From assembly GCF_900890425.1 (NCBI RefSeq), contig NZ_CAAHFG010000001.1:2046001-2110000 (forward strand): DNA of 64,000 bases, read 5' to 3'. Shown here piece by piece: positions 1-64,000 of this stretch (positions are counted from its first letter, which is position 1; each line of letters opens with the position of its first letter). The notes under the pieces are model-generated. The model did no database searches and was not told the origin of the DNA. It saw only the letters and a list, made by a program, of their open reading frames with translations. A program made the position numbers and the translations under genes. The DNA is from Pontiella desulfatans. Lineage in GTDB: Bacteria > Verrucomicrobiota > Kiritimatiellia > Kiritimatiellales > Pontiellaceae.

Positions 1-852
1 GCGTTCCGGCACTGGCTCACCCCGGCATCCAGGGTGCTCCTTTTGAATCCAACCTACGGGGAATATGCCCACGTGCTGGATAAGGTGGTGGGATGCCAGG
101 TCGAGCGCTTCAACCTGCGGCGCGAGGACGGCTATGCGGTTGATACCGAACGGCTCGCGGCCAAACTCCGCGAAGGCTTCGACCTGGTGGTCTTGGTGAA
201 TCCCAACAGCCCGACCGGGCGCCACATCCCCCGCTCCCGCCTGGAGGAGCTGCTCGCGACCCGCCATCCGAAAACACGTGTTTGGATTGATGAAACCTAT
301 GTCGAATACGCTGGCCACGAACAATCGCTCGAACCGTTCGCGGCCCAAAACACCGGAGTGGTTGTGGTGAAATCCATGTCGAAGGTCTACGGGCTGAGCG
401 GGCTTCGGGTGGGACATCTTTGCGCGGCCGCCAAGACCCTGGAACCCTTGCGTGGCCTCACGCCGCCCTGGTCGGTTAGCCTGCCGGCCCAAGTGGCGGC
501 GGTTCACGCATTGCGCTGCGTGGATTATTACAACGGCCGCTACCAGGAAACCCATCGCCTAAGGGCCGGGCTGATGGATGGTCTCCGATCCCTGGGCATT
601 GAGGAAATCGTGCCCGGCATCGCCAACTTTATCCTGTTCCACCTGCCCGGCCACGGACCCGATGGAAAGAGGGTCATCGACCAGTGCCGGGAGCACGGGC
701 TTTTCATCCGCGATGCAGCGGATATGGGTTCGGGCATGGGCGACCGGGCCATACGGATTGCCGTGAAGGACGCCGCCACCAACGACCGCATGCTCGGTAT
801 GCTTGGACACGCACTCAACCCCATTGCGGCAAAGGAGGTTTGCCGTGCTTAA
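1..852 (+). CDS. Class I/II PLP-dependent aminotransferase, 5' end outside the window
   Basis: The reading frame is open from base 1, so the N-terminus lies upstream; the GTG at 34 is only the first in-window start codon. The protein has fold type I aminotransferase landmarks: NPNSPTG (cofactor-contacting Asn), IDETYVEY (Asp to the pyridine nitrogen), SKVYGLSGLR (Schiff-base Lys in SK) and a C-terminal RIAV (substrate carboxylate Arg). The pattern is closest to histidinol-phosphate aminotransferase or CobD-like proteins. The substrate cannot be fixed from sequence, and no other histidine or cobalamin gene is visible. Its stop overlaps the next start by 8 bases, and the two following genes overlap by 4 bases, so the three are one operon. 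Cytoplasmic. Confidence 0.85.
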   Translation, partial: AFRHWLTPASRVLLLNPTYGEYAHVLDKVVGCQVERFNLRREDGYAVDTERLAAKLREGFDLVVLVNPNSPTGRHIPRSRLEELLATRHPKTRVWIDETYVEYAGHEQSLEPFAAQNTGVVVVKSMSKVYGLSGLRVGHLCAAAKTLEPLRGLTPPWSVSLPAQVAAVHALRCVDYYNGRYQETHRLRAGLMDGLRSLGIEEIVPGIANFILFHLPGHGPDGKRVIDQCREHGLFIRDAADMGSGMGDRAIRIAVKDAATNDRMLGMLGHALNPIAAKEVCRA

Positions 853-1360
853 CATCGCCGCAGCCTGGGTGGGTTTTGCGCTCGGATGTGTTTCCGGGGC
901 GATCCCCGGCCTCTTTTTCCACAAGATGGATTGGCTGGGTGGCTACACGTCCTGGCCCCGCCGCCTGATCCGGCTTGCCCACATTTCCTTTTTCGGGATC
1001 GGCTTCCTGAATCTCGGCATGGGCCTGACCAGCAAGGCGTTGGGTATCGAGCCAGGCATCGCGTCCCCGTTGATGCTGGCCGGCGCGGTATTGATGCCGA
1101 CCGTATGCTATGCCAGTGCATTCAAACCGATCTTCCGCCACCTGTTTTTCATTCCAGCCGGGTCGGTATTGGCCGCGATCCTTGTATTTCTGGTCCATGT
1201 AGACGAAGCATCCTGCTCCGTTACGAACGAACACACCTCCGCAACCCCAGCCTTGCACACCCTAAACGATCAACGCACGTCATTCACCCCAATGGAGATG
1301 GTGATTGAGACGAACAGGAACAATCTTCCATCTACGATCAAGAAAGGACAACAACCATGA
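845..1360 (+). CDS. Small membrane protein, unknown function
   Basis: I do not recognise the family. The GTG at 845 is chosen because AGGAGG lies at 834-839 and this start overlaps the aminotransferase stop by 8 bases; the ATG at 803 would bury 50 bases inside that gene. About four hydrophobic segments are visible in the first 115 residues (for example around ISFFGIGFLNLGMGL and HLFFIPAGSVLAAILVFL), followed by a polar tail of about 55 residues rich in Thr, Ser and Asn. It sits between an aminotransferase and a radical SAM enzyme and ends in an ATGA overlap with the latter, so translational coupling is likely. An inner-membrane partner of that small pathway is inferred. Confidence 0.7.
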   Translation: MLNIAAAWVGFALGCVSGAIPGLFFHKMDWLGGYTSWPRRLIRLAHISFFGIGFLNLGMGLTSKALGIEPGIASPLMLAGAVLMPTVCYASAFKPIFRHLFFIPAGSVLAAILVFLVHVDEASCSVTNEHTSATPALHTLNDQRTSFTPMEMVIETNRNNLPSTIKKGQQP

Positions 1361-2715
1361 ACATTGCATTCATCGCCATGAGCGGTATCCGCGCATGCGA
1401 CACCGAACTACTCGAACTCGGGCTCACCCTCCCCGGCTTCGTGGAGCGCAGCAAACAGATCGCGTCGCTCCCGAGCCTCGGTCTCCTCACACTGGCCGGC
1501 ATGACGCCGAAGCGCCATGAAATCCACTATTTCGAGGTTCCTAACGTCGCATCTAAATTGACGGCCGTCCATTTAGATGCAACACCCGACTTGGTGGCCA
1601 TCTCGAGCTACAGTGCGCAGATCGACGAAGGATATCAGTTGGCGCAGCGCTACCGCGCCGCCGGTGTGCCGGTGGTAATGGGCGGCCCCCATGTAACCGC
1701 CCAGCCGCACGAGGCGCAGAAATATTGCACCTCCGTTATCCTCGGCGAAGGGGAGGCGGTTTGGCTGGACGTGCTGAGGGATGCCGAGGAAGGGAACCTC
1801 AAGCTCATCTATGATGCGCGCAAGTGCGACTTCAGTCTGGCGGACGCCCCCATGCCGGCCTTCGAGCTGCTGGATATTTCCAACTACAACCGGCTCACCG
1901 TACAGACCAGCCGGGGGTGCCCGCACAACTGTGAGTTTTGCGCGGGGTCGAATTTGATCTGTAGCCACTACAAGCAGAAACCGGTGGAGAAGGTTTTGGC
2001 CGAGATCGATCGCATCTGCGAAATTTGGCCGCACCCGTTCATCGAGTTCGCGGACGACAACAGCTTTGTGAACAAGGCCTACTGGAAGGAACTGCTACCG
2101 CAACTAAAGACGCGGCGCATCAAATGGTTCACCGAAACCGACCTTTCGGTCGCCGAGGATACGGAGCTGCTTCAGCTCATGCGCGAATCCGGTTGCGCCC
2201 AGGTGCTGATCGGACTGGAAAGCCCGACCCTCGCGCCGCTGGATCGGCTCGAATTGAACAGCAACTGGAAACGGAACCGGTTCTTGGCCTACAAGGATGC
2301 CATTCGAACCATCCAATCGCACGGCATCACCGTCAATGGATGCTTCATCGTCGGACTCGATGGGCAGACGACGGACGTCTTCAACCAGATCTTCAACTTT
2401 GTCCGCGATGCCGAGCTGTATGAAGTGCAGATCACCATCCTCACCCCGTTCCCCGGAACGGCTCTTTATGAGCGCCTGAAAAAAGCCAACCGCTTGATCG
2501 AGCCGACCAACTGGAAGAAGTGCACCCTGTTCGACCTTAACTTCCGGCCCGAGGGCATGACGCAGGACGAACTGCGCAACGGCTTCCATGACCTTGCGAT
2601 GAGGCTCTATTCGGATGAATTCACCCAATGGCGCCGCGACACCTTCAAACAAAACCTGCGGGAAACCACCAAACTATTGAGGCAGGAAAGGGTTCCGATG
2701 GCCAAGGCCGTCTAA
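1357..2715 (+). CDS. B12-binding radical SAM protein
   Basis: A 452-residue protein with an N-terminal cobalamin-binding-like Rossmann domain (about residues 35-145, with VVMGGPHVTAQP and ILGEGE) followed by a radical SAM barrel. The 4Fe-4S cluster motif is C188-x3-C192-x2-C195 in RGCPHNCEFC. EFADDNSF, GLESPT and ITILTPFPGTALYERL are standard barrel strands of this class, which includes BchE-like and HpnP-like enzymes and P-methyltransferases. The substrate is unknown; methylation or rearrangement of a lipid or secondary metabolite would fit, but nothing here decides it. The start ATG overlaps the upstream stop (ATGA) and is preceded by AGAAAGGA. Last gene of the operon. Cytoplasmic. Confidence 0.9.
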   Translation: MNIAFIAMSGIRACDTELLELGLTLPGFVERSKQIASLPSLGLLTLAGMTPKRHEIHYFEVPNVASKLTAVHLDATPDLVAISSYSAQIDEGYQLAQRYRAAGVPVVMGGPHVTAQPHEAQKYCTSVILGEGEAVWLDVLRDAEEGNLKLIYDARKCDFSLADAPMPAFELLDISNYNRLTVQTSRGCPHNCEFCAGSNLICSHYKQKPVEKVLAEIDRICEIWPHPFIEFADDNSFVNKAYWKELLPQLKTRRIKWFTETDLSVAEDTELLQLMRESGCAQVLIGLESPTLAPLDRLELNSNWKRNRFLAYKDAIRTIQSHGITVNGCFIVGLDGQTTDVFNQIFNFVRDAELYEVQITILTPFPGTALYERLKKANRLIEPTNWKKCTLFDLNFRPEGMTQDELRNGFHDLAMRLYSDEFTQWRRDTFKQNLRETTKLLRQERVPMAKAV

Positions 2716-2863
2716 TCAACAGCAACCTTGGGTGCGGTGACGTATTGATTCAGGGGGGCCGCGGCGGATGCCTTGCCGGTCAGGCCGGTTTACGGCAACG
2801 GAACCCGCCCCGGGGCATTCAAGAATGTGCAGGTATCCGCATTCATTGCGATGCCGTCAACGG
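2716..2863. other. Convergent intergenic region
   Basis: The region lies between the stops of a + strand and a - strand gene. A weak hairpin, TTGCCG (2774-2779) with CGGCAA (2793-2798), could help terminate transcription, but no T-run follows. Nothing else is recognisable. Confidence 0.3.
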
Positions 2864-4069
2864 CTACCGCCAAGTGATCCTGGCCTCGCGGCTTTCGGTG
2901 TTCACCCAAACGCTGGCGTGCTCGAATTCGCGGGTGAACTCCCATCCATCGGGCGACGTACGTTTGTATGCGCCCTTCGGCGGACCCAGCGGTTTTTTGA
3001 ATTCGGGATAATCCACCAGTGCGCCGGACGATAGCTTCCAGCCCCAACTGTATAGGAAATAGGAATAGGGCTGGGCACCGATCAGGTAACACGCCAGCGC
3101 AAACTCCACCTTCTCTTTCTGCCGGGAGTATTCCGGCATATTCGGTTGCAGGTTTCTTCGCCCCGTCCCCTCAACGCCAAGGCGGAAAACCGAAATCTTT
3201 CCGGCTTTGGCAATCCGCAGCATGTCGTCCCACTCGGAAATCAGGTTTTCCTTGCTCGACTTTACGTTCGCATAGTTTTCAAACATGATCGCGTCACTCA
3301 CCGGAAAGACCAGCTTGGCGCCCTCCGCATACGCATTGTTCGCCAGCAGGATTTTATCAGGCCCCATCTTTTTCTTGAGCGCCCCCATCATCTCTCCGAC
3401 GGCCCGTTCAATTTCCTTCTTCTTCTCTTTCCGAAGATCAACATTGCCGTGCATCTGGTCAATGAAGGCGCCATCGCAACCGGATTCCTTCACGCCCTTG
3501 GCCACCGTGTCCACCCACCATTTGCGGAAGTCGGGGTTGAGCACGTCGAAGCAAAAAGCGCCGAACTGATCCGCCAACTTGCCCGTTTGGGGATGGGGAA
3601 CCAGGAACGCCCGAAGCTTGGGGTTTTTCTCGATCCCCTCCTTGGTGAAGTCCTTGTTATAGGAGGTGTAGGGCCAGGCATAGGCGGCGTTAAAATAAAA
3701 CAACACCTTCATATCGGGCTTGATCTTTTTAAAGGCCGTCGCCTCGTGTTTCGCTCCTAATTCAGCAGCCCCGAGTTGTTTCTTCCCGTGTGATTTTTCA
3801 ATACAAAGGAAATCCGTCCGCCCGGCAATGAACTTGACCTGCTCCGGAGTCAGTAACCGATGCTCGTTTCCAAACATGTAATAGCGCGGCGTTGCATCCC
3901 AGCTGAATGCCGGATAATGGGGCTGGGGCTTGAAGAGGCTGCCATCGCTGATCCGCAAATCCCGCTGGCTCAACGAGCGGGACAAATCCTTTGCCGTCGC
4001 AAGCGTTGTCGCCGAAACCAACGACACAACGATCCACCCAAACACCTGATATGGTTTTTTAATTCGCAT
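2864..4069 (-). CDS. GHL15-like putative glycoside hydrolase, secreted
   Basis: A 401-residue protein with an N-terminal signal peptide (about 1-26, ending TTLATA). The body resembles the hypothetical glycosyl hydrolase 15 (GHL15) TIM-barrel proteins: FSWDATPRYYMFG at the first strand, MKVLFYFNAAYAWP, CFDVLNPDFRKWWVD, GCDGAFIDQMHGN (a likely catalytic Asp in FIDQ), ILLANNAY and AIMFENYAN (a possible catalytic Glu). Activity is not established for this family. It is the last gene of the 11.4-2.9 kb run, and its start overlaps the upstream beta-helix gene by 11 bases. A truncated relative of its N-terminus is found at 62142-63002. Confidence 0.7.
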   Translation of the reverse strand: MRIKKPYQVFGWIVVSLVSATTLATAKDLSRSLSQRDLRISDGSLFKPQPHYPAFSWDATPRYYMFGNEHRLLTPEQVKFIAGRTDFLCIEKSHGKKQLGAAELGAKHEATAFKKIKPDMKVLFYFNAAYAWPYTSYNKDFTKEGIEKNPKLRAFLVPHPQTGKLADQFGAFCFDVLNPDFRKWWVDTVAKGVKESGCDGAFIDQMHGNVDLRKEKKKEIERAVGEMMGALKKKMGPDKILLANNAYAEGAKLVFPVSDAIMFENYANVKSSKENLISEWDDMLRIAKAGKISVFRLGVEGTGRRNLQPNMPEYSRQKEKVEFALACYLIGAQPYSYFLYSWGWKLSSGALVDYPEFKKPLGPPKGAYKRTSPDGWEFTREFEHASVWVNTESREARITWR

Positions 4070-6347
4070 TCAAACTTCCCCCATCCCCTTCATGGTCATT
4101 CTTTTCCCGTCGCCCCATCGCGGAAACCTTCAACGGCTCGATGCCCAGCGCCAAAGCCGGACTGCCCGGCCGGAAACCAAAATCCCCTCCCGCCGGATCA
4201 ACAAACAACGGATCCCCCACCCGGCTGGACAGCTCCTTCCCGACCCCGCGCAGTGTGGCAAAATGCCGGTCCATCCAATGCGGGTCCGTCGGATGGAAGT
4301 AGAGATTTGAATCCATATCCGTCTCCACGATCCGCGGCGGAGGCTTCCCTCCATTGTCTTTTCCCCGAGGCCGTTCGTTGTGGGCCTTGCCGCCATCGGG
4401 ATGGGAAACGATAATGTTGCGTTGCACTTTTGAACCGGGAACCGGCACCCATTCGTAACTGATGTATCCGCTTGAGGGAACAACCACCGGATCGACGATG
4501 AAATTATTGATGATGTCGTTGATTCCCTTCGATGCGATTCCCGCCGAAAACCCGCCGTTGTTGAACAGGACATTGCCATGGATGAGTGTTTCATGCTGGT
4601 CATCGTCGCATCGGATCGACGATGGAAAGTGCTTCGCCTGGTTGTCGTGGAGATAGTTATAGCGCACGATATTCCCCGTCCCTGTTCCGGAAACATAAAT
4701 GCCGTTCCCATCCGACAGGAGCTGAACGCAATAGGAAATATCGTTGTATTCCAGCAGATTGTGCCGGGCATGATTATACTTTTCACGAATCTTCCAACTC
4801 TCGTAGCCATCCCGGCTTCTGGTTTCATCGCCCGGCTCGATTTCATCCCGACGCACGGTTCGTCCCCCCTCCCCATCCAAGCTTCGACTCGGTTCAACAC
4901 GGGTCGTAATGAGCACGGCCGAATATCCACTGTGATGCAGCTCATTATGAACCATCCGGTTGTGGCCGCTCTGCCAAGCCCACAGCCCCGGGGAATGCCA
5001 GAGAATCTCGCTGAAGTGATGGATATGGTTATTCACAATATCGTTGTGATGGTTCACGTCCTTGGAGCCGGGGCCATACCCCGCCAGCAGTATACCGGCC
5101 TCGCCCAGGTGGGCGAATTCAGAGTCGGCCACCCGGTTGCGCTGGGCATGCAGATCCATGCGCAGGCCCGACCCGCCGGAATGGATAAAACGACAATGCT
5201 CGACCCGGCACCCTTCCGCCCCGCGGAAACGAAGCAGGGCGGTGGGACGATCGAACAGATCCCAGTCGTGCTGCATGCCCCAACCCACGCGGTCGTCATC
5301 GCTGGTCCAGGCCCTGCGATCCGCGTGGGAAAACGTCAACCCCGAGAAGGCAATTCCCCGGACCGGAAGATCCGTTGGCCCGTCGTAATCAATCTGCCCT
5401 TCCACCCGTATGAGCTCCGTTGTTGCCGGCGCAAGGATGCCCCGGGGCGATCCATCCGGCGCCGGATCGGCAGGCCATAAATAGATTTTCCGTGTTTTGG
5501 TGTTCACCACCCACTCGCCCGGTTCGTCCAGGGCCTCGAGAATGTTTTCGACCCACACCACCGAGGCCCCGGGATCATGGAGATAGCCCGGCAACGGCCC
5601 CATCTCGTACGTCGCGGAAGCACCGGTTGTGGCAACCCCGTTCGCTTCATCAACCGAGGCCAGCGGGAGCATGTTAACGACCCAGGCGCGGCCGGGCCGC
5701 ACCAGGATTTCCACATCGTCGAGATGATCCCAGTTTTTCAGGGCACCTTCCGGAAAATGCAGCGTGCGCTTGGTCCCCATCTTCGCATAGGCAAAACCGG
5801 AATTGCGCGCACGGTTCAGGCGGCCATGGTTGTCGTAGAGCGTATGGAACCGACCCAAGGTTCCCGGCAGGTCCGCCACCCAGACCCTGCCCACCGCATT
5901 GGCCGGCAGCTCGGCAGGGGGCGATTCCAACCGTTGCCAGCCGTTCACAGGCACACCGCCACTTAAAACCGGGTGTTCGCCCGGATAGGCGGCGATGGTT
6001 AAATGGGCGGGTTCCTTGGTTTCGCCCGCACCATATGGTTCGAGCTTCACACCAGCCGACGTAGCGGGCGACCCATCCTGTAGTCCCAAAACCAGGGTTT
6101 CGCTCAGCTGATGACGCCCCTCGCGCAGGACAATCCTTGCGGGTTCCGCATGCCCGGCTTGACGCAAGCCCCTTACCGCCTCCACCGCTTCGGAAAGAGA
6201 GCCATAGGGTTTCGCCAGGCTTCCGTCGGCCTGCCCGTTGCCATCCGGCGATACATGCAATTCCATCGCCTGCGCCAAAGCTCCTCCCAGGCAGAAAAGG
6301 GCCAGCAGCAGGCGGTAGCTAAAGATGGCGTCCGTTCGTATGTTCAT
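4059..6347 (-). CDS. Secreted right-handed beta-helix protein
   Basis: A 762-residue protein with a signal peptide (about 1-27, ending GGALAQA). MELHVSPDGNGQADGS followed by SLSEAVEAVRGLR is the usual opening of secreted beta-helix proteins. The central region (about residues 320-640) has many short N-, H- and G-rich coils such as HHNDIVNNHIHHFSE and IVRYNYLHDNQ. This layout is shared by the GH141/GH120-type and polysaccharide lyase-like helices; the exact CAZy family cannot be read with certainty. A polysaccharide-cleaving role is inferred from the context (GH29 upstream, GHL15-like downstream). It follows the previous gene by 24 bases and overlaps the next by 11. Confidence 0.75.
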   Translation of the reverse strand: MNIRTDAIFSYRLLLALFCLGGALAQAMELHVSPDGNGQADGSLAKPYGSLSEAVEAVRGLRQAGHAEPARIVLREGRHQLSETLVLGLQDGSPATSAGVKLEPYGAGETKEPAHLTIAAYPGEHPVLSGGVPVNGWQRLESPPAELPANAVGRVWVADLPGTLGRFHTLYDNHGRLNRARNSGFAYAKMGTKRTLHFPEGALKNWDHLDDVEILVRPGRAWVVNMLPLASVDEANGVATTGASATYEMGPLPGYLHDPGASVVWVENILEALDEPGEWVVNTKTRKIYLWPADPAPDGSPRGILAPATTELIRVEGQIDYDGPTDLPVRGIAFSGLTFSHADRRAWTSDDDRVGWGMQHDWDLFDRPTALLRFRGAEGCRVEHCRFIHSGGSGLRMDLHAQRNRVADSEFAHLGEAGILLAGYGPGSKDVNHHNDIVNNHIHHFSEILWHSPGLWAWQSGHNRMVHNELHHSGYSAVLITTRVEPSRSLDGEGGRTVRRDEIEPGDETRSRDGYESWKIREKYNHARHNLLEYNDISYCVQLLSDGNGIYVSGTGTGNIVRYNYLHDNQAKHFPSSIRCDDDQHETLIHGNVLFNNGGFSAGIASKGINDIINNFIVDPVVVPSSGYISYEWVPVPGSKVQRNIIVSHPDGGKAHNERPRGKDNGGKPPPRIVETDMDSNLYFHPTDPHWMDRHFATLRGVGKELSSRVGDPLFVDPAGGDFGFRPGSPALALGIEPLKVSAMGRREKNDHEGDGGSLNAN

Positions 6348-6371
6348 GGCTCCCTTCCTTTTTTCCGACGG

Positions 6372-8570
6372 TTACTTTTTCTTCTTCTTTTTCTTCTTGG
6401 CATTCATGGGAACACGTTGAACGTCCGCCGCTTGATAGGTGTTCAAACCCAAGACCCCGCGCGGCAGGTCGACCACAGCGATTTCGGGGACGATGGAAAC
6501 GGCGTGATATTTCTTCGCATAGGCCTCCGCCTGCGCCATGGTTCCGGGAACGGCCAAACCATAGGGCATCCAGTCGCTTCCCGTCGGCCAGGCGATGCCC
6601 TTGTATTCATAGGCGCCCCGGAAACGATCCAGAGCGGTTACGCCTTGGGCGTTCAATCCCGCCGTTTGGCCTACGCCGTTTTTCACGGTGCCATCCACCG
6701 GAATCAAATTCAAACCGTCCAGCTCTCCGTTCATGAAGATCGAGTTTTCAAACCCCGTCAGGTTCCCCTGGACGCTTCCTCGATCCGAAATGGGGATGGA
6801 TTTGTTTTTCGCCCGTTCCGGATGAAGGGTTCCCGCCTGCCTAGACTCCGTAAAAGGGCCGTCCTCGCTGGGGCCCACCCGGTCCACGAACTCCGCCACC
6901 AGGTTGTTTAACACATTCCAGTCATCGATCGGGGGAAAGCTCGTATCGTTGCTGACCGTTGCGTCGCCGGTTCCTTTGCGCTTGGCAACGACGTTCCGTG
7001 TCATCATGCAGGGTTCATGGTTCAACACCGAGGTGTTGTTATAGACATTGAAATTGCCGAACCCCTCAATATTCAACCCCCGCTTGGACGCCCAGAAAAC
7101 ATTGTGATGCACCGTCAGTTTTTCTCCGGCCTGATCCAGGCGCACACCGTTGCCTTTTACGTTATGCACCCAGTTATGATGGAACTCGGTCCAGTGCTGC
7201 GACAGGTTGGGCATGTATACGCCGGACACATCGCTGTTGTATAACCCCGCATTGCAAATGTTATTGAACGAGATGTCGGGGTTTGCGCTTCCCGAATAGG
7301 CCCCATGATCAAAACTGATCCTGATGGCATCGGAACAGTTGTTGAAAAAGGTGTTGCGGGTGACCTTGAACGTCCCCTTGGCGTAGACATGCAACGCCAC
7401 GCTTTGAAAATTCGCATGGCGATTGTTTTCCGCAAAAACACAGTTTTGAACAATGAGATCCGATCCGCCCAAGCGTAGTGCCGTATTCTGGGCACCGGCA
7501 AACAGGCATGCGTCAAACCCAACCCGCGTCCCTTCCACATGAATGGGTTTCGCGATTTGTTGGCCAAGCGGGTTGTTGATGAAAAGCGGTTCTGCGCCAA
7601 TATAGGTGAAGTGTGCATCCTGAAAGATGATTCTATCATTTGCCGGATGGCCCAACTTGACCGAGGTAGCAAAAAAATCGATACCCTGAATCCTCACGTC
7701 GGAAACAACCTCGTCCGAATGGATGGCGTAGTCGGCGGTCTTCACCCAAACCTCCGCCGCGTTGGGTTGCCCGCCTCCGGGGGCATGGAAATAGAGGATG
7801 CCGTCCTCGGCAAACCATTCCCCTTCCGCATCGAGCAGGTCCAGCGCACCCGCCAGGAAAAACCTGGCCCTCACATTGGGCTTCGCCTTGCCCTTGCCGA
7901 TGGCCGCCGGAGAACCTTTCCGCCCATCCTCGCCGGTGAATGCAACGGAATAAAAATCGCGGTCGTCCCAGTGCAAGGTATCGCCATCGAAGGATTCGAT
8001 GAGCCGGCTGTAGCAGCTGTTTCCTTTTGAGTAGCGCAGGAAACAGTATCCGCCGACCAGGTCGAGATCCTTCATGCCGCCGAATGCATCGGCTTTGAGT
8101 TCCCCGGGGCCGGACCCCGGGCCGGACGACGCCCATTTTTTATTTCCGATCCAGTTTTCAGACCACGTCAGATTGGGCCAGCGGGCCCAGCTCATTGGTT
8201 GGTTTGCATAAAAGATTTGCTTCGGGTTTGTTCCAACGTTAATCCTGAAGATGTTTCCCTCGTGCTTTTCGAAGGCCCCCTTCAAGGGTTCCGCCCCGCA
8301 GAGAACCACCTTGCGCGGGTTTTTCGCCTGAAGGGCAATGCCCGACTTCAGCTTCAGCGTTCCGGTGTAGCAGCCGTCCAATACAACCAGCGTGTCGCCG
8401 GCGCGCATCCTATCGACGGCATGCTGCACCATCCGGAATGGCTGCTCTTCCGAGCGGCCCGGGTTTCCGTCGTTCCCTGAAGGTGAAACGAAATAGGTTG
8501 CCGCTGAAACTGCGGAACAAACCACGAACAAACTCGGAACCGCAACCAGGATGGGTGTCTTTCCCGCCAT
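6372..8570 (-). CDS. Secreted beta-helix protein with a C-terminal poly-lysine tail
   Basis: A 732-residue protein with a signal peptide (about 1-23, ending CSAVSA) followed by ATYFVSPSGNDGNPGRSEEQ, the canonical start of a right-handed beta-helix fold. Helix coils run to about residue 520 (FKVTRNTFFNNCSDAIRIS, LTVHHNVFWASKRGLNIEG). About 150 less repetitive residues follow, and the protein ends in eight consecutive lysines, which is unusual for a secreted protein. The tail is encoded by A-rich codons at 6372-6401 and is in frame, so slippage could vary its length. It begins 11 bases after the TonB/vWA-like gene, in the same operon. Enzymatic activity is unknown. Confidence 0.75.
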   Translation of the reverse strand: MAGKTPILVAVPSLFVVCSAVSAATYFVSPSGNDGNPGRSEEQPFRMVQHAVDRMRAGDTLVVLDGCYTGTLKLKSGIALQAKNPRKVVLCGAEPLKGAFEKHEGNIFRINVGTNPKQIFYANQPMSWARWPNLTWSENWIGNKKWASSGPGSGPGELKADAFGGMKDLDLVGGYCFLRYSKGNSCYSRLIESFDGDTLHWDDRDFYSVAFTGEDGRKGSPAAIGKGKAKPNVRARFFLAGALDLLDAEGEWFAEDGILYFHAPGGGQPNAAEVWVKTADYAIHSDEVVSDVRIQGIDFFATSVKLGHPANDRIIFQDAHFTYIGAEPLFINNPLGQQIAKPIHVEGTRVGFDACLFAGAQNTALRLGGSDLIVQNCVFAENNRHANFQSVALHVYAKGTFKVTRNTFFNNCSDAIRISFDHGAYSGSANPDISFNNICNAGLYNSDVSGVYMPNLSQHWTEFHHNWVHNVKGNGVRLDQAGEKLTVHHNVFWASKRGLNIEGFGNFNVYNNTSVLNHEPCMMTRNVVAKRKGTGDATVSNDTSFPPIDDWNVLNNLVAEFVDRVGPSEDGPFTESRQAGTLHPERAKNKSIPISDRGSVQGNLTGFENSIFMNGELDGLNLIPVDGTVKNGVGQTAGLNAQGVTALDRFRGAYEYKGIAWPTGSDWMPYGLAVPGTMAQAEAYAKKYHAVSIVPEIAVVDLPRGVLGLNTYQAADVQRVPMNAKKKKKKKK

Positions 8571-8581
8571 CGGATTCTGCC

Positions 8582-9889
8582 TTACTCGCCCCCCTCGGCG
8601 GACACATAGCTTTGAATGGCGTCCATCCCTTCGATCCGCTTGTATTTGCCCCGGGTTTCGCTGGCGATCTTGCTGAACTGGGGATCCTTCGCCGAGCCGC
8701 TGCCCGACGGAACAAAGTGGATGACATTGATGGAATATTTGGTTTTCTTCTTGTTGATCCCGCTCTTCAAGGGCGTGGCCGCCTTCGATTTGCTTTGTGT
8801 GTTGTCAAACGCCTCAACCATCATTTCCGGGGAATAATTGGCATGGGTGGTGGTGCCGGGCGGAAGGCGCGCACCGGGAATATATGCATTCACCAAGCCG
8901 CGCTCGCCTCGCGCAATCACCCGGGGCGGTTGACCCTTTGCGCGGCGGCGATCGTTTTCCTCTTTGAACAGCGCGCGGGCCTTCGCCACGTTTTCCTTGT
9001 ATTTTTGCTGGTCGGACTCATCCCAGTCCCGCTCCCGGGTTCCGGTTTTATACTTCAACTCGCTTCCCCAGCGGCAGGTGAGGAGGAAGACCACTTCCGC
9101 CTGCTGCTGCATGGCCATGAGCGTTGGCCTGGCCCAACCGCCGGGCGTGTTCTTGAGCGGCTCAACCTGGAAATCCCCGCCGACCCGAATGCCGCCCGGC
9201 GCCAGCGTCTTCGGGCCGTAGTCATTGTCGCCCATGCCCCGGCTCACGGCATTGAGCGGCTTCAGCCAGGCATCCACCTTGGCGACATTGCCCGGGGTTG
9301 CCGGCACCATGTCCGGGAACAGGGTATATTCGCCGCCGCCGTACACGGCGATATTAAACAGGACGGTCGAATTTAATCCGCCCAGAATGCGCACGAGTTC
9401 GGATTTAATGATGGTATAGGCCGGAATTCCCCCCATCTTGTCCACCATCATGTAGGCGGAGGAATCCAGGATGATGAAGACCTTCTCGCCCCGGCTCTTG
9501 ATGCCGAACAATTCCATCTCCGGCATCGAAAAGCCGACGCCGCCGCTGCCTCCCAGGCCATCGCCCGCCGACCCCATACCGCCCTTCACCCCGGTAATTT
9601 CCGGCATCTTGATGTCGGGCACCGTCTGGTTCAGTTTGGGCTGCACCACGATCCGTTTGCGCAACTTGGGCTTCTGGGTTTTCTTCTTCTTGATGTTGAC
9701 CGGGACCTGCAGCTTTTTCACGGGCACCCGGGGCCGGTTCACCTTCTTGGATTCAAATTTTTGTTCCTCTTTCGTGATGACCGTCACCGCCACGAACGAG
9801 AGCGCCACGACCAACAGGATGGCGTGGATCCCCAAGCTGATGAGTGCCGCGCTCGATTTGGCGTGTTTAGCGAAATACCTTTTCTTCAT
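8582..9889 (-). CDS. TonB/TolA-like membrane anchor fused to a degenerate vWA-like domain
   Basis: A 435-residue protein. After a basic N-terminus comes one transmembrane helix (about 13-36) containing S18-x3-H22 (SLGIH), the Ser-His spacing of TonB/TolA helices that contact ExbB/TolQ. A Lys/Pro-rich stretch follows (about 45-90, KKLQVPVN, KPKLRKRIVV), then a Gly-rich linker. From about residue 135 there is a vWA-like fold: KVFIILDSSAY as strand 1, FNIAVYG as strand 2, VVFLLTCRWG where LLTDG is expected, and FSKIASETRGKYKRI at the end. The metal site is degenerate: DxSxY instead of DxSxS, and Cys in place of the TDG Asp. A close paralogue lies at 20533-21897. Function unknown; a periplasmic energy-transducing or scaffold role is speculative. 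Confidence 0.7.
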   Translation of the reverse strand: MKKRYFAKHAKSSAALISLGIHAILLVVALSFVAVTVITKEEQKFESKKVNRPRVPVKKLQVPVNIKKKKTQKPKLRKRIVVQPKLNQTVPDIKMPEITGVKGGMGSAGDGLGGSGGVGFSMPEMELFGIKSRGEKVFIILDSSAYMMVDKMGGIPAYTIIKSELVRILGGLNSTVLFNIAVYGGGEYTLFPDMVPATPGNVAKVDAWLKPLNAVSRGMGDNDYGPKTLAPGGIRVGGDFQVEPLKNTPGGWARPTLMAMQQQAEVVFLLTCRWGSELKYKTGTRERDWDESDQQKYKENVAKARALFKEENDRRRAKGQPPRVIARGERGLVNAYIPGARLPPGTTTHANYSPEMMVEAFDNTQSKSKAATPLKSGINKKKTKYSINVIHFVPSGSGSAKDPQFSKIASETRGKYKRIEGMDAIQSYVSAEGGE

Positions 9890-9975
9890 TTTCCCCGGCC
9901 CACCTTCAATTGGCTTAAAACTCAGTCGTGCCGCATCCTGCGTTGGATAAACCTCCGCGACGCTTGATCATACCG

Positions 9976-11451
9976 CTAATGTAGCTTGATCCGGAAGCCG
10001 TTGACAATCCGCCCCGGCAGTTTTTTCGGCAACTTGATCATCAGGCCATCCGGAGAGCGCTTCCATTGAAGCGGCTCCTTGCTGCCCATTAATTCGATGG
10101 ATGCAATTTCCTGATCGAGCAATCCGCCCGTGGCCAAGGTCTTGATAACCAGATCCTGCGTCGGCGGAGCCAGCACGAAGGCGTAGAGTATGCCATCCCG
10201 GGTGGTGAAGCGGACGTCTTCCTGCGAGAATTCCCGATGGTTTTCACCCTGTCGGCCATCCTTCACCTGCAAGGGGCCTTCGCCGAAGGTTTTCCATGGG
10301 CGGGAGCCGTAGATGCCTTCGCCGTTGGTTTTCAGGAAATCGCCGAACGCGTCGAGATAGGCGGCCTGTTTTTCCGGCAAGGTGCCGTCGCCACGCAGGG
10401 CAATGTTGAGCATCACGACCCCGTTCTTGCTGATGGCATCAACCCCGTTGGCCACCATCACCGGAATGCTCATTTTATTGACGGACCCCGCACGGTAGAA
10501 CCAGCCGCCGGAAAGGTCGGTCGCCCACATCCAGGGCACCGTCTTGATTTCCCCGGCACCGCCCCGTTCGAGGTTGTAGGTGAAGGCCTTGCGGTCCAGC
10601 TCGGCATTTTTGGTGGAAAAGACGACGGTTTGCCTGCCGTTGTTTTCCTTCAGGTCGCGGTTGATGTATTCCGCAATGAACTGCGGGAATTCCACCTTGG
10701 GGTATGAGCCGCAATCATGGTTGAACATATCGGGATCGTATTTCTCGACAATCTCCCAGCAGCGGGCATACCAGTGTTTGTTCCAGCTCTCCTGGTTGGC
10801 GTAGTTGTTGGGATCGTAATCCATATTGAAGAGCTTCCACTCCAGCGTGCCCTCTTTTTGGTATTTGCGGGCCGGACGGAACCAACCGGGCGACCAGTAG
10901 AGATGGGTGGAGATCCCGAACTTGAGACCGTGCTTGGTTGCCGCGGCCTTCCATTCCTTGAGCGTGTCGCGTTTCGGCCCCATCTTCACCGAATTCCAGG
11001 GGTGGAAGGAATCATACATATCGAAGTTGTCGTGGTGGCAGGCCACGGGCATCACAAAACGCGCCCCGTTCCCCTTCACATAGGCCACCAACGCGTCGGG
11101 ATCCCATTTCTCGCCCTTGAACAGCGGGATCATCTTTTCATAGCCAAACTCCGACGGAGGCCCGTAGCGCTTGGTGTGCCATTCGCAGAGTTCCTTGGCC
11201 TGCTTCTTTCCACCGCCGTACATGTTTTTGCCATACCACGATCCATCGTTGGGGCGGTCTTCATCGACCGCCGAAGGAATACCCCAGTGGAACCAGACCC
11301 CGAGCTTTCCGTTCTGAAGCCATTCCGGAACCTGATAGTGCGCCGCCAGCGATTCCCACGTCGGCTCGATCTGCGCAGCATGGGCCACGCTGGAAAGCAA
11401 GGCTCCGGCACACATGCCGAGCAATCGGTTAACTTGTTTTTTGTAGTTCAT
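9976..11451 (-). CDS. Alpha-L-fucosidase, GH29
   Basis: A secreted retaining fucosidase. The ATG at 11451 is chosen over one 75 bases upstream because it has AAGGAAACGG in front and opens a clean signal peptide (ending SSVAHA). GH29 features in order: WLQNGKLGVWFHWG, ARFVMPVACHHDNFDMYDS (the conserved HHDGF-type loop, with Asn for Gly), LKFGISTHLYWSPGWF and PDMFNHDCGS, where the Asp is the expected nucleophile. VVMLNIALRGDGTLP closes the catalytic domain, and a beta-sandwich follows. It removes terminal L-fucose from oligosaccharides. First gene of a likely five-gene operon; its upstream region is occupied by repeats (11496-11755), with a palindrome further out. Confidence 0.9.
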   Translation of the reverse strand: MNYKKQVNRLLGMCAGALLSSVAHAAQIEPTWESLAAHYQVPEWLQNGKLGVWFHWGIPSAVDEDRPNDGSWYGKNMYGGGKKQAKELCEWHTKRYGPPSEFGYEKMIPLFKGEKWDPDALVAYVKGNGARFVMPVACHHDNFDMYDSFHPWNSVKMGPKRDTLKEWKAAATKHGLKFGISTHLYWSPGWFRPARKYQKEGTLEWKLFNMDYDPNNYANQESWNKHWYARCWEIVEKYDPDMFNHDCGSYPKVEFPQFIAEYINRDLKENNGRQTVVFSTKNAELDRKAFTYNLERGGAGEIKTVPWMWATDLSGGWFYRAGSVNKMSIPVMVANGVDAISKNGVVMLNIALRGDGTLPEKQAAYLDAFGDFLKTNGEGIYGSRPWKTFGEGPLQVKDGRQGENHREFSQEDVRFTTRDGILYAFVLAPPTQDLVIKTLATGGLLDQEIASIELMGSKEPLQWKRSPDGLMIKLPKKLPGRIVNGFRIKLH

Positions 11452-11495
11452 TCCGTTTCCTTCACGATGGTTATATGCAATCAACCTGAAAGCTC

Positions 11496-11755
11496 TCACC
11501 ACAGAGAGCACGGAGGCGCAGAACAATCATTGCATACTGACCTCTGTGCCTCCGTACTACTATCCGTCAATTTCTTGTTTTCCTGGCAAATTTTTTCACC
11601 ACCCGCTGCGCTAGAGGACTCTGAGGCACAGAGGGTTAGGATGCTCTGTGTCTCTGAGATCTCTGTGGTAAAAAATCCGTGTCTTCGGTGTTCATCTGTA
11701 GCTTCAAATAATTTGGTTGCGGCACCGCTGCTCCAGGGCCTCTGTGGTAAAAAAT
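11496..11755. repeat. Cluster of ACCACAGAG/CTCTGTGGT-type interspersed repeats
   Basis: The stretch 11452-11944 holds no gene. Most of it is built of variants of one word in both orientations: CACCACAGAGAGCACGGAGG near 11497, CTCTGTGCCTCCG near 11542, CTCTGTGTCTCTGAG near 11643, and CTCTGTGGTAAAAAAT twice (near 11662 and 11740). The short open frames here are typical translations of such repeats, not genes. The cluster separates the fucosidase from the palindrome at 11853, as if inserted in its promoter region. Confidence 0.7.
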
Positions 11756-11852
11756 ACAAATCAGTTTAATCTGGTATTCCACGGCCAATGCCCGCCAGAG
11801 CATCCGAGGCATCCTCAAATCAAATACTTTACGTGCCCCCGCAATTCCGGGT

Positions 11853-11870
11853 ATCCCAATTATTAGGGAT
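11853..11870. promoter_or_regulatory. ATCCC-N8-GGGAT palindrome, putative operator
   Basis: A perfect 5-bp inverted repeat, ATCCC and GGGAT, separated by eight A/T bases. Related sites lie upstream of the genes starting at 20085 (20164-20181, one mismatch) and 15467 (15576-15593, right arm degenerate). Here the nearest downstream start is the fucosidase about 400 bases away, beyond the repeat cluster. Regulator unknown; found by hand alignment. Confidence 0.4.
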
Positions 11871-11892
11871 AGCCTCCGTTTATGGATAAAGA

Positions 11893-11924
11893 AAACGCCC
11901 CGCGGAACCTTCCACGAGGCGTTT
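11893..11924 (-). terminator. Intrinsic terminator after the PEP-CTERM gene
   Basis: Read on the - strand, AAACGCCTCGTGG pairs with CCGCGGGGCGTTT around an AAGGTT loop (13-bp stem with two G-U type positions) and is followed by TTTTCTTT. It starts 21 bases past the stop of the gene at 11945. Confidence 0.8.
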
Positions 11925-11944
11925 GCCGGAAACCTGCCAAGCCC

Positions 11945-12712
11945 TTAGCCAAATCTTCTCTTAAGCCACAAGAACCCGAATCCGGCCAGTCCTACCAGTG
12001 TCAGCGCAGCCGGTTCCGGAATGGCTTCCAGCGACACTGAATTAATGATTTTAGTCCGCTCATTATCCTGACCATAGGCGGCAAAACTAAAACTCTTAGT
12101 GAAGTCAAATGATGCGATATTGCCGGAACCTTGCTCGGTGCCAGCGATAGAAAGTGTCCAGTCCGCACCACCAATCCCATCGTCTTCAACACGAATAACC
12201 ACTTCCCGATCGGTTCCTGCACCAATTGCGTCACCGTCTAAAGTGGTCACCGTTGACTCATCCGCAAAGTTGAGGCCAACAGGGACACCGCTCTCGGTAA
12301 TAAGGTTCACCCCGATACTATATACGGAGGACAGCTCCGCGAACGGGCTGTTATCGTCTACCGCTGACCAGGAACTCGCATCCGCCAACAAACCGAAACC
12401 AAAAAGGTTTCTTCCGGCTGTAGCGACACTGTTGCACGTATAGTTAACCGTAAGCTCAACCCCCCCGGCTGACTGGAAAGAATTCGTGGAATACAAAAGG
12501 GCCGAGTCACTAAAACTAGTACCCGTGTTGTTGTAGGTAGCATCCCCGTCGTCGCCCCAAGACCCGCCTCCTTGTGTCTGCGCCGCGCCGCCGCCGATCC
12601 CGGCATTCGTTCCCAGCCCGTCGCCATCAAAACTGTCCTGATAGACGACATCCGCCTGAGCGGCCGCCGCCAGCAGTAATAAAATGCCCACCGTGTATCG
12701 TGCTTTATTCAT
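11945..12712 (-). CDS. PEP-CTERM sorted secreted protein
   Basis: About 255 residues. The second of two adjacent ATGs (12712) is preferred because it is better spaced from AAAGGA. A signal peptide (ending AAAAQA) is followed by VVYQDSFDGDGLGTN and a beta-rich, Gly/Ser/Asp-rich domain of about 205 residues. The C-terminus is a classical PEP-CTERM signal: IPEPAALTLVGLAGFGFLWL then KRRFG, that is a PEP motif, a hydrophobic helix and basic residues. Such proteins are processed by exosortase and exported to the surface or exopolysaccharide; no exosortase is in the window. The body is homologous to the N-terminal domain of the next gene upstream (YSIGVN/YSLGVN, SFAAYGQDNE/HFVAYGQDDQ). It has its own terminator. 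Confidence 0.85.
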   Translation of the reverse strand: MNKARYTVGILLLLAAAAQADVVYQDSFDGDGLGTNAGIGGGAAQTQGGGSWGDDGDATYNNTGTSFSDSALLYSTNSFQSAGGVELTVNYTCNSVATAGRNLFGFGLLADASSWSAVDDNSPFAELSSVYSIGVNLITESGVPVGLNFADESTVTTLDGDAIGAGTDREVVIRVEDDGIGGADWTLSIAGTEQGSGNIASFDFTKSFSFAAYGQDNERTKIINSVSLEAIPEPAALTLVGLAGFGFLWLKRRFG

Positions 12713-12782
12713 CATTATCCTTTATTACCATGGGGCGTCGAAACCAGGAATGAACGTCCTCGGATCCATTTCCTGCGTCAGG

Positions 12783-12810
12783 AATCGGGCAGGCGCATGC
12801 CTGCCCGATT
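12783..12810 (-). terminator. Strong stem-loop after the Ig-repeat protein gene
   Basis: A perfect 12-bp stem AATCGGGCAGGC / GCCTGCCCGATT around GCAT, 18 bases past the stop of the gene at 12828. The T-run is on the opposite side (TTTT on the + strand), so efficiency toward the - strand is uncertain. Confidence 0.6.
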
Positions 12811-12827
12811 TTCAAGAACCGGCCTAT

Positions 12828-15467
12828 TTATTCGCTGAGCTTGAAAAACAGCACAGGCTCGCTACCGATTGCATTAGTAACCGGTGAAGCTGCGTTCGGA
12901 ATTGCTACGCCCCAGTTCGGAATCACGAGATTGGCGTTGGTCAGCACGTCGTAAGTCGCCGCGCCTTCCCAGGAGAACACCAGGTCGCTGCCTGAGACGC
13001 CGAGGGCGATATCCGGAACACCGCCCGGCTTGATGCTAATGCTGAAGTCAACCTGATTCAGGTTCCATCTTTGGGGGTTGGAATCGGGCAGGCCACCAGA
13101 AACAGCCGATGTGATATGGAGCGGATTGACCTCGGTCAGGACATTGTTAATGGCATACTGCGTGGCATTAAACCGGGTTGCAAACAAGCCGCCTGCCCCT
13201 TCGCCAATGACAACCTGATGGCCGTAACTATTGCCCGACTCCCTATACGTTACACCCGTATAGCGGTTCAGCGATGCTGTGGCGGAGCCCATGCTCGCGG
13301 AAACAGTCAAGTTCTGGACAGTGACTGCCAAGGTATCCCCGGCCTGCATCTGTCCGTCTGCAACCGCCCAACCGTTCGCATTGAGGGTTACTGCAACATC
13401 ATTCGAACCGATGGCGGCCGAACCATTATACTTGTTCACGTCCGCATCAGAACCGGCAAAGGTTGTACTGGCCACGCTGCCATTCCAGGCCTCAACCAGC
13501 ACGTCGAAGGTCAACGTATCGTTGACAGCATCCCCGTCCACATCTGCGCCGGTATAGGTGACTGAATAGATGTAATCGTTGCCGGAAGCCACACCGGTAA
13601 CCGTGACGTTGCTGGAGCTACCGTCGACCATCAGCGTGTTGTTCGATGCAACCAACGCCGTGTTGAGTTCCGTAAAGGAAATATTCACCCCTTCAGACTC
13701 AACCCAAATCCGCACTATGGCCGGATCGCTGTCGCGCACACCATCGTTGACCGTGAATGTAAAGCTGTCTGCTCCTTCATACCCCGGATCCGGCATATAG
13801 GTCAGGTTTGGAGCGGTTCCGCTCAGCATACCGTTGGCCGGTGAGCCAGCCGAATAGGTCAGATTGCTGCCCTCCGGATCGCTACCCGTCAGTGTAACCA
13901 CAACATTCGACCCATATTCAGTAAAGACCTGCTGCGAATCCGCAGTGGGAACATAGTTGGTCACCATAATCGAAATGGTGGCCGGATCGCTATCGATCAA
14001 ACCGTCGTTGACCTTGAACGTGAAGTTGTCCGGCCCTTCATAGCCCGCATTGGGGGTGTAGGTCCACATGTTCGATCCGCCATCCAGCGTACCGTAGTCC
14101 GGGGTATCCACCACCGCATAGGTCAGGTTGCTCGGACCGTCCGTATTGGTGCCGGTCAGCGTGATCGCCAAGGTGGAGTCGGGGAATACAACCAAACTTT
14201 GCGCAATGGCAATCGGCGCCTCGTTCGTCACCGCAATCGAAACGGTAGCCGGCTCACTGTTGCTCATTCCATCATAGAGGGTGAATGTGAAGCTGTCGGT
14301 TCCCGTATATCCGGCCGACGGGGTGTAGGTCAGATCCGGGGCCGTGCCCGTCAGCGCACCGATGAGCAACGAAGCATCCACCGCAAAGGTCAGGTTGCTG
14401 GGGCCGTCGGCGTCGGTGCCGGTCAGCATGATGCCCAGTACCGTATCGGGCAGCATCTGTAAATTTTGCGCGTCGGCGACAGGAGCGTCATTCGGCGCCA
14501 CGGCAATCGAAATGGTGGCAGGATCGCTGTCAACCAAACCGTCGTTGACGGTGAAGGTAAAGCTGTCTGCCCCCTGGTAACCGTTCGTCGGGGTGTAGAT
14601 GACATCCGGCATGGAGCTGATGTCCAGCGTGCCGTTGGTCGGATGGTCAACGATGGCATAGGTTAGACTGCTTCCCTCCGGGTCGCTCCCGGTCAGTGTG
14701 ATGTCCCATGCAGTGTCGGGATACACCTTGATACTTTGCGGATCTGCGGTGGGAGTCGCATTCCCGAGCGCATTCAGCGAAACCGAATAAATGCCTTTGT
14801 TACCTTGATCGTCCTGGCCATACGCAACGAAATGGAAGGTTTTGCTGAAATCAAATACCGGGATATTGCTGGTGCCTTGATCAACACCGTCGATCGACCA
14901 GGAGCAATCCGCGCCGCCCAGGCCATCCGGAGAGACATTCATCACAACCACGAAATGGGTAGGTAGGGCGGCAGGCCCAAGAGAACCCGAATCCAGGTTC
15001 GTCACGGTTGACCCATCGGTGAAAGCGAGATTTCCATTTTTAGAATTCACGCCCAAACTGTAAACAGACGTATCACCAGAGAACGGATGGTAGCCGCTGT
15101 ACGTGGTAAAATCCGTATCAGAACTCACCAAACCGAAGGACAGCGCACTCGCTCCACTACTAAGCGTCCAAAAATAATCGACCGTGAGTTCAAATCCATC
15201 AGTAGACTGGAAGCCATTGTCCGTATAGCCGATGGCCCGATTCTGAAAATGGGTGCTGCTAGCTGAATACTGCAGGTTTCCGTCATCGTCCCATTTATAG
15301 CCCACCCCCCCACGAAGCGATCTGCTGGTCATCCCGCCCCCGCTATTGGTATTCACGGTCAGCGTGTCGTTGTCAAAGTTGTCCTGATAGACCACCGCCG
15401 CCTGCGCCGTTCCTGCCAGCAACGTTGCCGCCAGCGCCGTCATCATCCCTAACCATCGCTTCTTCAT
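12828..15467 (-). CDS. Large secreted adhesin-like protein with four Ig-like repeats
   Basis: An 879-residue protein with a signal peptide (about 1-23, ending AGTAQA). Residues about 24-235 are homologous to the PEP-CTERM protein at 11945 (VVYQDNFDNDTL start). Four tandem Ig/cadherin-like repeats of about 90 residues follow (about 238-600), each with a YTP.GY.G.DSFTFTVNDG core and SDPATISI end, as in Big_9-type domains. A module of about 220 residues (about 605-820, starting SFTELNTALVASNN, containing TGADVDGDAVNDTLTFDVLV) recurs twice in the next protein. The C-terminus has no PEP-CTERM signal. Likely a surface adhesin or polysaccharide binder. The start has GGAGG six bases upstream. The Ig repeats could recombine. 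Confidence 0.8.
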   Translation of the reverse strand: MKKRWLGMMTALAATLLAGTAQAAVVYQDNFDNDTLTVNTNSGGGMTSRSLRGGVGYKWDDDGNLQYSASSTHFQNRAIGYTDNGFQSTDGFELTVDYFWTLSSGASALSFGLVSSDTDFTTYSGYHPFSGDTSVYSLGVNSKNGNLAFTDGSTVTNLDSGSLGPAALPTHFVVVMNVSPDGLGGADCSWSIDGVDQGTSNIPVFDFSKTFHFVAYGQDDQGNKGIYSVSLNALGNATPTADPQSIKVYPDTAWDITLTGSDPEGSSLTYAIVDHPTNGTLDISSMPDVIYTPTNGYQGADSFTFTVNDGLVDSDPATISIAVAPNDAPVADAQNLQMLPDTVLGIMLTGTDADGPSNLTFAVDASLLIGALTGTAPDLTYTPSAGYTGTDSFTFTLYDGMSNSEPATVSIAVTNEAPIAIAQSLVVFPDSTLAITLTGTNTDGPSNLTYAVVDTPDYGTLDGGSNMWTYTPNAGYEGPDNFTFKVNDGLIDSDPATISIMVTNYVPTADSQQVFTEYGSNVVVTLTGSDPEGSNLTYSAGSPANGMLSGTAPNLTYMPDPGYEGADSFTFTVNDGVRDSDPAIVRIWVESEGVNISFTELNTALVASNNTLMVDGSSSNVTVTGVASGNDYIYSVTYTGADVDGDAVNDTLTFDVLVEAWNGSVASTTFAGSDADVNKYNGSAAIGSNDVAVTLNANGWAVADGQMQAGDTLAVTVQNLTVSASMGSATASLNRYTGVTYRESGNSYGHQVVIGEGAGGLFATRFNATQYAINNVLTEVNPLHITSAVSGGLPDSNPQRWNLNQVDFSISIKPGGVPDIALGVSGSDLVFSWEGAATYDVLTNANLVIPNWGVAIPNAASPVTNAIGSEPVLFFKLSE

Positions 15468-15575
15468 TAACTACCTCCGTTTAGCGTTCTCGTCCATGTG
15501 CACGAACCAACCGGCAAGGCAGACCCCTTTTAACCGATTGTCGAAAACAGATTACCCGTTCCGGCAACCCCGAAC

Positions 15576-15593
15576 ATCCCAATTTCTTACGAT
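15576..15593. promoter_or_regulatory. Degenerate copy of the ATCCC-N8-GGGAT site
   Basis: ATCCCAATTT then CTTACGAT: the left arm and spacing match the palindrome at 11853, the right arm only partly. It lies about 110 bases upstream of the start at 15467. Confidence 0.3.
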
Positions 15594-15603
15594 GCCGAAG
15601 CCG

Positions 15604-18600
15604 CTACTCCTGCCGGATCCTGAGCTGGATAAATTTGGTGGGGTCGTCGGTCCGGTAGCGGTTGGTGACCGATTCATAGCCCTCGACCACCGGGCCGGTG
15701 CGGATTTGATCCTGCGCGTTGGTGGCGGCGGGGGACTCCACCAGGTTTGATGAATCGATCAGCAGGTAGGACAACCCCTGCGCTAGATAATCCGTACGCC
15801 GGCCATGGATATATTCGAACCAGTTGGTTCCTCCGTCGACCGTGGTTCCAACCGACACCTTCGAACCGGCATCCGAACTGGTGGGGTCCATTCCCAACGC
15901 ATATTCCGCCAGGTTGTCGTAGCCGTCGTTCTCCACATCGGCGTTGGATGCGGCATCCGCCCCTTCCAAACCGAAACCGAACGCCCATGCGGAATAACTA
16001 CCGGGGGGCACTGCCGAAACATGGATGCCGAAATCGATATTCCTCACATTCCATCGTTCGGGATTGGCGCTGGCCGCACCGCCCAGCTCGGCCGAGGTGA
16101 TGGTTAGCGGGTTGCCCTCGGCCAGCAGGCCGCCCAAATCATAGGTTGAGGCATTGAAGCGCGACGCAAACAGGCCGCTTGCGCCTTGCCCCACCACCAC
16201 CTGATGGCCATACCCATTCCCCGTCTCCTTATAGGAAACGCCGGTGAACGCGGATGGCGAGGCCGTATGCAAGCCACCGCGACTCGTCGAAACACTCAGG
16301 TTCAGAAGTGTGAACTCCAACGTCTCCCCGATATTCATCACGCTGTTACCAACGGCCCAACCATTTGCATTAAGGGTCACGGCGGAATCGTTCGTGCCTA
16401 TGGATGCAGCGCCGCAATGGGCGTTCTTGTCGGTATCCGAATTGATGAAGGTGGTGCCGGCGGCACTGCCCGCCCACCCTTGAACCAGAACGTCGAACGT
16501 CAACGTGTCGTTGGTGCCGTCCCCATCATAATCCGCACCGTTGTAGGCCACCGAATAGAGATAGTCGTTGCCGGAGGCGGTCCCCGAAACACTTAGATTG
16601 CTTGAGCTCCCCCCGACCTTCAGCGTATTTCCCGACAAGGCGGCATCGAATTCCGTGAAGCTCAGCGTAGGCGGTGTGACCGGCGGAACCACCGCCACCG
16701 AGACATCGATGCCGAAGTCGACATTGGCCACCCCCCACCGTGTTGAGCGTGTACCGCCCCCTTCATCCGATGATACATAGAGCGGGCCCGTTCCGACGTC
16801 AAGCGGGCCCGACTCCTGATCGGTCGCAAAATAATATGTCGGCAGACCGGTTCCCGAACCCAAAATTGCGATATGGGAATTCGCAGTCGTCGCCGTTTGC
16901 TCCAGACGCGCGGACGTAAAACCGGTGAAGGCCGCAACACGGTTTATTTCTCCACTCGTTAAAGACACGACCGGATTTTCCATCCGAAACTCCAGGCTTT
17001 CTCCAACGTCTATCCTTAAGTCGCCCACTATAAAGGCCGAATCGACGAAGGAAATGGTTGAGGCCGTCGTGCCGATGGTTGCGGAGCCCGTGGCCGCATC
17101 CATGGTTCCGCCGTCCCATCCCTTCACCCGCAGATCGAACGTTAAGGTGTCGTTGGTGGCATCCCCGTCATAATCCGCGCCGGTGTAGGTGACCGAGTAG
17201 AGATAGTCGTTGCCGACCGCAACCCCCAAAACGTCCAGGTTGCTTGTGCTGCCCCCTATCATCAGTGTGTTGTTGGTCAACGAAACATTGAGATCCGCAA
17301 AGTCCAGCGAGGTCAGCAGATGCTCCGCAACCACCAGGATTTCGAGGGTTCCGGTCGTTGCCAGTCCGGTAGAATCCGCCACCCGGACAACCCAGCTGTT
17401 CCCGCCGACATCCATTGCACCCGGCGTTCCGCCGAGCGAACCGTCGGCGGCAAGTTGCAGCCAGGCGGGGCCAATCACTTTGCTGTAGCTGATGGGATCG
17501 CCATCCACCTCCGTCGCCCATCCGGCCACCGACCCGTGGTAGGCGCGATCCTGCACCGCATGCCCAACCGACAATGCGCCGGTGCTTAATCTTGGCGCAT
17601 CGTTGGCCTCCGTCACCGTAATCATAACCATGCCCTTGCGGCTGTCCGACGTGCCGTCGTTGGCCGTGAATGCAAAATAATCCGCCCCGGCATAGTCCGC
17701 ATCCGGCGTATAGGTCAGGTCGGGTTCGGTTCCGCTCAGGGTTCCGTGCGCGGGCGACGTTGAAATGGAATAGGTCAGCGGGTCGCCATCAATATCCGAC
17801 CCCGAAAGCGTGATCGCCACAGAACGGTCTTCGATCACCTCATGCCGGCTCGAGTCGGCACGGGGCCGATGATCGTTGATGGTGAACGACCAAACCTGGC
17901 CGGTAACGACCGAGTGGTCGGCCAGCACACTGTCGATGCGCCAGTAGTAGGTCTGGTCGTTCGTCCACCCGCCCGGATTGAAGATGTTGTTGGTCTGGCT
18001 GCCCATGAAGGCCAGGCTGTTGGAGGCCGTGCCGAGATGGATGGTGTAGGAGACGGAACCCAGCCCACCGAGCCACATTAAATCGCAGTCGTAGAGGGCT
18101 TTCGTATTGCCGTCCGATGGAATCGGCACGGAAGCCTGCGGCAGTTGACGACCGGGGATCCAATAGTCGGAAGCCCCATGCTCATAGGCCCCGAGGTCGG
18201 GAGCGGCCCCGAGCCAGCCCGCCGTAACGTCGAGGTGCTCGCCGTTCACCAAACACAGGATATTCGTTCCCTGATCCACCAGCTCGACGGCATCCGGCCG
18301 GGGACGAAAGTCCCAGTTGTCCGTATCGCGCAGCAGCTCCGCCATGCTGGACGCACTTTTCTGCCCCACATAGTTGAAGGAATTGGTTCCGGGCATCGGG
18401 TCGTCGGTAACCATGTCGGCGGCGTTGTTGCGGGTGGTCGTATGGGCGTTCCCGCCCAGGGCGACCCCAACACTCAACTCGGCCTGGATGCCGCCAATCC
18501 CTACGTTGTTGTAGACCTCATGGTAATCGCCCTTGAGATAGTAGGCATCCCCCGCTCCGGCAATGCCCTTGATGAAGGTAGCCATGGCAATGTTGCGGTA

Positions 18601-20085
18601 CAGATTCGCCCGGACCCCCAGAACGACGGGCGTATTGTTTCCGTCCCACCGGAAATCCCGCCGGTTGCCGATGAACCAGTTGTAGCGCCCGACGGACTCG
18701 GTCACGTGCTCATGCGGGCAATAGATGGACGAGGTATCGCTGCCCTCCATTTTTCCGCAGCCGGTATGGAAATTATATTCGCAGGTCCAGGGCCGGCCTT
18801 CGGTGGAATCGTAAAGATGCAGGATGATGCCCTGGGCGCTTCCGGCGGTATCGATCATGTTGCGCCGGTAAACGAAATCCCTCGTGTTCTTCATCGAAAG
18901 GGTTCCCTGGGCATGGCCTTCCTCGGTCGAACCGATTTCGTTGTCGCTGAGGTTCACGGTGGCATGGTCGATATGGTAGAAGAGGTTGTTCTCAACCAGC
19001 GCATCTTCCAGATAGTTGGCCCACAGCCCACCTCCATCCGCATAGCGGAAGGCGCAGTTGAACACCGTGACATCCTCGCAAAAATCCGTTTCCGTTCCTT
19101 CGAAATATGCGGTCTGCGGCACCTGGATGCTGCCCAGCGAGCGCTGCGAACAGACATAGTAGTCGAAGTCGCAGTTACGGATCGTGATGCGGTCGGATGA
19201 GGCAAAATGGAAGGTCGTTGCAAAAAAACCGATGCCGTCAATCACGACATCGTGCGTATCGGCACCGCCCGTCACGGCATAGACATTGGTGCCCTTGCCG
19301 ACAATCTGGCGTCCTGTGGGATCCAACCCATCGTCAGCCCAGAGATACAGCGTTCCGGTGGACTCGTCATAGCCCCACTCCCCGGCCGAGTCCAGCAGGA
19401 CGCGCTCCGCGTTGTTCACCCCGCCCTCGAAGAAATATTCGTTGGTCGTCTTATATCGTTGAGCCTCCGCATAATTAAAGGTGTTGGAGCCGGCAACATG
19501 GTTTTCCACAATGCGGGCCGCCGTGTGATGATTGCCGCAATTGAGTATCGCGATGCAACCGCTTAAGGAAAACCCGAGCGCCGATAGCTCTTCGTCGACC
19601 ACGGTTCCATTGGACGATCCGGCATCCCACTGGATGCGCGCGCTCCCTTTTGACCAGCACGCATCCGAGAAAACCGGGGCATTCGGATAGCGCGCCAGCG
19701 TCATCGGTTCGCCATCCACAAACAGCTGGGCAACATCATTGGCAACCGTGGTCTTGTAGACATTGCCCGCATCCAGCGTCCAGCTGTTGGTGAGGGCAAC
19801 CGTGCCGTCCAGAACCACGGTTTCTCCCGGATAGGCAACGAGCGAAACGGGGCTGTTGGAGATTCCCGAAACCCCCGACAAATCGACGGTTTGGCCATAG
19901 GTGCCCCCGCGGATATAGCAGGTGTCTCCCGCCGACAGCACACCAACCGCATGTTGAATCGTGGCAAACGGGGCCGCCAGCGTTCCGGCGTTGGCATCGC
20001 TACCCGTCGTGGAGACGTAGCAATCCCCGGCCACGGAAGCCATCGCCAGCAAACAAACGCTAACCATGCCTTGTGATTTTTTCAT
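15604..20085 (-). CDS. Giant secreted multidomain beta-helix/Ig protein
   Basis: A 1493-residue protein with a signal peptide (about 1-20). Approximate order: right-handed beta-helix (21-640; CYVSTTGSDANAGTLAAPF start, then coils such as VVIDGIGFFATTFHFASSD); fibronectin-like segment (655-745, TYYWRIDSV); Ig/cadherin-like repeat (745-845); putative-Ig repeat (845-940, WLQLAADGSLGGTPG); two copies of the module of about 220 residues also found at 12828 (945-1160 and 1170-1400, both with GADYDGDxTNDTLTFD); and a C-terminal SYSAWAFGFGL...DVENDGYDNLAEYALGMDP domain also present at 31747. The DxDxDG clusters suggest calcium binding. Probably a surface-attached polysaccharide-active or adhesive protein; catalysis is unproven. 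Confidence 0.8.
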   Translation of the reverse strand: MKKSQGMVSVCLLAMASVAGDCYVSTTGSDANAGTLAAPFATIQHAVGVLSAGDTCYIRGGTYGQTVDLSGVSGISNSPVSLVAYPGETVVLDGTVALTNSWTLDAGNVYKTTVANDVAQLFVDGEPMTLARYPNAPVFSDACWSKGSARIQWDAGSSNGTVVDEELSALGFSLSGCIAILNCGNHHTAARIVENHVAGSNTFNYAEAQRYKTTNEYFFEGGVNNAERVLLDSAGEWGYDESTGTLYLWADDGLDPTGRQIVGKGTNVYAVTGGADTHDVVIDGIGFFATTFHFASSDRITIRNCDFDYYVCSQRSLGSIQVPQTAYFEGTETDFCEDVTVFNCAFRYADGGGLWANYLEDALVENNLFYHIDHATVNLSDNEIGSTEEGHAQGTLSMKNTRDFVYRRNMIDTAGSAQGIILHLYDSTEGRPWTCEYNFHTGCGKMEGSDTSSIYCPHEHVTESVGRYNWFIGNRRDFRWDGNNTPVVLGVRANLYRNIAMATFIKGIAGAGDAYYLKGDYHEVYNNVGIGGIQAELSVGVALGGNAHTTTRNNAADMVTDDPMPGTNSFNYVGQKSASSMAELLRDTDNWDFRPRPDAVELVDQGTNILCLVNGEHLDVTAGWLGAAPDLGAYEHGASDYWIPGRQLPQASVPIPSDGNTKALYDCDLMWLGGLGSVSYTIHLGTASNSLAFMGSQTNNIFNPGGWTNDQTYYWRIDSVLADHSVVTGQVWSFTINDHRPRADSSRHEVIEDRSVAITLSGSDIDGDPLTYSISTSPAHGTLSGTEPDLTYTPDADYAGADYFAFTANDGTSDSRKGMVMITVTEANDAPRLSTGALSVGHAVQDRAYHGSVAGWATEVDGDPISYSKVIGPAWLQLAADGSLGGTPGAMDVGGNSWVVRVADSTGLATTGTLEILVVAEHLLTSLDFADLNVSLTNNTLMIGGSTSNLDVLGVAVGNDYLYSVTYTGADYDGDATNDTLTFDLRVKGWDGGTMDAATGSATIGTTASTISFVDSAFIVGDLRIDVGESLEFRMENPVVSLTSGEINRVAAFTGFTSARLEQTATTANSHIAILGSGTGLPTYYFATDQESGPLDVGTGPLYVSSDEGGGTRSTRWGVANVDFGIDVSVAVVPPVTPPTLSFTEFDAALSGNTLKVGGSSSNLSVSGTASGNDYLYSVAYNGADYDGDGTNDTLTFDVLVQGWAGSAAGTTFINSDTDKNAHCGAASIGTNDSAVTLNANGWAVGNSVMNIGETLEFTLLNLSVSTSRGGLHTASPSAFTGVSYKETGNGYGHQVVVGQGASGLFASRFNASTYDLGGLLAEGNPLTITSAELGGAASANPERWNVRNIDFGIHVSAVPPGSYSAWAFGFGLEGADAASNADVENDGYDNLAEYALGMDPTSSDAGSKVSVGTTVDGGTNWFEYIHGRRTDYLAQGLSYLLIDSSNLVESPAATNAQDQIRTGPVVEGYESVTNRYRTDDPTKFIQLRIRQE

Positions 20086-20163
20086 ATCGCCTCTCTTTGA
20101 ACCGCGGGAAGAGGGAAACGCTTCCCTGAATCAAAAATAATACGGGATTCAAAACAACTGCCT

Positions 20164-20181
20164 ATCCTCATTATTTGGGAT
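20164..20181. promoter_or_regulatory. ATCC-N9-GGGAT site upstream of the giant beta-helix gene
   Basis: ATCCTCATTA then TTTGGGAT, 79-96 bases upstream of the start at 20085. Flanking bases TGCCT on the left are shared with the element at 48814, which also has TGCCTATCC. Putative operator or promoter element by hand alignment. Confidence 0.4.
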
Positions 20182-20309
20182 GCAGAACAAGCTTGCGGTG
20201 AAGTCGCTGTGGCGTGCGGACACCCCGTCTCCGCTCTTTGCGCACGAAACATAAAAACATCGAGCTTCTTCCTGAGTATCGACGAAGTCTACCTGGGCAG
20301 GTAGCTCGG

Positions 20310-20516
20310 CTACATCAGTTTAGGCTCCTTGAGCTTCATCTTCGGGCGGTCGACCGGTTTGGGTGGAACAAACTTTTCTCCTCCTCCTTCATGACGAGAA
20401 TAACAGCTCCAGTACCCCGGCCAACGTTAAGGCCGCCGCATGCACCACCAGGCTGATAACAAAGCCGCTTGGGGCACCTTTGACTACGCCCTTCGATTCA
20501 GTGTCCGTTTTTCCAT
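20310..20516 (-). pseudogene. Remnant of a third TonB/vWA-like protein (N-terminus only)
   Basis: On the - strand an ATG at 20516 gives MEKRTLNRRA then a stop. In a second frame SLVVHAAALTLAGVL follows, and in a third KFVPPKPVDRPKMKLKEPKL then stop at 20310. In order and spacing these match the N-terminus, the S-x3-H transmembrane helix and the PKPVxRPKMxLK stretch of the intact gene at 20533-21897. Two frameshifts, a nonsense codon and loss of the whole vWA part make it a decayed copy. It lies directly downstream of the intact paralogue, as expected for a tandem duplication. Nothing else is recognised in 20182-20309. Confidence 0.7.
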
Positions 20517-20532
20517 CTCGGCCCCCCTTAGC

Positions 20533-21897
20533 CTATTTGACGTAGCTCTGGATTTCCTCGAGCCCCTTGACCGTCTGATATTGCCCCTTGCAGAGCTGGG
20601 TCAGCTGGCTGAAATTACCCGATGAACGTTCGTCGGCTTCGGCATCCACCCGGATGAACTGAACCACGTTGAGCGAAAAATCCATCTTGCTGCTTTTCTT
20701 CTTATTCAGCCCACTGGCCGTCAGCGCTTCCCGGGGCCGATACTGATCTTTCATCGCGGCGAAGGCTTCGGCAAAATCGAGCGGCTTGTAATAGTAAAAA
20801 TCGGGTTCGGGCGGACGTTCCGTGTCAGGGAAATATTCACGTATAATTCCCCATTCCCCACCGGAGATCACTTTCGGAGGCTGTCCGGCGGACTTTCGCT
20901 TCACATTCTCCTGCGCCAACTTCTCCCGCCCTTTGGCCACTAATTCCGTCCACTTTTTTCCTGCGGAGGTGGTCTTCTTCCACTCCTGCAGAGGGGGCAC
21001 TTTTTGGAGCGCCACACGCTGATGACCCCAGGCGTTGCTTAGGATGAACACCGTATCGGCCTGCTGCTGCATGGCCACCATGGTCGCATCGTACCAGACG
21101 CGGCCACCACTCCATTCGTCCCCGTAGATCGATCCGCCTTTCTTGAGGGGTTCCGCAAACTTTCCGATGCGGTAATCGCCGCGATTATCGACGCCGCCCG
21201 GCCCTAGCGTTTCAATACCGAATTTTCCGGACGTTACCGCATCGCCTGAAGCATTCAAAGGACCTAGCCAGGCTTTGGCCTTGGCCGCATTCCCACGACT
21301 GGCCGACATTAATGAAGGAAACAACGTCTGCACCCGTCCGCCGAAAAAGACCCCAATATTAAACAAGGCTGTGGGAGGCAACTCTTCAACAATGCGGAGC
21401 ATTTCATCCTTGATAAGCGTATACGCTGGAATACCCCCCATTTCATCAATGAGCATGTGATTGCCCGTATCCAGAATCAGGAAAATCTTTTCGCCTTTGC
21501 CTTTCACCCCGAAAATCTCAATCTCCGGCATGGAAAAACCGACGCCGCCCCCATCACCAAGACCGCCGCCCACACCGCCGCCCAGGCCGCCCTTTACGCC
21601 TGTGATTTCCGGCATTTTGATGTCCGGCATCGTCTGGCTCATCTTCGGCTTCACCACGATGCGTTTGCGCAGCTTTGGTTTTTTGACGCTTTTCTTTTTA
21701 GTATTAACCGGGACTTGAAGTTTCTTTAGCTGCATTTTCGGCCGATTGACCGGTTTGGCTTCAAAGGCCTTCTCTTCCTTTTGAACCACCGTCACCGCGA
21801 CAAATGTCAAGGCGATCACAATCAGCACCGCATGGACCCCCAAACTCACCAGTGCTGCGCTGGACTTCGCGTGTTTTGCAAAAAAGCGTTTTTTCAT
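20533..21897 (-). CDS. TonB/TolA-like membrane anchor fused to a degenerate vWA-like domain (second copy)
   Basis: A 454-residue paralogue of the protein at 8582-9889, colinear over its whole length. It has the transmembrane helix with S-x3-H (SLGVH), the KPVNRPKMQLKKLQVPVN and KPKLRKRIVV basic stretch, PDIKMPEITGVKGG and a Gly-rich linker. The vWA-like part has KIFLILDTGNH as strand 1, FNIGVFFGG, VAMQQQADTVFILSNAWG and CKGQYQTVKGLEEIQSYV. The MIDAS is lost (DxGxH for DxSxS; no Asp after ILS), differently from the first copy, so the metal site is not conserved even within the family. The start has GGAG six bases upstream. The long leader carries the shared element at 22025-22091. Function unknown. 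Confidence 0.7.
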   Translation of the reverse strand: MKKRFFAKHAKSSAALVSLGVHAVLIVIALTFVAVTVVQKEEKAFEAKPVNRPKMQLKKLQVPVNTKKKSVKKPKLRKRIVVKPKMSQTMPDIKMPEITGVKGGLGGGVGGGLGDGGGVGFSMPEIEIFGVKGKGEKIFLILDTGNHMLIDEMGGIPAYTLIKDEMLRIVEELPPTALFNIGVFFGGRVQTLFPSLMSASRGNAAKAKAWLGPLNASGDAVTSGKFGIETLGPGGVDNRGDYRIGKFAEPLKKGGSIYGDEWSGGRVWYDATMVAMQQQADTVFILSNAWGHQRVALQKVPPLQEWKKTTSAGKKWTELVAKGREKLAQENVKRKSAGQPPKVISGGEWGIIREYFPDTERPPEPDFYYYKPLDFAEAFAAMKDQYRPREALTASGLNKKKSSKMDFSLNVVQFIRVDAEADERSSGNFSQLTQLCKGQYQTVKGLEEIQSYVK

Positions 21898-22024
21898 TCC
21901 TGTCTCCTGTAAATTTTACATACTCGCTGGCTGGCCGACCGGTTTTGCCCGTTCAAAAAGATATTCATTATTTCCTTCTTTTTTCGCGAATACCAAAAGG
22001 TCGACAATGGGCACTCATCCCCAT

Positions 22025-22091
22025 AATTCGCAAAGATTGAGACATAAGTTACAAAAGCAACCTCAGGGCGTCAATCGGGCAAACAACCGAG
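22025..22091 (-). promoter_or_regulatory. Conserved upstream element A (67-bp promoter layout)
   Basis: On the + strand the blocks are AATTCGCA (22025-22032), AAGTTACAA (22046-22054) and GGCGTCAATC...AACCGAG (22067-22091). The same three blocks occur with identical 21-base offsets at 24777-24843. The right-hand block also recurs at 48814 and 62091. It lies 128-194 bases upstream of the start at 21897. Probable promoter/operator; factor unknown. Confidence 0.55.
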
Positions 22092-22122
22092 ACTGAACAG
22101 CTAATGGCCTTGCAAGCGCTGA

Positions 22123-22245
22123 GAGCAAACCGCCGAATATCGCTGGTGTTCGCAGGCCTGGCTCGAACACCACGCCGACCGCGCCTTCGTCAACACCCTC
22201 GCCAAATTCAAAACCGACCGCATTTCCGTGCGCGATGATTTTTGA
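22123..22245 (+). pseudogene. Unrecognised C-terminal protein fragment
   Basis: An open frame on the + strand with protein-like composition (TAEYRWCSQAWLEHHADR, then FVNTLAKFKTDRISVRDDF) ends at a TGA just before the palindromic repeat. It has no start and no identifiable family. It may be the 3' end of a gene lost when the repeat region rearranged, or a chance frame. Confidence 0.25.
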
Positions 22246-22489
22246 GAAAAGGTTCTGGAGAAAAGTTTTGGAGTGCGGTGGCAACGAGGAACGAGGCGAC
22301 ACCGCTTTTGCGAGCGCACCGTACCGTTCAACCGCAAAAGCGGTGTGGCGCTGCGCTTCCCACCGCACTCCTGATTGCCGCCCGCCCGTTTCATCTCCGG
22401 CTCGTTTAAAAGCGGTGTCGAGCGACTTCGTCGGCCTCCGGCCCACCGCACCCCAGATTGGCATTTGGAGGCCTGCGTAAACACCCCCG
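22246..22489. repeat. Palindromic repeat element with nested inverted repeats, interrupting a sulfatase
   Basis: Outer arms GGAGTGCGGTGG (22270-22281) and CCACCGCACTCC (22360-22371) and inner arms ACACCGCTTTTGCG (22299-22312) and CGCAAAAGCGGTGT (22333-22346) are both perfect. A third half-unit in reverse orientation follows (AAAAGCGGTGTCG near 22412, CCCACCGCACC near 22443). The unit thus reads GTGCGGTGG...GACACCGCTTTT, present once forward and twice reversed. No transposase is nearby, so a non-autonomous or REP-like element is likely. Confidence 0.7.
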
Positions 22490-22490
22490 T

Positions 22491-22617
22491 TAACCCGCGC
22501 CGCATAGGAGACCAGATCCATGTAGCCCAGATCGTCCGCTAAGACGAAGATAATGTTCGGTTGCTTCGCACACGCGGCTGATGCCAGCAAAAGCAGAGGC
22601 AATTGAGTTTTAATCAT
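22491..22617 (-). pseudogene. Sulfatase N-terminus, truncated by the palindromic repeat
   Basis: A signal peptide (MIKTQLPLLLLASAACA) and KQPNIIFVLADDLGYMD, then SYAARVNG, are the first 42 residues of a secreted type I sulfatase, with the first metal-binding Asp pair in ADD. Homology stops where the repeat begins; the frame runs on to 22063 but encodes repeat and unrelated DNA. The formylglycine motif and the rest of the enzyme are gone. The ribosome site AAAGGA is intact, so a short nonsense protein may still be made. Confidence 0.8.
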
Positions 22618-22637
22618 ACATATCCTTTGTCAGGTGC

Positions 22638-24713
22638 TTATGCAGGGGTGGTAATTTCATGCCGGTGTCGGTCCAGCAGAACACACAGATAGGATGCAAA
22701 TCCATGGTTGCAGCTGGCCCGCGTGTCACGGTGCTCCCACAGCGTCCCGGTGGCATCGACCATCGGCAGGAAAAATTCCTTCATTTCCTGCAGCAACTGC
22801 GCGACTTCTCCGTGGAGTGACAGCAGTTCCATGCGCAGGTAATAGCCGATAAAGGCATTCGCTGGATGCAGCGGGTTGGTTTCAGAACGATTCGGACCGG
22901 CCTCGCTCAGCAGAAAGTTCCAAAGGTTGGAAAATTCATCCGGCGACGCAGTTCCAAAGAAAAAGGCGTAGTACTGGCAGACTTCCGTACTCTCACCAGA
23001 CAGGATCGGAATGCCGATCAGATCGCGAACTGCATTGTCGACAAAATAGGTTCCGTTAAAAGACTGCTCACGAATGCTTTCATGAAGCGCCGCTGACTGC
23101 GCACACCATTGTTCGTTGTCATAGAGCTTTCCGGCAACATCCAGTGCTTTGGCGTAGAGCATGTTGGTTGGATAATTGATGTCCATCAACAGCGTATTGG
23201 CTTTCGACCACTCGACAAAGTTCCACGACGGGAGCCGCTCCAGCAGACCGCATTCATTTTCATACGGTTTAAAGAAGGCAAGCAGCGTTTCAATGCGCGG
23301 CTGAAGCAGTTCGATCAATTCATTATCGCCGGTGCGTTGGAGATATTCCTCTGCTTCGAGAATAAGCCACAACGACCATTGCGGAATATAGCGCCCGTCG
23401 GAGCTGTCCGACGGATAGCACATCGGCAGCATGCCCTTGGGAAGCCGCGCGAAGGAATCGGGCAACGTATAGTTTTCAATAAAGCTGCGTTCCACTCGCG
23501 AACTGCCGCATAGCAGCGGCTCAACACGCCCGGTGAAAAAGCTGTCGCACAACCATCCGGCGCGCTCGCGACCGGGGCAGTCCATGTAGATATCCACCGC
23601 ATTCTGACGGAAGGTTTGCCTCCCTGCCTCAAACAGACGGTTCAAATCAGGGTCAGGGCTTTCCAGCACAATATCAGATGCTTCCGGATTGACATATTCG
23701 CGCATCCCCAGTTCGCTGACTTCCGCCTCACCGTCCAGCACGACCACCTTCAGATAGCGGCCGGTATAGGGCTCCAGCGATTCAAGCGCATGATTTCCCG
23801 GCTGCAGTTCAAAATACACCAGGCTCAGACAATCATTGCGCGTCAGATCAATATCACCCTCCGTCAACACCTCATCAAACAGCACCATCAAGCGGATCGG
23901 CTCCTGACAACTCACCGTACACCGCACAAAACCGGTCAGATTGATTCCCAGGTCCCACAACTCATACCGGTTAACGGAAGCCCCGCTCCCTTGTGAGCAC
24001 GTGCAGGATTGATGGAGTTGAAGCACATCCACCTCGAACTGGGTCGGGTGAAACGACTCAAGCACGCTGTAATTTGCATCAATCATCCACCCGAACTCGG
24101 ATCGATCCACCTCACGCTCTACGACTTCAACGGAGCCGGCATCAATTCGTTCGCCTGCCGTAACGACATCATAATCCGGTAGCACCACATGGCGCGGCAG
24201 CAACGGTTTATCTACTTGCACGGCCAACGGCATCTCTTCACGAACACCCGGCAGCCGATAGGCTTCCAGAAACGGGCGCTGATATCCATAGCGCTCCACA
24301 TGCTGAATACGCGAAGACAAAACCGCACCCGAAAAGCCGGAGCCCCCCGTAGCAGCAACGACGTCTCCTCCAACCCGAAGTTCCGCCTGACAGAATGAAG
24401 GCTGGTTCGGATAGGCATAGCTGTTGCAGTTATAACCCGCCACCTCGATGGATAAATCATTTTCACCTACCTGAACACGATCGCTTAGATCCAGTTCATC
24501 CACGCGGTAAAAGCCATGCGGCCCGCGCGCCGGACCATGATGCACAAACTGCCCGTTCAGCATAACGCGATAAATCGTCGATCCGGTCACGTGCAGCTCA
24601 ACGAGCTGATTTTCCAAACATTGGAAGTCCGCGAAGAATTCGACGTGGATATTTTTGGTGGTCTCCATGCCCTCGGGCCAGACCGGTTGTGCCTGTTTAA
24701 AAAAGGTATTCAT
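22638..24713 (-). CDS. GH78-like alpha-L-rhamnosidase, cytoplasmic
   Basis: A 691-residue protein without a signal peptide. N-terminal beta-sandwich domains (FHHGPARGPHGFYRVDELDL-like core, DLSIEVAGYN) precede an (alpha/alpha)6 barrel. The GH78 signature is at about 378-390 (MDCPGRERAGWLCD; the usual form is DCPxRERxGWxGD). It is expected to release L-rhamnose from oligosaccharides taken up into the cell, as ulvan and other rhamnose polymers would supply. The Cys in the signature (WLCD for WxGD) is a deviation. It has its own upstream element at 24777-24843, so it is probably a separate unit within the cluster. A second, secreted GH78 protein lies at 50113. Confidence 0.8.
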   Translation of the reverse strand: MNTFFKQAQPVWPEGMETTKNIHVEFFADFQCLENQLVELHVTGSTIYRVMLNGQFVHHGPARGPHGFYRVDELDLSDRVQVGENDLSIEVAGYNCNSYAYPNQPSFCQAELRVGGDVVAATGGSGFSGAVLSSRIQHVERYGYQRPFLEAYRLPGVREEMPLAVQVDKPLLPRHVVLPDYDVVTAGERIDAGSVEVVEREVDRSEFGWMIDANYSVLESFHPTQFEVDVLQLHQSCTCSQGSGASVNRYELWDLGINLTGFVRCTVSCQEPIRLMVLFDEVLTEGDIDLTRNDCLSLVYFELQPGNHALESLEPYTGRYLKVVVLDGEAEVSELGMREYVNPEASDIVLESPDPDLNRLFEAGRQTFRQNAVDIYMDCPGRERAGWLCDSFFTGRVEPLLCGSSRVERSFIENYTLPDSFARLPKGMLPMCYPSDSSDGRYIPQWSLWLILEAEEYLQRTGDNELIELLQPRIETLLAFFKPYENECGLLERLPSWNFVEWSKANTLLMDINYPTNMLYAKALDVAGKLYDNEQWCAQSAALHESIREQSFNGTYFVDNAVRDLIGIPILSGESTEVCQYYAFFFGTASPDEFSNLWNFLLSEAGPNRSETNPLHPANAFIGYYLRMELLSLHGEVAQLLQEMKEFFLPMVDATGTLWEHRDTRASCNHGFASYLCVLLDRHRHEITTPA

Positions 24714-24776
24714 TGTTTTATTTCCGCTTACTTTTCCTGATGTATTAAATGTCTACTCTGCATCGTTACCTTAAAC

Positions 24777-24843
24777 AATTCGCATCAATATAACCGCAAG
24801 TTACAATAGCCAACTCCTGGCGTCTATCAGTCAAACATCCGTT
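24777..24843 (-). promoter_or_regulatory. Conserved upstream element B (67-bp promoter layout)
   Basis: AATTCGCA (24777-24784), AAGTTACAA (24798-24806) and GGCGTCTATC...CATCCG (24819-24843) have the same offsets as element A. It lies 64-130 bases upstream of the GH78 start at 24713. Probable promoter/operator. Confidence 0.6.
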
Positions 24844-24855
24844 ATTCAACCGACT

Positions 24856-26211
24856 TCAATCAGAGGTTCTCAGTTTATACAGTTTCAGCATGCTCGGTTC
24901 GACGGTTGTTTCCGGTTTGCGATCGCGGTTTTTCCCCAAGGTTTCCCATTTCAGCACATAGCGCACTTCCGGATTACCCGAATCGCCGATATCCGACATT
25001 CGCTGCACGCCCAACCCCGGAAAATCGCTTTCAAGCTGGCTCAGTTCCTTCGGAAGCTCCGGTTGCACTTCGATGGCTTCATTCGACGGCTTCAACGTCT
25101 CTTCGTCGATAAGCAATCGACCGGTTCCGAAATCACGGTGGCGGTAGGTCATCGTCAGGGTTCCCGGAGCAGCTTCGGACAGTCCGCTGATTTTGATGCC
25201 GATGAAGCCCATTGAGCCGTGGCCACCAAACACGACCGGTTTGTCCCAATCGGTGAGCTGATGGACTTTCCACGTTCCATTTTCGGGTCGCGCGGCATAA
25301 ACCTGCATATTCCCGTTCTCATCCGATTTGTGATAGCTGATGACCGGTCGGTTATTCGAATCGAAAAACAAAAATTTGGCGCTGTTGATGATGCCGCCAT
25401 GGCTCGGGATGGGATCGACACACAACTCGGTCTGACTGATTTTTATCGGGAGCGTCACCGGGTCGCCAAAAGCCGATTCCCAATGAGTCAGGTTTTTGCT
25501 GCGTGCATAGGATATATCATGATTCGTTGCGCAGTCCGGCGTATCGCGCCAGACCCAAACGCTATGAAACCAGCCGTCCGGGCCACGCACGGGTCCGAAT
25601 GGATAGGCGTTTATCTTGCCCTCGCCGTCAAAGAGCGGCGTTTCCAGAAAACGCGACCATGACTGCGTTTTGGGGTCGTAAATATTATACGGGTTGATGC
25701 CGTTACCCGATCCGCCATGACGGTAGGTGAAGATTAAATCGTCATTCAGGTTTTTAAGGAATTTTGGATAGGTGGTGCGCGTTTCCAGCTCTCCGGTCAT
25801 CGGAGCTTCTTTTAGCGTTGTAATATCTCCTGCCGTTTCCGTGCGGAAGTAGACAAGCGGGTTGGCGTGCATGTTGCCCGACACATGCAACTGCCCCGCG
25901 CGATCGATTGCCATGGTGATGTAATTGTGCGAATCCCAGCCGACCTTGGACGGCAGCACCTGGAACTGCCACTCATTCGAGTCGAGCATGCGCGAAGCAA
26001 CCGTCATCTGATGATCCGCATCGTAGTACGCAACATACTGACGATCGCCTTCGGTCAGCAGGCAAAATCGCACCGGAAAACCGGCGGTCACGGGCGCGAC
26101 ATCAAGCACCTGTTCAACCTGCCATTTCGATATATCCCCCGCCATCGCGGATTGCATAATAACCAGGGCAATACCAAAAAATATCCCTCTCTTAATGTTC
26201 CAACATTTCAT
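24856..26211 (-). CDS. Secreted BNR_4 beta-propeller protein, ulvan-lyase-like
   Basis: A 451-residue protein with a signal peptide (about 1-24, ending QSAMA). It resembles BNR_4 (PF15892) seven-bladed propellers: QYVAYYDADHQMTVASR, WDSHNYITMAIDRAGQLHVS with the Asp/His-rich loop, TYPKFLKNLNDDLIFTYRHG, GINPYNIYDP and VWRDTPDCATNHDISYARS. Some ulvan lyase families (PL24/PL25-type) have this fold and architecture, which fits a locus with rhamnosidases and sulfatases, but the family cannot be settled without a search. Last gene of the long - strand run from 48.7 kb; it follows the damaged BNR_4 gene by 80 bases. Confidence 0.7.
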   Translation of the reverse strand: MKCWNIKRGIFFGIALVIMQSAMAGDISKWQVEQVLDVAPVTAGFPVRFCLLTEGDRQYVAYYDADHQMTVASRMLDSNEWQFQVLPSKVGWDSHNYITMAIDRAGQLHVSGNMHANPLVYFRTETAGDITTLKEAPMTGELETRTTYPKFLKNLNDDLIFTYRHGGSGNGINPYNIYDPKTQSWSRFLETPLFDGEGKINAYPFGPVRGPDGWFHSVWVWRDTPDCATNHDISYARSKNLTHWESAFGDPVTLPIKISQTELCVDPIPSHGGIINSAKFLFFDSNNRPVISYHKSDENGNMQVYAARPENGTWKVHQLTDWDKPVVFGGHGSMGFIGIKISGLSEAAPGTLTMTYRHRDFGTGRLLIDEETLKPSNEAIEVQPELPKELSQLESDFPGLGVQRMSDIGDSGNPEVRYVLKWETLGKNRDRKPETTVEPSMLKLYKLRTSD

Positions 26212-26291
26212 CGTAAAGTCGCTCCAATCTGCATTTCGTCGCCCTGCCTAAATTTCATTCCGGCCGTTCCCCTCGACAGGGATCATTGATT

Positions 26292-27542
26292 TCAGCATCT
26301 CATTTCTGGGCATCCTTCGTTTTCTTCGCAAAAAAAGAGATTAGTCTTATTGTTGGTATACTTGGACCACGGGGCATTGACGGTGGGCAGGCTGTTTTTC
26401 AGCTCGGCCTTGATGGTTGCATATTCCGGATTCGCCGCAAGATTTTTCCATTCGTTAGGATCGAGCGGATCAAGCGTGATCAGCCCGGTGTAACTCGATT
26501 CGCGATCGTAGAGCGCCGATCCGGCGTAGGCCACTTCGCGGTCGTGCCACTGTTTTCCATCCCACGAAGCGATGCGATAGCGATGATCTTCATTTGTTTT
26601 ATGAACCGAATAGCCGATATGCGGAAAACCATTTTTATCCGTCACCATCGAGCTGGTCCACGCGCCGTCCGGGACGCTGGTGTCTGGAGCGCCCTTGACT
26701 CTTTGCTTCGTCTCTCCAGTGCCTTTATAGACAAGCTCCGCCTCGCTCGGACGCAACGGGCCGTCTTTCTTCAGATCTTTGATTAGCGTTCCGTCCGCCT
26801 TCCAGAATTTGCCGTTGCGGAATTCCGCATAATAAAGGCTGTTACCAACCACGCGCGGATGACCATCGGTAAAGCTGATATAGACGGTATCGGTTTCATT
26901 CCCCGCATACCGGCAATACGGGCGATGCGTTCCATTCAGCTCGCTGGCAATAAAATGAGTCTCTTCACCCCATGTCTTTCCGCCATCGGTCGAGGTGACA
27001 AACGTCGGGTTGAATTCAATGCCACGGAAAAAGTTGTAAAGCTTTCCCTCGTTCTTCATCTCATAGAGGTTGGCATAGGTCGCCCGCGCCTGGGTGTCAT
27101 AGGTCATTTCCTCGCCCCACTTCAGCGGATTGTTCGGCTCCGAAAGGCGGGAGTAAAACACAGGTTCCTGATGGTGCTTAGCATACACCGAAAGAATGCG
27201 GTTGTCGGGACGCACATAAAATACGGGCGAGTTATGGTCATCGCGTTTAAAATTATCCTGCAGCAACGCCGTGCCGAGCGGCTTGTTTGCGTCGAGGTTA
27301 TAAACGCCAACATGGGCTGCGCCCGATCCATTCCCCTGTACCGCGCCAATGATCAGCTTGCCATCGTTCACGATAACGCGAGGATCTTCGAACCAGCAGT
27401 AACCGCTCTCCTCCATAAAGACGTTAAAGTTATGCGGATCACCCGCACGGTTATATTCTGCTGCATCGCCTTCTGCTGCCCAGGCTCCAAATGCCGTAAA
27501 CAGCAACATACATTCTATAACCCATTTCTTCATTGCTTTCAT
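26292..27542 (-). CDS. Chimeric BNR_4 propeller with a sulfatase-derived C-terminus
   Basis: A 416-residue product. A signal peptide (ending AFGAWA) and residues about 30-360 are a BNR_4-like propeller (GYCWFEDPRVIVNDGKLIIG, HHQEPVFYSRLS, SSYTGLITLDPLDPN). From about residue 364 the sequence becomes EWKNLAANPEYATIKAELKN, then LPTVNAPWSKY, a pattern typical of the last 40 residues of iduronate-2-sulfatase-like sulfatases, not of propellers. The switch falls at DPN-EW, near 26453. A run of seven T (coding strand, near 26330) shifts the last residues; with six it would read NLFFAKKTKDAQK then stop at 26300. The start overlaps the upstream sulfatase stop (ATGA). Probably a fusion by deletion; propeller function is doubtful. 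Confidence 0.75.
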   Translation of the reverse strand: MKAMKKWVIECMLLFTAFGAWAAEGDAAEYNRAGDPHNFNVFMEESGYCWFEDPRVIVNDGKLIIGAVQGNGSGAAHVGVYNLDANKPLGTALLQDNFKRDDHNSPVFYVRPDNRILSVYAKHHQEPVFYSRLSEPNNPLKWGEEMTYDTQARATYANLYEMKNEGKLYNFFRGIEFNPTFVTSTDGGKTWGEETHFIASELNGTHRPYCRYAGNETDTVYISFTDGHPRVVGNSLYYAEFRNGKFWKADGTLIKDLKKDGPLRPSEAELVYKGTGETKQRVKGAPDTSVPDGAWTSSMVTDKNGFPHIGYSVHKTNEDHRYRIASWDGKQWHDREVAYAGSALYDRESSYTGLITLDPLDPNEWKNLAANPEYATIKAELKNSLPTVNAPWSKYTNNKTNLFFCEENEGCPEMRC

Positions 27543-29035
27543 TCGATGCCTTTGCCGCTGGGGTTAGGCTTCAGTGGATTTTCTTTAAGCCAGGCTTCCA
27601 TTTCTTCATTGGTTTTAAACCGAATGGGATCAGGAAAATCGGCCGCCTCTTTTTCGTACAGTTCTTTCATATATTTGAACTTTTCGGGATGTTTCTTAGA
27701 CAATCCTTCGTCCTCAGCGATGTTATTCTGAATATCATAAAGCTCGTTTACTTTATTACGCTTATCGAAGGTATGCTTAAAGTCACCTGCTCGGATTGCA
27801 TAGGCATCCCGGTCTGTCCTTCGAAACAATAAGTGCGAATGCGGTTGACCTGATTTTTCACCGGTTAAATAGGGCATCAGATTGACGCCATCAATAATCC
27901 GATCCTGTGGAACCTGTGCGCCGGCCAAATTCACCGTAGTCGTGAATATATCCATCGAGGATACAATGGTTTTTTCATCAACCGTATTACCCGGTAAGAC
28001 GCCCGGCCAGCTCATAACGTATGGCACTCGAACGCCGCCATCAAAAATCGAGCCTTTTCCACTTCTCAAGGGCTTGTTTATAGCCCCTAAATCAATGGGT
28101 CTATTAGGGTGCTCAGGGCCACCACAAAGGGATCCCCCATTATCAGCCAGAAAAAAGATGAGCGTATTTTCACGTAAATTATGTTCCTCAAGCGTCTGAA
28201 CAATATGACCAACGGCATCGTCCATGCCCAAAATCATCGCCGTGTAAATCAGTCGCAGAATTTCTTTGTCTGTCTCAAGCGTAATTTTTTCGAACGAATA
28301 CTTATTTTGGTAATCGGGTCGTTTCTTTAAGCGCTCGAAGACCTCTTTCCACTGGGGTCTTGCCTCTACCACTCGTAGTAAATAGGATTCCCATGTCTCA
28401 AAGGGGGAATGCGGGGCCTTGAAGCCTGCATAAAGAAAGAAGGGCTTATCTTTATTTTGAGCAATAAAATCTGCCGAAAGATTTCCAATGGCAGGGTCGA
28501 AATAAGGTTCTTCGGGAATGGGACTGTTTTTATAGGCAGAGGCTATCCATTCAGGACTGCTGAAATACGATGCAGCAGCAGCCCACTCTTCGTCAAAGCC
28601 TCGTCCCTTGGGGCTCAGGTCGAGCTTGCCTTGGCGTTTCCCTATATGCCATTTACCAAACATGGCGGTGACATAATCGTTCGGCAGCGCCCTCGGAACA
28701 AGTATTTCACGCTCCGGCGGACCGGAATTGCCCGGCAGATTACCATTATCTTCCTGTCCCCACCGTGCCGAATTTCGACCCGTTAAAAGTGAGCCTCGGG
28801 ATGGACCGCACGTCGCCACCGGTACATACCCATTTTTAAAGATAATGCCCGACTGAGCCAGCTTATCAATATTTGGAGTGTAGACATCTGCGGAGGCCTC
28901 ATAATTCTGAAACCCGACATCGGCATAGCCAAGATCATCCGCTAAAAGCACAATCACATTTGGCTTCGCAGCGTGGGTGTGAGAACAAGCTGCAAATGTG
29001 CAAAGCAGAAAAATACAAAACTTAATTTTATTCAT
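27539..29035 (-). CDS. Type I sulfatase, secreted
   Basis: A 498-residue protein from the ATG at 29035, chosen for AAAGGA eight bases upstream and a direct signal peptide (ending CSHTHA). Formylglycine site C76 in TCGPSRGSLLTGR; metal ligands in LLADDLGY and FLADNGG; FGKWHIG gives the active-site Lys and His. It hydrolyses sulfate esters of a polysaccharide or its oligomers; the position is unknown. It appears AT-richer than its neighbours by eye (AAA/TTT-rich codons), suggesting separate acquisition. Its stop overlaps the chimeric BNR_4 gene by four bases, and it is 72 bases downstream of the next sulfatase. Confidence 0.9.
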   Translation of the reverse strand: MNKIKFCIFLLCTFAACSHTHAAKPNVIVLLADDLGYADVGFQNYEASADVYTPNIDKLAQSGIIFKNGYVPVATCGPSRGSLLTGRNSARWGQEDNGNLPGNSGPPEREILVPRALPNDYVTAMFGKWHIGKRQGKLDLSPKGRGFDEEWAAAASYFSSPEWIASAYKNSPIPEEPYFDPAIGNLSADFIAQNKDKPFFLYAGFKAPHSPFETWESYLLRVVEARPQWKEVFERLKKRPDYQNKYSFEKITLETDKEILRLIYTAMILGMDDAVGHIVQTLEEHNLRENTLIFFLADNGGSLCGGPEHPNRPIDLGAINKPLRSGKGSIFDGGVRVPYVMSWPGVLPGNTVDEKTIVSSMDIFTTTVNLAGAQVPQDRIIDGVNLMPYLTGEKSGQPHSHLLFRRTDRDAYAIRAGDFKHTFDKRNKVNELYDIQNNIAEDEGLSKKHPEKFKYMKELYEKEAADFPDPIRFKTNEEMEAWLKENPLKPNPSGKGIE

Positions 29036-29107
29036 GGTGTTCATCCTTTCATTTTCAATTTTAATTTCATCCATGCTCAGAATTCCTGACCGTCAGCTCC
29101 TGCAGCA

Positions 29108-31651
29108 CTAATCAACGGTGCGGCGTTCGGGCCAGATTTCCAATGCATCGTCAATAATTCGCATCGAATACTCGTAACCATGTCTGGTTTGTCCGCCCCG
29201 CTTAACCCCTGCTTCAGCTTCCTGCTGAAACCGGGTCCAGTCAGCTTGGGTGAGGTTTTTATCCGTGTGGGAGTACTGCAATGCGTTAACCGCCATTAAG
29301 TAGCTATACCCATTCCGCACCTCCGGATTGATCTCTTTCATGATCGCCTTATACGCTGCAGCCGAATCGCCGCACCACGCAAGGGCCTGTGCCGCCATAA
29401 TCCGGTTTGCCGCAAAGGCGTCGTTCTTAATCATCGCCTCTAAGGATTTTTCGGCCTCCGCACTTTTGATGCGATTTAAGAAAAGGGCATAGGCTCCCCA
29501 ATAACGAACAGCCGGCACGTTGTCTTTCGTATAGTTTAGATATAGGGTCTGATCGTTGGTGCGCCGGCTGCTCGCAGACTTGGCCGCCTTCAGAACTTTT
29601 TCAATCGGATAGTCTTTGCTTTGGCCATATTCATAGAGCGTTGCGTACTTTTTTCCATCTCCCGTTAAGTCGAAGAGCATCGATTCAGGAACCAGCCCGA
29701 GGTCGCGGGTGCGAATCATCCAGGCATCCAAATCGGCATCGAGGGCGGCGAGTTTCTCTTTCAATGCTGGGTCATTAGCGATGCTGTGAACCTGATCCGG
29801 GTCCGCCGTCATATCAAAGAGTTCAACTGTGGCTTTCGGTTTATAGAACTGAGAATGAATGGGCCCCGCCGCTTCGGGGTTGCCCTCATACCACGCTTCC
29901 CAGGCTCGCCAGTTCTGCTGCGTCTGGAGTCCAAAACGGAAGTCGCGCCCTCGAGGTTTATGCGGATAAAAATTCCGGATCAAATAATGTTCTCCATCCG
30001 TAACCGCTCGGGAAACATCGAAGCGTTCTGTCTGCCGGTCGCGGTAGCAATGCATCGTTTTCGGCGCGGGCACTTTGTCCGGCCCAAGGAAAATACGACC
30101 CTGCATGATTTCCGGCACCTCGATGCCGCAGATATTCAGCAGCGTTTTGGGCAGATCGACAAACTCGACAAACTCATCATTTTCAGAACCCGGCAGCCCC
30201 GGCGCAAGATGTTTCCACTTTTCCGGAATGCGGACTATCAGCGGGACCTGTGTACCTCCGTTATAAATATAATGCTTCGAACGCGAAAGCATGCCGCCGT
30301 GGTCCGAATTAAAAATGATAATCGTATCGTCAAACAGCCCTGCATCGATCACTTCCTGGATCAGCTTGCCCTGGGAACTGTCCATCGCCGTCATCAGGTC
30401 GTGCAACCGCGCCCAATCATCCCGAATGTCCGGCAGGTCCGGATGATAGGCCGGCAAACGAATGTCTGCGGGGTTAATCCGTGATTCGGCCGGAATCCGT
30501 CCTTGCTTGACTAGATTGTCAATTTGATTCATCCGACTCTCGTGGGTAATTTGCTCATTGAACACGGCAAAGAAGGGTTTCCCTTTTGGCCTTTGTTTCC
30601 AATGAGCTTTATCGCTGCATTGATCCCATAGAAGTTTTTTCATGGGCCCGGTGTCATAGCTCGAATTATAATCGGTCTTCTTATTATTCGTGCAGTAGTA
30701 GCCCGCCTCTCTGAAAAGAGCCGGATAGGCCGGAATAGCCGCAGGCAGGGTTGTTGCACCCCGAATTCCCTGCGTGCCCAGCGTTGTGGAATACATTCCG
30801 GTAAGCAGGGAAGAACGCGCGGGACTGCACACCGTGGTCGCAGCATATGCCCGCGTAAAGAGAACCCCGTGTTCGGCAAGTTTATCCAGGTTTGGTGTTT
30901 GTGCCTGTTCAAAACCGTAACACCCGAGGTATGGGCTGATATCTTCACAGGTAAGCCAAAGAATATTCGGACGTTCCTGGCCTGAAACCGGATTCGGCAC
31001 ATCGCGCTCTTCCCAGGCGGTCTGCGTTTTTTTGACGTTGATCGTCGGCTCTATTTTCTGACCGGTAGGTGCACCAACAGCAAGCCCTTCATACCACGTA
31101 CGCTCACTTGCGCCTTCGCCCTGTGCATCATCAACATAAACTGAGATCGTTCCCTTCGCATCGGCTTTCGCATCACCAATCAAACCCAGATATTCGCTCA
31201 GTGCCGGACTTTTATTGGCCCCCAGCTCGGTGATGCGTCCCTCCGGTTCCGTCGGCGTGAATTGCATAAACCCATACGCATCGAACCCAGCGCGAACCCG
31301 CCAGGAAAATTTCGGATTCGAAATATAGCAAACATAGACCCCGTAAGTTTGGCCCGGCTTGAGTCCCGAGACTGTCGTCTTAAGAACCGGTGCATCGCAG
31401 GAAATCCGTTCGTAGAGGTTTTTGTTTTGGTGTTGGTTAAAGCCTTTTCCCGGACGATTGCGCCATAACCCAACCGGTTTAGCTTCGTCTGAAGCGAACG
31501 TTTCCTTTTTATCCGTCGACCGAACCGTATTCGATTCGTCGGCATCCACAAAAAGAATTGATCCTTCTGCGGGCGTTTCAGCGGAAGCGCAATGCTGCGC
31601 AAATCCAATCCCAGCAAACAGCACCATCCATTGTATCATCCACTTCTTCAT
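29108..31651 (-). CDS. Multidomain sulfatase with N-terminal accessory domain and C-terminal helical repeats
   Basis: About 847 residues from the ATG at 31651 (signal peptide ending HCASA); the longer frame start has no ribosome site. Residues about 28-200 form an extra beta-rich domain (SILFVDADESN, GLKPGQTYGVYVCYI) of unknown, possibly carbohydrate-binding, function. The sulfatase domain starts at about 228 (RPNILWLTCEDISPY), with C275 in VCSPARSSLLTG and SDHGG for the metal site. LTCEDIS for the usual ADD is typical of the N-sulfoglucosamine sulfohydrolase-like group. The last 150 residues look like HEAT-type helices (VRYWGAYALFL, AANRIMAAQALAW). The sulfatase-plus-HEAT layout is shared with 58343-60235, which lacks the N-terminal domain. 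Confidence 0.85.
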   Translation of the reverse strand: MKKWMIQWMVLFAGIGFAQHCASAETPAEGSILFVDADESNTVRSTDKKETFASDEAKPVGLWRNRPGKGFNQHQNKNLYERISCDAPVLKTTVSGLKPGQTYGVYVCYISNPKFSWRVRAGFDAYGFMQFTPTEPEGRITELGANKSPALSEYLGLIGDAKADAKGTISVYVDDAQGEGASERTWYEGLAVGAPTGQKIEPTINVKKTQTAWEERDVPNPVSGQERPNILWLTCEDISPYLGCYGFEQAQTPNLDKLAEHGVLFTRAYAATTVCSPARSSLLTGMYSTTLGTQGIRGATTLPAAIPAYPALFREAGYYCTNNKKTDYNSSYDTGPMKKLLWDQCSDKAHWKQRPKGKPFFAVFNEQITHESRMNQIDNLVKQGRIPAESRINPADIRLPAYHPDLPDIRDDWARLHDLMTAMDSSQGKLIQEVIDAGLFDDTIIIFNSDHGGMLSRSKHYIYNGGTQVPLIVRIPEKWKHLAPGLPGSENDEFVEFVDLPKTLLNICGIEVPEIMQGRIFLGPDKVPAPKTMHCYRDRQTERFDVSRAVTDGEHYLIRNFYPHKPRGRDFRFGLQTQQNWRAWEAWYEGNPEAAGPIHSQFYKPKATVELFDMTADPDQVHSIANDPALKEKLAALDADLDAWMIRTRDLGLVPESMLFDLTGDGKKYATLYEYGQSKDYPIEKVLKAAKSASSRRTNDQTLYLNYTKDNVPAVRYWGAYALFLNRIKSAEAEKSLEAMIKNDAFAANRIMAAQALAWCGDSAAAYKAIMKEINPEVRNGYSYLMAVNALQYSHTDKNLTQADWTRFQQEAEAGVKRGGQTRHGYEYSMRIIDDALEIWPERRTVD

Positions 31652-31746
31652 ATATTGTTTCTCTCTATTTAAATTCAATCCAGGTGTTATTGGCGAACCC
31701 CACAAAACAGGTGCCGCCTGTCACACCATTCGTTACAGCATGGACA

Positions 31747-34700
31747 TCAGTCTATGGCTTCCAATCTAATCAAAAAGACCGCATCCTTAGCCGGAATTTG
31801 AATTTGAGCACCTGAAGGAAGGCCGGTATTGACCGTATCATCCTGGTTTGGATGCGCCTCCAGATGCTGCAGGCTCATTCCCGGCAGCAGGGCTGCCGCA
31901 TCGAACGTAAATGGATCGAGCGACGGATTAGCAATCACCACCCCGTTTTCAAAGACCCGGTAACAGATATCAGGAAGGGCATGGGCGGTCACCGAATGCA
32001 GCGTGAGCCGCTCCGACGATTCAATCTCGGCACTCAACTGAGCGGTATTGAGGTCTTTGAAATAAAACCCGCCTTCGAACGGTTTGGTACCGGCCCAGCT
32101 CATGACGACCTTGTTACTCACCGGTTCCATCAGTTCAAACAACCGGTTTCGGGTTGCGGGATAGCCCGCTATCGGATCCGCGGATAACGTGATAAAGATC
32201 GTGAGATCCTCACCCTGCAGATGACCGGGGACATCGAGCGTGAATGTGATGTCGCCACTGCTTTCCGTCAATTCCAGTCCTGTCGGCCCGTCCACCTTCG
32301 TTGCTGATGTGGTGATCAGCGATGAAACAGCCAGCCCCTGAAACAGATTGGGCTGTTGCTGGGCGAGGTGCTGCACCGGGCCGAGCGGACGCCCCAGCCA
32401 GTTCCACTGATTCAGTTCGCCAGCCCGGAATTCATCCCATTCATGGATATTAAATCCGTCACGAGGCTCACCGGCGGAACTAATGGCCGTATCGGTGAGA
32501 ACCGCAGCGGCGTAGCCCAGCCGATGCGTGTTCGGCAGGAAAACCTCCGGGTCGTACTTGATAAAGTTGAATGCGGGGGGATAGCAATTTTCCAACCAGA
32601 ACGTATGCCGGTTCATTCCCTCGCTCCACTCATCGATCTCATCGTCGCCGAAATTGGGAAACCGCTCGCTTTCAATCCCGTTCAAAATGTTAAATCCGCG
32701 CTGCTTACTGCTGCTATGGCCATCGGCCATAATCAGCTTACCGGGACCCATAATTTCACGCAGCCGGGCCAGAAACTGGATGACCCCCACGCCGTACGTA
32801 TTGATGCCATCCACATCGACCGTATCTTTAACACCGTCCCCGTCAAAATCCTTCTTGCGTCCATCACCGCCAGTCGCCCCTCGATCATCGACCAGGACAT
32901 CGAATTCGATCCCGTCGATGAGTTCGAGCTGCCCGCCCGGCAGAAAGCGGTTGCCGAGATCTTCTGCCAGCACTTCCCAAAGCAGCTTGCCGTTGCTGTC
33001 GGGCGGAGGTTTCAGCGTGTGGTTGTATGCCCAGAGAATCTGGCCATCACTCCACGGGCCTTCGTAGTCGTGGGCCGCCAGATAGGCCTGGTTGGAAGGA
33101 AAAGCCAGCGGTGTGGAGCCAAAGGCTCCGCGCTCAACGGTGATGGTGGAGTTGCCGGCGTCGATCGACAGTAGAATGGTCTCCTCATGGACAGTCCAGT
33201 CGGGTAACCCCTCCGCATCAAGCGCGCAAATGGTAATATTGTCTGTGCCCTCATTGTCCCGGCCAATATTCGTTAGAAAGCATGTGGTGTCTTCGACTTC
33301 GATCACCGAAACCGTTTCCGCACTGCTGATGGCATCCAGCGAGTTGCAACCGACATAGTGAACGAACAACTGCGGCGCAAATGCTTCGCGGTCAAAGCGG
33401 GGATCGCGTGCGTTGCCATTAAAGTGCAGCAAGGCCAGTTGGTTTGTATAGTCCTGCTTGAACTGCACATAATGCGGAAGCGAATTGGTCGTTCGTCCAT
33501 AGATTTCTTCGTCGAGCATTTTGCCGAGCATCCCGTCGAGATAACCGTATCTCGTGGCCCACGTATCGTAATCTACACTGCCCACCTTCCCCTCGGTGTA
33601 GCGAAAATACATCCCGAGCGGGTAGCCCTGGGTAAAAATGTCCAGATTGGCAAGCGGGGCCGGAATCGCAGCAACCGCATCGGCGGTAATGCGGGCATAT
33701 CGCTGGTCGTGCTGATCGGCCGGAACGCGGTATACGACCGCATCCAATCCGGCTTCGAAGCCGTCGTCAACCGTTTCAACATACTGAGCCCCCGCCTGTA
33801 GCCAAGATGCCTCGAGCAATGTCCCCGAAACCTCCAGCCGATAGTCGATCCCGCTGTTCACGCCGGGACGGTACGGATGCTTGAAATACAACCACGTGGC
33901 CCCGCCGGCCTCCGCCGCCCAGGACTCGACCGGGTAACCGGAGTTTGCGGCATTGGTTGGATTACCGCCCTGGGCAAACTCTTTAAGATTAGAGGCCCCG
34001 TCCCCGTCGTCGTCGGCGTACGGCCCACCGCTCAATGGAAAAGAAAAGGCCCATTCCTGATAGCCGGAGCCGGCTCCGTCATGGACTCCCGCCACCATCC
34101 GGAACTCCTCCATCTTCAGGTTGACCTGGTTGTTTTGGGAGGTCATTTCGAGGTATATGCCAACACCCCGGATATCCATTAAGCTGCGCGAATCGAACGA
34201 TCCGATGGCGTAGCTGCCATCCGTTGAAACGGGCGCCCAGCGGACAGACGTCGGAGCATTTAACGTATGCGTGCCCGTACCCGGAAACGTGCTTTCGGAA
34301 ACATACCAGGTGCCGCCATCCTGAACGGCAAAACGGGTGGTACCATTAAAGGCTGAAAATGAAACGGTCATGGAAGATTCCGCGTCAAACACAACCTGTT
34401 TGCTGTCCATCCCGTTGAGGAAACCGGCCTGATTCCAGAGCAGCATCCCTTCCATCGAATGCGGCGGGTTGCCCGAATTGATCTGGAGCTGTAGCCGTTC
34501 GTTTGCCCGGTCGATTACAAATTTTGGATTATAATTGGTGCTCGTCCCCCACCCGGCCTTCATTCCGCCAAATACCACCGCATTGGTATTGCCGCTTACA
34601 GGAAGACTGCCCCCATCGAGCAAAGGAACGGTATCTGAAAAGTTCCACGTGTCGCCAAAATCAGTGTGACTATCGGCGGCCCGGGCCGGTATTACCCCGG

Positions 34701-34806
34701 CATTTGCATCCAGTGCGAAATCGACGGCGACGGTCGCCGCCTGCGTTGCAACGGACATCCCGGCCAGCACGCCCAACCATAGGATGCTGAAACTCCCCTT
34801 TGTCAC
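31747..34806 (-). CDS. Large secreted protein with TIM-barrel-like region, unknown
   Basis: The frame is open to 35031, but that part overlaps the upstream gene out of frame. The GTG at 34806 is chosen: TGAGG lies eight bases upstream, the upstream stop is 10 bases away, and it opens a signal peptide (VTKGSFSILWLGVLAG, ending ATQA). About 1019 residues. First comes a beta-sandwich of about 210 residues, then the YQEWAFSFPL...DDDGDGASNLKEFAQGGNP domain (also C-terminal at 15604), then a region with VHYVGCN, FDVLVDDRGATGG, DFDGDGVKDTVDVDG (calcium-like loops), KLIMADGHSSS and FWLENCYPP. This suggests a glycoside-hydrolase-like barrel. A beta-sandwich ends the protein. I cannot name the family. 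Confidence 0.65.
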   Translation of the reverse strand: MTKGSFSILWLGVLAGMSVATQAATVAVDFALDANAGVIPARAADSHTDFGDTWNFSDTVPLLDGGSLPVSGNTNAVVFGGMKAGWGTSTNYNPKFVIDRANERLQLQINSGNPPHSMEGMLLWNQAGFLNGMDSKQVVFDAESSMTVSFSAFNGTTRFAVQDGGTWYVSESTFPGTGTHTLNAPTSVRWAPVSTDGSYAIGSFDSRSLMDIRGVGIYLEMTSQNNQVNLKMEEFRMVAGVHDGAGSGYQEWAFSFPLSGGPYADDDGDGASNLKEFAQGGNPTNAANSGYPVESWAAEAGGATWLYFKHPYRPGVNSGIDYRLEVSGTLLEASWLQAGAQYVETVDDGFEAGLDAVVYRVPADQHDQRYARITADAVAAIPAPLANLDIFTQGYPLGMYFRYTEGKVGSVDYDTWATRYGYLDGMLGKMLDEEIYGRTTNSLPHYVQFKQDYTNQLALLHFNGNARDPRFDREAFAPQLFVHYVGCNSLDAISSAETVSVIEVEDTTCFLTNIGRDNEGTDNITICALDAEGLPDWTVHEETILLSIDAGNSTITVERGAFGSTPLAFPSNQAYLAAHDYEGPWSDGQILWAYNHTLKPPPDSNGKLLWEVLAEDLGNRFLPGGQLELIDGIEFDVLVDDRGATGGDGRKKDFDGDGVKDTVDVDGINTYGVGVIQFLARLREIMGPGKLIMADGHSSSKQRGFNILNGIESERFPNFGDDEIDEWSEGMNRHTFWLENCYPPAFNFIKYDPEVFLPNTHRLGYAAAVLTDTAISSAGEPRDGFNIHEWDEFRAGELNQWNWLGRPLGPVQHLAQQQPNLFQGLAVSSLITTSATKVDGPTGLELTESSGDITFTLDVPGHLQGEDLTIFITLSADPIAGYPATRNRLFELMEPVSNKVVMSWAGTKPFEGGFYFKDLNTAQLSAEIESSERLTLHSVTAHALPDICYRVFENGVVIANPSLDPFTFDAAALLPGMSLQHLEAHPNQDDTVNTGLPSGAQIQIPAKDAVFLIRLEAID

Positions 34807-34816
34807 CTCATATGCC

Positions 34817-35611
34817 TCAGGACAATTCAGAGAGCGCCCAGTTAACGGACTGCATCGTGATGAGCTGCACACGGCCGGACTGGTCGACGAGGTAATGGGT
34901 CGGAACACTGCCCCACCCGGTGTGCGCATAGCTGTCCAGCACGGTGGTGCCGCCCGCGACGGGAATTTCAATTTCCCCGGCATAACGAACCGTTTGATCC
35001 CGCCGCAGCGTACACTCATCCAGCAGATCAAACTGCAACGGGGTCTCTTTCAGCTTGCCGGAGGCGATCAGCGGCAGGAGCGAATGACGAGCAATCAGCA
35101 GCTTTCCGGTCGGATAACTGCTCTTCGACGATTTTGTTTCAACGCTCATGATCTTACCATTCCAACTTCCCTGCTCCACAAGCCGCGCTTCCGGATGGTC
35201 GACGATGGATGATTCAAGGATCCAGCTTTTTGCGGTATGATGTTCACCATTAAATCTCAGGTCGGTTTTGACTGTGTTATTGATGCCGTCCTTTCTTTCC
35301 CGCGTTTCCAAGATTTTGCAGGTATTGCCCTTGAACGCGAGCTTGAGCGACCCGGTCTCCGTATTCACGGCGACCCCACCCGCCTGCCCGTATTGCCGAA
35401 TCATCCGGTAGGTTGCCGAAAAATCGCGGTTCATGGCTCCGCCTGTCAGCGGTCTGAATTCCGGGAGAAAACCCGTGATCGGTTCGATGGCGGAAGGTTC
35501 CACAAAACGGTTATCTCCACCCCAGGACGAGGGGCGCGCAAGCAGCGGCAAACCGCCCTGAGCCGCCAGCGCGGTGATGGTTGCTAATTGGATATGCTTT
35601 CTGCGGTTCAT
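34817..35611 (-). CDS. Probable Tat-exported protein, unknown function
   Basis: 264 residues from the ATG at 35611 (AAAGGA six bases upstream). MNRRKHIQLATITALAAQGG looks like a twin-arginine signal (RRKHI). The rest is a beta-rich domain with LRFNGEHHTAKSWILESSIV, LLPLIASGKLKETPLQFDLL and DSYAHTGWGSVPTHYLVDQS. I do not recognise the family, but a decayed second copy lies at 49399-49793, so it recurs in this genome. It precedes the gene at 34806 by 10 bases and is probably translationally coupled to it; that gene may be its partner. A role in sensing or modifying polysaccharide is guesswork. Confidence 0.65.
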   Translation of the reverse strand: MNRRKHIQLATITALAAQGGLPLLARPSSWGGDNRFVEPSAIEPITGFLPEFRPLTGGAMNRDFSATYRMIRQYGQAGGVAVNTETGSLKLAFKGNTCKILETRERKDGINNTVKTDLRFNGEHHTAKSWILESSIVDHPEARLVEQGSWNGKIMSVETKSSKSSYPTGKLLIARHSLLPLIASGKLKETPLQFDLLDECTLRRDQTVRYAGEIEIPVAGGTTVLDSYAHTGWGSVPTHYLVDQSGRVQLITMQSVNWALSELS

Positions 35612-35698
35612 TTTCATTCCTTTCTGGATGCCATCAATTCCCACCAACCAACAGCCGTGTTCTCTTCACGGAACACACAGAAGCTGAGCAGGAAAATA

Positions 35699-35772
35699 TT
35701 GGCAAAATAATGCGTGGCAAAATAATCAGGAATGCATCTGAAAAGATAATTTTGCCATCCATCATTTTGCCT
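35699..35772. repeat. GGCAAAATAAT direct and inverted repeats
   Basis: TGGCAAAATAAT occurs twice (35700-35711 and 35715-35726) and its inverse twice (ATTTTGCCA at 35750-35758, CATTTTGCC at 35763-35771), so the segment can fold into a long AT-rich stem-loop. It fills the 188-base gap between the genes at 35611 and 35800. TGCCTATCC at 35768-35776 recalls the left half of the element at 48814, but the rest does not match. Confidence 0.5.
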
Positions 35773-35799
35773 ATCCTTTTTATCTGTTTACGGTTCGGG

Positions 35800-37113
35800 C
35801 TACGCTCGTTCCTTCTTAAAATCGCGGTACCAGTCTGCGTAGAGTTTGTAAGACGGCTGCTTATCAGTCACCTTCTTCGGCTCGTACACTTCAATCTTGT
35901 CGAGGTAATCCAGCAAATGCTTTTCGTGCTTCGCCTGGACGGTCTTACCTTCCGGGGTTCCAAACAGGTCATTCATTTCCAGCGGATCGGTTTCGAGGTT
36001 ATAGATGCAAACCTGTTTCCCATCGCCATAAAAAATGGTTTTGTGGATCGCATCGCGAATCCCGACCTTGGCCTGCCCGTTCCAGTTTTCGCCGACAATG
36101 TATTCGTGCCAATCGGTCGCTTTTTCCTCAACCAGCGGGCGCAGGCTTTTTCCGATCGTCATCTTTGGAAGCGGCGGCACATCGGCATAATCGCATATGG
36201 TAGCCGACAGATCGACCCCGATACTGAGATGTTCGTTATCCTCCTGCCCCTTCCGTTTTCGGTCGGGCGTAACCACAATCGTCGGCACACGCCAGGAGGA
36301 CTCCACCATCTTGGATTTACTCACCTGACCGTGATAGCCAAGGCCATCGCCGTGGTCAGCCGTAAAGATCACCACCGTATTATCGGCAAAGCGTGAATTC
36401 ATGAGCATGTCATAAAGGCGTCCGATCTCGGCATCGACCATCTCCACCCAGCGGTAGTAGACATACCTGTAGTAGCGCATGAAGCGCTCCTTATCCGGAT
36501 CCTTCTTGCTCTTCCTTCCCCTGTACACATAAAAGTTTTCCGGCAGCGGCGGGAGCTCCGACTCCGGCAGCTCCGAGTCGAAGGCAAACTTGCCCTCGCC
36601 CCCCTGGGCGCCGGAGGTATAGCAACAGTCGTGCGGATTCATAAAACCGGCATTCAGGAAAAACGGCTTATCGCTCTCATAGTTATCGAGGAAGCCCATG
36701 CAGGCGCGCGAAACCGCGGGATCAAAGATGTCCCCCTTGGCTTCGTGCTGACCGTAGATCTGGTTGAAGCTATCGGGTACAGCACGGGAAATATGCCACT
36801 TGCCGGCATAGGCCGTTTCATAATCGCCGTGCTTGCGCAGCCACCCACCGAGATCGGGGAGCTCGTTGCGCAGTGGATACTTGCCATTGTTGGCCGTACC
36901 GTGTTCGCTCGACATGCGACCCGTATACCAGCTCGTGCGGGCCGGACAACAGACCGGGTTGGCCGAATAGCTCGCCCGGAACGAAACCCCGTCCGCGGCA
37001 ATCCGATCCATCGCCGGCGTTTTGACATACGGGCTGCCATAGGCCGACATCGCCTCCCAGTGCATCTGGTCGACATGAATAAATAGTATGTTTTTCCGTC
37101 TATCAGGCATCAT
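35800..37113 (-). CDS. Type I sulfatase without signal peptide
   Basis: A 437-residue protein starting MMPDRRKNILFIHVDQMHWE, so the sulfatase fold begins at residue 8 and no export signal is present, unlike almost all other sulfatases in this window. Formylglycine site C55 in VCCPARTSWYTGR; metal site in FTADHGDGLGYHGQ; active-site Lys/His in YAGKWHIS. DQMHWEA in place of the DD pair resembles choline-sulfatase-like and heparan-type subgroups. A cytoplasmic location implies that sulfated oligosaccharides are imported, but formylglycine formation must then also happen inside. GGAG lies six to nine bases upstream of the two adjacent ATGs. A mis-called start is unlikely because no hydrophobic segment lies upstream in frame. 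Confidence 0.85.
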   Translation of the reverse strand: MMPDRRKNILFIHVDQMHWEAMSAYGSPYVKTPAMDRIAADGVSFRASYSANPVCCPARTSWYTGRMSSEHGTANNGKYPLRNELPDLGGWLRKHGDYETAYAGKWHISRAVPDSFNQIYGQHEAKGDIFDPAVSRACMGFLDNYESDKPFFLNAGFMNPHDCCYTSGAQGGEGKFAFDSELPESELPPLPENFYVYRGRKSKKDPDKERFMRYYRYVYYRWVEMVDAEIGRLYDMLMNSRFADNTVVIFTADHGDGLGYHGQVSKSKMVESSWRVPTIVVTPDRKRKGQEDNEHLSIGVDLSATICDYADVPPLPKMTIGKSLRPLVEEKATDWHEYIVGENWNGQAKVGIRDAIHKTIFYGDGKQVCIYNLETDPLEMNDLFGTPEGKTVQAKHEKHLLDYLDKIEVYEPKKVTDKQPSYKLYADWYRDFKKERA

Positions 37114-37167
37114 TCATTCTCCAGTCTGTAAAAAAATCATTCATCCACGCTCCTGCTGCATCACCAT

Positions 37168-38664
37168 CTATGGATACTGAAACGGCTCCGCCGGAAGATC
37201 CGCAGCATTATATAGATTCAACGCCGGCTCAAAAAAGCCGTTCCACGCATAACGGGCAAATTGCGGCCTGGCGACCGACGCTGCGCTCAGCGTGATCTCG
37301 TTCGCCCCTGTAATACGCGCGTCTGCCGCGACAAACTGATTGTCGCTTCCGGCAATTTCAAACCCGGTTACCGCATCAGATCCATTCATGGTTTTCAGCC
37401 CATCCAATGCATAGTCAAACGTCAGGATCATTTTAGTGCCCTTGGGCTTGGCGGCTTTAAGCATCGGCCCGCGGGACGGGGTATCCACACCATACACCTC
37501 ATTGAGCGCCAGATAGGCCAGGCGCTGGCCGACCGGCTTTTTGTCGGTCGGATGAATATCCGTCTTATCGCCTTTATCGAGCGAAAGCGCCAAACCGGTA
37601 TGAGGAACCGTATCGCGCACCTTGCCCTGGGCCACGCGGAAGGCCGGCCAGTATTTTTCACCCGGCCCCCACGCCGAAAGCTGCACAATGTAAAACGGAA
37701 GTTCCGAACATTGGAAATCTTCGCGCATCCGACCGATGTGCGCCGACAGCAACTCAACATACTCATCGGGACGCGCCGCATTGGCTTCGCCCTGATACCA
37801 CAACACTCCGCGTGCCGTGTAGGGAATGATTTCCTTGGTCATCGACTCATACAGCGCGGCCGGCGTTTTGCTGTAAAACGGATTCCCAACCGGCTGCTTC
37901 AGATTCGGCGTTTTTGCGGCCTTTGCTGCATCATAATCAGCCATCTCTTTCTTCAACTCGTCTGCACTCAAACCGCGTTTGCGTTCATTCGCTAACATGG
38001 TCTGAACCCATTTTCCGCGACGAGTGCCTTGCAGCGCCTCTTCCGGCATCCAGCTTTCAATCGGCGTCCCACCATACGAACACTGAATCACGCCGACATG
38101 TTTTCCGACTTTCGGCTGCAGTTCCTCGGCAAAATGAAAGGCGACGGCGGCGAGCTGATTATGGGCGGGGCCGAACTTGCCCCAACTGAGTTCTTCTTTT
38201 GTGCAGGGAGGTATGTGAGGCGCGCCTTCGCGAAGAGGCACTTTGGAAAAATGAACCTTCGAGTGAACCCGCTTCAGCGCCTCACGCCCCTCTTTCGTAA
38301 CCCGCGCGGGCTGATGCATGTTCGACTGCCCAGTGGCGAGCCAGACCTCGCCCACAACTACGTTGTGGATGGTTGTCAGTTGTTGGTTGCTGGTTGATGA
38401 GGCAGCTAGGGTACGCGGGTCGGAAGAGGCATTCATCGGATCAAGTTGAAGCATCCATTTTCCATGGGCATCCGCTTGTGCGGTTTTCTTCTGTTCCGCA
38501 AAAGAAACCGTCACCGTTTCGCCGGGATCAGCGGTGCCCCAGATGTTGACCGGTATTTCACACTGAAGCACCGCGCCCTCGTTAAAAATCGGTGCGAACT
38601 CCAACTCAACCGCCTGCGCCTGAACACAAAGCCCGAGCAACAGAGAACCAATTATTTTTTTCAT
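37168..38664 (-). CDS. Sialate O-acetylesterase-like carbohydrate esterase (SASA family)
   Basis: 498 residues from the ATG at 38664 (GGAG nine bases upstream), with a signal peptide ending CVQAQA. SGNH-type esterase of the SASA (PF03629) family: nucleophile Ser in ATGQSNM, GVLWYQGEANA for the oxyanion region, and DIHP, the catalytic Asp/His pair, in KTDIHPTDK. The N-terminal and inserted beta-sandwich segments (VNIWGTADPGETVTVSF) are typical of the family, as is the length. It removes O-acetyl groups from sugars; in an algal-polysaccharide locus the substrate need not be sialic acid. It lies between a beta-helix lipoprotein and the cytoplasmic sulfatase. Confidence 0.85.
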   Translation of the reverse strand: MKKIIGSLLLGLCVQAQAVELEFAPIFNEGAVLQCEIPVNIWGTADPGETVTVSFAEQKKTAQADAHGKWMLQLDPMNASSDPRTLAASSTSNQQLTTIHNVVVGEVWLATGQSNMHQPARVTKEGREALKRVHSKVHFSKVPLREGAPHIPPCTKEELSWGKFGPAHNQLAAVAFHFAEELQPKVGKHVGVIQCSYGGTPIESWMPEEALQGTRRGKWVQTMLANERKRGLSADELKKEMADYDAAKAAKTPNLKQPVGNPFYSKTPAALYESMTKEIIPYTARGVLWYQGEANAARPDEYVELLSAHIGRMREDFQCSELPFYIVQLSAWGPGEKYWPAFRVAQGKVRDTVPHTGLALSLDKGDKTDIHPTDKKPVGQRLAYLALNEVYGVDTPSRGPMLKAAKPKGTKMILTFDYALDGLKTMNGSDAVTGFEIAGSDNQFVAADARITGANEITLSAASVARPQFARYAWNGFFEPALNLYNAADLPAEPFQYP

Positions 38665-38683
38665 AGGTGTTATCTCCATTTGC

Positions 38684-40414
38684 CTAATCGATGCGCAAAT
38701 CTTTCACATGATGCGCTGAGACGGGGTTCTTGAGCGGCTCGCCGGCTTCGTTTTTAAACGTATTGTTGAGCAGGGTTACATTTTCCACGTTGCGGATATG
38801 GATCGGGGACTCGACCTTGCTGACGAAGGTGTTGCCTTCCAAAACAATGTTTTTCATGAGCGGCATCGGCTCGATGGAGGTCTTGGTTTCGAGTTCGATG
38901 ATGTTGCCATGAATGTTCGAGAAGTCGTTGTTACGGATCGTTATATCCTGCGAGAAAGGCCCCTCAACGCCGCTGTTGTGTATCTCGATCGCGGAGTACG
39001 ACAGGTTGCGGAAGGTATTCCCTTCAATCAGGCCATCGTACCCGCGGGCGAGCATGGGGTGGCGACGCTGTTTATCGAAGGTGTTGTTACGGACAATGAA
39101 ACCGCGGTTCACCACATCGAGGTTGAAAAACTGCGTGGCCTTGCCGACTTCGCTGCGCGTCCGCCCGGTAACGAGATTCTCAATCCCCTCAAGCGGCCGA
39201 TCGAGCGTGATGATTTCGGGGTGTTCCTCATCCATCTTCACCACGGTGTAAGGCCCCTTAACTTCGGCAGTCGGCCGAAAGTAGACCATAAAGCGATCCC
39301 CCTCACGAACGGCACAATTATCGCCATTCCATGTGACCTCTTCGCGCCAGTTGATGAAGCGGAATTTATTCTCTGCCAGCACTTCGGCGGCGACAATGAA
39401 ATCGCTGGCAATATTAATGCTGTCATCGAGCATGCCCTCGAAATAGCAGTTTTCAATGAGCGGCCCGACGCGGTTATCTTTGCAGTGAAAGCCGTCGCGC
39501 CAGTTGGTCACGACGCGATCCTCGAATCCAGGCCGATGACGCACCTGGAAACCATCAAAGGTAATCCGGCCCGTATTAAACTCCACCCGGCTCGTCATGG
39601 CGCTGCGCCCGCTGTAGAGAGTCACGTTTTCAATTTTGCAGTCGGCGCTCTGGCTGACCTTCACGTTGGCGGAGGCATCATAGGAGACCGTCAAGCCCAG
39701 GCCTTCCAGGCGCTCAACGGAGTTCCAGTAGAGCGGCTGGAAATAAACATCCCCGACTCGGTACTCGGCCAAGTGCTTGTGAAAGATCGGTGTTGCGAAA
39801 AGACGTACGGTGCGGTCGCCCGTCTTTTCAAAACGCTCTGTAAACACATGAGGCACCATGCCCGGCCGGATGCGGCGTTCCTGCGGATCGAGCACCGAAC
39901 CCCACGGCCAGAACGGGCGCACGGTGGCCAGCTCTTCGTCCGTCGGAAAGTCGCAGTAACCCTCCATCAGCTTGATATCAAACCAACCCTCGTCGGGATT
40001 GACGGCAATAATTTTTCCCTGCGTATAGGAGAGCGGGTCATTTTCCAGGAGGAGATTTTTCACCGTCACCCCTTCGCAAAGGCGGATACGAATATAGGCC
40101 TGCTTCGGATCCACCAGGATCATCGAACCATGGCCATCGACCGATACATCGGTTAATTCATTCAGATCGATCTGATAAACGCTGTCCTCACGCACGCCCA
40201 GTTTATAGACCTTGCCCGCTTCAAAGTGCAGCGTCGCCCCCGGCCCGGCATCCTCCAGCGCATCCAGGGCCTTCACCAGCGCGGCAATGTCGTCGGTTTT
40301 ACCGTCACCTACCGCGCCGTAATCGGCAAGTTTCAAATCCTTCGTTCCGCTGCCGGTCATTGAATGGCAACCGGCCAACAGCGCTGCAGTCATCATTAAC
40401 ATTAAAAGCTTCAC
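38684..40414 (-). CDS. Beta-helix lipoprotein (pectate lyase superfamily-like), copy 1
   Basis: About 576 residues. The GTG at 40414 is preferred because GGAG lies seven bases upstream; ATGs further up are possible. The lipobox LLAGC marks an outer-membrane or surface lipoprotein. DLKLADYGAVGDGKTDDIAA is the standard opening of the pectate lyase superfamily/GH28-like right-handed helix (PF12708). Later coils include DGFHCKDNRVGPLIENCYFE and DDSINIAS, GFIVRNNTFDKQRR and DITIRNNDFSNIHGN. The D/H-rich HCKDN and DDS coil may be the active site. It is strongly similar along its whole length to the next gene, a tandem duplicate, and more distantly to 45458. Substrate unknown. Confidence 0.8.
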   Translation of the reverse strand: MKLLMLMMTAALLAGCHSMTGSGTKDLKLADYGAVGDGKTDDIAALVKALDALEDAGPGATLHFEAGKVYKLGVREDSVYQIDLNELTDVSVDGHGSMILVDPKQAYIRIRLCEGVTVKNLLLENDPLSYTQGKIIAVNPDEGWFDIKLMEGYCDFPTDEELATVRPFWPWGSVLDPQERRIRPGMVPHVFTERFEKTGDRTVRLFATPIFHKHLAEYRVGDVYFQPLYWNSVERLEGLGLTVSYDASANVKVSQSADCKIENVTLYSGRSAMTSRVEFNTGRITFDGFQVRHRPGFEDRVVTNWRDGFHCKDNRVGPLIENCYFEGMLDDSINIASDFIVAAEVLAENKFRFINWREEVTWNGDNCAVREGDRFMVYFRPTAEVKGPYTVVKMDEEHPEIITLDRPLEGIENLVTGRTRSEVGKATQFFNLDVVNRGFIVRNNTFDKQRRHPMLARGYDGLIEGNTFRNLSYSAIEIHNSGVEGPFSQDITIRNNDFSNIHGNIIELETKTSIEPMPLMKNIVLEGNTFVSKVESPIHIRNVENVTLLNNTFKNEAGEPLKNPVSAHHVKDLRID

Positions 40415-40470
40415 AATCATTCTCCACATCATCGTTTCAATACGCCGGGCGATCACAGTTCGTTCTTAAC

Positions 40471-42210
40471 TTACTCCTCGACCAGCCCTTTCACATGATG
40501 CATAGACACGGGATTTTTGAGCGGTTCGCCGGCTTCGTTTTTGAAGGAGTTATTGCGCAGGGTTACGTTTTCCACGTTACGGATAATAACCGGCTTCTCG
40601 ACCCTGCTGACGAAGGTGTTGCCCTCGACGACAATGTTTTTCATGAGCGGTAGCGGCTCGGTGGCGGTTTTGGACTGCAGCTTGATGATTTCGCGATGCA
40701 TGTTGGAAAAGTGGTTGTTGCGGATCGTTACATTCTGCGGAAACGGCCCTTCATAAAAGTTGCCCATTTCGTTGGAAAGGTAGATCCCTTCGGCGGCCAG
40801 ATTGCGGACGGTATTCCCTTCAATCAGCCCGTCATAACCGCGGGTACGCATGGCATCGCGCCGCTGTTTATCGAAGGTATTGTTGCGGACAATGAAGCCG
40901 CGGCTGACCGCATTGAGGTTGTAGAACTGCGTCGCCTTGCCATCAATCTGTGCGCGCACCTGCCCGGTCACAATGCCCTCAATCGGCTGATCGAGCGTGA
41001 TGATTTCAGGATGTTCCTCATCCATTTTAACCACGGTGTACGGCCCCTTCACCTCGCCGGTCGGCGGGAAGTAGGCCATGAACTGGTCGCCCTCGCGCAC
41101 GGCGCAGATATCGCGGTGCCACGTCAGCAGCCCGCGCCAGTTGCAGAAGCGGAATTGGTTCTCTCCCAGCACTTCGGCCACCATGATGGTGTCGGAAGCA
41201 ATATTGATGCTGTCATCGAGCATGCCCTCGAAATAGCAGTTTTCAATGAGCGGCCCGACGCGGTTATCCTTGCAGTGCATGCCGTCGCGCCAGTTCGTCA
41301 CCACACGATCGTCGAAGCCCGGACGGTGGCGCACCTGGAATCCGTCAAACGTAATCCGGCCGGTATTAAACTCCACCCGGCTGGTCATGGCGCTGCGGCC
41401 GCTGTACATGGTGACGTTTTCAATTTCGCAGTCGGCGCTCTGGCTGACGATAATGTTGGCCGATGCATCATAGGAAACGTGCATGCCGAGGCCTTCCAGC
41501 CGTTCAACGGCGTTCCAGTAGAGCGGCTGAAAATAGACATCGCCCTTCCGGAAGTTGGAAATGTGCTGCTTGTAATTTTCTTTGGTGAACAAGCGCACCG
41601 TGCGGTCGCCCGTCTTCTCAAAACGTTCCGTGAATACATGATCCACCATGCCCGGACGGATGCGGCGCTCCTGCGGATCGAGCACGGCCCCCCACGGCCA
41701 GAACGGGCGAACCGTGGCCAGTTCTTCATCCGTCGGAAATTCGCAGTAGCCGTCCATCAGCTTGATATCAAACCAGCCTTCTTCAGGATTGGTGGCCATA
41801 ATTTCGCCCTGCGTATAGGAGAGCGGATCGTTTTCCAGCAAGAGATTTTTAACCGTCACGCCTTCGCAGCGGCGGATGCGAATATAGGCCTGCTTCGGAT
41901 CGACGAGGATCATGGAACCATGGCCATCGACCGTTACATGCTTGAGTTCCTGCAGATCGATCTGATAGACGCTGTCGTCACGTACTCCCAGCTTATAAAC
42001 CTTGCCCGCTTCAAAGTGCAGCGTCGCACCCGGCCCTGCATTCCCCAGTGCGTCCAAAGCCTTCACCAGTGCGGCAATGTCGTCAGTTTTGCCATCACCC
42101 ACCGCGCCGAAGTCGGCTAGCTTCAAATCCATATCTCCACCCGTTGGAACCGAGTTGCATCCCGCCAACAGAGCAGCCATTGCACAACCCATTAAAATAT
42201 TATTTTTCAT
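40471..42210 (-). CDS. Beta-helix lipoprotein (pectate lyase superfamily-like), copy 2
   Basis: About 579 residues from the ATG at 42210 (AAGGAG nine bases upstream; the in-frame start 54 bases upstream has none). Lipobox LLAGC after a short hydrophobic stretch. It is nearly colinear with copy 1: DLKLADFGAVGDGKTDDIAA, MHCKDNRVGPLIENCYFE, DDSINIAS, FIVRNNTFDKQRRDAM. Differences concentrate in surface loops (ENYKQHISNFRKGD against TPIFHKHLAEYRVGD, plus an extra loop YLSNEMGNFYEGPF also found in 45458), which suggests divergence of substrate range after duplication. Same operon, 76 bases after the sulfatase at 42287. Confidence 0.8.
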   Translation of the reverse strand: MKNNILMGCAMAALLAGCNSVPTGGDMDLKLADFGAVGDGKTDDIAALVKALDALGNAGPGATLHFEAGKVYKLGVRDDSVYQIDLQELKHVTVDGHGSMILVDPKQAYIRIRRCEGVTVKNLLLENDPLSYTQGEIMATNPEEGWFDIKLMDGYCEFPTDEELATVRPFWPWGAVLDPQERRIRPGMVDHVFTERFEKTGDRTVRLFTKENYKQHISNFRKGDVYFQPLYWNAVERLEGLGMHVSYDASANIIVSQSADCEIENVTMYSGRSAMTSRVEFNTGRITFDGFQVRHRPGFDDRVVTNWRDGMHCKDNRVGPLIENCYFEGMLDDSINIASDTIMVAEVLGENQFRFCNWRGLLTWHRDICAVREGDQFMAYFPPTGEVKGPYTVVKMDEEHPEIITLDQPIEGIVTGQVRAQIDGKATQFYNLNAVSRGFIVRNNTFDKQRRDAMRTRGYDGLIEGNTVRNLAAEGIYLSNEMGNFYEGPFPQNVTIRNNHFSNMHREIIKLQSKTATEPLPLMKNIVVEGNTFVSRVEKPVIIRNVENVTLRNNSFKNEAGEPLKNPVSMHHVKGLVEE

Positions 42211-42286
42211 ATTCTCATTCTCCTTAAAACCGTTCACCGCACTCAACCGGTGCGTTTTTTTCAAAAATAATGTCTTTCGAGCTGCT

Positions 42287-43936
42287 TCAGGGCTGAACCC
42301 CGTGAATCAACTCTTCCCATCGGGATTTTTCCCAGATGTTCGGGGCTGGCAGGTCGCGCCCAAAGCGGGCCGCTTTAGTCTTCAGTTGCTCGACCACCTC
42401 GGGATACTGCGACGCCACGTTGTTCTTTTCGCCCAGATCATTTTTCATGGAATAGAGTTCAATGCCGGCGGCGTGTCCGTCCGGAAAATCCGTATAAACC
42501 TGCGATTGCAGTTCTCCGGTAAAACGCAGCGCCCAATCATCACTGACCACCAGGCAGGCCCCGGGCTCTCTCTCCTTCAGCTGTCCCTGCTGCCCGTTAC
42601 CGCTGTAGTGTGTCATGAACTTTTCAAAACCCCACAGCCGCGAATGAAGACCAAACCAGACCAGCTGATCATGCGGCCCCTTGGCGGCACCGTCGATCAG
42701 CGGCAGCAGAGACCGCCCGTCGAGTCCATCGGGAACCGGGATCCCGGCCGCATCCATTGCCGTCGGCATCAGATCGAGCAGGGAAGCCAGTTCCTGTGTG
42801 CGACGCCCCTTCTGGATCCGTTCCGGCCAAAAAATCATCAACGGCACACGCACCCCGCCCAGGGTGTATTGCCCCTTCTGACCCCGATGGGGTGCATTGC
42901 CCGGCAGTGTGCTCATGTCCGAAACCGAACCCCCGTTGTCGGAGGTGAAAATGATGACCGTGTTGCGGAGCTGTCCATTGGCCTTCAATTTTTCCATGAT
43001 GAGCCGAATGCCTTCATCCACGGCATACAGGTGACCATAGAAATTTTTCAGGAGCTCCGGCGCATCCGCGAAGGGCTCCATGTATTTTTCCGGCGGATTC
43101 GGCAACAGCGGCCCATGCATCGCATGCAGGTGTAGGTTGATAAAGAACGGCTTCCTCTGCTTCCTTGCTGAATCGATGAAACCCAGCGCCTTTCCAGTGA
43201 AAGTCTCGGTATTATAGGCTGTCTGACGTCCCGCATGCTTAAACCCATCCCAGACATTATAGGCATCAATAAAGCGGGACTGGTGATAGTTGTACCCATA
43301 GTAATAGTCGAACCCGTTGTTCAGCGGATGCAGTTCATCCGGTACCGAGCCGGTGAACCCCGCTTCTTCCATGAGTCGGTTCAACTGTTTTTTATCCCCC
43401 TTGAACGTGCGGTATTTTTCCCGGAGCTGAGCCTCCATTTTTTTATCGTGCCCACTCAAGTGCCATTTTCCGATGTGCGCAGTGGCATAGCCCGCCTGCT
43501 TGAAATGCGGCATCAGAATCCGTTCCGGCGGCAAAACGATTTCATCGACGCCCACCACATCGTGGTTCCGATAAATGCCGAAGCGGTTGGGATGCATCGC
43601 GCTCGCCAAACCCACCCGCGAAGGATTGCACAGCGAACTGGAGGAAAAGCCGCGTTCGAAAACCAGCCCGTGCTCGGCCAGCTTCGACATCGTCGGCATC
43701 GCCTTGCGCGCCGCCTCCAGCGCGTCGGCACCTGAATAGGCCTTGCCTTTTTTCAGGCCCTGGACGTAGTCAACAAACTTTGGATCAAAGTCGCTTTCCG
43801 CCAGCTCTTCGGCCATCGGCGCAAACTGTCCGATGCCCATATCGTCCGTCATGATCAGCAATATGTTCGGTCGTTCGGCAGCAACCGCCGCAGCGCACAA
43901 CCCCAACAAAGCAACTATACCGCCATGCCATCTCAT
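42287..43936 (-). CDS. Type I sulfatase, secreted
   Basis: About 549 residues. The ATG at 43936 gives a clean signal peptide (MRWHGGIVALLGLCAAAVA); a GTG 12 bases upstream would overlap the previous gene by 11 bases. Formylglycine site C103 in LCNPSRVGLASAMH; metal site in MTDDMGIGQFAP and FTSDNGGSVSD; HIGKWHLSG for the Lys/His. The Ala in LASAMH replaces the Gly usual at that turn. A close paralogue at 60358 has its Cys at the same residue number and a matching end (LIHGVQP against LIYSVQP), so one was copied from the other. Both carry an insertion of about 45 residues between strand 1 and the Cys loop. Confidence 0.9.
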   Translation of the reverse strand: MRWHGGIVALLGLCAAAVAAERPNILLIMTDDMGIGQFAPMAEELAESDFDPKFVDYVQGLKKGKAYSGADALEAARKAMPTMSKLAEHGLVFERGFSSSSLCNPSRVGLASAMHPNRFGIYRNHDVVGVDEIVLPPERILMPHFKQAGYATAHIGKWHLSGHDKKMEAQLREKYRTFKGDKKQLNRLMEEAGFTGSVPDELHPLNNGFDYYYGYNYHQSRFIDAYNVWDGFKHAGRQTAYNTETFTGKALGFIDSARKQRKPFFINLHLHAMHGPLLPNPPEKYMEPFADAPELLKNFYGHLYAVDEGIRLIMEKLKANGQLRNTVIIFTSDNGGSVSDMSTLPGNAPHRGQKGQYTLGGVRVPLMIFWPERIQKGRRTQELASLLDLMPTAMDAAGIPVPDGLDGRSLLPLIDGAAKGPHDQLVWFGLHSRLWGFEKFMTHYSGNGQQGQLKEREPGACLVVSDDWALRFTGELQSQVYTDFPDGHAAGIELYSMKNDLGEKNNVASQYPEVVEQLKTKAARFGRDLPAPNIWEKSRWEELIHGVQP

Positions 43937-43937
43937 A

Positions 43938-45443
43938 CTATTCAACACCCAGATATTTTTTCAATTCGCTGTAAGGTTTGCCGGCGGCGCGCTGGCGGAT
44001 TTCCAGCCCTTTGTTCCACTCCGGAATCAGCAGATCCTGCACCTGCAGCGTTTCTTCAAAAAGTTCCATCTCGCCGGTAGAACGCGGGTCGGCGGTCGCA
44101 CGACCGTATGCATCCATACGAGTCCTTAGCCGCTCCAGAACCGCGGCGTATTCGGGATCATCGATTAGGTTTTTGTATTCCCACATATCGTTCTGCAGGT
44201 CATAGAGCTCTTCAACCCGCTCCGTGCGGTCTGCATTGGGATATTGAACAATATATTCAAAGCGCTTATCGCGGATCGTGCGGCTTGTGCGCGGATGCGT
44301 ATGCCACTCGCTGGCGGTCATCACCCAATCGCGTTCCGGATCAATCCAGCCCGACTTGTCGGACTTCACCACGTCGAGGAAACTTTTGCCGGTCATGAAC
44401 GACGGAACCGCCACACCGGCAGCCTCCAAAAAGGTCGGCGCGATATCCGTGGATTTAACGAAATCCTCAACCACACGACCGGGCGGTACCGAACCTTTCC
44501 ACATCAACGCCATCGGCACGTGGCATCCCGCATCATACGCCGTGTTTTTTCCTTTCAAACGAAGCGGGCTCATTTCGGTGCCGGCCGCCCGGGCCTTATC
44601 CTCCATAATTCCCCCGGGATCACTGTCCGACCCATTGTCACCAATGTAAAGCACCAGCGTATTTTCCAGCATGCCCCGTTTTTCAAGGGAAGCCAGCATC
44701 TGTCCGACCTGCTGATCGGCATGCAGGATTTCATAGTAGAAACCGAGCGGATGGCGATGCGGATTATTCCCCGGTTCCGTGTTAATCTTGTCGGCATCGA
44801 CACCAAACTCCTCTTTCAGCAGCCTTGTCGCCTCCTCCTGATTCGCCCAGGGGGCATGCGGCTCTTCAATGCCTGCCCAGAAGACGAAGGGTTTGTCTTC
44901 ATCGCGATCACCGAGAAAGGCCTCAAAATTATCCGGCACATTAAAAGGACTCATGTACATGCGATTTTCACGATCCTTGGTCTTATGATCGTACACGCCC
45001 TTTCCGGTCATGTGCTGTCCTTCCAGCGGATAGAGGCCCGGCCCCCAACGCTTGCCGGAGTGCGCCGCCTGATACCCGTTGGCCTCCAAAAGATCCATCA
45101 TCGAGGTAAACTTTTTCGGGAAATAGGACAGCATGAACGCGCCCTGCTCCAGTTCCCATATATTGCGACCGGCGAGGATCGCAGCACGCGACGGCCCGCA
45201 GGAGGGCGCACTGGTGTAGCCGTGCGTAAAGAGTACCCCTTCTTCGGCCAACCGGTTGAAGTGCGGTGTCTTCAAATTGGAGTGCCCGTAGATATCGTGC
45301 TCAAACCAGCTCTCGTCGTCCGTGACAATCAGCAGCAGGTTGGGAGCAGTCCCAGCCGGGCGGCCTCCGGACATCTTTTGTTCCGCGACGGTCAACCCCG
45401 TCAGCAAAAGGGCTGCAAGACATAGCGCTTCTTTTTTTTTCAT
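43938..45443 (-). CDS. Type I sulfatase, secreted
   Basis: A 501-residue protein with a signal peptide (ending TGLTVA) and AAGGAG eight bases upstream. Formylglycine site C82 in SCGPSRAAILAGRNIWELEQG; metal site in VTDDESWFEHD and IGDNGSDSD. The active-site loop is HSGKRWGPG rather than GKWHxG, so the usual His is not in its normal place. The same subgroup signature (ESWFEH/VSWFEH, CGPSRAA, GKRWGPG/GKNWGPG, DPRSTGEMELF/DPRFTGEMDLF) is shared by 54110-55642, a paralogue on the opposite strand in another operon. It starts 14 bases after the beta-helix gene at 45458. Confidence 0.9.
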   Translation of the reverse strand: MKKKEALCLAALLLTGLTVAEQKMSGGRPAGTAPNLLLIVTDDESWFEHDIYGHSNLKTPHFNRLAEEGVLFTHGYTSAPSCGPSRAAILAGRNIWELEQGAFMLSYFPKKFTSMMDLLEANGYQAAHSGKRWGPGLYPLEGQHMTGKGVYDHKTKDRENRMYMSPFNVPDNFEAFLGDRDEDKPFVFWAGIEEPHAPWANQEEATRLLKEEFGVDADKINTEPGNNPHRHPLGFYYEILHADQQVGQMLASLEKRGMLENTLVLYIGDNGSDSDPGGIMEDKARAAGTEMSPLRLKGKNTAYDAGCHVPMALMWKGSVPPGRVVEDFVKSTDIAPTFLEAAGVAVPSFMTGKSFLDVVKSDKSGWIDPERDWVMTASEWHTHPRTSRTIRDKRFEYIVQYPNADRTERVEELYDLQNDMWEYKNLIDDPEYAAVLERLRTRMDAYGRATADPRSTGEMELFEETLQVQDLLIPEWNKGLEIRQRAAGKPYSELKKYLGVE

Positions 45444-45457
45444 ACCATTAACTCCTT

Positions 45458-47230
45458 CTATTCAAATTTGTTTCGCGATCCCGATACGCTTTCACATTTC
45501 GTCAGTTGAATCGCAGAATCCCGTTTCATGCTGCTCGAAAAGGTATTCCCGTCTACCCGCATGTCTTTACTTTCCCCGATCTGGATCGCCGGAACGTCGG
45601 AGGCCGTTGCACGCCGGATCGTGTTATCGCGGACTGCTCCACCAACAATGTTCTCCAACATAATTTCCGGCCCCTCTCCATCGGTGATCGTATTATTCTC
45701 GATCGTGATATCTTCGGCAAAGGCACCGCGCCCATTGGTATAGACTCTGAAGGAGTGCCTATTGACATTGCGCATGATGTTGTTGCGGATGATGGTATCA
45801 CCAGGAAAGGGCCCTTCATAAAATGAGCCGACCTCATTATTCAACTGGACCCCGGCTCCACCCTCCACGGTGTTGCCTTCGAAGAGTCCACCATTGCATC
45901 TCGCCAACAGCGAAAAGCGCCGCTGGGGACCGAAATAGTTGTTCCGCACAATATAGTCCTTCCCGCATTGATCCATATTATAGAGCCCGGTAAGCACCAT
46001 CTTATCCTGCCCGCCGGGAAACAGCCCCGGTTTGGAATAGGTGCGATTCCGGTCGAACAACCCAAGCTCCGGAATGGGTTTATTCAGCGTAATCACCGAG
46101 AAGCCCCGTCCCCCGACGATTCCTTTTATATGCGGATGAGGTTCCACCGAACGCACCTTTAGATCATTGACAATCGTGCCGGACTTCGGGGTGTAGGCCA
46201 TCAATACATCGCCCTCTGCGGGGGCCCCGCCTCCGATCAAATACCGCTTGCTCCCGAGATCCTCGATCACCCAATACGGACAGACGGAAACATTGATCGA
46301 GTCATCCATCATACCCTCTATATGACACCCCTCGATAATCGGCCCCACCGCGTTATGCTTGCAGTGGAAACCGTCCTTGATCGTACTGATCAGTCGATCG
46401 GAATCCGGCTTGAACGTGATTTTCGCCCCTTTGACATAGACCCGCCCTTTATTTCCGCCAAAGGAGTGGGTCATGCCGTATTTGGTGCCATGAAACGCGT
46501 AATTCTCCAAAAGGATGTCACTGCTGGAGCTGACCGAAATACTGGCCGCCCCACCCGCATAGTTGAGGGCAAACACGAACCGATCGCCCACCTCTATATT
46601 TTGGCAGGTTCGCCCCCTTAATTGAATACGTAGGAGTCCCGCTTCACCACTCTCCTCCGTGATGTTCACTATTGTGAAATGATCCGGCCCGCCCCGCTTG
46701 AGTTTCCGTTCGTCCGGGTGAATCAGAAAGCCAATCTCATCCCATATCTTTCGCCTCATTTTTTCGCCCACTTGAAGCGGATTGTCATAGCCGTCGTGAA
46801 GCTGCAGTAGGAATGAACCTTCACGGTGGTCAACGCGGGTTATGGTTCCCTGGGTATAGGCCAACGGCGCACAATCAAACGAAAAGTCGCGCATCATAAT
46901 CCTGGAGCAGCTCGAAATGTTAAGGAACGCGTTGTATGGATTATTGATGATCTGTGCGCCATTCCCTTCCAACGCAATACCCGACACGCCGTCCAGGTTG
47001 ATCTGAGCCCCCCCGCGGAAACGATCAAGCCGGTAGCTTTTTTCATCGAAGACCACGGAGCTGCCGTAGCCGGCGGCAACAGCGGCCTCCACGGCTTTTC
47101 GAACCGCCGGTCCATCATCGGTTACCCCGTCGCCCACCGCGCCGAAATCCGCCACATGGAAGGGTCGCCCACTCCCTGCCGACGCAACCAGGCAAAGTCC
47201 TGCAACAATTACACTTGCCCAAAAACTCAT
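45458..47230 (-). CDS. Secreted beta-helix protein (pectate lyase superfamily-like)
   Basis: About 590 residues. Two in-frame ATGs (47242 and 47230) follow AAAGGA; 47230 gives the signal peptide MSFWASVIVAGLCLVASA. Unlike its two relatives at 38684 and 40471 it has no lipobox, so it should be released into the periplasm or medium. FHVADFGAVGDGVTDDGPAV opens the helix; coils include DGFHCKHNAVGPIIEGCHIE, MDDSINVS and YIVRNNYFGPQRRFSLLAR. The motif HCKxNxVGPxIExC is shared by all three and may mark the active groove. It sits between the MFS transporter (29 bases) and a sulfatase (14 bases), so it belongs to the same transcript. Confidence 0.8.
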   Translation of the reverse strand: MSFWASVIVAGLCLVASAGSGRPFHVADFGAVGDGVTDDGPAVRKAVEAAVAAGYGSSVVFDEKSYRLDRFRGGAQINLDGVSGIALEGNGAQIINNPYNAFLNISSCSRIMMRDFSFDCAPLAYTQGTITRVDHREGSFLLQLHDGYDNPLQVGEKMRRKIWDEIGFLIHPDERKLKRGGPDHFTIVNITEESGEAGLLRIQLRGRTCQNIEVGDRFVFALNYAGGAASISVSSSSDILLENYAFHGTKYGMTHSFGGNKGRVYVKGAKITFKPDSDRLISTIKDGFHCKHNAVGPIIEGCHIEGMMDDSINVSVCPYWVIEDLGSKRYLIGGGAPAEGDVLMAYTPKSGTIVNDLKVRSVEPHPHIKGIVGGRGFSVITLNKPIPELGLFDRNRTYSKPGLFPGGQDKMVLTGLYNMDQCGKDYIVRNNYFGPQRRFSLLARCNGGLFEGNTVEGGAGVQLNNEVGSFYEGPFPGDTIIRNNIMRNVNRHSFRVYTNGRGAFAEDITIENNTITDGEGPEIMLENIVGGAVRDNTIRRATASDVPAIQIGESKDMRVDGNTFSSSMKRDSAIQLTKCESVSGSRNKFE

Positions 47231-47258
47231 TCCTATAAACATCCTTTGAAGGCCGAAC

Positions 47259-48737
47259 TTATTGCTCTTCCTGACCGTATTTTGCACGCAGATTGGCCAT
47301 AACCTGATGGGTGATCGGATATTTCCGTAACACGAAGAACGAGAAAAGCATCAGGATGGGGCCGACGATAAAGGTCATCAGCGCCAGCTTATCGAGCGTA
47401 TCGGCACTCTGAGTCTCTGCGCCGGAGACATAGCCGACGCCCTTGAGAATGTAGCCAGTCACAAACAGACCCAATGCACTGGCCATTTTGAGGAAAAAGG
47501 AGAAGCCGGCAGCATAGCGGCCTTCGGTTACTTCACCGGTTTTCAATCTTTTCACGAGCGACAGGTCGGCAATCATGGCCGTAGCCAGCGGAACAATAAT
47601 GCCGCACCCGGCCCACCACATGGTCTGAAATAGGCCGAACACCACGCTTGAAAGATGAAACGCCTCATCCCCGGTCATAAACAAAGGAACAGACTTCGGC
47701 GCCATCAGTCCGCCAGTAAAGATCGCCAGCAGCGCCAGACAACCGAATGATCCCATGGTCATGGCCGCATAACCGGTCTTCTTTTTGTCCAGCCGTTTTA
47801 CCAAACCGCCGAGCAGGAAGGCGCCCAGCATAAATCCAACCATGCCGCCGGTGTGCACAAAGGTTTTTTCCGGAGCGGAAAATTCCATGTATTCCACATA
47901 GGTGAACATCTGTACCTGCGAAACCACCATCATCGAAAACTGCGCCAGCCCGAAAAATCCGAAGACAAACCAGACCAGTTTGTCGGTATAAACATCTTTC
48001 AGGTCATGAACAAAGGCCTTTACATGATCTCCAGCGCTTAGCGAGTCATCTTTGACCAGCCCCTTTTCCGCAAACTTATAGGTGGCATACACACAGAGCA
48101 CAACCAACAGGGCCGCACTGACCGTTAATACCGATCCCATCGTAAGATAATTTCCCAATACCTTGGTCCCATCAATCACGGTCCCATCATCACTTACCTT
48201 GTTCGGGAAAAACAGCATCCAGCCCAAACCGCCGAAGATGATGTTGATGATCATATTAAACCCGTAGCGAACACCCTGTACCCGGGCTCGATCTTCATCG
48301 GTTCTGCACATCTCAAATCCGAGTGCAGTATGGGGAACGACAAAAACAGTAAAAGCCGTTTTAATCAGGATATTGAGGATCAGAAGGTACCAGAAGAGCG
48401 TCTTTTCACCCTGAAACGTTTCAGGAACAAACCAGACAAAGAAAAACAGCATGGCAAGAAGGAGTCCGCCAATCAGCATGTAGGGGTGCCGTCGCCCAAA
48501 CCGACTGTTCGTGCGATCGGAAATGGTGCCCATCACGGGATCGGTAATCGCATCGTAAAGGGTTGTGGCAGCAAATGCGGCTCCGGCCAACTCCGGGCTC
48601 ATCCCCATAATCTGCGTATAGAACAGCAACGCAAAATTGTTAACGCCGTTCATCGTTATCGAGGTTGCCCCCTCCCCCAAAGCATAGCCCCACAGATCGC
48701 GCGTTTTTAGTTTTTGAAATATCGTTGCAACACCCAT
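47259..48737 (-). CDS. GPH-type (MelB-like) MFS sugar:cation symporter
   Basis: A 492-residue inner-membrane protein with about 12 hydrophobic segments. GPH-family landmarks: LWGYALGEGATS near the N-terminus, DAITDPVMGTISDRTNSRFGRRHPYMLIG (the family's D-P-GxxSD-T-xxGRRxP motif at loop 2-3), and LATAMIADLS with the KRLKTGEVTEGRYAAGFSFFLK segment. Such carriers import glycosides with Na+ or H+. As the only transporter gene in this long run, and the first gene after the element at 48814, it is the natural entry route for the oligosaccharides produced by the downstream enzymes. The extra C-terminal hydrophilic loop (FTGGLMAPKSVPLFMTGDEA) is longer than in MelB. Start has AAGGAG five bases upstream. 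Confidence 0.9.
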   Translation of the reverse strand: MGVATIFQKLKTRDLWGYALGEGATSITMNGVNNFALLFYTQIMGMSPELAGAAFAATTLYDAITDPVMGTISDRTNSRFGRRHPYMLIGGLLLAMLFFFVWFVPETFQGEKTLFWYLLILNILIKTAFTVFVVPHTALGFEMCRTDEDRARVQGVRYGFNMIINIIFGGLGWMLFFPNKVSDDGTVIDGTKVLGNYLTMGSVLTVSAALLVVLCVYATYKFAEKGLVKDDSLSAGDHVKAFVHDLKDVYTDKLVWFVFGFFGLAQFSMMVVSQVQMFTYVEYMEFSAPEKTFVHTGGMVGFMLGAFLLGGLVKRLDKKKTGYAAMTMGSFGCLALLAIFTGGLMAPKSVPLFMTGDEAFHLSSVVFGLFQTMWWAGCGIIVPLATAMIADLSLVKRLKTGEVTEGRYAAGFSFFLKMASALGLFVTGYILKGVGYVSGAETQSADTLDKLALMTFIVGPILMLFSFFVLRKYPITHQVMANLRAKYGQEEQ

Positions 48738-48813
48738 TTTTTCTCCTTGCCCCTGCTCTACGTCACAGGTCTGTTAGTACGTTAATAGAAAAAGAATACC
48801 AAAAGCCGACCCT

Positions 48814-48838
48814 AGTGCCTATCCGTCAAACAACCGAG
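48814..48838 (-). promoter_or_regulatory. Conserved upstream element C
   Basis: On the + strand it reads AGTGCCTATCC, then GTCAAACAACCGAG, 77-101 bases upstream of the transporter start. It matches the 25-bp blocks at 22067, 24819 and 62091 (TATCCGTCAAAC and AACCGAG). It would drive the long 48.7-24.9 kb run. The rest of 48738-48994 shows no gene. Confidence 0.55.
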
Positions 48839-48994
48839 GCCGGGAAAAACAGTGTGGCCGGCCATCGAGTGTCTCAACGCAGGTATAAGCGGCTGTTCGA
48901 ACAGCACGATATTCCTCCATAATTTGCATTTTACGTCAACCTCACCGCATGAATCTCCCACCCGGCGATTACATCCTTCCGCCGACTGATCGGC

Positions 48995-49402
48995 TTAAAT
49001 CAGGCCCTTACGGACGGCCGTGGCGATGGCGGCGCCGGCGCTGGGCACGGCGAGTTTTTCGAGAATGCGCCGCGTGAACTGATCCACAGTATGGTAGCTG
49101 ATGTCCAACTTGGTCGCGGCTTCCTTTTTGGTCAACCCGTCTGCAAATGCGCTAAGCACTTCAATTTCCCGAGGACTCAACAACGCTTTTTCTGACGGAT
49201 TGTTGCCCGGCAGCAACGAGGACAGCACGACGCGTGAAAGGGATGGGTCAATAACAAGGCCGCCCTGATGAACCGCCATAATGGTGCGTTCAATATCGTC
49301 CAGTTCGGAACTCTTCAACACATAGCCCGCAGCCCCGTTCTGTAAAGCCTGAATGACGTGATGATAGTCGTCGCTCTGCGTCAGCATGATGATGGCCGTT
49401 TC
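48995..49402 (-). pseudogene. Truncated NarL/FixJ-type response regulator
   Basis: The C-terminal part of a response regulator: the end of a receiver domain (ETAIIMLTQSDDYHHVIQAL, then NGAAGYVLKSS with the conserved Lys), a linker, and a LuxR-type HTH (LSPREIEVLSAFADGLTKKE, YHTVDQFTRRILEKL). The first 60 or so receiver residues, including the phosphoryl-acceptor Asp, are missing. Homology stops at about 49402, where an unrelated gene fragment begins on the other strand. An ATG at 49387 could still start a protein of 130 residues with an intact HTH domain, so unregulated DNA binding is possible. No partner kinase is nearby. Confidence 0.85.
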
Positions 49403-49793
49403 AGGGAGAATTCAACACCGTGAAAAGCTGGACCCTTGAATCCACGACGGTCGACCGACCGGAGACACGGCTGGTGGAAAGCGGAAACTGGGATGGGAAA
49501 ACCATGACCGTGAAAGCAAAATCCTGGACGGACCGATATGAAACCGGAAAACCGTTAATTGCCCGCTATGCGCTTTGGCCCCTACTGGCTTCCGGAAAGC
49601 TGAAAAAGGCTCCGCTTGAGTTTGATCTGCTTGAAGACTGCGCCTTGCGTCGCGGGTGGCACGGCTTTGCTGGACAGCTATGCCCATACCGGCTGGGGCA
49701 GTGTTCCCACCCATTACCTTCGTCGACAAAGCCGGCCGCGTAAAGCTCATCACCATGCAGACCGTCAACTGGGCGCTAACTGAATTAGCCTAA
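49399..49793 (+). pseudogene. Truncated, frameshifted copy of the Tat protein at 34817
   Basis: From 49399 the + strand encodes FQGEFNTVKSWTLESTTV and LLASGKLKKAPLEFDLLEDC, matching the protein at 34817-35611 (FNGEHHTAKSWILESSIV, LIASGKLKETPLQFDLLDEC). Then about 17 codons are missing and the frame changes to AGGTALLDSYAHTGWGSVPT. A second frameshift leads to VDKAGRVKLITMQTVNWALT and the stop at 49791. The 5' half is absent, cut at the same point as the response regulator. The intact parts still look conserved, so decay is fairly recent. Confidence 0.85.
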
Positions 49794-49941
49794 AATAGTC
49801 CTCGCTCGCGCACCAGCTCGAACGGTTGTCATCGGCCTTGAACTCCGGCTTCCTGTGAAAATGTTTTCCGCTCAGCCACCCTTGTGCCATCACGCCGCGC
49901 AGTTGTGTGTCCCGCTTGTTTTCACGCGCAATTTCCCAGGC
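49792..49941 (-). pseudogene. Aldo/keto reductase fragment
   Basis: The - strand frame reads AWEIARENKRDTQLRGVMAQ, then GWLSGKHF and KADDNRSSW. This resembles the C-terminal third of aldo/keto reductases, where a G-V-x-A-x-G-x-L-x-G-K segment is followed by an Asp/Arg-rich loop. The N-terminal two thirds and the catalytic tetrad are absent. It abuts the previous pseudogene. The match is by eye and short. Confidence 0.5.
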
Positions 49942-49985
49942 CTTGGAAGTCCCTAAGGTTGCACGCTGCAAATCAGCGCAATCTT

Positions 49986-50018
49986 CATTCAATATTCCGT
50001 GTTCGTTATTCGATATCC
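49986..50018. repeat. Short GAATATTGAATG-type repeat
   Basis: Read on the - strand: ATATCGAATAACGAACACGG, then AATATTGAATG. Words of this kind (GAATATxGAAxx in tandem) are common interspersed junk repeats in related large genomes. No coding signal. Confidence 0.35.
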
Positions 50019-50028
50019 CCAAGCGTTC

Positions 50029-50057
50029 CTACAACATTTTGTAGCGGAAACTACAAA
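50029..50057 (+). promoter_or_regulatory. Three CTACAA half-sites, putative operator
   Basis: CTACAA (50029-50034), its inverse TTGTAG (50039-50044), then CTACAAA (50051-50057). The last two form a perfect 7-bp inverted repeat TTTGTAG/CTACAAA with a 6-base spacer. It lies 56-84 bases upstream of the first gene of the + strand run and may be its operator. Confidence 0.45.
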
Positions 50058-50112
50058 CCCCATAGTTTGCGGGATTGAGGACTCTATGCTTCTATAACTA
50101 TGAGTACTCTTT

Positions 50113-52509
50113 ATGAAAATATATTGGCTTTTAGCGGCGGCATCGACCTTTCTAGCAATAACCGTTTCGGGCTCGGAACCATGGCAGGCTTCATGGATCG
50201 GCGTTCATGAAAAAGAAACGGTGACGGCATCACAGAAAGCCCTGCGCGATCGGCTGGAACAGAATCCGCTTCCCAGAAAGGCCTGGCTCCGTGATGAATT
50301 CGCGAATCAATGGTTCTGCTATCGGAAAGAAGTTAAACTGTCGCAAAAACCGGCACGTGCGATTGCGCGTATTGCGGTGGATAGCAAATACTGGCTGTGG
50401 ATCAATGGGGAGTTGGTGGTGTTCGAAGGGCAGCTCAAGCGCGGCCCGACGCCGGAGGACACCTATTTTGACCGTGTGGATCTGGCGCCGTATTTAAAAG
50501 AAGGCGATAATACCGTCGCCGTGATGGTCTGGTATTTCGGGCGGCATGGATACAGCCACAAGAGCAGCGGAATGCCCGGACTAGTATTCGATGCGGAGAT
50601 CGATGGCAAGCCCCTACTGAGCGATGAAACCTGGAAGGCCATGTTGCATCCGGCATTTGGTGATACGGAAGCACCCCATCCGAACTATCGGCTACCCGAA
50701 TCCAACCTTCGCTTCGACGCGCGAAAGGATCTATCGGGCTGGCACCTGCCCGGATTCGATGATTCCGCGTGGGCGCCCGCGGAAACGTATGGCAAACCTC
50801 CCTGCGCACCCTGGAACCAATTGGAGGAGCGGCCGATTCCGTTCTGGAAGGACTTTGGTTTAAAGTCCTATCCGAATGAGGACGATTTCCCTTCGGTTTC
50901 TATGGGGGAGCCCATTGTCGCGAAGCTTCCGTACAACGCCCAAATTACGCCCTATCTAAAAATCGAAGGTCCGGCGGGAGAGGTCGTCGATATTCGAATG
51001 GACAACTATCGCGGCGGAAAGGAACCGAACGTGCGGGCGGAATATGTCAGCCGCGACGGGGTGCAGGAATACGAGAACCTAGGCTGGATGAATGGCCATG
51101 AGGTGCACTATACCCTTCCTCGAGGATTTAAAATCCACGCGCTGAAATACCGAGAGACGGGATATGACACCGAATTCACGGGCACGTTCGAATGCGATGA
51201 CGAATTCCTTAACCGGTACCGCCAGAAAGCGTTGCGAACGCTTTATATCACTATGCGCGACACCTATTACGATTGCCCCGACCGTGAACGGGCGCAATGG
51301 TGGGGCGATGTGGTGAACGAAATGGGCGAGGCATTTTATGCGCTGGACACCCGGGCCATACCGCTCGCGAGAAAGGGCATCCTTGAGTTGGTGAACTGGC
51401 AGCGGGATACGGGCGTAATCGCTTCCCCCATTCCCTCGGGCGTCTCGTTCCGCGAACTGCCGATGCAGATGCTCAATGCTGTGGGCTACTTCGGGTTCTG
51501 GACGTACTATCTCTATTCGGGCGATCTCGGAACCATTCGTACCGCATATCCGCATGTAAAGCGGTATATGGAGCTATGGGAAATCGGCAATGATGGCTTG
51601 GTCGTTCAGCGTCCCGGCGAATTCACATGGGGGGACTGGGGGGAAAACAAGGACATGGCAATCCTCTACAACGGCTGGTTCTATCTCGCGCTGAAGGGGC
51701 AGATGCTGATGGCCGAAGCGCTGGGAGAGACCGGCGATCTGCCCAGCATTTCGGCCCGGATGAAAAGCATCGAAGACCACTTCAATAAAACCTTCTGGAA
51801 CGGACGTGAATACCGGTCGGCGGAATACACCGGCGAGACCGATGACCGTGGACACGCGCTGGCCGTTCTGTCGGGGCTGGCGAAGCCGGAACAATATGAC
51901 GCGATTCGGAAGGTTTTTCGGACTCATCAACACAGCAGTCCCTATATGGAAAAATATGTGGGCGAGGCCCTCTACCGTATGCGGTTGGAAGATGATGCCA
52001 TCGCACGAACCAAAAAGCGGTTCGAAGTCATGGTGGCTCATCCCTATGCGACGCTTTGGGAGGATTGGGTCATTGGCGGCAGCGGAGGCGGAACCATCAA
52101 TCATGCCTGGAGCGGCGGTATGCTCACCCTGCTCTCACAATATGGCGCCGGCATTGCGCCGACGAGTCCGGGATTCGCGACGTATCACGTGCTGCCGCAG
52201 ATGGGATCGCTGAAAGCGATCAAAACCACCGTCCCCTCGGTGAAAGGGCATATTGAGCTGAAGCTACAAAATGAAGATGACCTTTTTTCCATGGAGCTGC
52301 TTTCACCGGAACATACCGAAGCATTCGCTGGAATTCCCCATCGAGCACTTGCTGACATAACCCGTATTCAGGTGAACGGCACGGTGGTTTGGAATCGAGG
52401 AAAAGTAATCGCTTCTGTAATGGGGTTTGAGTTTATCGAGGATGCCGAGCATTACCTCAACTTCAAGGTTCACCCGGGCCGTTGGCATATTAAGGCCCAC
52501 TATGAATAA
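50113..52509 (+). CDS. GH78-like alpha-L-rhamnosidase, secreted
   Basis: A 798-residue protein with a short signal peptide (ending ITVSGS or shortly after). N-terminal beta-sandwich domains (WQASWIGVHE, WLWINGELVVFEGQLKRGP, YLKEGDNTVAVMVWYFGRHG) bind the polymer or shape the site. The GH78 barrel has the signature DTYYDCPDRERAQWWGD, whose acidic residues include the expected general acid, and later TLWEDW and GGTINHAWSGG. It releases alpha-L-rhamnose. A complete protein, unlike the signal-less GH78 at 22638, so outside and inside versions exist. First gene of a + strand run with three sulfatases and an aldo/keto reductase. The ribosome site is weak. Confidence 0.88.
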   Translation: MKIYWLLAAASTFLAITVSGSEPWQASWIGVHEKETVTASQKALRDRLEQNPLPRKAWLRDEFANQWFCYRKEVKLSQKPARAIARIAVDSKYWLWINGELVVFEGQLKRGPTPEDTYFDRVDLAPYLKEGDNTVAVMVWYFGRHGYSHKSSGMPGLVFDAEIDGKPLLSDETWKAMLHPAFGDTEAPHPNYRLPESNLRFDARKDLSGWHLPGFDDSAWAPAETYGKPPCAPWNQLEERPIPFWKDFGLKSYPNEDDFPSVSMGEPIVAKLPYNAQITPYLKIEGPAGEVVDIRMDNYRGGKEPNVRAEYVSRDGVQEYENLGWMNGHEVHYTLPRGFKIHALKYRETGYDTEFTGTFECDDEFLNRYRQKALRTLYITMRDTYYDCPDRERAQWWGDVVNEMGEAFYALDTRAIPLARKGILELVNWQRDTGVIASPIPSGVSFRELPMQMLNAVGYFGFWTYYLYSGDLGTIRTAYPHVKRYMELWEIGNDGLVVQRPGEFTWGDWGENKDMAILYNGWFYLALKGQMLMAEALGETGDLPSISARMKSIEDHFNKTFWNGREYRSAEYTGETDDRGHALAVLSGLAKPEQYDAIRKVFRTHQHSSPYMEKYVGEALYRMRLEDDAIARTKKRFEVMVAHPYATLWEDWVIGGSGGGTINHAWSGGMLTLLSQYGAGIAPTSPGFATYHVLPQMGSLKAIKTTVPSVKGHIELKLQNEDDLFSMELLSPEHTEAFAGIPHRALADITRIQVNGTVVWNRGKVIASVMGFEFIEDAEHYLNFKVHPGRWHIKAHYE

Positions 52510-52548
52510 TGCAGAATTATTCGTTTTAAAACTACAAGGGAGAAAGCA

Positions 52549-54096
52549 ATGAACAAACGGATTATTTTAAACCTTTGGATAAAAGGTGCAGCAGTTGCCT
52601 GCCTGGCCTTATCAACTCTAAATACCTTTGCTCAGCAGCAAAACAGCCAACCTAACATCGTCGTTGTTTATACGGATGATTGGGGATATAGCGACTTAGG
52701 CATTCATGGTATTCGTGATGATATTCTAACCCCGAATATTGATCAACTCGCTCAAAGCGGAGTGTTGTTTACAGATGGCTATGTCACCGCCCCTCAATGC
52801 GCACCATCGAGAGCGGGATTTTTAACCTGTAAATATCAACAACGTTTCGGTTTTGATTCCATTCCTTCTTTACCCTTAAAGGCTGAAGAGAAAACGGTGG
52901 CTAATCATTTGAAAGGTTTTGGGTACAGAACCGGGATGATTGGGAAATGGCATCTGGATATAGGTGCTCTTGGTGGTGAATGGGCCAAGGAACATTACCC
53001 CGATGCTTTGGTTAAGAGAGGCAGCAGGGAGACGGTCGATGTAGATGCTGTTCCAGCAAACGTCAAAAAAACATACGAACCGGGACAACGTGGGTTTGAT
53101 GAATATTATTGGGGCCGAAGCAATGATTATATCGTCAACTTCCCCCCTCATCAAAACACCGAGTCGGGTGTAGCAATTACTGTAGGGGGTGACCGGGTTG
53201 ATCAAAAAACAGAGGCCAGCCTCGACTTCATTGAAAGAAATGCCAACCAAAAGAAGCCCTTCTTTTTATACACCGCTTATTATGCGCCTCATACCCCCTC
53301 GACGCCTTCAAAGCATTACCTGGATCAAATTCCAGCACAGGAATCGCAACAAAGACGAAAAGGCCTTGCGCTCATGCTGGCGGTTGATACCGGGGTTGGA
53401 AAAATCGTCAATAAACTAAAAGAGCTGAATATCTATGATAACACCATCGTACTATTTGTCAGTGACAACGGAGCTCCCCTGGCCGACTTCATCGATACCC
53501 CGGAAGGTAAAGTTGCTTATTCACTGGTCGATGAAAACCACCCTGCATACACCAAAGGCAAGCGCCTTCGTTGGGATGGCTCGCACAATGAACCGCTGAA
53601 TGGAGATAAAGGATTACTTACAGAAGGCGGCATACGGGTTCCAATGGTAATGTCCTGGCCCAACAAGATAAAGTCCGGTCAAACGTGCGGAAAACCGGTC
53701 AACACCCTCGATCTGGCTAAAACTTTTTTGAGTGCAGCGGGTGATGTGAGCACCTTGCCGGAACTGGACGGTGTTAATCTGCTGCCGTATCTCAATGGTC
53801 AGGATGATTCGGACTTGTTGCAGCGTCCTATGTTCTGGAGGTTTTATACGCAGTCAGCCGTTCGAAAAGGTAAATGGAAATTACTTCTAGTTTCAGATCA
53901 GATGGAGTTCCTGTTTGATCTGGATCAGGATAAAGAAGAGAAAAACAATGTCATTGAACAATACCCGGAAGTGGCTGGTGCGCTTAGAAAAACATTAACG
54001 ACCTGGGCGGGCAAGATGACCCCTGCCAAACTGCCATCCGGCCCGCTGCAGCCTCCGGAAGTGTTGAAATATAAACTTTATTTTTCTCAGGAATAA
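52549..54096 (+). CDS. Type I sulfatase, secreted
   Basis: A 515-residue protein with a long signal peptide (ending LNTFA) and AGGGAG upstream of the start. Formylglycine site C84 in QCAPSRAGFLTCKYQQRFGF; metal site in YTDDWGYSDLG and VSDNGAPL; IGKWHLD for Lys/His. The second half of the signature normally reads LTGK/LTGR; here a Cys replaces that Gly (LTCK), next to the modification loop. NEPLNGDKGLLTEGGIRVP is a family hallmark. It resembles the sulfatase at 55644 (KYQQRxGFDxIPxLP), so the two are paralogues inside one operon. AT-richer codon use than the GH78 before it, by eye. Confidence 0.9.
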   Translation: MNKRIILNLWIKGAAVACLALSTLNTFAQQQNSQPNIVVVYTDDWGYSDLGIHGIRDDILTPNIDQLAQSGVLFTDGYVTAPQCAPSRAGFLTCKYQQRFGFDSIPSLPLKAEEKTVANHLKGFGYRTGMIGKWHLDIGALGGEWAKEHYPDALVKRGSRETVDVDAVPANVKKTYEPGQRGFDEYYWGRSNDYIVNFPPHQNTESGVAITVGGDRVDQKTEASLDFIERNANQKKPFFLYTAYYAPHTPSTPSKHYLDQIPAQESQQRRKGLALMLAVDTGVGKIVNKLKELNIYDNTIVLFVSDNGAPLADFIDTPEGKVAYSLVDENHPAYTKGKRLRWDGSHNEPLNGDKGLLTEGGIRVPMVMSWPNKIKSGQTCGKPVNTLDLAKTFLSAAGDVSTLPELDGVNLLPYLNGQDDSDLLQRPMFWRFYTQSAVRKGKWKLLLVSDQMEFLFDLDQDKEEKNNVIEQYPEVAGALRKTLTTWAGKMTPAKLPSGPLQPPEVLKYKLYFSQE

Positions 54097-54109
54097 TTGG
54101 AGCGATACT

Positions 54110-55642
54110 ATGAAAAAACGATCTGGACGAAATTTAATAAACGCTATGGCGGTCTGTGTAGCTGCTGTTACAGCGGTCAGCGCAAACTCGGCTTTTGCCC
54201 AAAGTAAAAAACAGCCTAATTTTCTGATTATCAGTGTCGATGATGTCAGCTGGTTTGAGCATAGCATTTATGGAACATCCGATGTCCCGACCCCAAACGT
54301 TGATCGAATCGCAAATGAGGGGATCCGCTTTAACCATGGGTACGTGAGTGCCCCCTCCTGCGGCCCCAGCCGCGCGGCCATGCTCTCCGGCAAACATTTT
54401 TGGCAGCTTGAACAGGGTGCCTTCATGCAGTCGTTCTTCCCTAAAAAATTTCCGACCTATCCGCTGATCCTGCAGGATAACGGTTATGAAACCTGCTCTG
54501 TCGGAAAAAACTGGGGGCCGGGAATTGCACCCAGCCGGGATGGACATCGATCCAGCGTCGCGGGCAAAAGTTATAACCATATCTCACGGGAAAATGCCGA
54601 AAAGACCCCGTATCTGTATCCTCGAGATTATTTAGCAGGAATAGAGCAGTTCCTGGCAGAGCGAAGTGCGGACAAACCGTTTTGTATTTGGGCCGGCATC
54701 TTTGAGCCGCATGGCCCCTGGATGAAATCAAAGGATGCCGTTTCACTGGCACAATCGGAATTCGGAGTCGATGTGAGATCATTGACCTGCGACTACTATG
54801 ATCACGCAAAAAATGCCGCTAACCCGCAGGGGCAAAATCCCGGGTATTATTACGAAATGCTGCACTATGACCGCACGGTCAAACGGATGCTTGATTCGTT
54901 AGAAGAAAAAGGGCTGTTGGATAATACCATGGTCATTTTTGTTGGTGACAACGGAACCTTCGTTCGCGGCGAAAATTTAAGCGGTTTCGAGCTGAACATC
55001 GTAGGAGATAATCAGACCCCCCGATCGAAAGCATCCGGTTATGACGCGGGTGTACACGTCCCCTTCTTCTTAATGTGGAAAGACCGAACTCCAGGGGGCC
55101 GGGTTGTTGATGACTTTGTATCCGCCATTGATATCGGGCCGACCGTACTCGATGCGGCGGGCGTTCCTATTCCGGAAGGTATGAGCGGCCGAAGCATGAT
55201 GAAAATCATCAATTCGACTAAATCAGGACAGGTTGATCCGAGTCGTGACACGATGATGACCGGAATGGAATTTCATTATGAAAACACCCTAATGCCTGCC
55301 AGCCGGAACATCAGGAACCAACGGTTTGAATATGTCATTCACTTTGAAAACGGCGGCGAGGAGTTCTATGACCTGAAAAATGATCCGTGGGAAACCAACA
55401 ATTTAATTAATGATCCTGAATACCGAGCCGAGATACAGCGCCTAAAGGCCAAAATGAAGAAGATCGGCCTTGAGCAGGGAGATCCCCGTTTTACTGGCGA
55501 AATGGATTTGTTTGACCACACGCACCAGTACTGCAATCAGGGTAAAGAGTCCCTTTTTAATAAAACGTGGCAGAATAATTTTAACCGTTCCTATGCCGAA
55601 GGTTTGAAGGCCGTCGGACTGCCGCCCGTACCGAGAAACTAA
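54110..55642 (+). CDS. Type I sulfatase, secreted
   Basis: A 510-residue protein with a signal peptide (ending ANSAFA) and GGAG seven bases upstream. Formylglycine site C84 in SCGPSRAAMLSGKHFWQLEQ; metal site in SVDDVSWFEHS and VGDNGTF. As in its paralogue at 43938, the active-site loop reads VGKNWGPG, with no GKWH His. The C-terminus (GDPRFTGEMDLFDHTHQYC) also matches that paralogue (GDPR/ADPR, GEMxLF). The presence of the same subgroup in two operons with opposite orientation suggests both operons act on related sulfated chains. It begins 13 bases after the previous sulfatase. Confidence 0.9.
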   Translation: MKKRSGRNLINAMAVCVAAVTAVSANSAFAQSKKQPNFLIISVDDVSWFEHSIYGTSDVPTPNVDRIANEGIRFNHGYVSAPSCGPSRAAMLSGKHFWQLEQGAFMQSFFPKKFPTYPLILQDNGYETCSVGKNWGPGIAPSRDGHRSSVAGKSYNHISRENAEKTPYLYPRDYLAGIEQFLAERSADKPFCIWAGIFEPHGPWMKSKDAVSLAQSEFGVDVRSLTCDYYDHAKNAANPQGQNPGYYYEMLHYDRTVKRMLDSLEEKGLLDNTMVIFVGDNGTFVRGENLSGFELNIVGDNQTPRSKASGYDAGVHVPFFLMWKDRTPGGRVVDDFVSAIDIGPTVLDAAGVPIPEGMSGRSMMKIINSTKSGQVDPSRDTMMTGMEFHYENTLMPASRNIRNQRFEYVIHFENGGEEFYDLKNDPWETNNLINDPEYRAEIQRLKAKMKKIGLEQGDPRFTGEMDLFDHTHQYCNQGKESLFNKTWQNNFNRSYAEGLKAVGLPPVPRN

Positions 55643-55643
55643 A

Positions 55644-57137
55644 ATTAAATATATAATCCAGCACTTATTTTTATCCATCGTATGTATGGCAGCGGGGACT
55701 TTTGCAGTTGGAGCGGATCGCGCCCCGAATGTGATTGTGATCCTGATGGATGACATGGGCTACGCCGATCTCGGGATCTATGGTCAGGAAAAAGATGTAA
55801 AGACACCGCACCTCGACCAGCTGGCGCGGGACGGTGTGTTGTGCACGGCGGGGTATATTACCGCGCCGCAGTGTGCTCCTTCGCGCATGGGATTGCTTAC
55901 CGGGAAATATCAGCAGCGCGCGGGATTCGATACCATTCCCGACCTGCCGATGCGCCTGGATGAGGTGACCATTGCCGAGCGGCTCCGGGAAGCGGGGTAT
56001 ACCACCGGCATGGTGGGTAAATGGCATTTGTGTCCTAGCTGGTGGTCTATCCCCTGGGCCCGCGAGCAGGGATTGGAAGCGCATATCACTACGGAAAACC
56101 CGCGCTTTCCCGGACAGGAATTCCTTCTTATGGATACGGGTGAAGTGGAAGAAAAAATGCGTGAATATTACCCCGGCCACCAAGGATTTGATGAATATTT
56201 TTATGGCCGGACGCAGGAGTATTGGCGGAACTTTTCGCGTACGGGAAAAACGCTGAGCACCCCCACGCAGTGGGAGCGCGAGGAGGGTTTTCGTGTAGAC
56301 ATTAAAACCGAGGCAGCCTTGGCGTTTATTGAGCGAAACAAAACCAATCCGTTCTTCCTCTATTTGGCTTACTACGCGCCGCATACACCGCTTGCATCCA
56401 CACCGGAATATCTTTCGCGCTTTTCTAAGGAAATGGTAGAGCGTCGCCGCTACGGTCTTTCGATGATTGCTGCAGTCGATGACGGGGTCGGTAAAATTCG
56501 CAAGCTGCTCCAGGAATACGGACTGGAGCAAAATACACTCATTTTTTTCCTGAGCGACAATGGCGCACCGCTTGATATGACCCTGCCTGACGAGCCGTTA
56601 AATAAGCCCTATGCCGTATGGGACGGCTCAAAAAACACCCCATGGATCGGCGAGAAAGGCATGCTTTCCGAAGGCGGGATCCGGGTGCCGTTTGTGGTCA
56701 GCTGGCCCGGCACATTCAAAGCCGGACAGGTTTGTGATCAGCCGGTTACCGCACTGGATATCGCACCGACGGCATTGGCGGCCGCGGGGCAGTCCATTCC
56801 GGCGGAATTGGACGGGATAGATCTCATCCCCTCGTTCAGTGCAAATTCCAACGGATTGCCGCAGCGCGATCTGTTCTGGCGTTTCTGGGGACAGAGCGCG
56901 ATCCGCCGCGGCAACTGGAAATATGTTTATTTGAGCGATGGTCGTGACGCACTGTACGATGTAAGCACGGATGCACACGAAGCGAAGAACCTGATCCGAA
57001 CGCATCCCGAAAAAGCCCAGCAGCTGCGCAGCGCGTTAAAAGAGTGGACCCATGAACTAATGCCCCCCGGCCTGAACCCCATATCGTTGAGTGAGAAGGA
57101 AAAGACGTGGTATCAGTTTTATGAAATCCTGGATTAA
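55644..57137 (+). CDS. Type I sulfatase; start codon probably ATT
   Basis: From the first ATG (55686) the protein would be 483 residues and lack a full export signal (MAAGTFAVGADRAPN). The frame upstream reads ATT AAA TAT ATA ATC CAG..., that is (M)KYIIQHLFLSIVCMAAGT, which restores a perfect signal peptide, so an ATT at 55644 (two bases after the previous stop) or a mutated ATG is likely. Formylglycine site Cys in QCAPSRMGLLTGKYQQRAGF (residue 63 from the ATG); metal site in MDDMGYADLG and LSDNGAPL; VGKWHLC for Lys/His. WDGSKNTPWIGEKGMLSEGG is a family hallmark. Paralogue of the sulfatase at 52549. Confidence 0.85.
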   Translation: MKYIIQHLFLSIVCMAAGTFAVGADRAPNVIVILMDDMGYADLGIYGQEKDVKTPHLDQLARDGVLCTAGYITAPQCAPSRMGLLTGKYQQRAGFDTIPDLPMRLDEVTIAERLREAGYTTGMVGKWHLCPSWWSIPWAREQGLEAHITTENPRFPGQEFLLMDTGEVEEKMREYYPGHQGFDEYFYGRTQEYWRNFSRTGKTLSTPTQWEREEGFRVDIKTEAALAFIERNKTNPFFLYLAYYAPHTPLASTPEYLSRFSKEMVERRRYGLSMIAAVDDGVGKIRKLLQEYGLEQNTLIFFLSDNGAPLDMTLPDEPLNKPYAVWDGSKNTPWIGEKGMLSEGGIRVPFVVSWPGTFKAGQVCDQPVTALDIAPTALAAAGQSIPAELDGIDLIPSFSANSNGLPQRDLFWRFWGQSAIRRGNWKYVYLSDGRDALYDVSTDAHEAKNLIRTHPEKAQQLRSALKEWTHELMPPGLNPISLSEKEKTWYQFYEILD

Positions 57138-57158
57138 ATGATACCGATCTTTAGTAAA

Positions 57159-57180
57159 AGCCGAGGCGGAAGCCACGGCT
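57159..57180 (+). terminator. Stem-loop between sulfatase and aldo/keto reductase
   Basis: AGCCGAGGC and GCCACGGCT pair around GGAA, with one A-A mismatch. No T-run follows, so it may be a processing or attenuation structure rather than a terminator. Confidence 0.35.
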
Positions 57181-57223
57181 GAAATCAACTGACCATTAAA
57201 TATCAACCCACCGGAACAAAACG

Positions 57224-58234
57224 ATGAAAACAAATGACCATTTACCCATGGAACCCTATGCACCGCATTCAGACCGCTACAACGAATCCTTTTACCGCAC
57301 CTGTGGTATGAGCGGTATCCAACTGCCTAAATTAACGCTGGGCCTTTGGCATAACTTTGGGGATGCGGACAATCTGCACGAAGGCCGCAACATGCTGCGC
57401 CGCGCCTTTGATCTCGGAATCAACCATTTTGATTTAGCGAACAACTATGGCCCTCCCTATGGCAGTGCGGAACAAAATTTCGGCACCATTTTCAAGCAGG
57501 ATTTTGAGGCCTACAGGCATGAACTATTCATTGCAACCAAAGCTGGGTACGACATGTGGCCCGGGCCGTTTGGTCGTGGAGGGTGCAAGAAATATCTCAT
57601 CAACAGTCTGGATTTAAGCCTGAAAAGAATGCAGTTGGATTACGTTGATCTCTTCTATCATCACACACCGGATCCATCCACGCCGGTTGAAGAGACGGCC
57701 GACGCGTTGGCGCTGATGCATCAGCAAGGAAAAGCGCTCTATATCGGCATTTCAAACTATTACACCCCGGAAATCGCAAACCCGATGGTGAAAGCCCTGA
57801 ACGATCGCGGAGTCCCCCTCTTCATCAATCAATTAAGATACAATCCGCTCGATCGAAAAGCAGAAGCCTTGTTTCCGATCTGCGAAAAAGAAGGCTTTGG
57901 CGTCATCGCCTTTTCTCCGCTGGCCCAGGGTGTCTTAAGTGGAAAGTATAAAAAAGGGATTCCTGAAAATTCCAGAGCGGCCAATAGCGCATCCTACTTA
58001 GCCAATGGTCTCGAAAAAAGCTTCATCGAAAAAGCCATTCAACTGGAAGAGCTCGCCAGCGAAGCCGGACTCACCCTCATCGAACTCACCTTCCTATGGA
58101 TTCTAAGAAATAAAGCGGTAGCCTCCGTATTGGCCGGTGCCAGCAATGTCAAACAGATCGAACAGAATGTGGAAGCCCTTGAAAAGCCCCCGCTGGACGA
58201 GGAGGTAATACGACAGTTGGATCAAATCATATAG
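57224..58234 (+). CDS. Aldo/keto reductase, YghZ/glyceraldehyde-3-phosphate reductase-like
   Basis: A 336-residue cytoplasmic NADPH-dependent (alpha/beta)8 enzyme. The catalytic tetrad is visible: Asp and Tyr in HFDLANNYGPPYG, Lys in FIATKAGYD, His in LFYHHTPDP. The opening (YNESFYRTCGMSGIQLPKLT) and MWPGPFGRGGCKKYLINSLD match the YghZ/AKR14 and potassium-channel beta-subunit-like group. In this setting it probably reduces an aldehyde from deoxy-sugar breakdown, for example lactaldehyde from rhamnose or fucose (inference). It ends the + strand run. The only ribosome site is a weak GGAA, so translation may be modest. Confidence 0.88.
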   Translation: MKTNDHLPMEPYAPHSDRYNESFYRTCGMSGIQLPKLTLGLWHNFGDADNLHEGRNMLRRAFDLGINHFDLANNYGPPYGSAEQNFGTIFKQDFEAYRHELFIATKAGYDMWPGPFGRGGCKKYLINSLDLSLKRMQLDYVDLFYHHTPDPSTPVEETADALALMHQQGKALYIGISNYYTPEIANPMVKALNDRGVPLFINQLRYNPLDRKAEALFPICEKEGFGVIAFSPLAQGVLSGKYKKGIPENSRAANSASYLANGLEKSFIEKAIQLEELASEAGLTLIELTFLWILRNKAVASVLAGASNVKQIEQNVEALEKPPLDEEVIRQLDQII

Positions 58235-58263
58235 AACTGCCGGATTCATTCCGCGAAGGGATC

Positions 58264-58294
58264 GCCTGCTGAACCTCAATACCGTTCGGCAGGC
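58264..58294. terminator. Stem-loop between convergent genes
   Basis: GCCTGCTGAAC pairs with GTTCGGCAGGC (11 bp with one T-G position) around a 9-base loop, midway between the ends of the genes at 58234 and 58343. It has no clear T-run on either side; a bidirectional terminator is plausible. Confidence 0.55.
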
Positions 58295-58342
58295 AGATCC
58301 TCAGTTCATCAACTGGAGTGTTGGGTATCAGACTCCTGACCA

Positions 58343-60235
58343 CTACTTCACTTTATTACTTGTTCCATTCAACTCATTCAGCGCACGATTGGTAACCCGT
58401 ACACGATATTTTCCGTCGGAGAGAAAGCCCTTCTGATAGTTCAGCCCCTCTTTCATCTCTTCGATAACCGGTCGGGCCATCTCATCGATCTCATCCAATG
58501 CAATGGCCGCGTGAAGCCGTTCCCACTGTGCTCCGTTTTTCATCTCATTGATGAGTACTGGCAGGGCCTTGTCGGGCATGTTCATGCGGCAGAGTGCACG
58601 TGCTGCCGCGGTGCGTACCGCGGATGATTCATCATCAAGCAGTTCGGTGATCGGCTTTGCTGCACTTTTCTTTGCGTCCTCGCCGATATTGCCGATGCCG
58701 GTTGCGCCCCAGTAGCGGATGGCGCTGTCTTTATCCTGCAAGGCGGCAACAAGTTGCGGCAGGGCCTCTGGCCCACCAGAGGCCGCCGCAGCGATGGCTC
58801 CTAGTTTCTCGAGATAGTCAACGGAATCCGCCTGCCTGAGAATCGCATATTCAGACCCGGCCTCTTTTACCTTTTCGTGAATGATCGGTTCCGGAATCAA
58901 CCCGAGGTCGCGAGTCTCCTGCACCCACTTAAGGTGCGCTGTGCGTAAGCGTTCAAGGGTTTTTCGGTGTGCTGGGAGTGCGGCTAGATTGTTCAGGTTG
59001 TGAGGGTCGGCGACGTAGTCGTAGAGTTCCTCAACCGGCTTCGTCGGATTGAAATATCTCTCCGCTTCCGGCGGCAGTTTTCCGGCTTCATGAAGTGTGC
59101 GCAGCTCCTGCATGGTTGCGCCCCTCTCTGGTGAGTTCATATATTGGTAGTATGTTTTGAGCGGTTCATAGTTGCGTATGTAGAGGTACTGCTTGTCCCT
59201 GACCGATCGGATAATGTCGTAGCGCTCATCCATTCGGTCGCGGCAGCCGTAGGCATAGTCCCGTTGCTCCGGCAGCTTATCGCCGAGGAAGGGTACGCCC
59301 TGGACATAATCGGGAATATCCACTCCGATTAAATTGAGCATGGTCGGTCCGAAATCGATGGAGTTCACCAGCCGGTCTGTAACAGATCCCGGCACGCCCT
59401 GTCCCTCAGCGCGGTACTTTTCCGGTATGCGGATAACCAGTGGAATGTGAGTGCCGGAGTTGTATAACCAGCGCTTGGAGCGAGGGAGGCCAACGCCATG
59501 ATCGGACCAGAACACGATGATGGTATCTTCATATAAGCCGTCATTCTTGAGCTGCTGGATTAGGTTTCCTGCCCATTCATCCATCGCGGTAATCAGCTCG
59601 TAGTTGCGCTTCCAGTCTTCACGCACGGTGGGTGTATCGGGGAAGTAGGGAGGCGGCTCCAGTTTCTTCGGGTCCTGGCGCTTTTCGATGCTGATATTTT
59701 TGGTTACGCTGATGTATTTAAGTTCATTTGCGATACCGGACTCATGGCATCCAGTGTAGTTGAAGATGGCAAAGAAAGGCTGGCTTTTATCCGCGCGTTT
59801 ACGCCAGTGGGCCTGGCCGCCGGATTCATCCCAGGTCCCCTTGGGCTTTTCGAACTGGTAGTGCTCCTTGCCGTTGTTTACGCAGTAATACCCCGCTTTG
59901 CGCATAGCGTAGGGAAAGGGTTTGATGGAGTCCGGCGGCGTTGCCTCGCAGAACATGTGCTGGGTTCCGAGGCTGGTCTGGTACATGCCGCTTATAATAC
60001 CGCTGCGGCAGGGGGCGCAGACTCCCGCTGTTGTGAAAGCGCGCGTGTAGAGCACACCCTCATCGGCAAGCTTGTCAATGTTCGGTGTGATGGCATGCCG
60101 ATCACCGTAGCAGCCAAAATGGGCACTGATGTCCTCCGCCGAGAGCCACAGGATATTCGGCCTCTTCTGCGCGGCGCAGACGCTTGCGACAACCAAAACC
60201 AACGATATGAAGATATAACGATGACAACGTTTCAT
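58343..60235 (-). CDS. Sulfatase with C-terminal HEAT-like repeats, secreted
   Basis: A 630-residue protein with a signal peptide (ending SVCAA) and AAGGAAG seven bases upstream. Formylglycine site C73 in VCAPCRSGIISGMY: the C-x-P-x-R core holds, with an unusual Cys at the fourth position. LSAEDIS and WSDHGVGLPRSKRW give metal and substrate contacts like the N-sulfoglucosamine sulfohydrolase group. From about 470, ILRQADSVDYLEKLGAIAAA and then VRTAAARALCRM, WERLHAAIALDEID are HEAT-type helices, probably for protein or polysaccharide binding. It shares this architecture with 29108-31651 (DLGLVPE/DLGLIPE, VRYWGA/IRYWGA). Confidence 0.88.
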   Translation of the reverse strand: MKRCHRYIFISLVLVVASVCAAQKRPNILWLSAEDISAHFGCYGDRHAITPNIDKLADEGVLYTRAFTTAGVCAPCRSGIISGMYQTSLGTQHMFCEATPPDSIKPFPYAMRKAGYYCVNNGKEHYQFEKPKGTWDESGGQAHWRKRADKSQPFFAIFNYTGCHESGIANELKYISVTKNISIEKRQDPKKLEPPPYFPDTPTVREDWKRNYELITAMDEWAGNLIQQLKNDGLYEDTIIVFWSDHGVGLPRSKRWLYNSGTHIPLVIRIPEKYRAEGQGVPGSVTDRLVNSIDFGPTMLNLIGVDIPDYVQGVPFLGDKLPEQRDYAYGCRDRMDERYDIIRSVRDKQYLYIRNYEPLKTYYQYMNSPERGATMQELRTLHEAGKLPPEAERYFNPTKPVEELYDYVADPHNLNNLAALPAHRKTLERLRTAHLKWVQETRDLGLIPEPIIHEKVKEAGSEYAILRQADSVDYLEKLGAIAAAASGGPEALPQLVAALQDKDSAIRYWGATGIGNIGEDAKKSAAKPITELLDDESSAVRTAAARALCRMNMPDKALPVLINEMKNGAQWERLHAAIALDEIDEMARPVIEEMKEGLNYQKGFLSDGKYRVRVTNRALNELNGTSNKVK

Positions 60236-60300
60236 AAATAAACTTCCTTTTTACACAATGAAGGATTTCTCCTTAATTATTCAGAACCCAAAAGGAGTCG

Positions 60301-60342
60301 GTCCCGTATGCAATACTCTTCTCCATTACTTCATAACGGGAC
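60301..60342 (-). other. Stem-loop between two sulfatase genes
   Basis: GTCCCGTATG (60301-60310) pairs with CATAACGGGAC (60332-60342), one bulged A, loop 21 bases. It sits past the stop of the gene at 60358 and before the start at 60235; it may be a weak terminator or mRNA-stability element. Confidence 0.35.
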
Positions 60343-60357
60343 TCTGACCTTACTTCC

Positions 60358-61992
60358 TTAAGGCTGCACGCTGTAGATCAGCTCCATCCACTTGGCCCGT
60401 TCCCAATAGTTCGGCGGTGGCAATTCCAGCGAATAGCGATATGCGCGGTCACGAAGCTCATTGACCTGCGGGCGGTGCTTATCGGCAACATTGTTCCGCT
60501 CGCCGGGATCCTTGTTCATGGAATAAAGCTCAAAAACCGCCGGGCCGCCCATGGGCATATCGCGATAGTGATGCGGCTCGATATCGCTCGTAAAGCGCAA
60601 GGCCCAGTCGTCGGTCACCACCAACCAGGCACCGGGATCCTTGCTGGTCATCAGCGGCAGGAATTGGCGGTTGTGCACGGTTTCGGCCTCGAAGCCCCAG
60701 AAGCGGGAGTGCAGACCGAACCAGATCAGCTGATCGTGCGGCCCCTTCTTTGCACCCTCGATCAACGGCAGCAGGGACCGGCCGTCGAGCCCATCGGGAA
60801 CAGCCACTCCGGCAGCATCCAGCGCGGTCGGCATCAGGTCGAGCAGCGAGGCCAGTTCGTCGGTTTGACGGCCGGCCTTTATGCGGGCGGGCCAGTGAAC
60901 CACCATCGGGACGCGGATGCCGCCTAAGGTGTACTGCCCTTTCTGACCGCGGTGCGGCGCGTTACCCGGCAGCGTGTTGTCACGCGAAACCGATCCCCCG
61001 TTGTCCGATGTGAAAACAATGACCGTGTTGTCGAGCTGGCCCTTCGCCTCCAGTTTTTCGACGATGCGGCGGATCCCTTCATCAACCGCATAAAGATGGC
61101 CGTAGAAATTTTTGAGCAGTTCCGGCGCATCGGCAAACGGTTCCATGTATCGGGCGGGCGGGTTCGGGAACAGCGGCCCGTGCACCGCATGCACATGCAG
61201 GTTCACAAAGAACGGCTTGCCCTGTTCCGTGGCCGTATCGATAAAGTCGAGCGTCTTCTGCGTGAAGGTTTCGGTATTATAGCCCTTCTGCTGCCCGGCC
61301 GGTGTGAATCCGTCCCACACATTCCATGCGTCATAAAAAACCGACTGGTGGTAATTGTAGCCATAATAATAGTCGAACCCGTTGTTCAGCGGGTGCAGGT
61401 CGGCTGGCACCGACCCGAAATATCCAACCTCATCGAGCATTTGCCGCTCTGTCTTTTCGGTCTGTTGCTTATACGCTTGGCGGGTGCGGTCGCCCAGCTC
61501 TTCGTCCAGCTTACCGAGATGCCATTTGCCGATGTGCGCCGTGGCATAGCCCGCCTTTTTGAGGTGCGGCATCAGAATCTTTTCCGGGGGCAACGCACGG
61601 GGCGCATCCGTAATATCCTTGTTGCGGTAAATGCCGAAACGGTTCGGGTGCATCCCGCTCGCCATGCCAACGCGCGACGGATTGCATAAGGCACTCGCCG
61701 CAAACGCTCGGCTGAACACCAGTCCCTCATCCGCCAGGCGCGATATCGTCGGCATCGCCTTGCGCGCCGCCTCCAGCGCCTCCGCGCCGGAATAGGCATC
61801 GCCTTGATTCAGCCGCTTCACATAACTCACAAACTTCGGATCAAAATCGGATTCCGCCAGCTCTTCAACCATCGGCGCAAACTGTCCAACGCCCATGTCG
61901 TCCGTCATAATGATGATAAAATTGGGTTTTTCCGCCGCCTGAATACATCCTGCAATCAACAGCCCGCCTACAATCCATTTTGTTTTTGTCAT
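60358..61992 (-). CDS. Type I sulfatase, secreted
   Basis: 544 residues from the ATG at 61992 (GAAGG about ten bases upstream; the frame start 42 bases earlier has no site), with a signal peptide (ending GCIQA). Formylglycine site C103 in LCNPSRVGMASGMH; metal site in MTDDMGVGQFAP and FTSDNGGSVSR; HIGKWHLG for Lys/His. It is nearly identical in layout to the sulfatase at 42287 (same Cys number, FDYYYGYNYHQS, NAPHRGQKGQYTLGG), though here the Gly after the Cys loop is kept. First gene after the element at 62091, so it is controlled like the transporter operon that contains its paralogue. Confidence 0.9.
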   Translation of the reverse strand: MTKTKWIVGGLLIAGCIQAAEKPNFIIIMTDDMGVGQFAPMVEELAESDFDPKFVSYVKRLNQGDAYSGAEALEAARKAMPTISRLADEGLVFSRAFAASALCNPSRVGMASGMHPNRFGIYRNKDITDAPRALPPEKILMPHLKKAGYATAHIGKWHLGKLDEELGDRTRQAYKQQTEKTERQMLDEVGYFGSVPADLHPLNNGFDYYYGYNYHQSVFYDAWNVWDGFTPAGQQKGYNTETFTQKTLDFIDTATEQGKPFFVNLHVHAVHGPLFPNPPARYMEPFADAPELLKNFYGHLYAVDEGIRRIVEKLEAKGQLDNTVIVFTSDNGGSVSRDNTLPGNAPHRGQKGQYTLGGIRVPMVVHWPARIKAGRQTDELASLLDLMPTALDAAGVAVPDGLDGRSLLPLIEGAKKGPHDQLIWFGLHSRFWGFEAETVHNRQFLPLMTSKDPGAWLVVTDDWALRFTSDIEPHHYRDMPMGGPAVFELYSMNKDPGERNNVADKHRPQVNELRDRAYRYSLELPPPNYWERAKWMELIYSVQP

Positions 61993-62090
61993 TTTTTTTA
62001 ACCTTCGTTTCACGCTTTCGCCAAAACAGCCCACAGGGGACGACCATCCCTTTTCTCACTTGAATATCAAAATAGTAAAAACCCACGCCC

Positions 62091-62115
62091 GGCGTCTATC
62101 CGTCAAATAACCGAG
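62091..62115 (-). promoter_or_regulatory. Conserved upstream element D
   Basis: GGCGTCTATCC, then GTCAAATAACCGAG, on the + strand, 99-123 bases upstream of the start at 61992. It differs from the consensus of elements A-C at about one base (AAATAA for AAACAA). Probable promoter/operator of the two-sulfatase unit. Confidence 0.55.
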
Positions 62116-62141
62116 ACCGCGACCCTCAAGACGGGCAAGCA

Positions 62142-63002
62142 TCACTTTCGCACATCCTCCAACCGCGTACCGATGCGAACATCGTCCACCTCCAGCATGG
62201 ATCCACCGCGCCCGGAAGCCGCGAACTGAAGGCGGTCAAAGGTAAACTCACCCTTAAACGCCACGACCGGCTCAGCGAGCTCGCGTTCCGGGTTAAGGTA
62301 CACCTTGAGTGTATCGTTGCCGGTGGTGCCGAGATCGAATTCAAACAGGACCTTGACCGTTTTCCCATCATTGTCGGCCAATCGCGTTTTCGGATTCCGC
62401 CGAACCGTATCGGTATGATCCAGGAAAATGCCGTCATTGCGAATTTCCAGCGACAGGGGCTGTGCCGCTTTACTGGAAACCCAACCGTTCTGACGCAGCC
62501 AGTTAACCTCCCCCACGCACTCGGATTCCGAGCCTTGGAATTTCAGATCCATAGAGGCAAAGAGTTGCCCGCGCGAGTGTGGAACGAGGAAATAACGGGT
62601 GCGCGACGCAGCTTCCGTTGCCCCGGAACGTAGGGTCAGCACATCGTTTTCGACCGAGACATTTCCTTGCGTATCCAACTTCGGGAGAAATGCATCCAGT
62701 TCACCAACGGCCGGTTTTCCAAAATGCTCAAATGCCGGGAGTCCAAAGTGCTGGGCGGTCTGAACGCGCACCTCTTTTGTGCCCGTCTTCGTGGTGTAGT
62801 CTTGATAGGTGTAGAACGCGGCATCCTGTTTGGATACATACTCCGCCAGGAAATCGCACTGCTCCGGCGTAAAATCCTCCGACATGTTCGCCATGTGGGC
62901 ATAAACCGGAACCGTGTCCCAACAGAAGGGTACATTGTGTTTTTGAGCGCCAAGGCCCGCAAACGGCAAGGCAAGGGTAAGTGCAACAAACTGGTTCATC
63001 AT
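62142..63002 (-). CDS. Chimeric secreted protein: GHL15-like N-terminus plus beta-sandwich
   Basis: About 286 residues from the ATG at 63002 (GGGAG seven bases upstream; the longer frame overlaps the next gene), with a signal peptide (ending GLGAQ). Residues about 20-85 resemble the start of the GHL15-like protein at 2864: FCWDTVPVYAHMAN...FTPEQCDFLAE against FSWDATPRYYMFGN...LTPEQVKFIAG. The rest of that barrel, with its presumed catalytic residues, is missing. Instead a beta-sandwich follows (VENDVLTLRSGA, GQLFASMDLKFQG, KVLFEFDLGTTGNDTLKVYL), as in LamG-like accessory domains. It may be a fusion left by deletion, or a real binding protein. It lies 14 bases after the GH28-like gene. Confidence 0.55.
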   Translation of the reverse strand: MMNQFVALTLALPFAGLGAQKHNVPFCWDTVPVYAHMANMSEDFTPEQCDFLAEYVSKQDAAFYTYQDYTTKTGTKEVRVQTAQHFGLPAFEHFGKPAVGELDAFLPKLDTQGNVSVENDVLTLRSGATEAASRTRYFLVPHSRGQLFASMDLKFQGSESECVGEVNWLRQNGWVSSKAAQPLSLEIRNDGIFLDHTDTVRRNPKTRLADNDGKTVKVLFEFDLGTTGNDTLKVYLNPERELAEPVVAFKGEFTFDRLQFAASGRGGSMLEVDDVRIGTRLEDVRK

Positions 63003-63015
63003 GCAACAGCTCCCA

Positions 63016-64000
63016 TTATTTTGTTTCCCTGAATCCTGTAACATCATCGAGAATAATTCGTTCGCGGGCATCGGGCTCCCGAACGCTCAATTCCATATTC
63101 TTCAACTGCACATTCTCAGCGTGGCGGATGTACGCCCCCCAGGCCGGAAGAATGCCGAAGAACCGTTGCTCGGGATAACGGGTTTCATCCTCAGGCACCA
63201 CCTGTTTTGCATAGGCTTCCGTTCCGCCGCCAGGATACGAAACCTTAAAATTCTCCAACACCACATTCTTTACATTATGCCCGGGAATGCCGCTGATCAT
63301 GATGGGGCCGGCTTCGGCAACATTTCGATCCGTTATTTTCCCCTTATGCGGGTTGATTTTCACATGGGCCACAATATCGCTGATGTGTATGCCGTCCACG
63401 GTACCGACTGCGGCGCCTTCGGTTGCTTCTGGATTCAGCAGGGCGGTGCCGGTGTAGGTGTTTTCCCCGTACACCCTCCCCCGGTTGCCCAGGCGGACGA
63501 AAAGCGGCGACCCGACATTATCCATCACAATGCGCGATATCTTCACATTTTCCATGTGCCCGCCATCCACGATCTGCAGCTTAATGCCGCCCATCGGGCA
63601 ATCATAAAAATAGCAGTTGGACACATCGATATTGATGAAGCCGCCGCTCGATGACGTTCCACATTTAAACGCCGCCGTATGGCTGCTCACGGTACAGTCG
63701 CGCACCACAATGTTTCGGCATGGATTTTTCGTGCTCTTCAAACAAATCGAGTCATCCCCCGCTTTGATATCGCAGTTTTCGATCAATACGTTTTCGCACC
63801 CGTCGATATCGAATCCATCATTGTTCGAGTGATTGTCCTGCATCCGTATCGTCACACCCGTGATGTGCACATCCTTACAGTCCACCAGATGAATCCCCCA
63901 AAAGGCCGGATTTTTGTAGGTCAGCCCGGCAAACGTCACATTGCTGCAGTTTTCGAAACGAATGAGCCGCGGGCGATTATCCTTGCCGCCCGGCCCGGCC
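63016..64000 (-). CDS. GH28-like polygalacturonase-fold protein, N-terminus outside the window
   Basis: The frame is open to the right edge (IRFENCSNVTFAGLTYKNPA), so the start lies beyond 64000; the GTG at 63939 is internal. Right-handed beta-helix of the GH28 type: NNDGFDIDGCENV and AGDDSICLKS hold the three catalytic-position Asp residues. CGTSSSGG takes the place of the GHGxSxGG loop, and GIKLQ the place of RIK, so the substrate subsite differs from true polygalacturonases. Rhamnogalacturonan- or other hexuronide-hydrolase activity is possible. The visible 328 residues are the C-terminal two thirds. The gene at 63002 follows by 14 bases. Confidence 0.8.
   Translation of the reverse strand, partial: AGPGGKDNRPRLIRFENCSNVTFAGLTYKNPAFWGIHLVDCKDVHITGVTIRMQDNHSNNDGFDIDGCENVLIENCDIKAGDDSICLKSTKNPCRNIVVRDCTVSSHTAAFKCGTSSSGGFINIDVSNCYFYDCPMGGIKLQIVDGGHMENVKISRIVMDNVGSPLFVRLGNRGRVYGENTYTGTALLNPEATEGAAVGTVDGIHISDIVAHVKINPHKGKITDRNVAEAGPIMISGIPGHNVKNVVLENFKVSYPGGGTEAYAKQVVPEDETRYPEQRFFGILPAWGAYIRHAENVQLKNMELSVREPDARERIILDDVTGFRETK

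Follow-up and report, generated by a model that had tools for sequence, protein, structure and literature searches.

Force transducers with a vWA head have been described beside TPR-tolQ-tolR-tolR genes from Tichowtungia, with no function assigned (Mol Biol Evol, June 2025, section 8, Fig. 4a/b; PMC12204202). In that description the N-terminal helix bears an SHLS motor motif, a disordered linker of ~100 residues with a motor box follows, and the gene lies 'often' downstream of a TPR gene, a tolQ-like gene and two tolR-like genes; by this wording, a motor-adjacent position is not strictly required for membership of the class. AF3 models in PMC12204202 place the vWA force transducers on the motor via the same histidine that is present in the protein described here. 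We analysed a 64,000-nucleotide stretch of the genome of Pontiella desulfatans, a marine bacterium that degrades polysaccharides (contig NZ_CAAHFG010000001.1, positions 2,046,001 to 2,110,000), hereafter the window, which holds at 8582-9889 a gene for such a protein, termed an arm below. The initial annotation had offered this gene as part of an undescribed system, a claim overtaken by the 2025 publication of the class as vWA force transducers.

Architecture of the arm protein

The region 8582-9889 is a single 435-aa ORF on the minus strand, and the plus-strand frame is no gene. The protein begins MKKRYFAKHAKSSAALISLGIHAILLVVALSFVAVTV, followed by a K/P-rich part, a Gly-rich linker and a head of 310 residues. 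By residue, a cytoplasmic tail of ~12 residues leads into a helix at 13-37 with S18-LGI-H22, then the K/P-rich part (~40-97), the Gly-rich stretch (103-119) and the head (121-434). An AlphaFold2 model built on a 47-sequence alignment has the helix at 13-37, no secondary structure and low pLDDT over 38-120, and a head with pLDDT mostly >90. KLQVPV is conserved within the disordered linker of roughly 83 residues, and the motor-box strand is absent from the monomer model. The S-x3-H helix, K/P-rich stretch and Gly-rich linker named in the initial annotation, which gave no strand, are all present in the minus-strand ORF. The paralogue was found at 20533-21897 (454 aa, 48% identity to the arm), and the GH29, two beta-helix and GHL15 neighbours that had been noted are co-directional with the arm. 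The features of the two arm genes are listed below.

8582-9889, minus strand: arm gene, 435 aa, with an N-terminal membrane helix, a disordered K/P/G-rich linker and a metal-less vWA head; class I (AlphaFold2 and structure search; class from the N-module tree)
9779-9853, minus strand: transmembrane helix, residues 13-37 (AlphaFold2 model, conservation)
9791-9838, minus strand: putative motor-binding face S18-x3-H22-x6-A29-x3-V33 (invariance in arm alignments)
9530-9778, minus strand: disordered periplasmic linker, residues 38-120, with conserved KLQVPV and KLRKRIVV, PDIKMPEITGVKGG and a Gly-rich end (AlphaFold2, alignment)
8588-9529, minus strand: vWA-fold head, residues 121-434, with a helical insertion at ~291-368 (AlphaFold2, structure search)
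9452-9466, minus strand: degenerate DxSxS, D142-S-S-A-Y146 (head alignment)
9071-9079, minus strand: degenerate TDG position, T271-C272-R273 (head alignment)
20533-21897, minus strand: the other class I vWA arm of 454 aa, whose helix also bears S-x3-H-x6-A-x3-V (48% identity, trees)

Scanned against Pfam to E 1, the arm matches VWA_3 alone and below threshold (E 0.028), so the vWA assignment of the head needed structure. Using VIA-align against the PDB, the AlphaFold2 head reaches Z 15.7 to the vWA domain of ITIH1 (6fpy_A) over 169 residues at 2.7 Å, and this superposition, a check proposed in the initial annotation, bears out its vWA-like head. The recognisable matches below it are vWA or vWA-like as well, namely a bacterial vWA protein, a TFIIH subunit, alpha-2/delta-1, Rpn10 and Sec23/24. 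The two top ranks by Foldseek E-value, which had large rmsd, were set aside in favour of a second aligner, and the fold call gives no weight to a match listed as 'Infectious B19V capsid' (9c4f chain I). The head is also metal-less, as had been suggested, since DxSxS reads DSSAY and TDG reads TCR at the MIDAS positions. Of 47 relatives, 4 have the full DxSxS and 2 have the TDG Asp; a single one has both. In the alignment, the head strands are conserved and the MIDAS-equivalent positions belong to the head's most variable columns. An NCBIfam scan found no family for any arm.

Conservation of the putative motor-binding helix

The S-x3-H helix is kept in all arm classes. Among 47 vWA-headed arms sampled at the level of the order, H22, A29 and V33 are each invariant (47/47), and S18 is kept in 45, with T in the other two. 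All 17 of the PA14-headed arms keep the positions equivalent to S18, H22, A29 and V33. Phylum-wide, most arms retain S-x3-H, and the last two positions of the face vary, e.g. L/T or A/T. The spacing, i, i+4, i+11 and i+15, is that of S16/H20/L27/S31 in E. coli TonB. In terms of the SHLS motif, the 8582-9889 arm has S18 and H22, and its L and S positions are A29 and V33. Judged from a conservation far beyond chance, the N-terminal helix is probably a motor-binding helix of the TonB/TolA type.

Motors, arm classes and distribution

The P. desulfatans assembly (8.66 Mb, 6 contigs, 95% complete) gave ~30 matches to the arm module, 28 of which have the S-x3-H motif. These comprise 17 class I vWA arms, two PA14-like heads on the class I module (L034, L035), seven class II arms with PA14/SHD1 heads, one class III arm (L037) and one broken chimera (L032). 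A further copy of the module, in L046, lacks the motif. Eleven of the class I vWA arms are of the type of the 8582-9889 arm, and six have an HFGPAT-type or LAGPA loop. Nearly all of the ~28 lie far from any motor gene. Searches for ExbB/ExbD found the canonical TonB and Tol loci plus three TPR-TPR-ExbB-ExbD-ExbD operons (L033, L050, L051), and in L033 two class I arms follow directly after the motor genes. The six-gene operon with resident arms recurs in six congeners (L056-L061), in a second family within the order (L067-L070) and, further afield, in other families of the phylum (L185, L187, L189, L191, L193-L195). The search for arms beside ExbB/ExbD proposed in the initial annotation thus returned such homologues, and its TonB/TolA-type motor-coupled anchor agrees with the conserved S-x3-H face and with close paralogues directly behind ExbB-ExbD-ExbD. 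Neither of the two outcomes named there as refuting occurred. Both ExbDs of the motor operon have the IDxVF Asp, and ExbB has GTVxGM and TTATGL. In L069 (G028), two arms place the motif His at residue 35, its position in the published model too, and this locus is therefore probably the published one or closely related to it. An additional ExbB-ExbD-ExbD set without an arm lies at 467-483 kb of another P. desulfatans contig (L053, G000:C4).

The concatenated ExbB-ExbD-ExbD tree has three clades and the arm-module tree has matching classes, which pair motor M1 with class I arms, M2 with class II and M3 with class III. M1 (G000:C1, ~231-239 kb, two resident arms) is ~1.8 Mb from the 8582-9889 arm gene. 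The latter is not downstream of TPR, tolQ-like and tolR-like genes and is in this sense an orphan, whereas class I paralogues in L033 and L056-L061 are so placed. As M2 and M3 have no resident arm in this genome, class II and class III arms must be orphans by location. Across 18 arms of the genome, mean identity is 64% in the N-module versus 34% in the head, and 96% of pairs are more alike in the N-module than in the head. Such a pattern would be expected of arms that have a motor in common and touch different targets. On these sequence grounds, the ~28 arms probably share three proton-driven motors. From paralogue synteny and the matching trees, we infer that the 8582-9889 arm may couple physically to M1; against this reading stand the lack of linkage between arm gene and motor gene, the A and V at the last two SHLS positions and a monomer model that shows no motor-box strand.

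The arm module was found in 35 of 40 relatives, with 1-25 copies in genomes of the same genus, and copy number rises with genome size (Spearman 0.85, 12 near-complete genomes). In a sample of the phylum it is present in 33 of 195 genomes; counts of at least 10 are confined to this genus and a single genome from a sister family, with only the best 21 candidates scored in the largest genomes. Named database matches of the module are nearly all from Kiritimatiellales, mainly Pontiellaceae.

Exchangeable heads and rearranged arms

PA14 likeness belongs to sister arms and not to the 8582-9889 arm. The head of a class II arm (L040) has a PA14 fold with Z 11.3 to 6m8m and Z ~10-11 to several lectin-type PA14 domains, and is followed by SHD1 (2hbp, Z 8.0). 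PA14-like heads are also mounted on class I modules (L034, L035, L095), and the L034 head matches Pfam PA14 below threshold (E 0.0011). In the GDD stretch of the PA14-arm alignment, the first Asp is present in 16 of 17 arms and the second in 11 of 17. The L034 arm (8598-9704 of its locus; G000:C4, ~0.425 Mb) has neighbours that look like dnaA/dnaN by sequence; these are syntenic in L163 (up to 96% identity), and L034 therefore looks like a core gene.

Several loci hold rearranged arms. L032:8658-10516 (G000:C1, ~1.376 Mb) is a broken chimera of a 5' class I vWA arm and a 3' PA14/SHD1 arm, probably left by a deletion between tandem arms; tandem vWA-PA14 pairs are found in relatives (L077, L093). 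Two class II arms, L042:8188-10020 and L044:8385-10217, are 99.6% identical over 1,833 bp, which is the ORF only, with unrelated flanks, and this fits gene conversion between arms or an ORF-precise duplication. In L046:7282-10083 (minus strand), a single ORF joins an anti-sigma-like segment, the juxtamembrane module of the arms, here lacking S-x3-H, and a YfbK vWA domain whose DxSxS is intact. vWA and PA14 arms lie side by side or a few kb apart in L077, L086, L087, L088, L089 and L093, and one locus may accordingly use two motor classes.

Gene neighbourhood and glycan context

The genes from GH29 through the arm, a beta-helix protein and a GH141-like beta-helix protein to GHL15 all run in one direction; three of the junctions are gaps, of 86, 11 and 24 bp, and at one the genes overlap by 11 bp. 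From this spacing, a single operon is plausible.

9976-11526, minus strand: GH29 alpha-L-fucosidase, directly upstream of the arm, gap 86 bp (Pfam E 4.4e-70; domain scanned 9976-11454)
6372-8570, minus strand: secreted right-handed beta-helix protein, 11 bp downstream of the arm (Pfam Beta_helix, DUF1565)
4059-6347, minus strand: GH141-like beta-helix protein (Pfam Beta_helix, GH141_M)
2864-4069, minus strand: GHL15-like protein, last gene of the run (Pfam GHL15, E 4.7e-45)

A promoter and terminator scan of 2500-12900 gave 4 promoter-like sites versus 4.5, i.e. chance level. Upstream of the run lies a PEP-CTERM protein gene (11945-12715, minus strand), with a strong terminator-like stem between the two at 11893-11924. 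Just upstream of the second arm, 22063-22617 (minus strand) is a truncated sulfatase remnant with a normal signal peptide and a NIIFVLADDLGY start followed by unrelated sequence; it has no Pfam match.

Genes near other arms encode GH29, GH95, GH106, lambda-carrageenase-like and FGE-type proteins. The initial annotation had suggested export, assembly or retention of giant beta-helix enzymes as the function; this is not borne out, because arms adjoin many unrelated enzymes and beta-helix proteins are not the common denominator of their loci. Among immediate co-directional neighbours, GH29/GH95 genes occur in 10 of 53 cases, whereas the controls have them in 1 of 55 (p 0.004); for LacI/XylR-type regulators the counts are 5 versus 0 (p 0.03). 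These p-values are nominal, from several gene families tested, and optimistic since the sets mix own and related loci. A sulfatase cluster as the defining context was rejected, as sulfatases, the hallmark of glycan loci here, occur at 7 of 24 arm loci versus 9 of 20 random regions of this genome, which is full of them. Secreted co-directional neighbours (17/33 versus 43% of controls by a crude signal-peptide rule) are not convincingly enriched, and no partner protein common to arm loci was found.

Where two arms have heads of 60% identity or more, neighbours are common to both in 9 of 42 pairs, versus 12 of 650 other pairs (p 8e-7), and ordinary gene-order conservation could account for part of the neighbours common to orthologous arms. 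The orthologue in P. sulfatireligans (head 83% identical) has GHL15 (49%), GH141-like (41%) and distant GH29 genes nearby; a shared-neighbour cut-off of 50% identity missed the GHL15 and GH141-like neighbours of the arm, and one of 38% found them.

Proposed role and alternative explanations

We consider it rather likely that the 8582-9889 gene encodes an orphan, locus-specific periplasmic force-transducer arm that plugs into the shared M1 motor and pulls an envelope partner in glycan handling. In such a mechanism, the arm helix would dock on the side of the M1 ExbB pentamer, and proton flow through ExbB/ExbD would pull or cycle the arm. The head would reach across the periplasm and, needing no metal ion, hold a protein partner specific to its locus, either at the outer membrane or at the cell wall. 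Arms made with the local catabolic operon would engage the common motor and supply energy to the envelope partner required during growth on that glycan.

A passive anchored binding protein, in which the helix is a membrane anchor only and the vWA head a periplasmic scaffold for secreted enzymes, with no energy involved, would suit arm genes that are unlinked to motors, a head of a typical protein-interaction fold and the secreted enzymes that adjoin arm genes. We regard it as unlikely, because S/H/A/V at i, i+4, i+11 and i+15 are kept in 64 of 64 arms (T for S in two) with unrelated heads, the arm-module tree follows the motor clades and resident arm copies lie behind ExbB-ExbD-ExbD. Trans-envelope sensing, with heads that read glycan or envelope state and a motor-arm complex that signals to an adjacent regulator, cf. 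PA14-bearing anti-sigma factors, seems quite improbable. Of 26 arms in the genome, 7 do have a two-component or LacI/XylR/AraC regulator no more than 5 kb away, versus 3 of 40 control points (p 0.04). The anti-sigma PA14 domain of Clostridium clariflavum is another match of PA14 heads (6qe7, Z 10.8), and in L046 a relative of the module is joined to YfbK and an anti-sigma-like segment; however, the cytoplasmic tail is ~12 residues, most arms have no adjacent regulator, and none lies within 5 kb of the 8582-9889 or the 20533-21897 arm locus.

Arms could also stand in for TonB and energise the SusC-like, TonB-dependent oligosaccharide transporters of each locus. The TonB-like anchor, the GH29/GH95 neighbours and a set of one arm per catabolic locus, which resembles PUL logic, would be in keeping with this, yet the genome holds only three plug-domain TonB-dependent receptors against ~28 arms, and TonB_C (PF03544) is found only in two canonical TonBs, each adjoining its own motor, whereas arm heads have vWA or PA14 folds. 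On the receptor count, we rejected this role as very unlikely. Gliding or surface motility with arms driving surface adhesins, a suggestion of the authors of PMC12204202 that recalls the vWA adhesins of Myxococcus gliding, is hardly credible here, as two Pontiella type strains showed no motility in any condition tested (PMC6388578) and P. agarivorans is described as nonmotile.

Extending the force-transducer reading from this gene to the genome gives a more tentative model of many arms and few motors, which we hold as possible rather than probable. Dozens of exchangeable arms with metal-less vWA or PA14-type heads would use class-specific keys to three TPR-ExbB-ExbD-ExbD motors and deliver PMF-derived force to a glycan-locus-specific envelope partner, in place of one TonB per transporter. 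If right, this would point to an energised outer-membrane step in polysaccharide use other than TonB-receptor uptake, and the motor-binding module would be a portable key able to carry different heads. Pontiella offers a natural experiment, since a genome has ~28 arms, motors fall into three classes, heads have been swapped and the species are in culture; as the arms lie in identifiable glycan loci of cultivated Pontiella, their function is testable by induction and partner capture.

Comparison with known systems

PMC12204202 makes no mention of PA14 heads, head swaps, multi-copy expansion, the orphan state, class-specific motors or MIDAS loss. Within the literature searched, no other paper on these features was found, and on PA14 heads of Ton/Tol-like arms PMC12204202 was the sole match. 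Apparently new are the ~28 arms in one genome, nearly all distant from motors, with three arm classes matching three motor clades, and also the PA14-fold heads, head swaps, MIDAS loss and frequent fucosidase neighbours.

The arm shares with TonB and TolA a single N-terminal S-x3-H helix, a disordered periplasm-spanning linker, a globular C-terminal head and, probably, an ExbB/ExbD-type motor. It differs from them in having no TonB_C (Pfam scan to E 1) and a vWA head, and probably in a target other than the three receptors of the genome. With MIDAS-type vWA domains (ITIH1, CglB, YfbK) the arm head has the fold in common, but the metal-coordinating residues are absent. For the sister arms, PA14 carbohydrate-binding domains (the RTX adhesin 6m8m, MpAFP 6x8d and yeast Flo5/Epa1) are the comparison; the L040 head superposes on these with Z 11.3 and 10.9, whereas class II heads are mounted on a motor-binding arm and continue into SHD1 and another beta domain, and their sugar binding is putative. 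Closest are the vWA force transducers of PMC12204202, which share with the 8582-9889 arm the S/H-motif helix, the disordered linker, the vWA head and a homologous TPR-ExbB-ExbD-ExbD operon; unlike these, the 8582-9889 arm is a motor orphan of class I rather than class III, with L/S replaced by A/V, and has ~27 companions in its genome.
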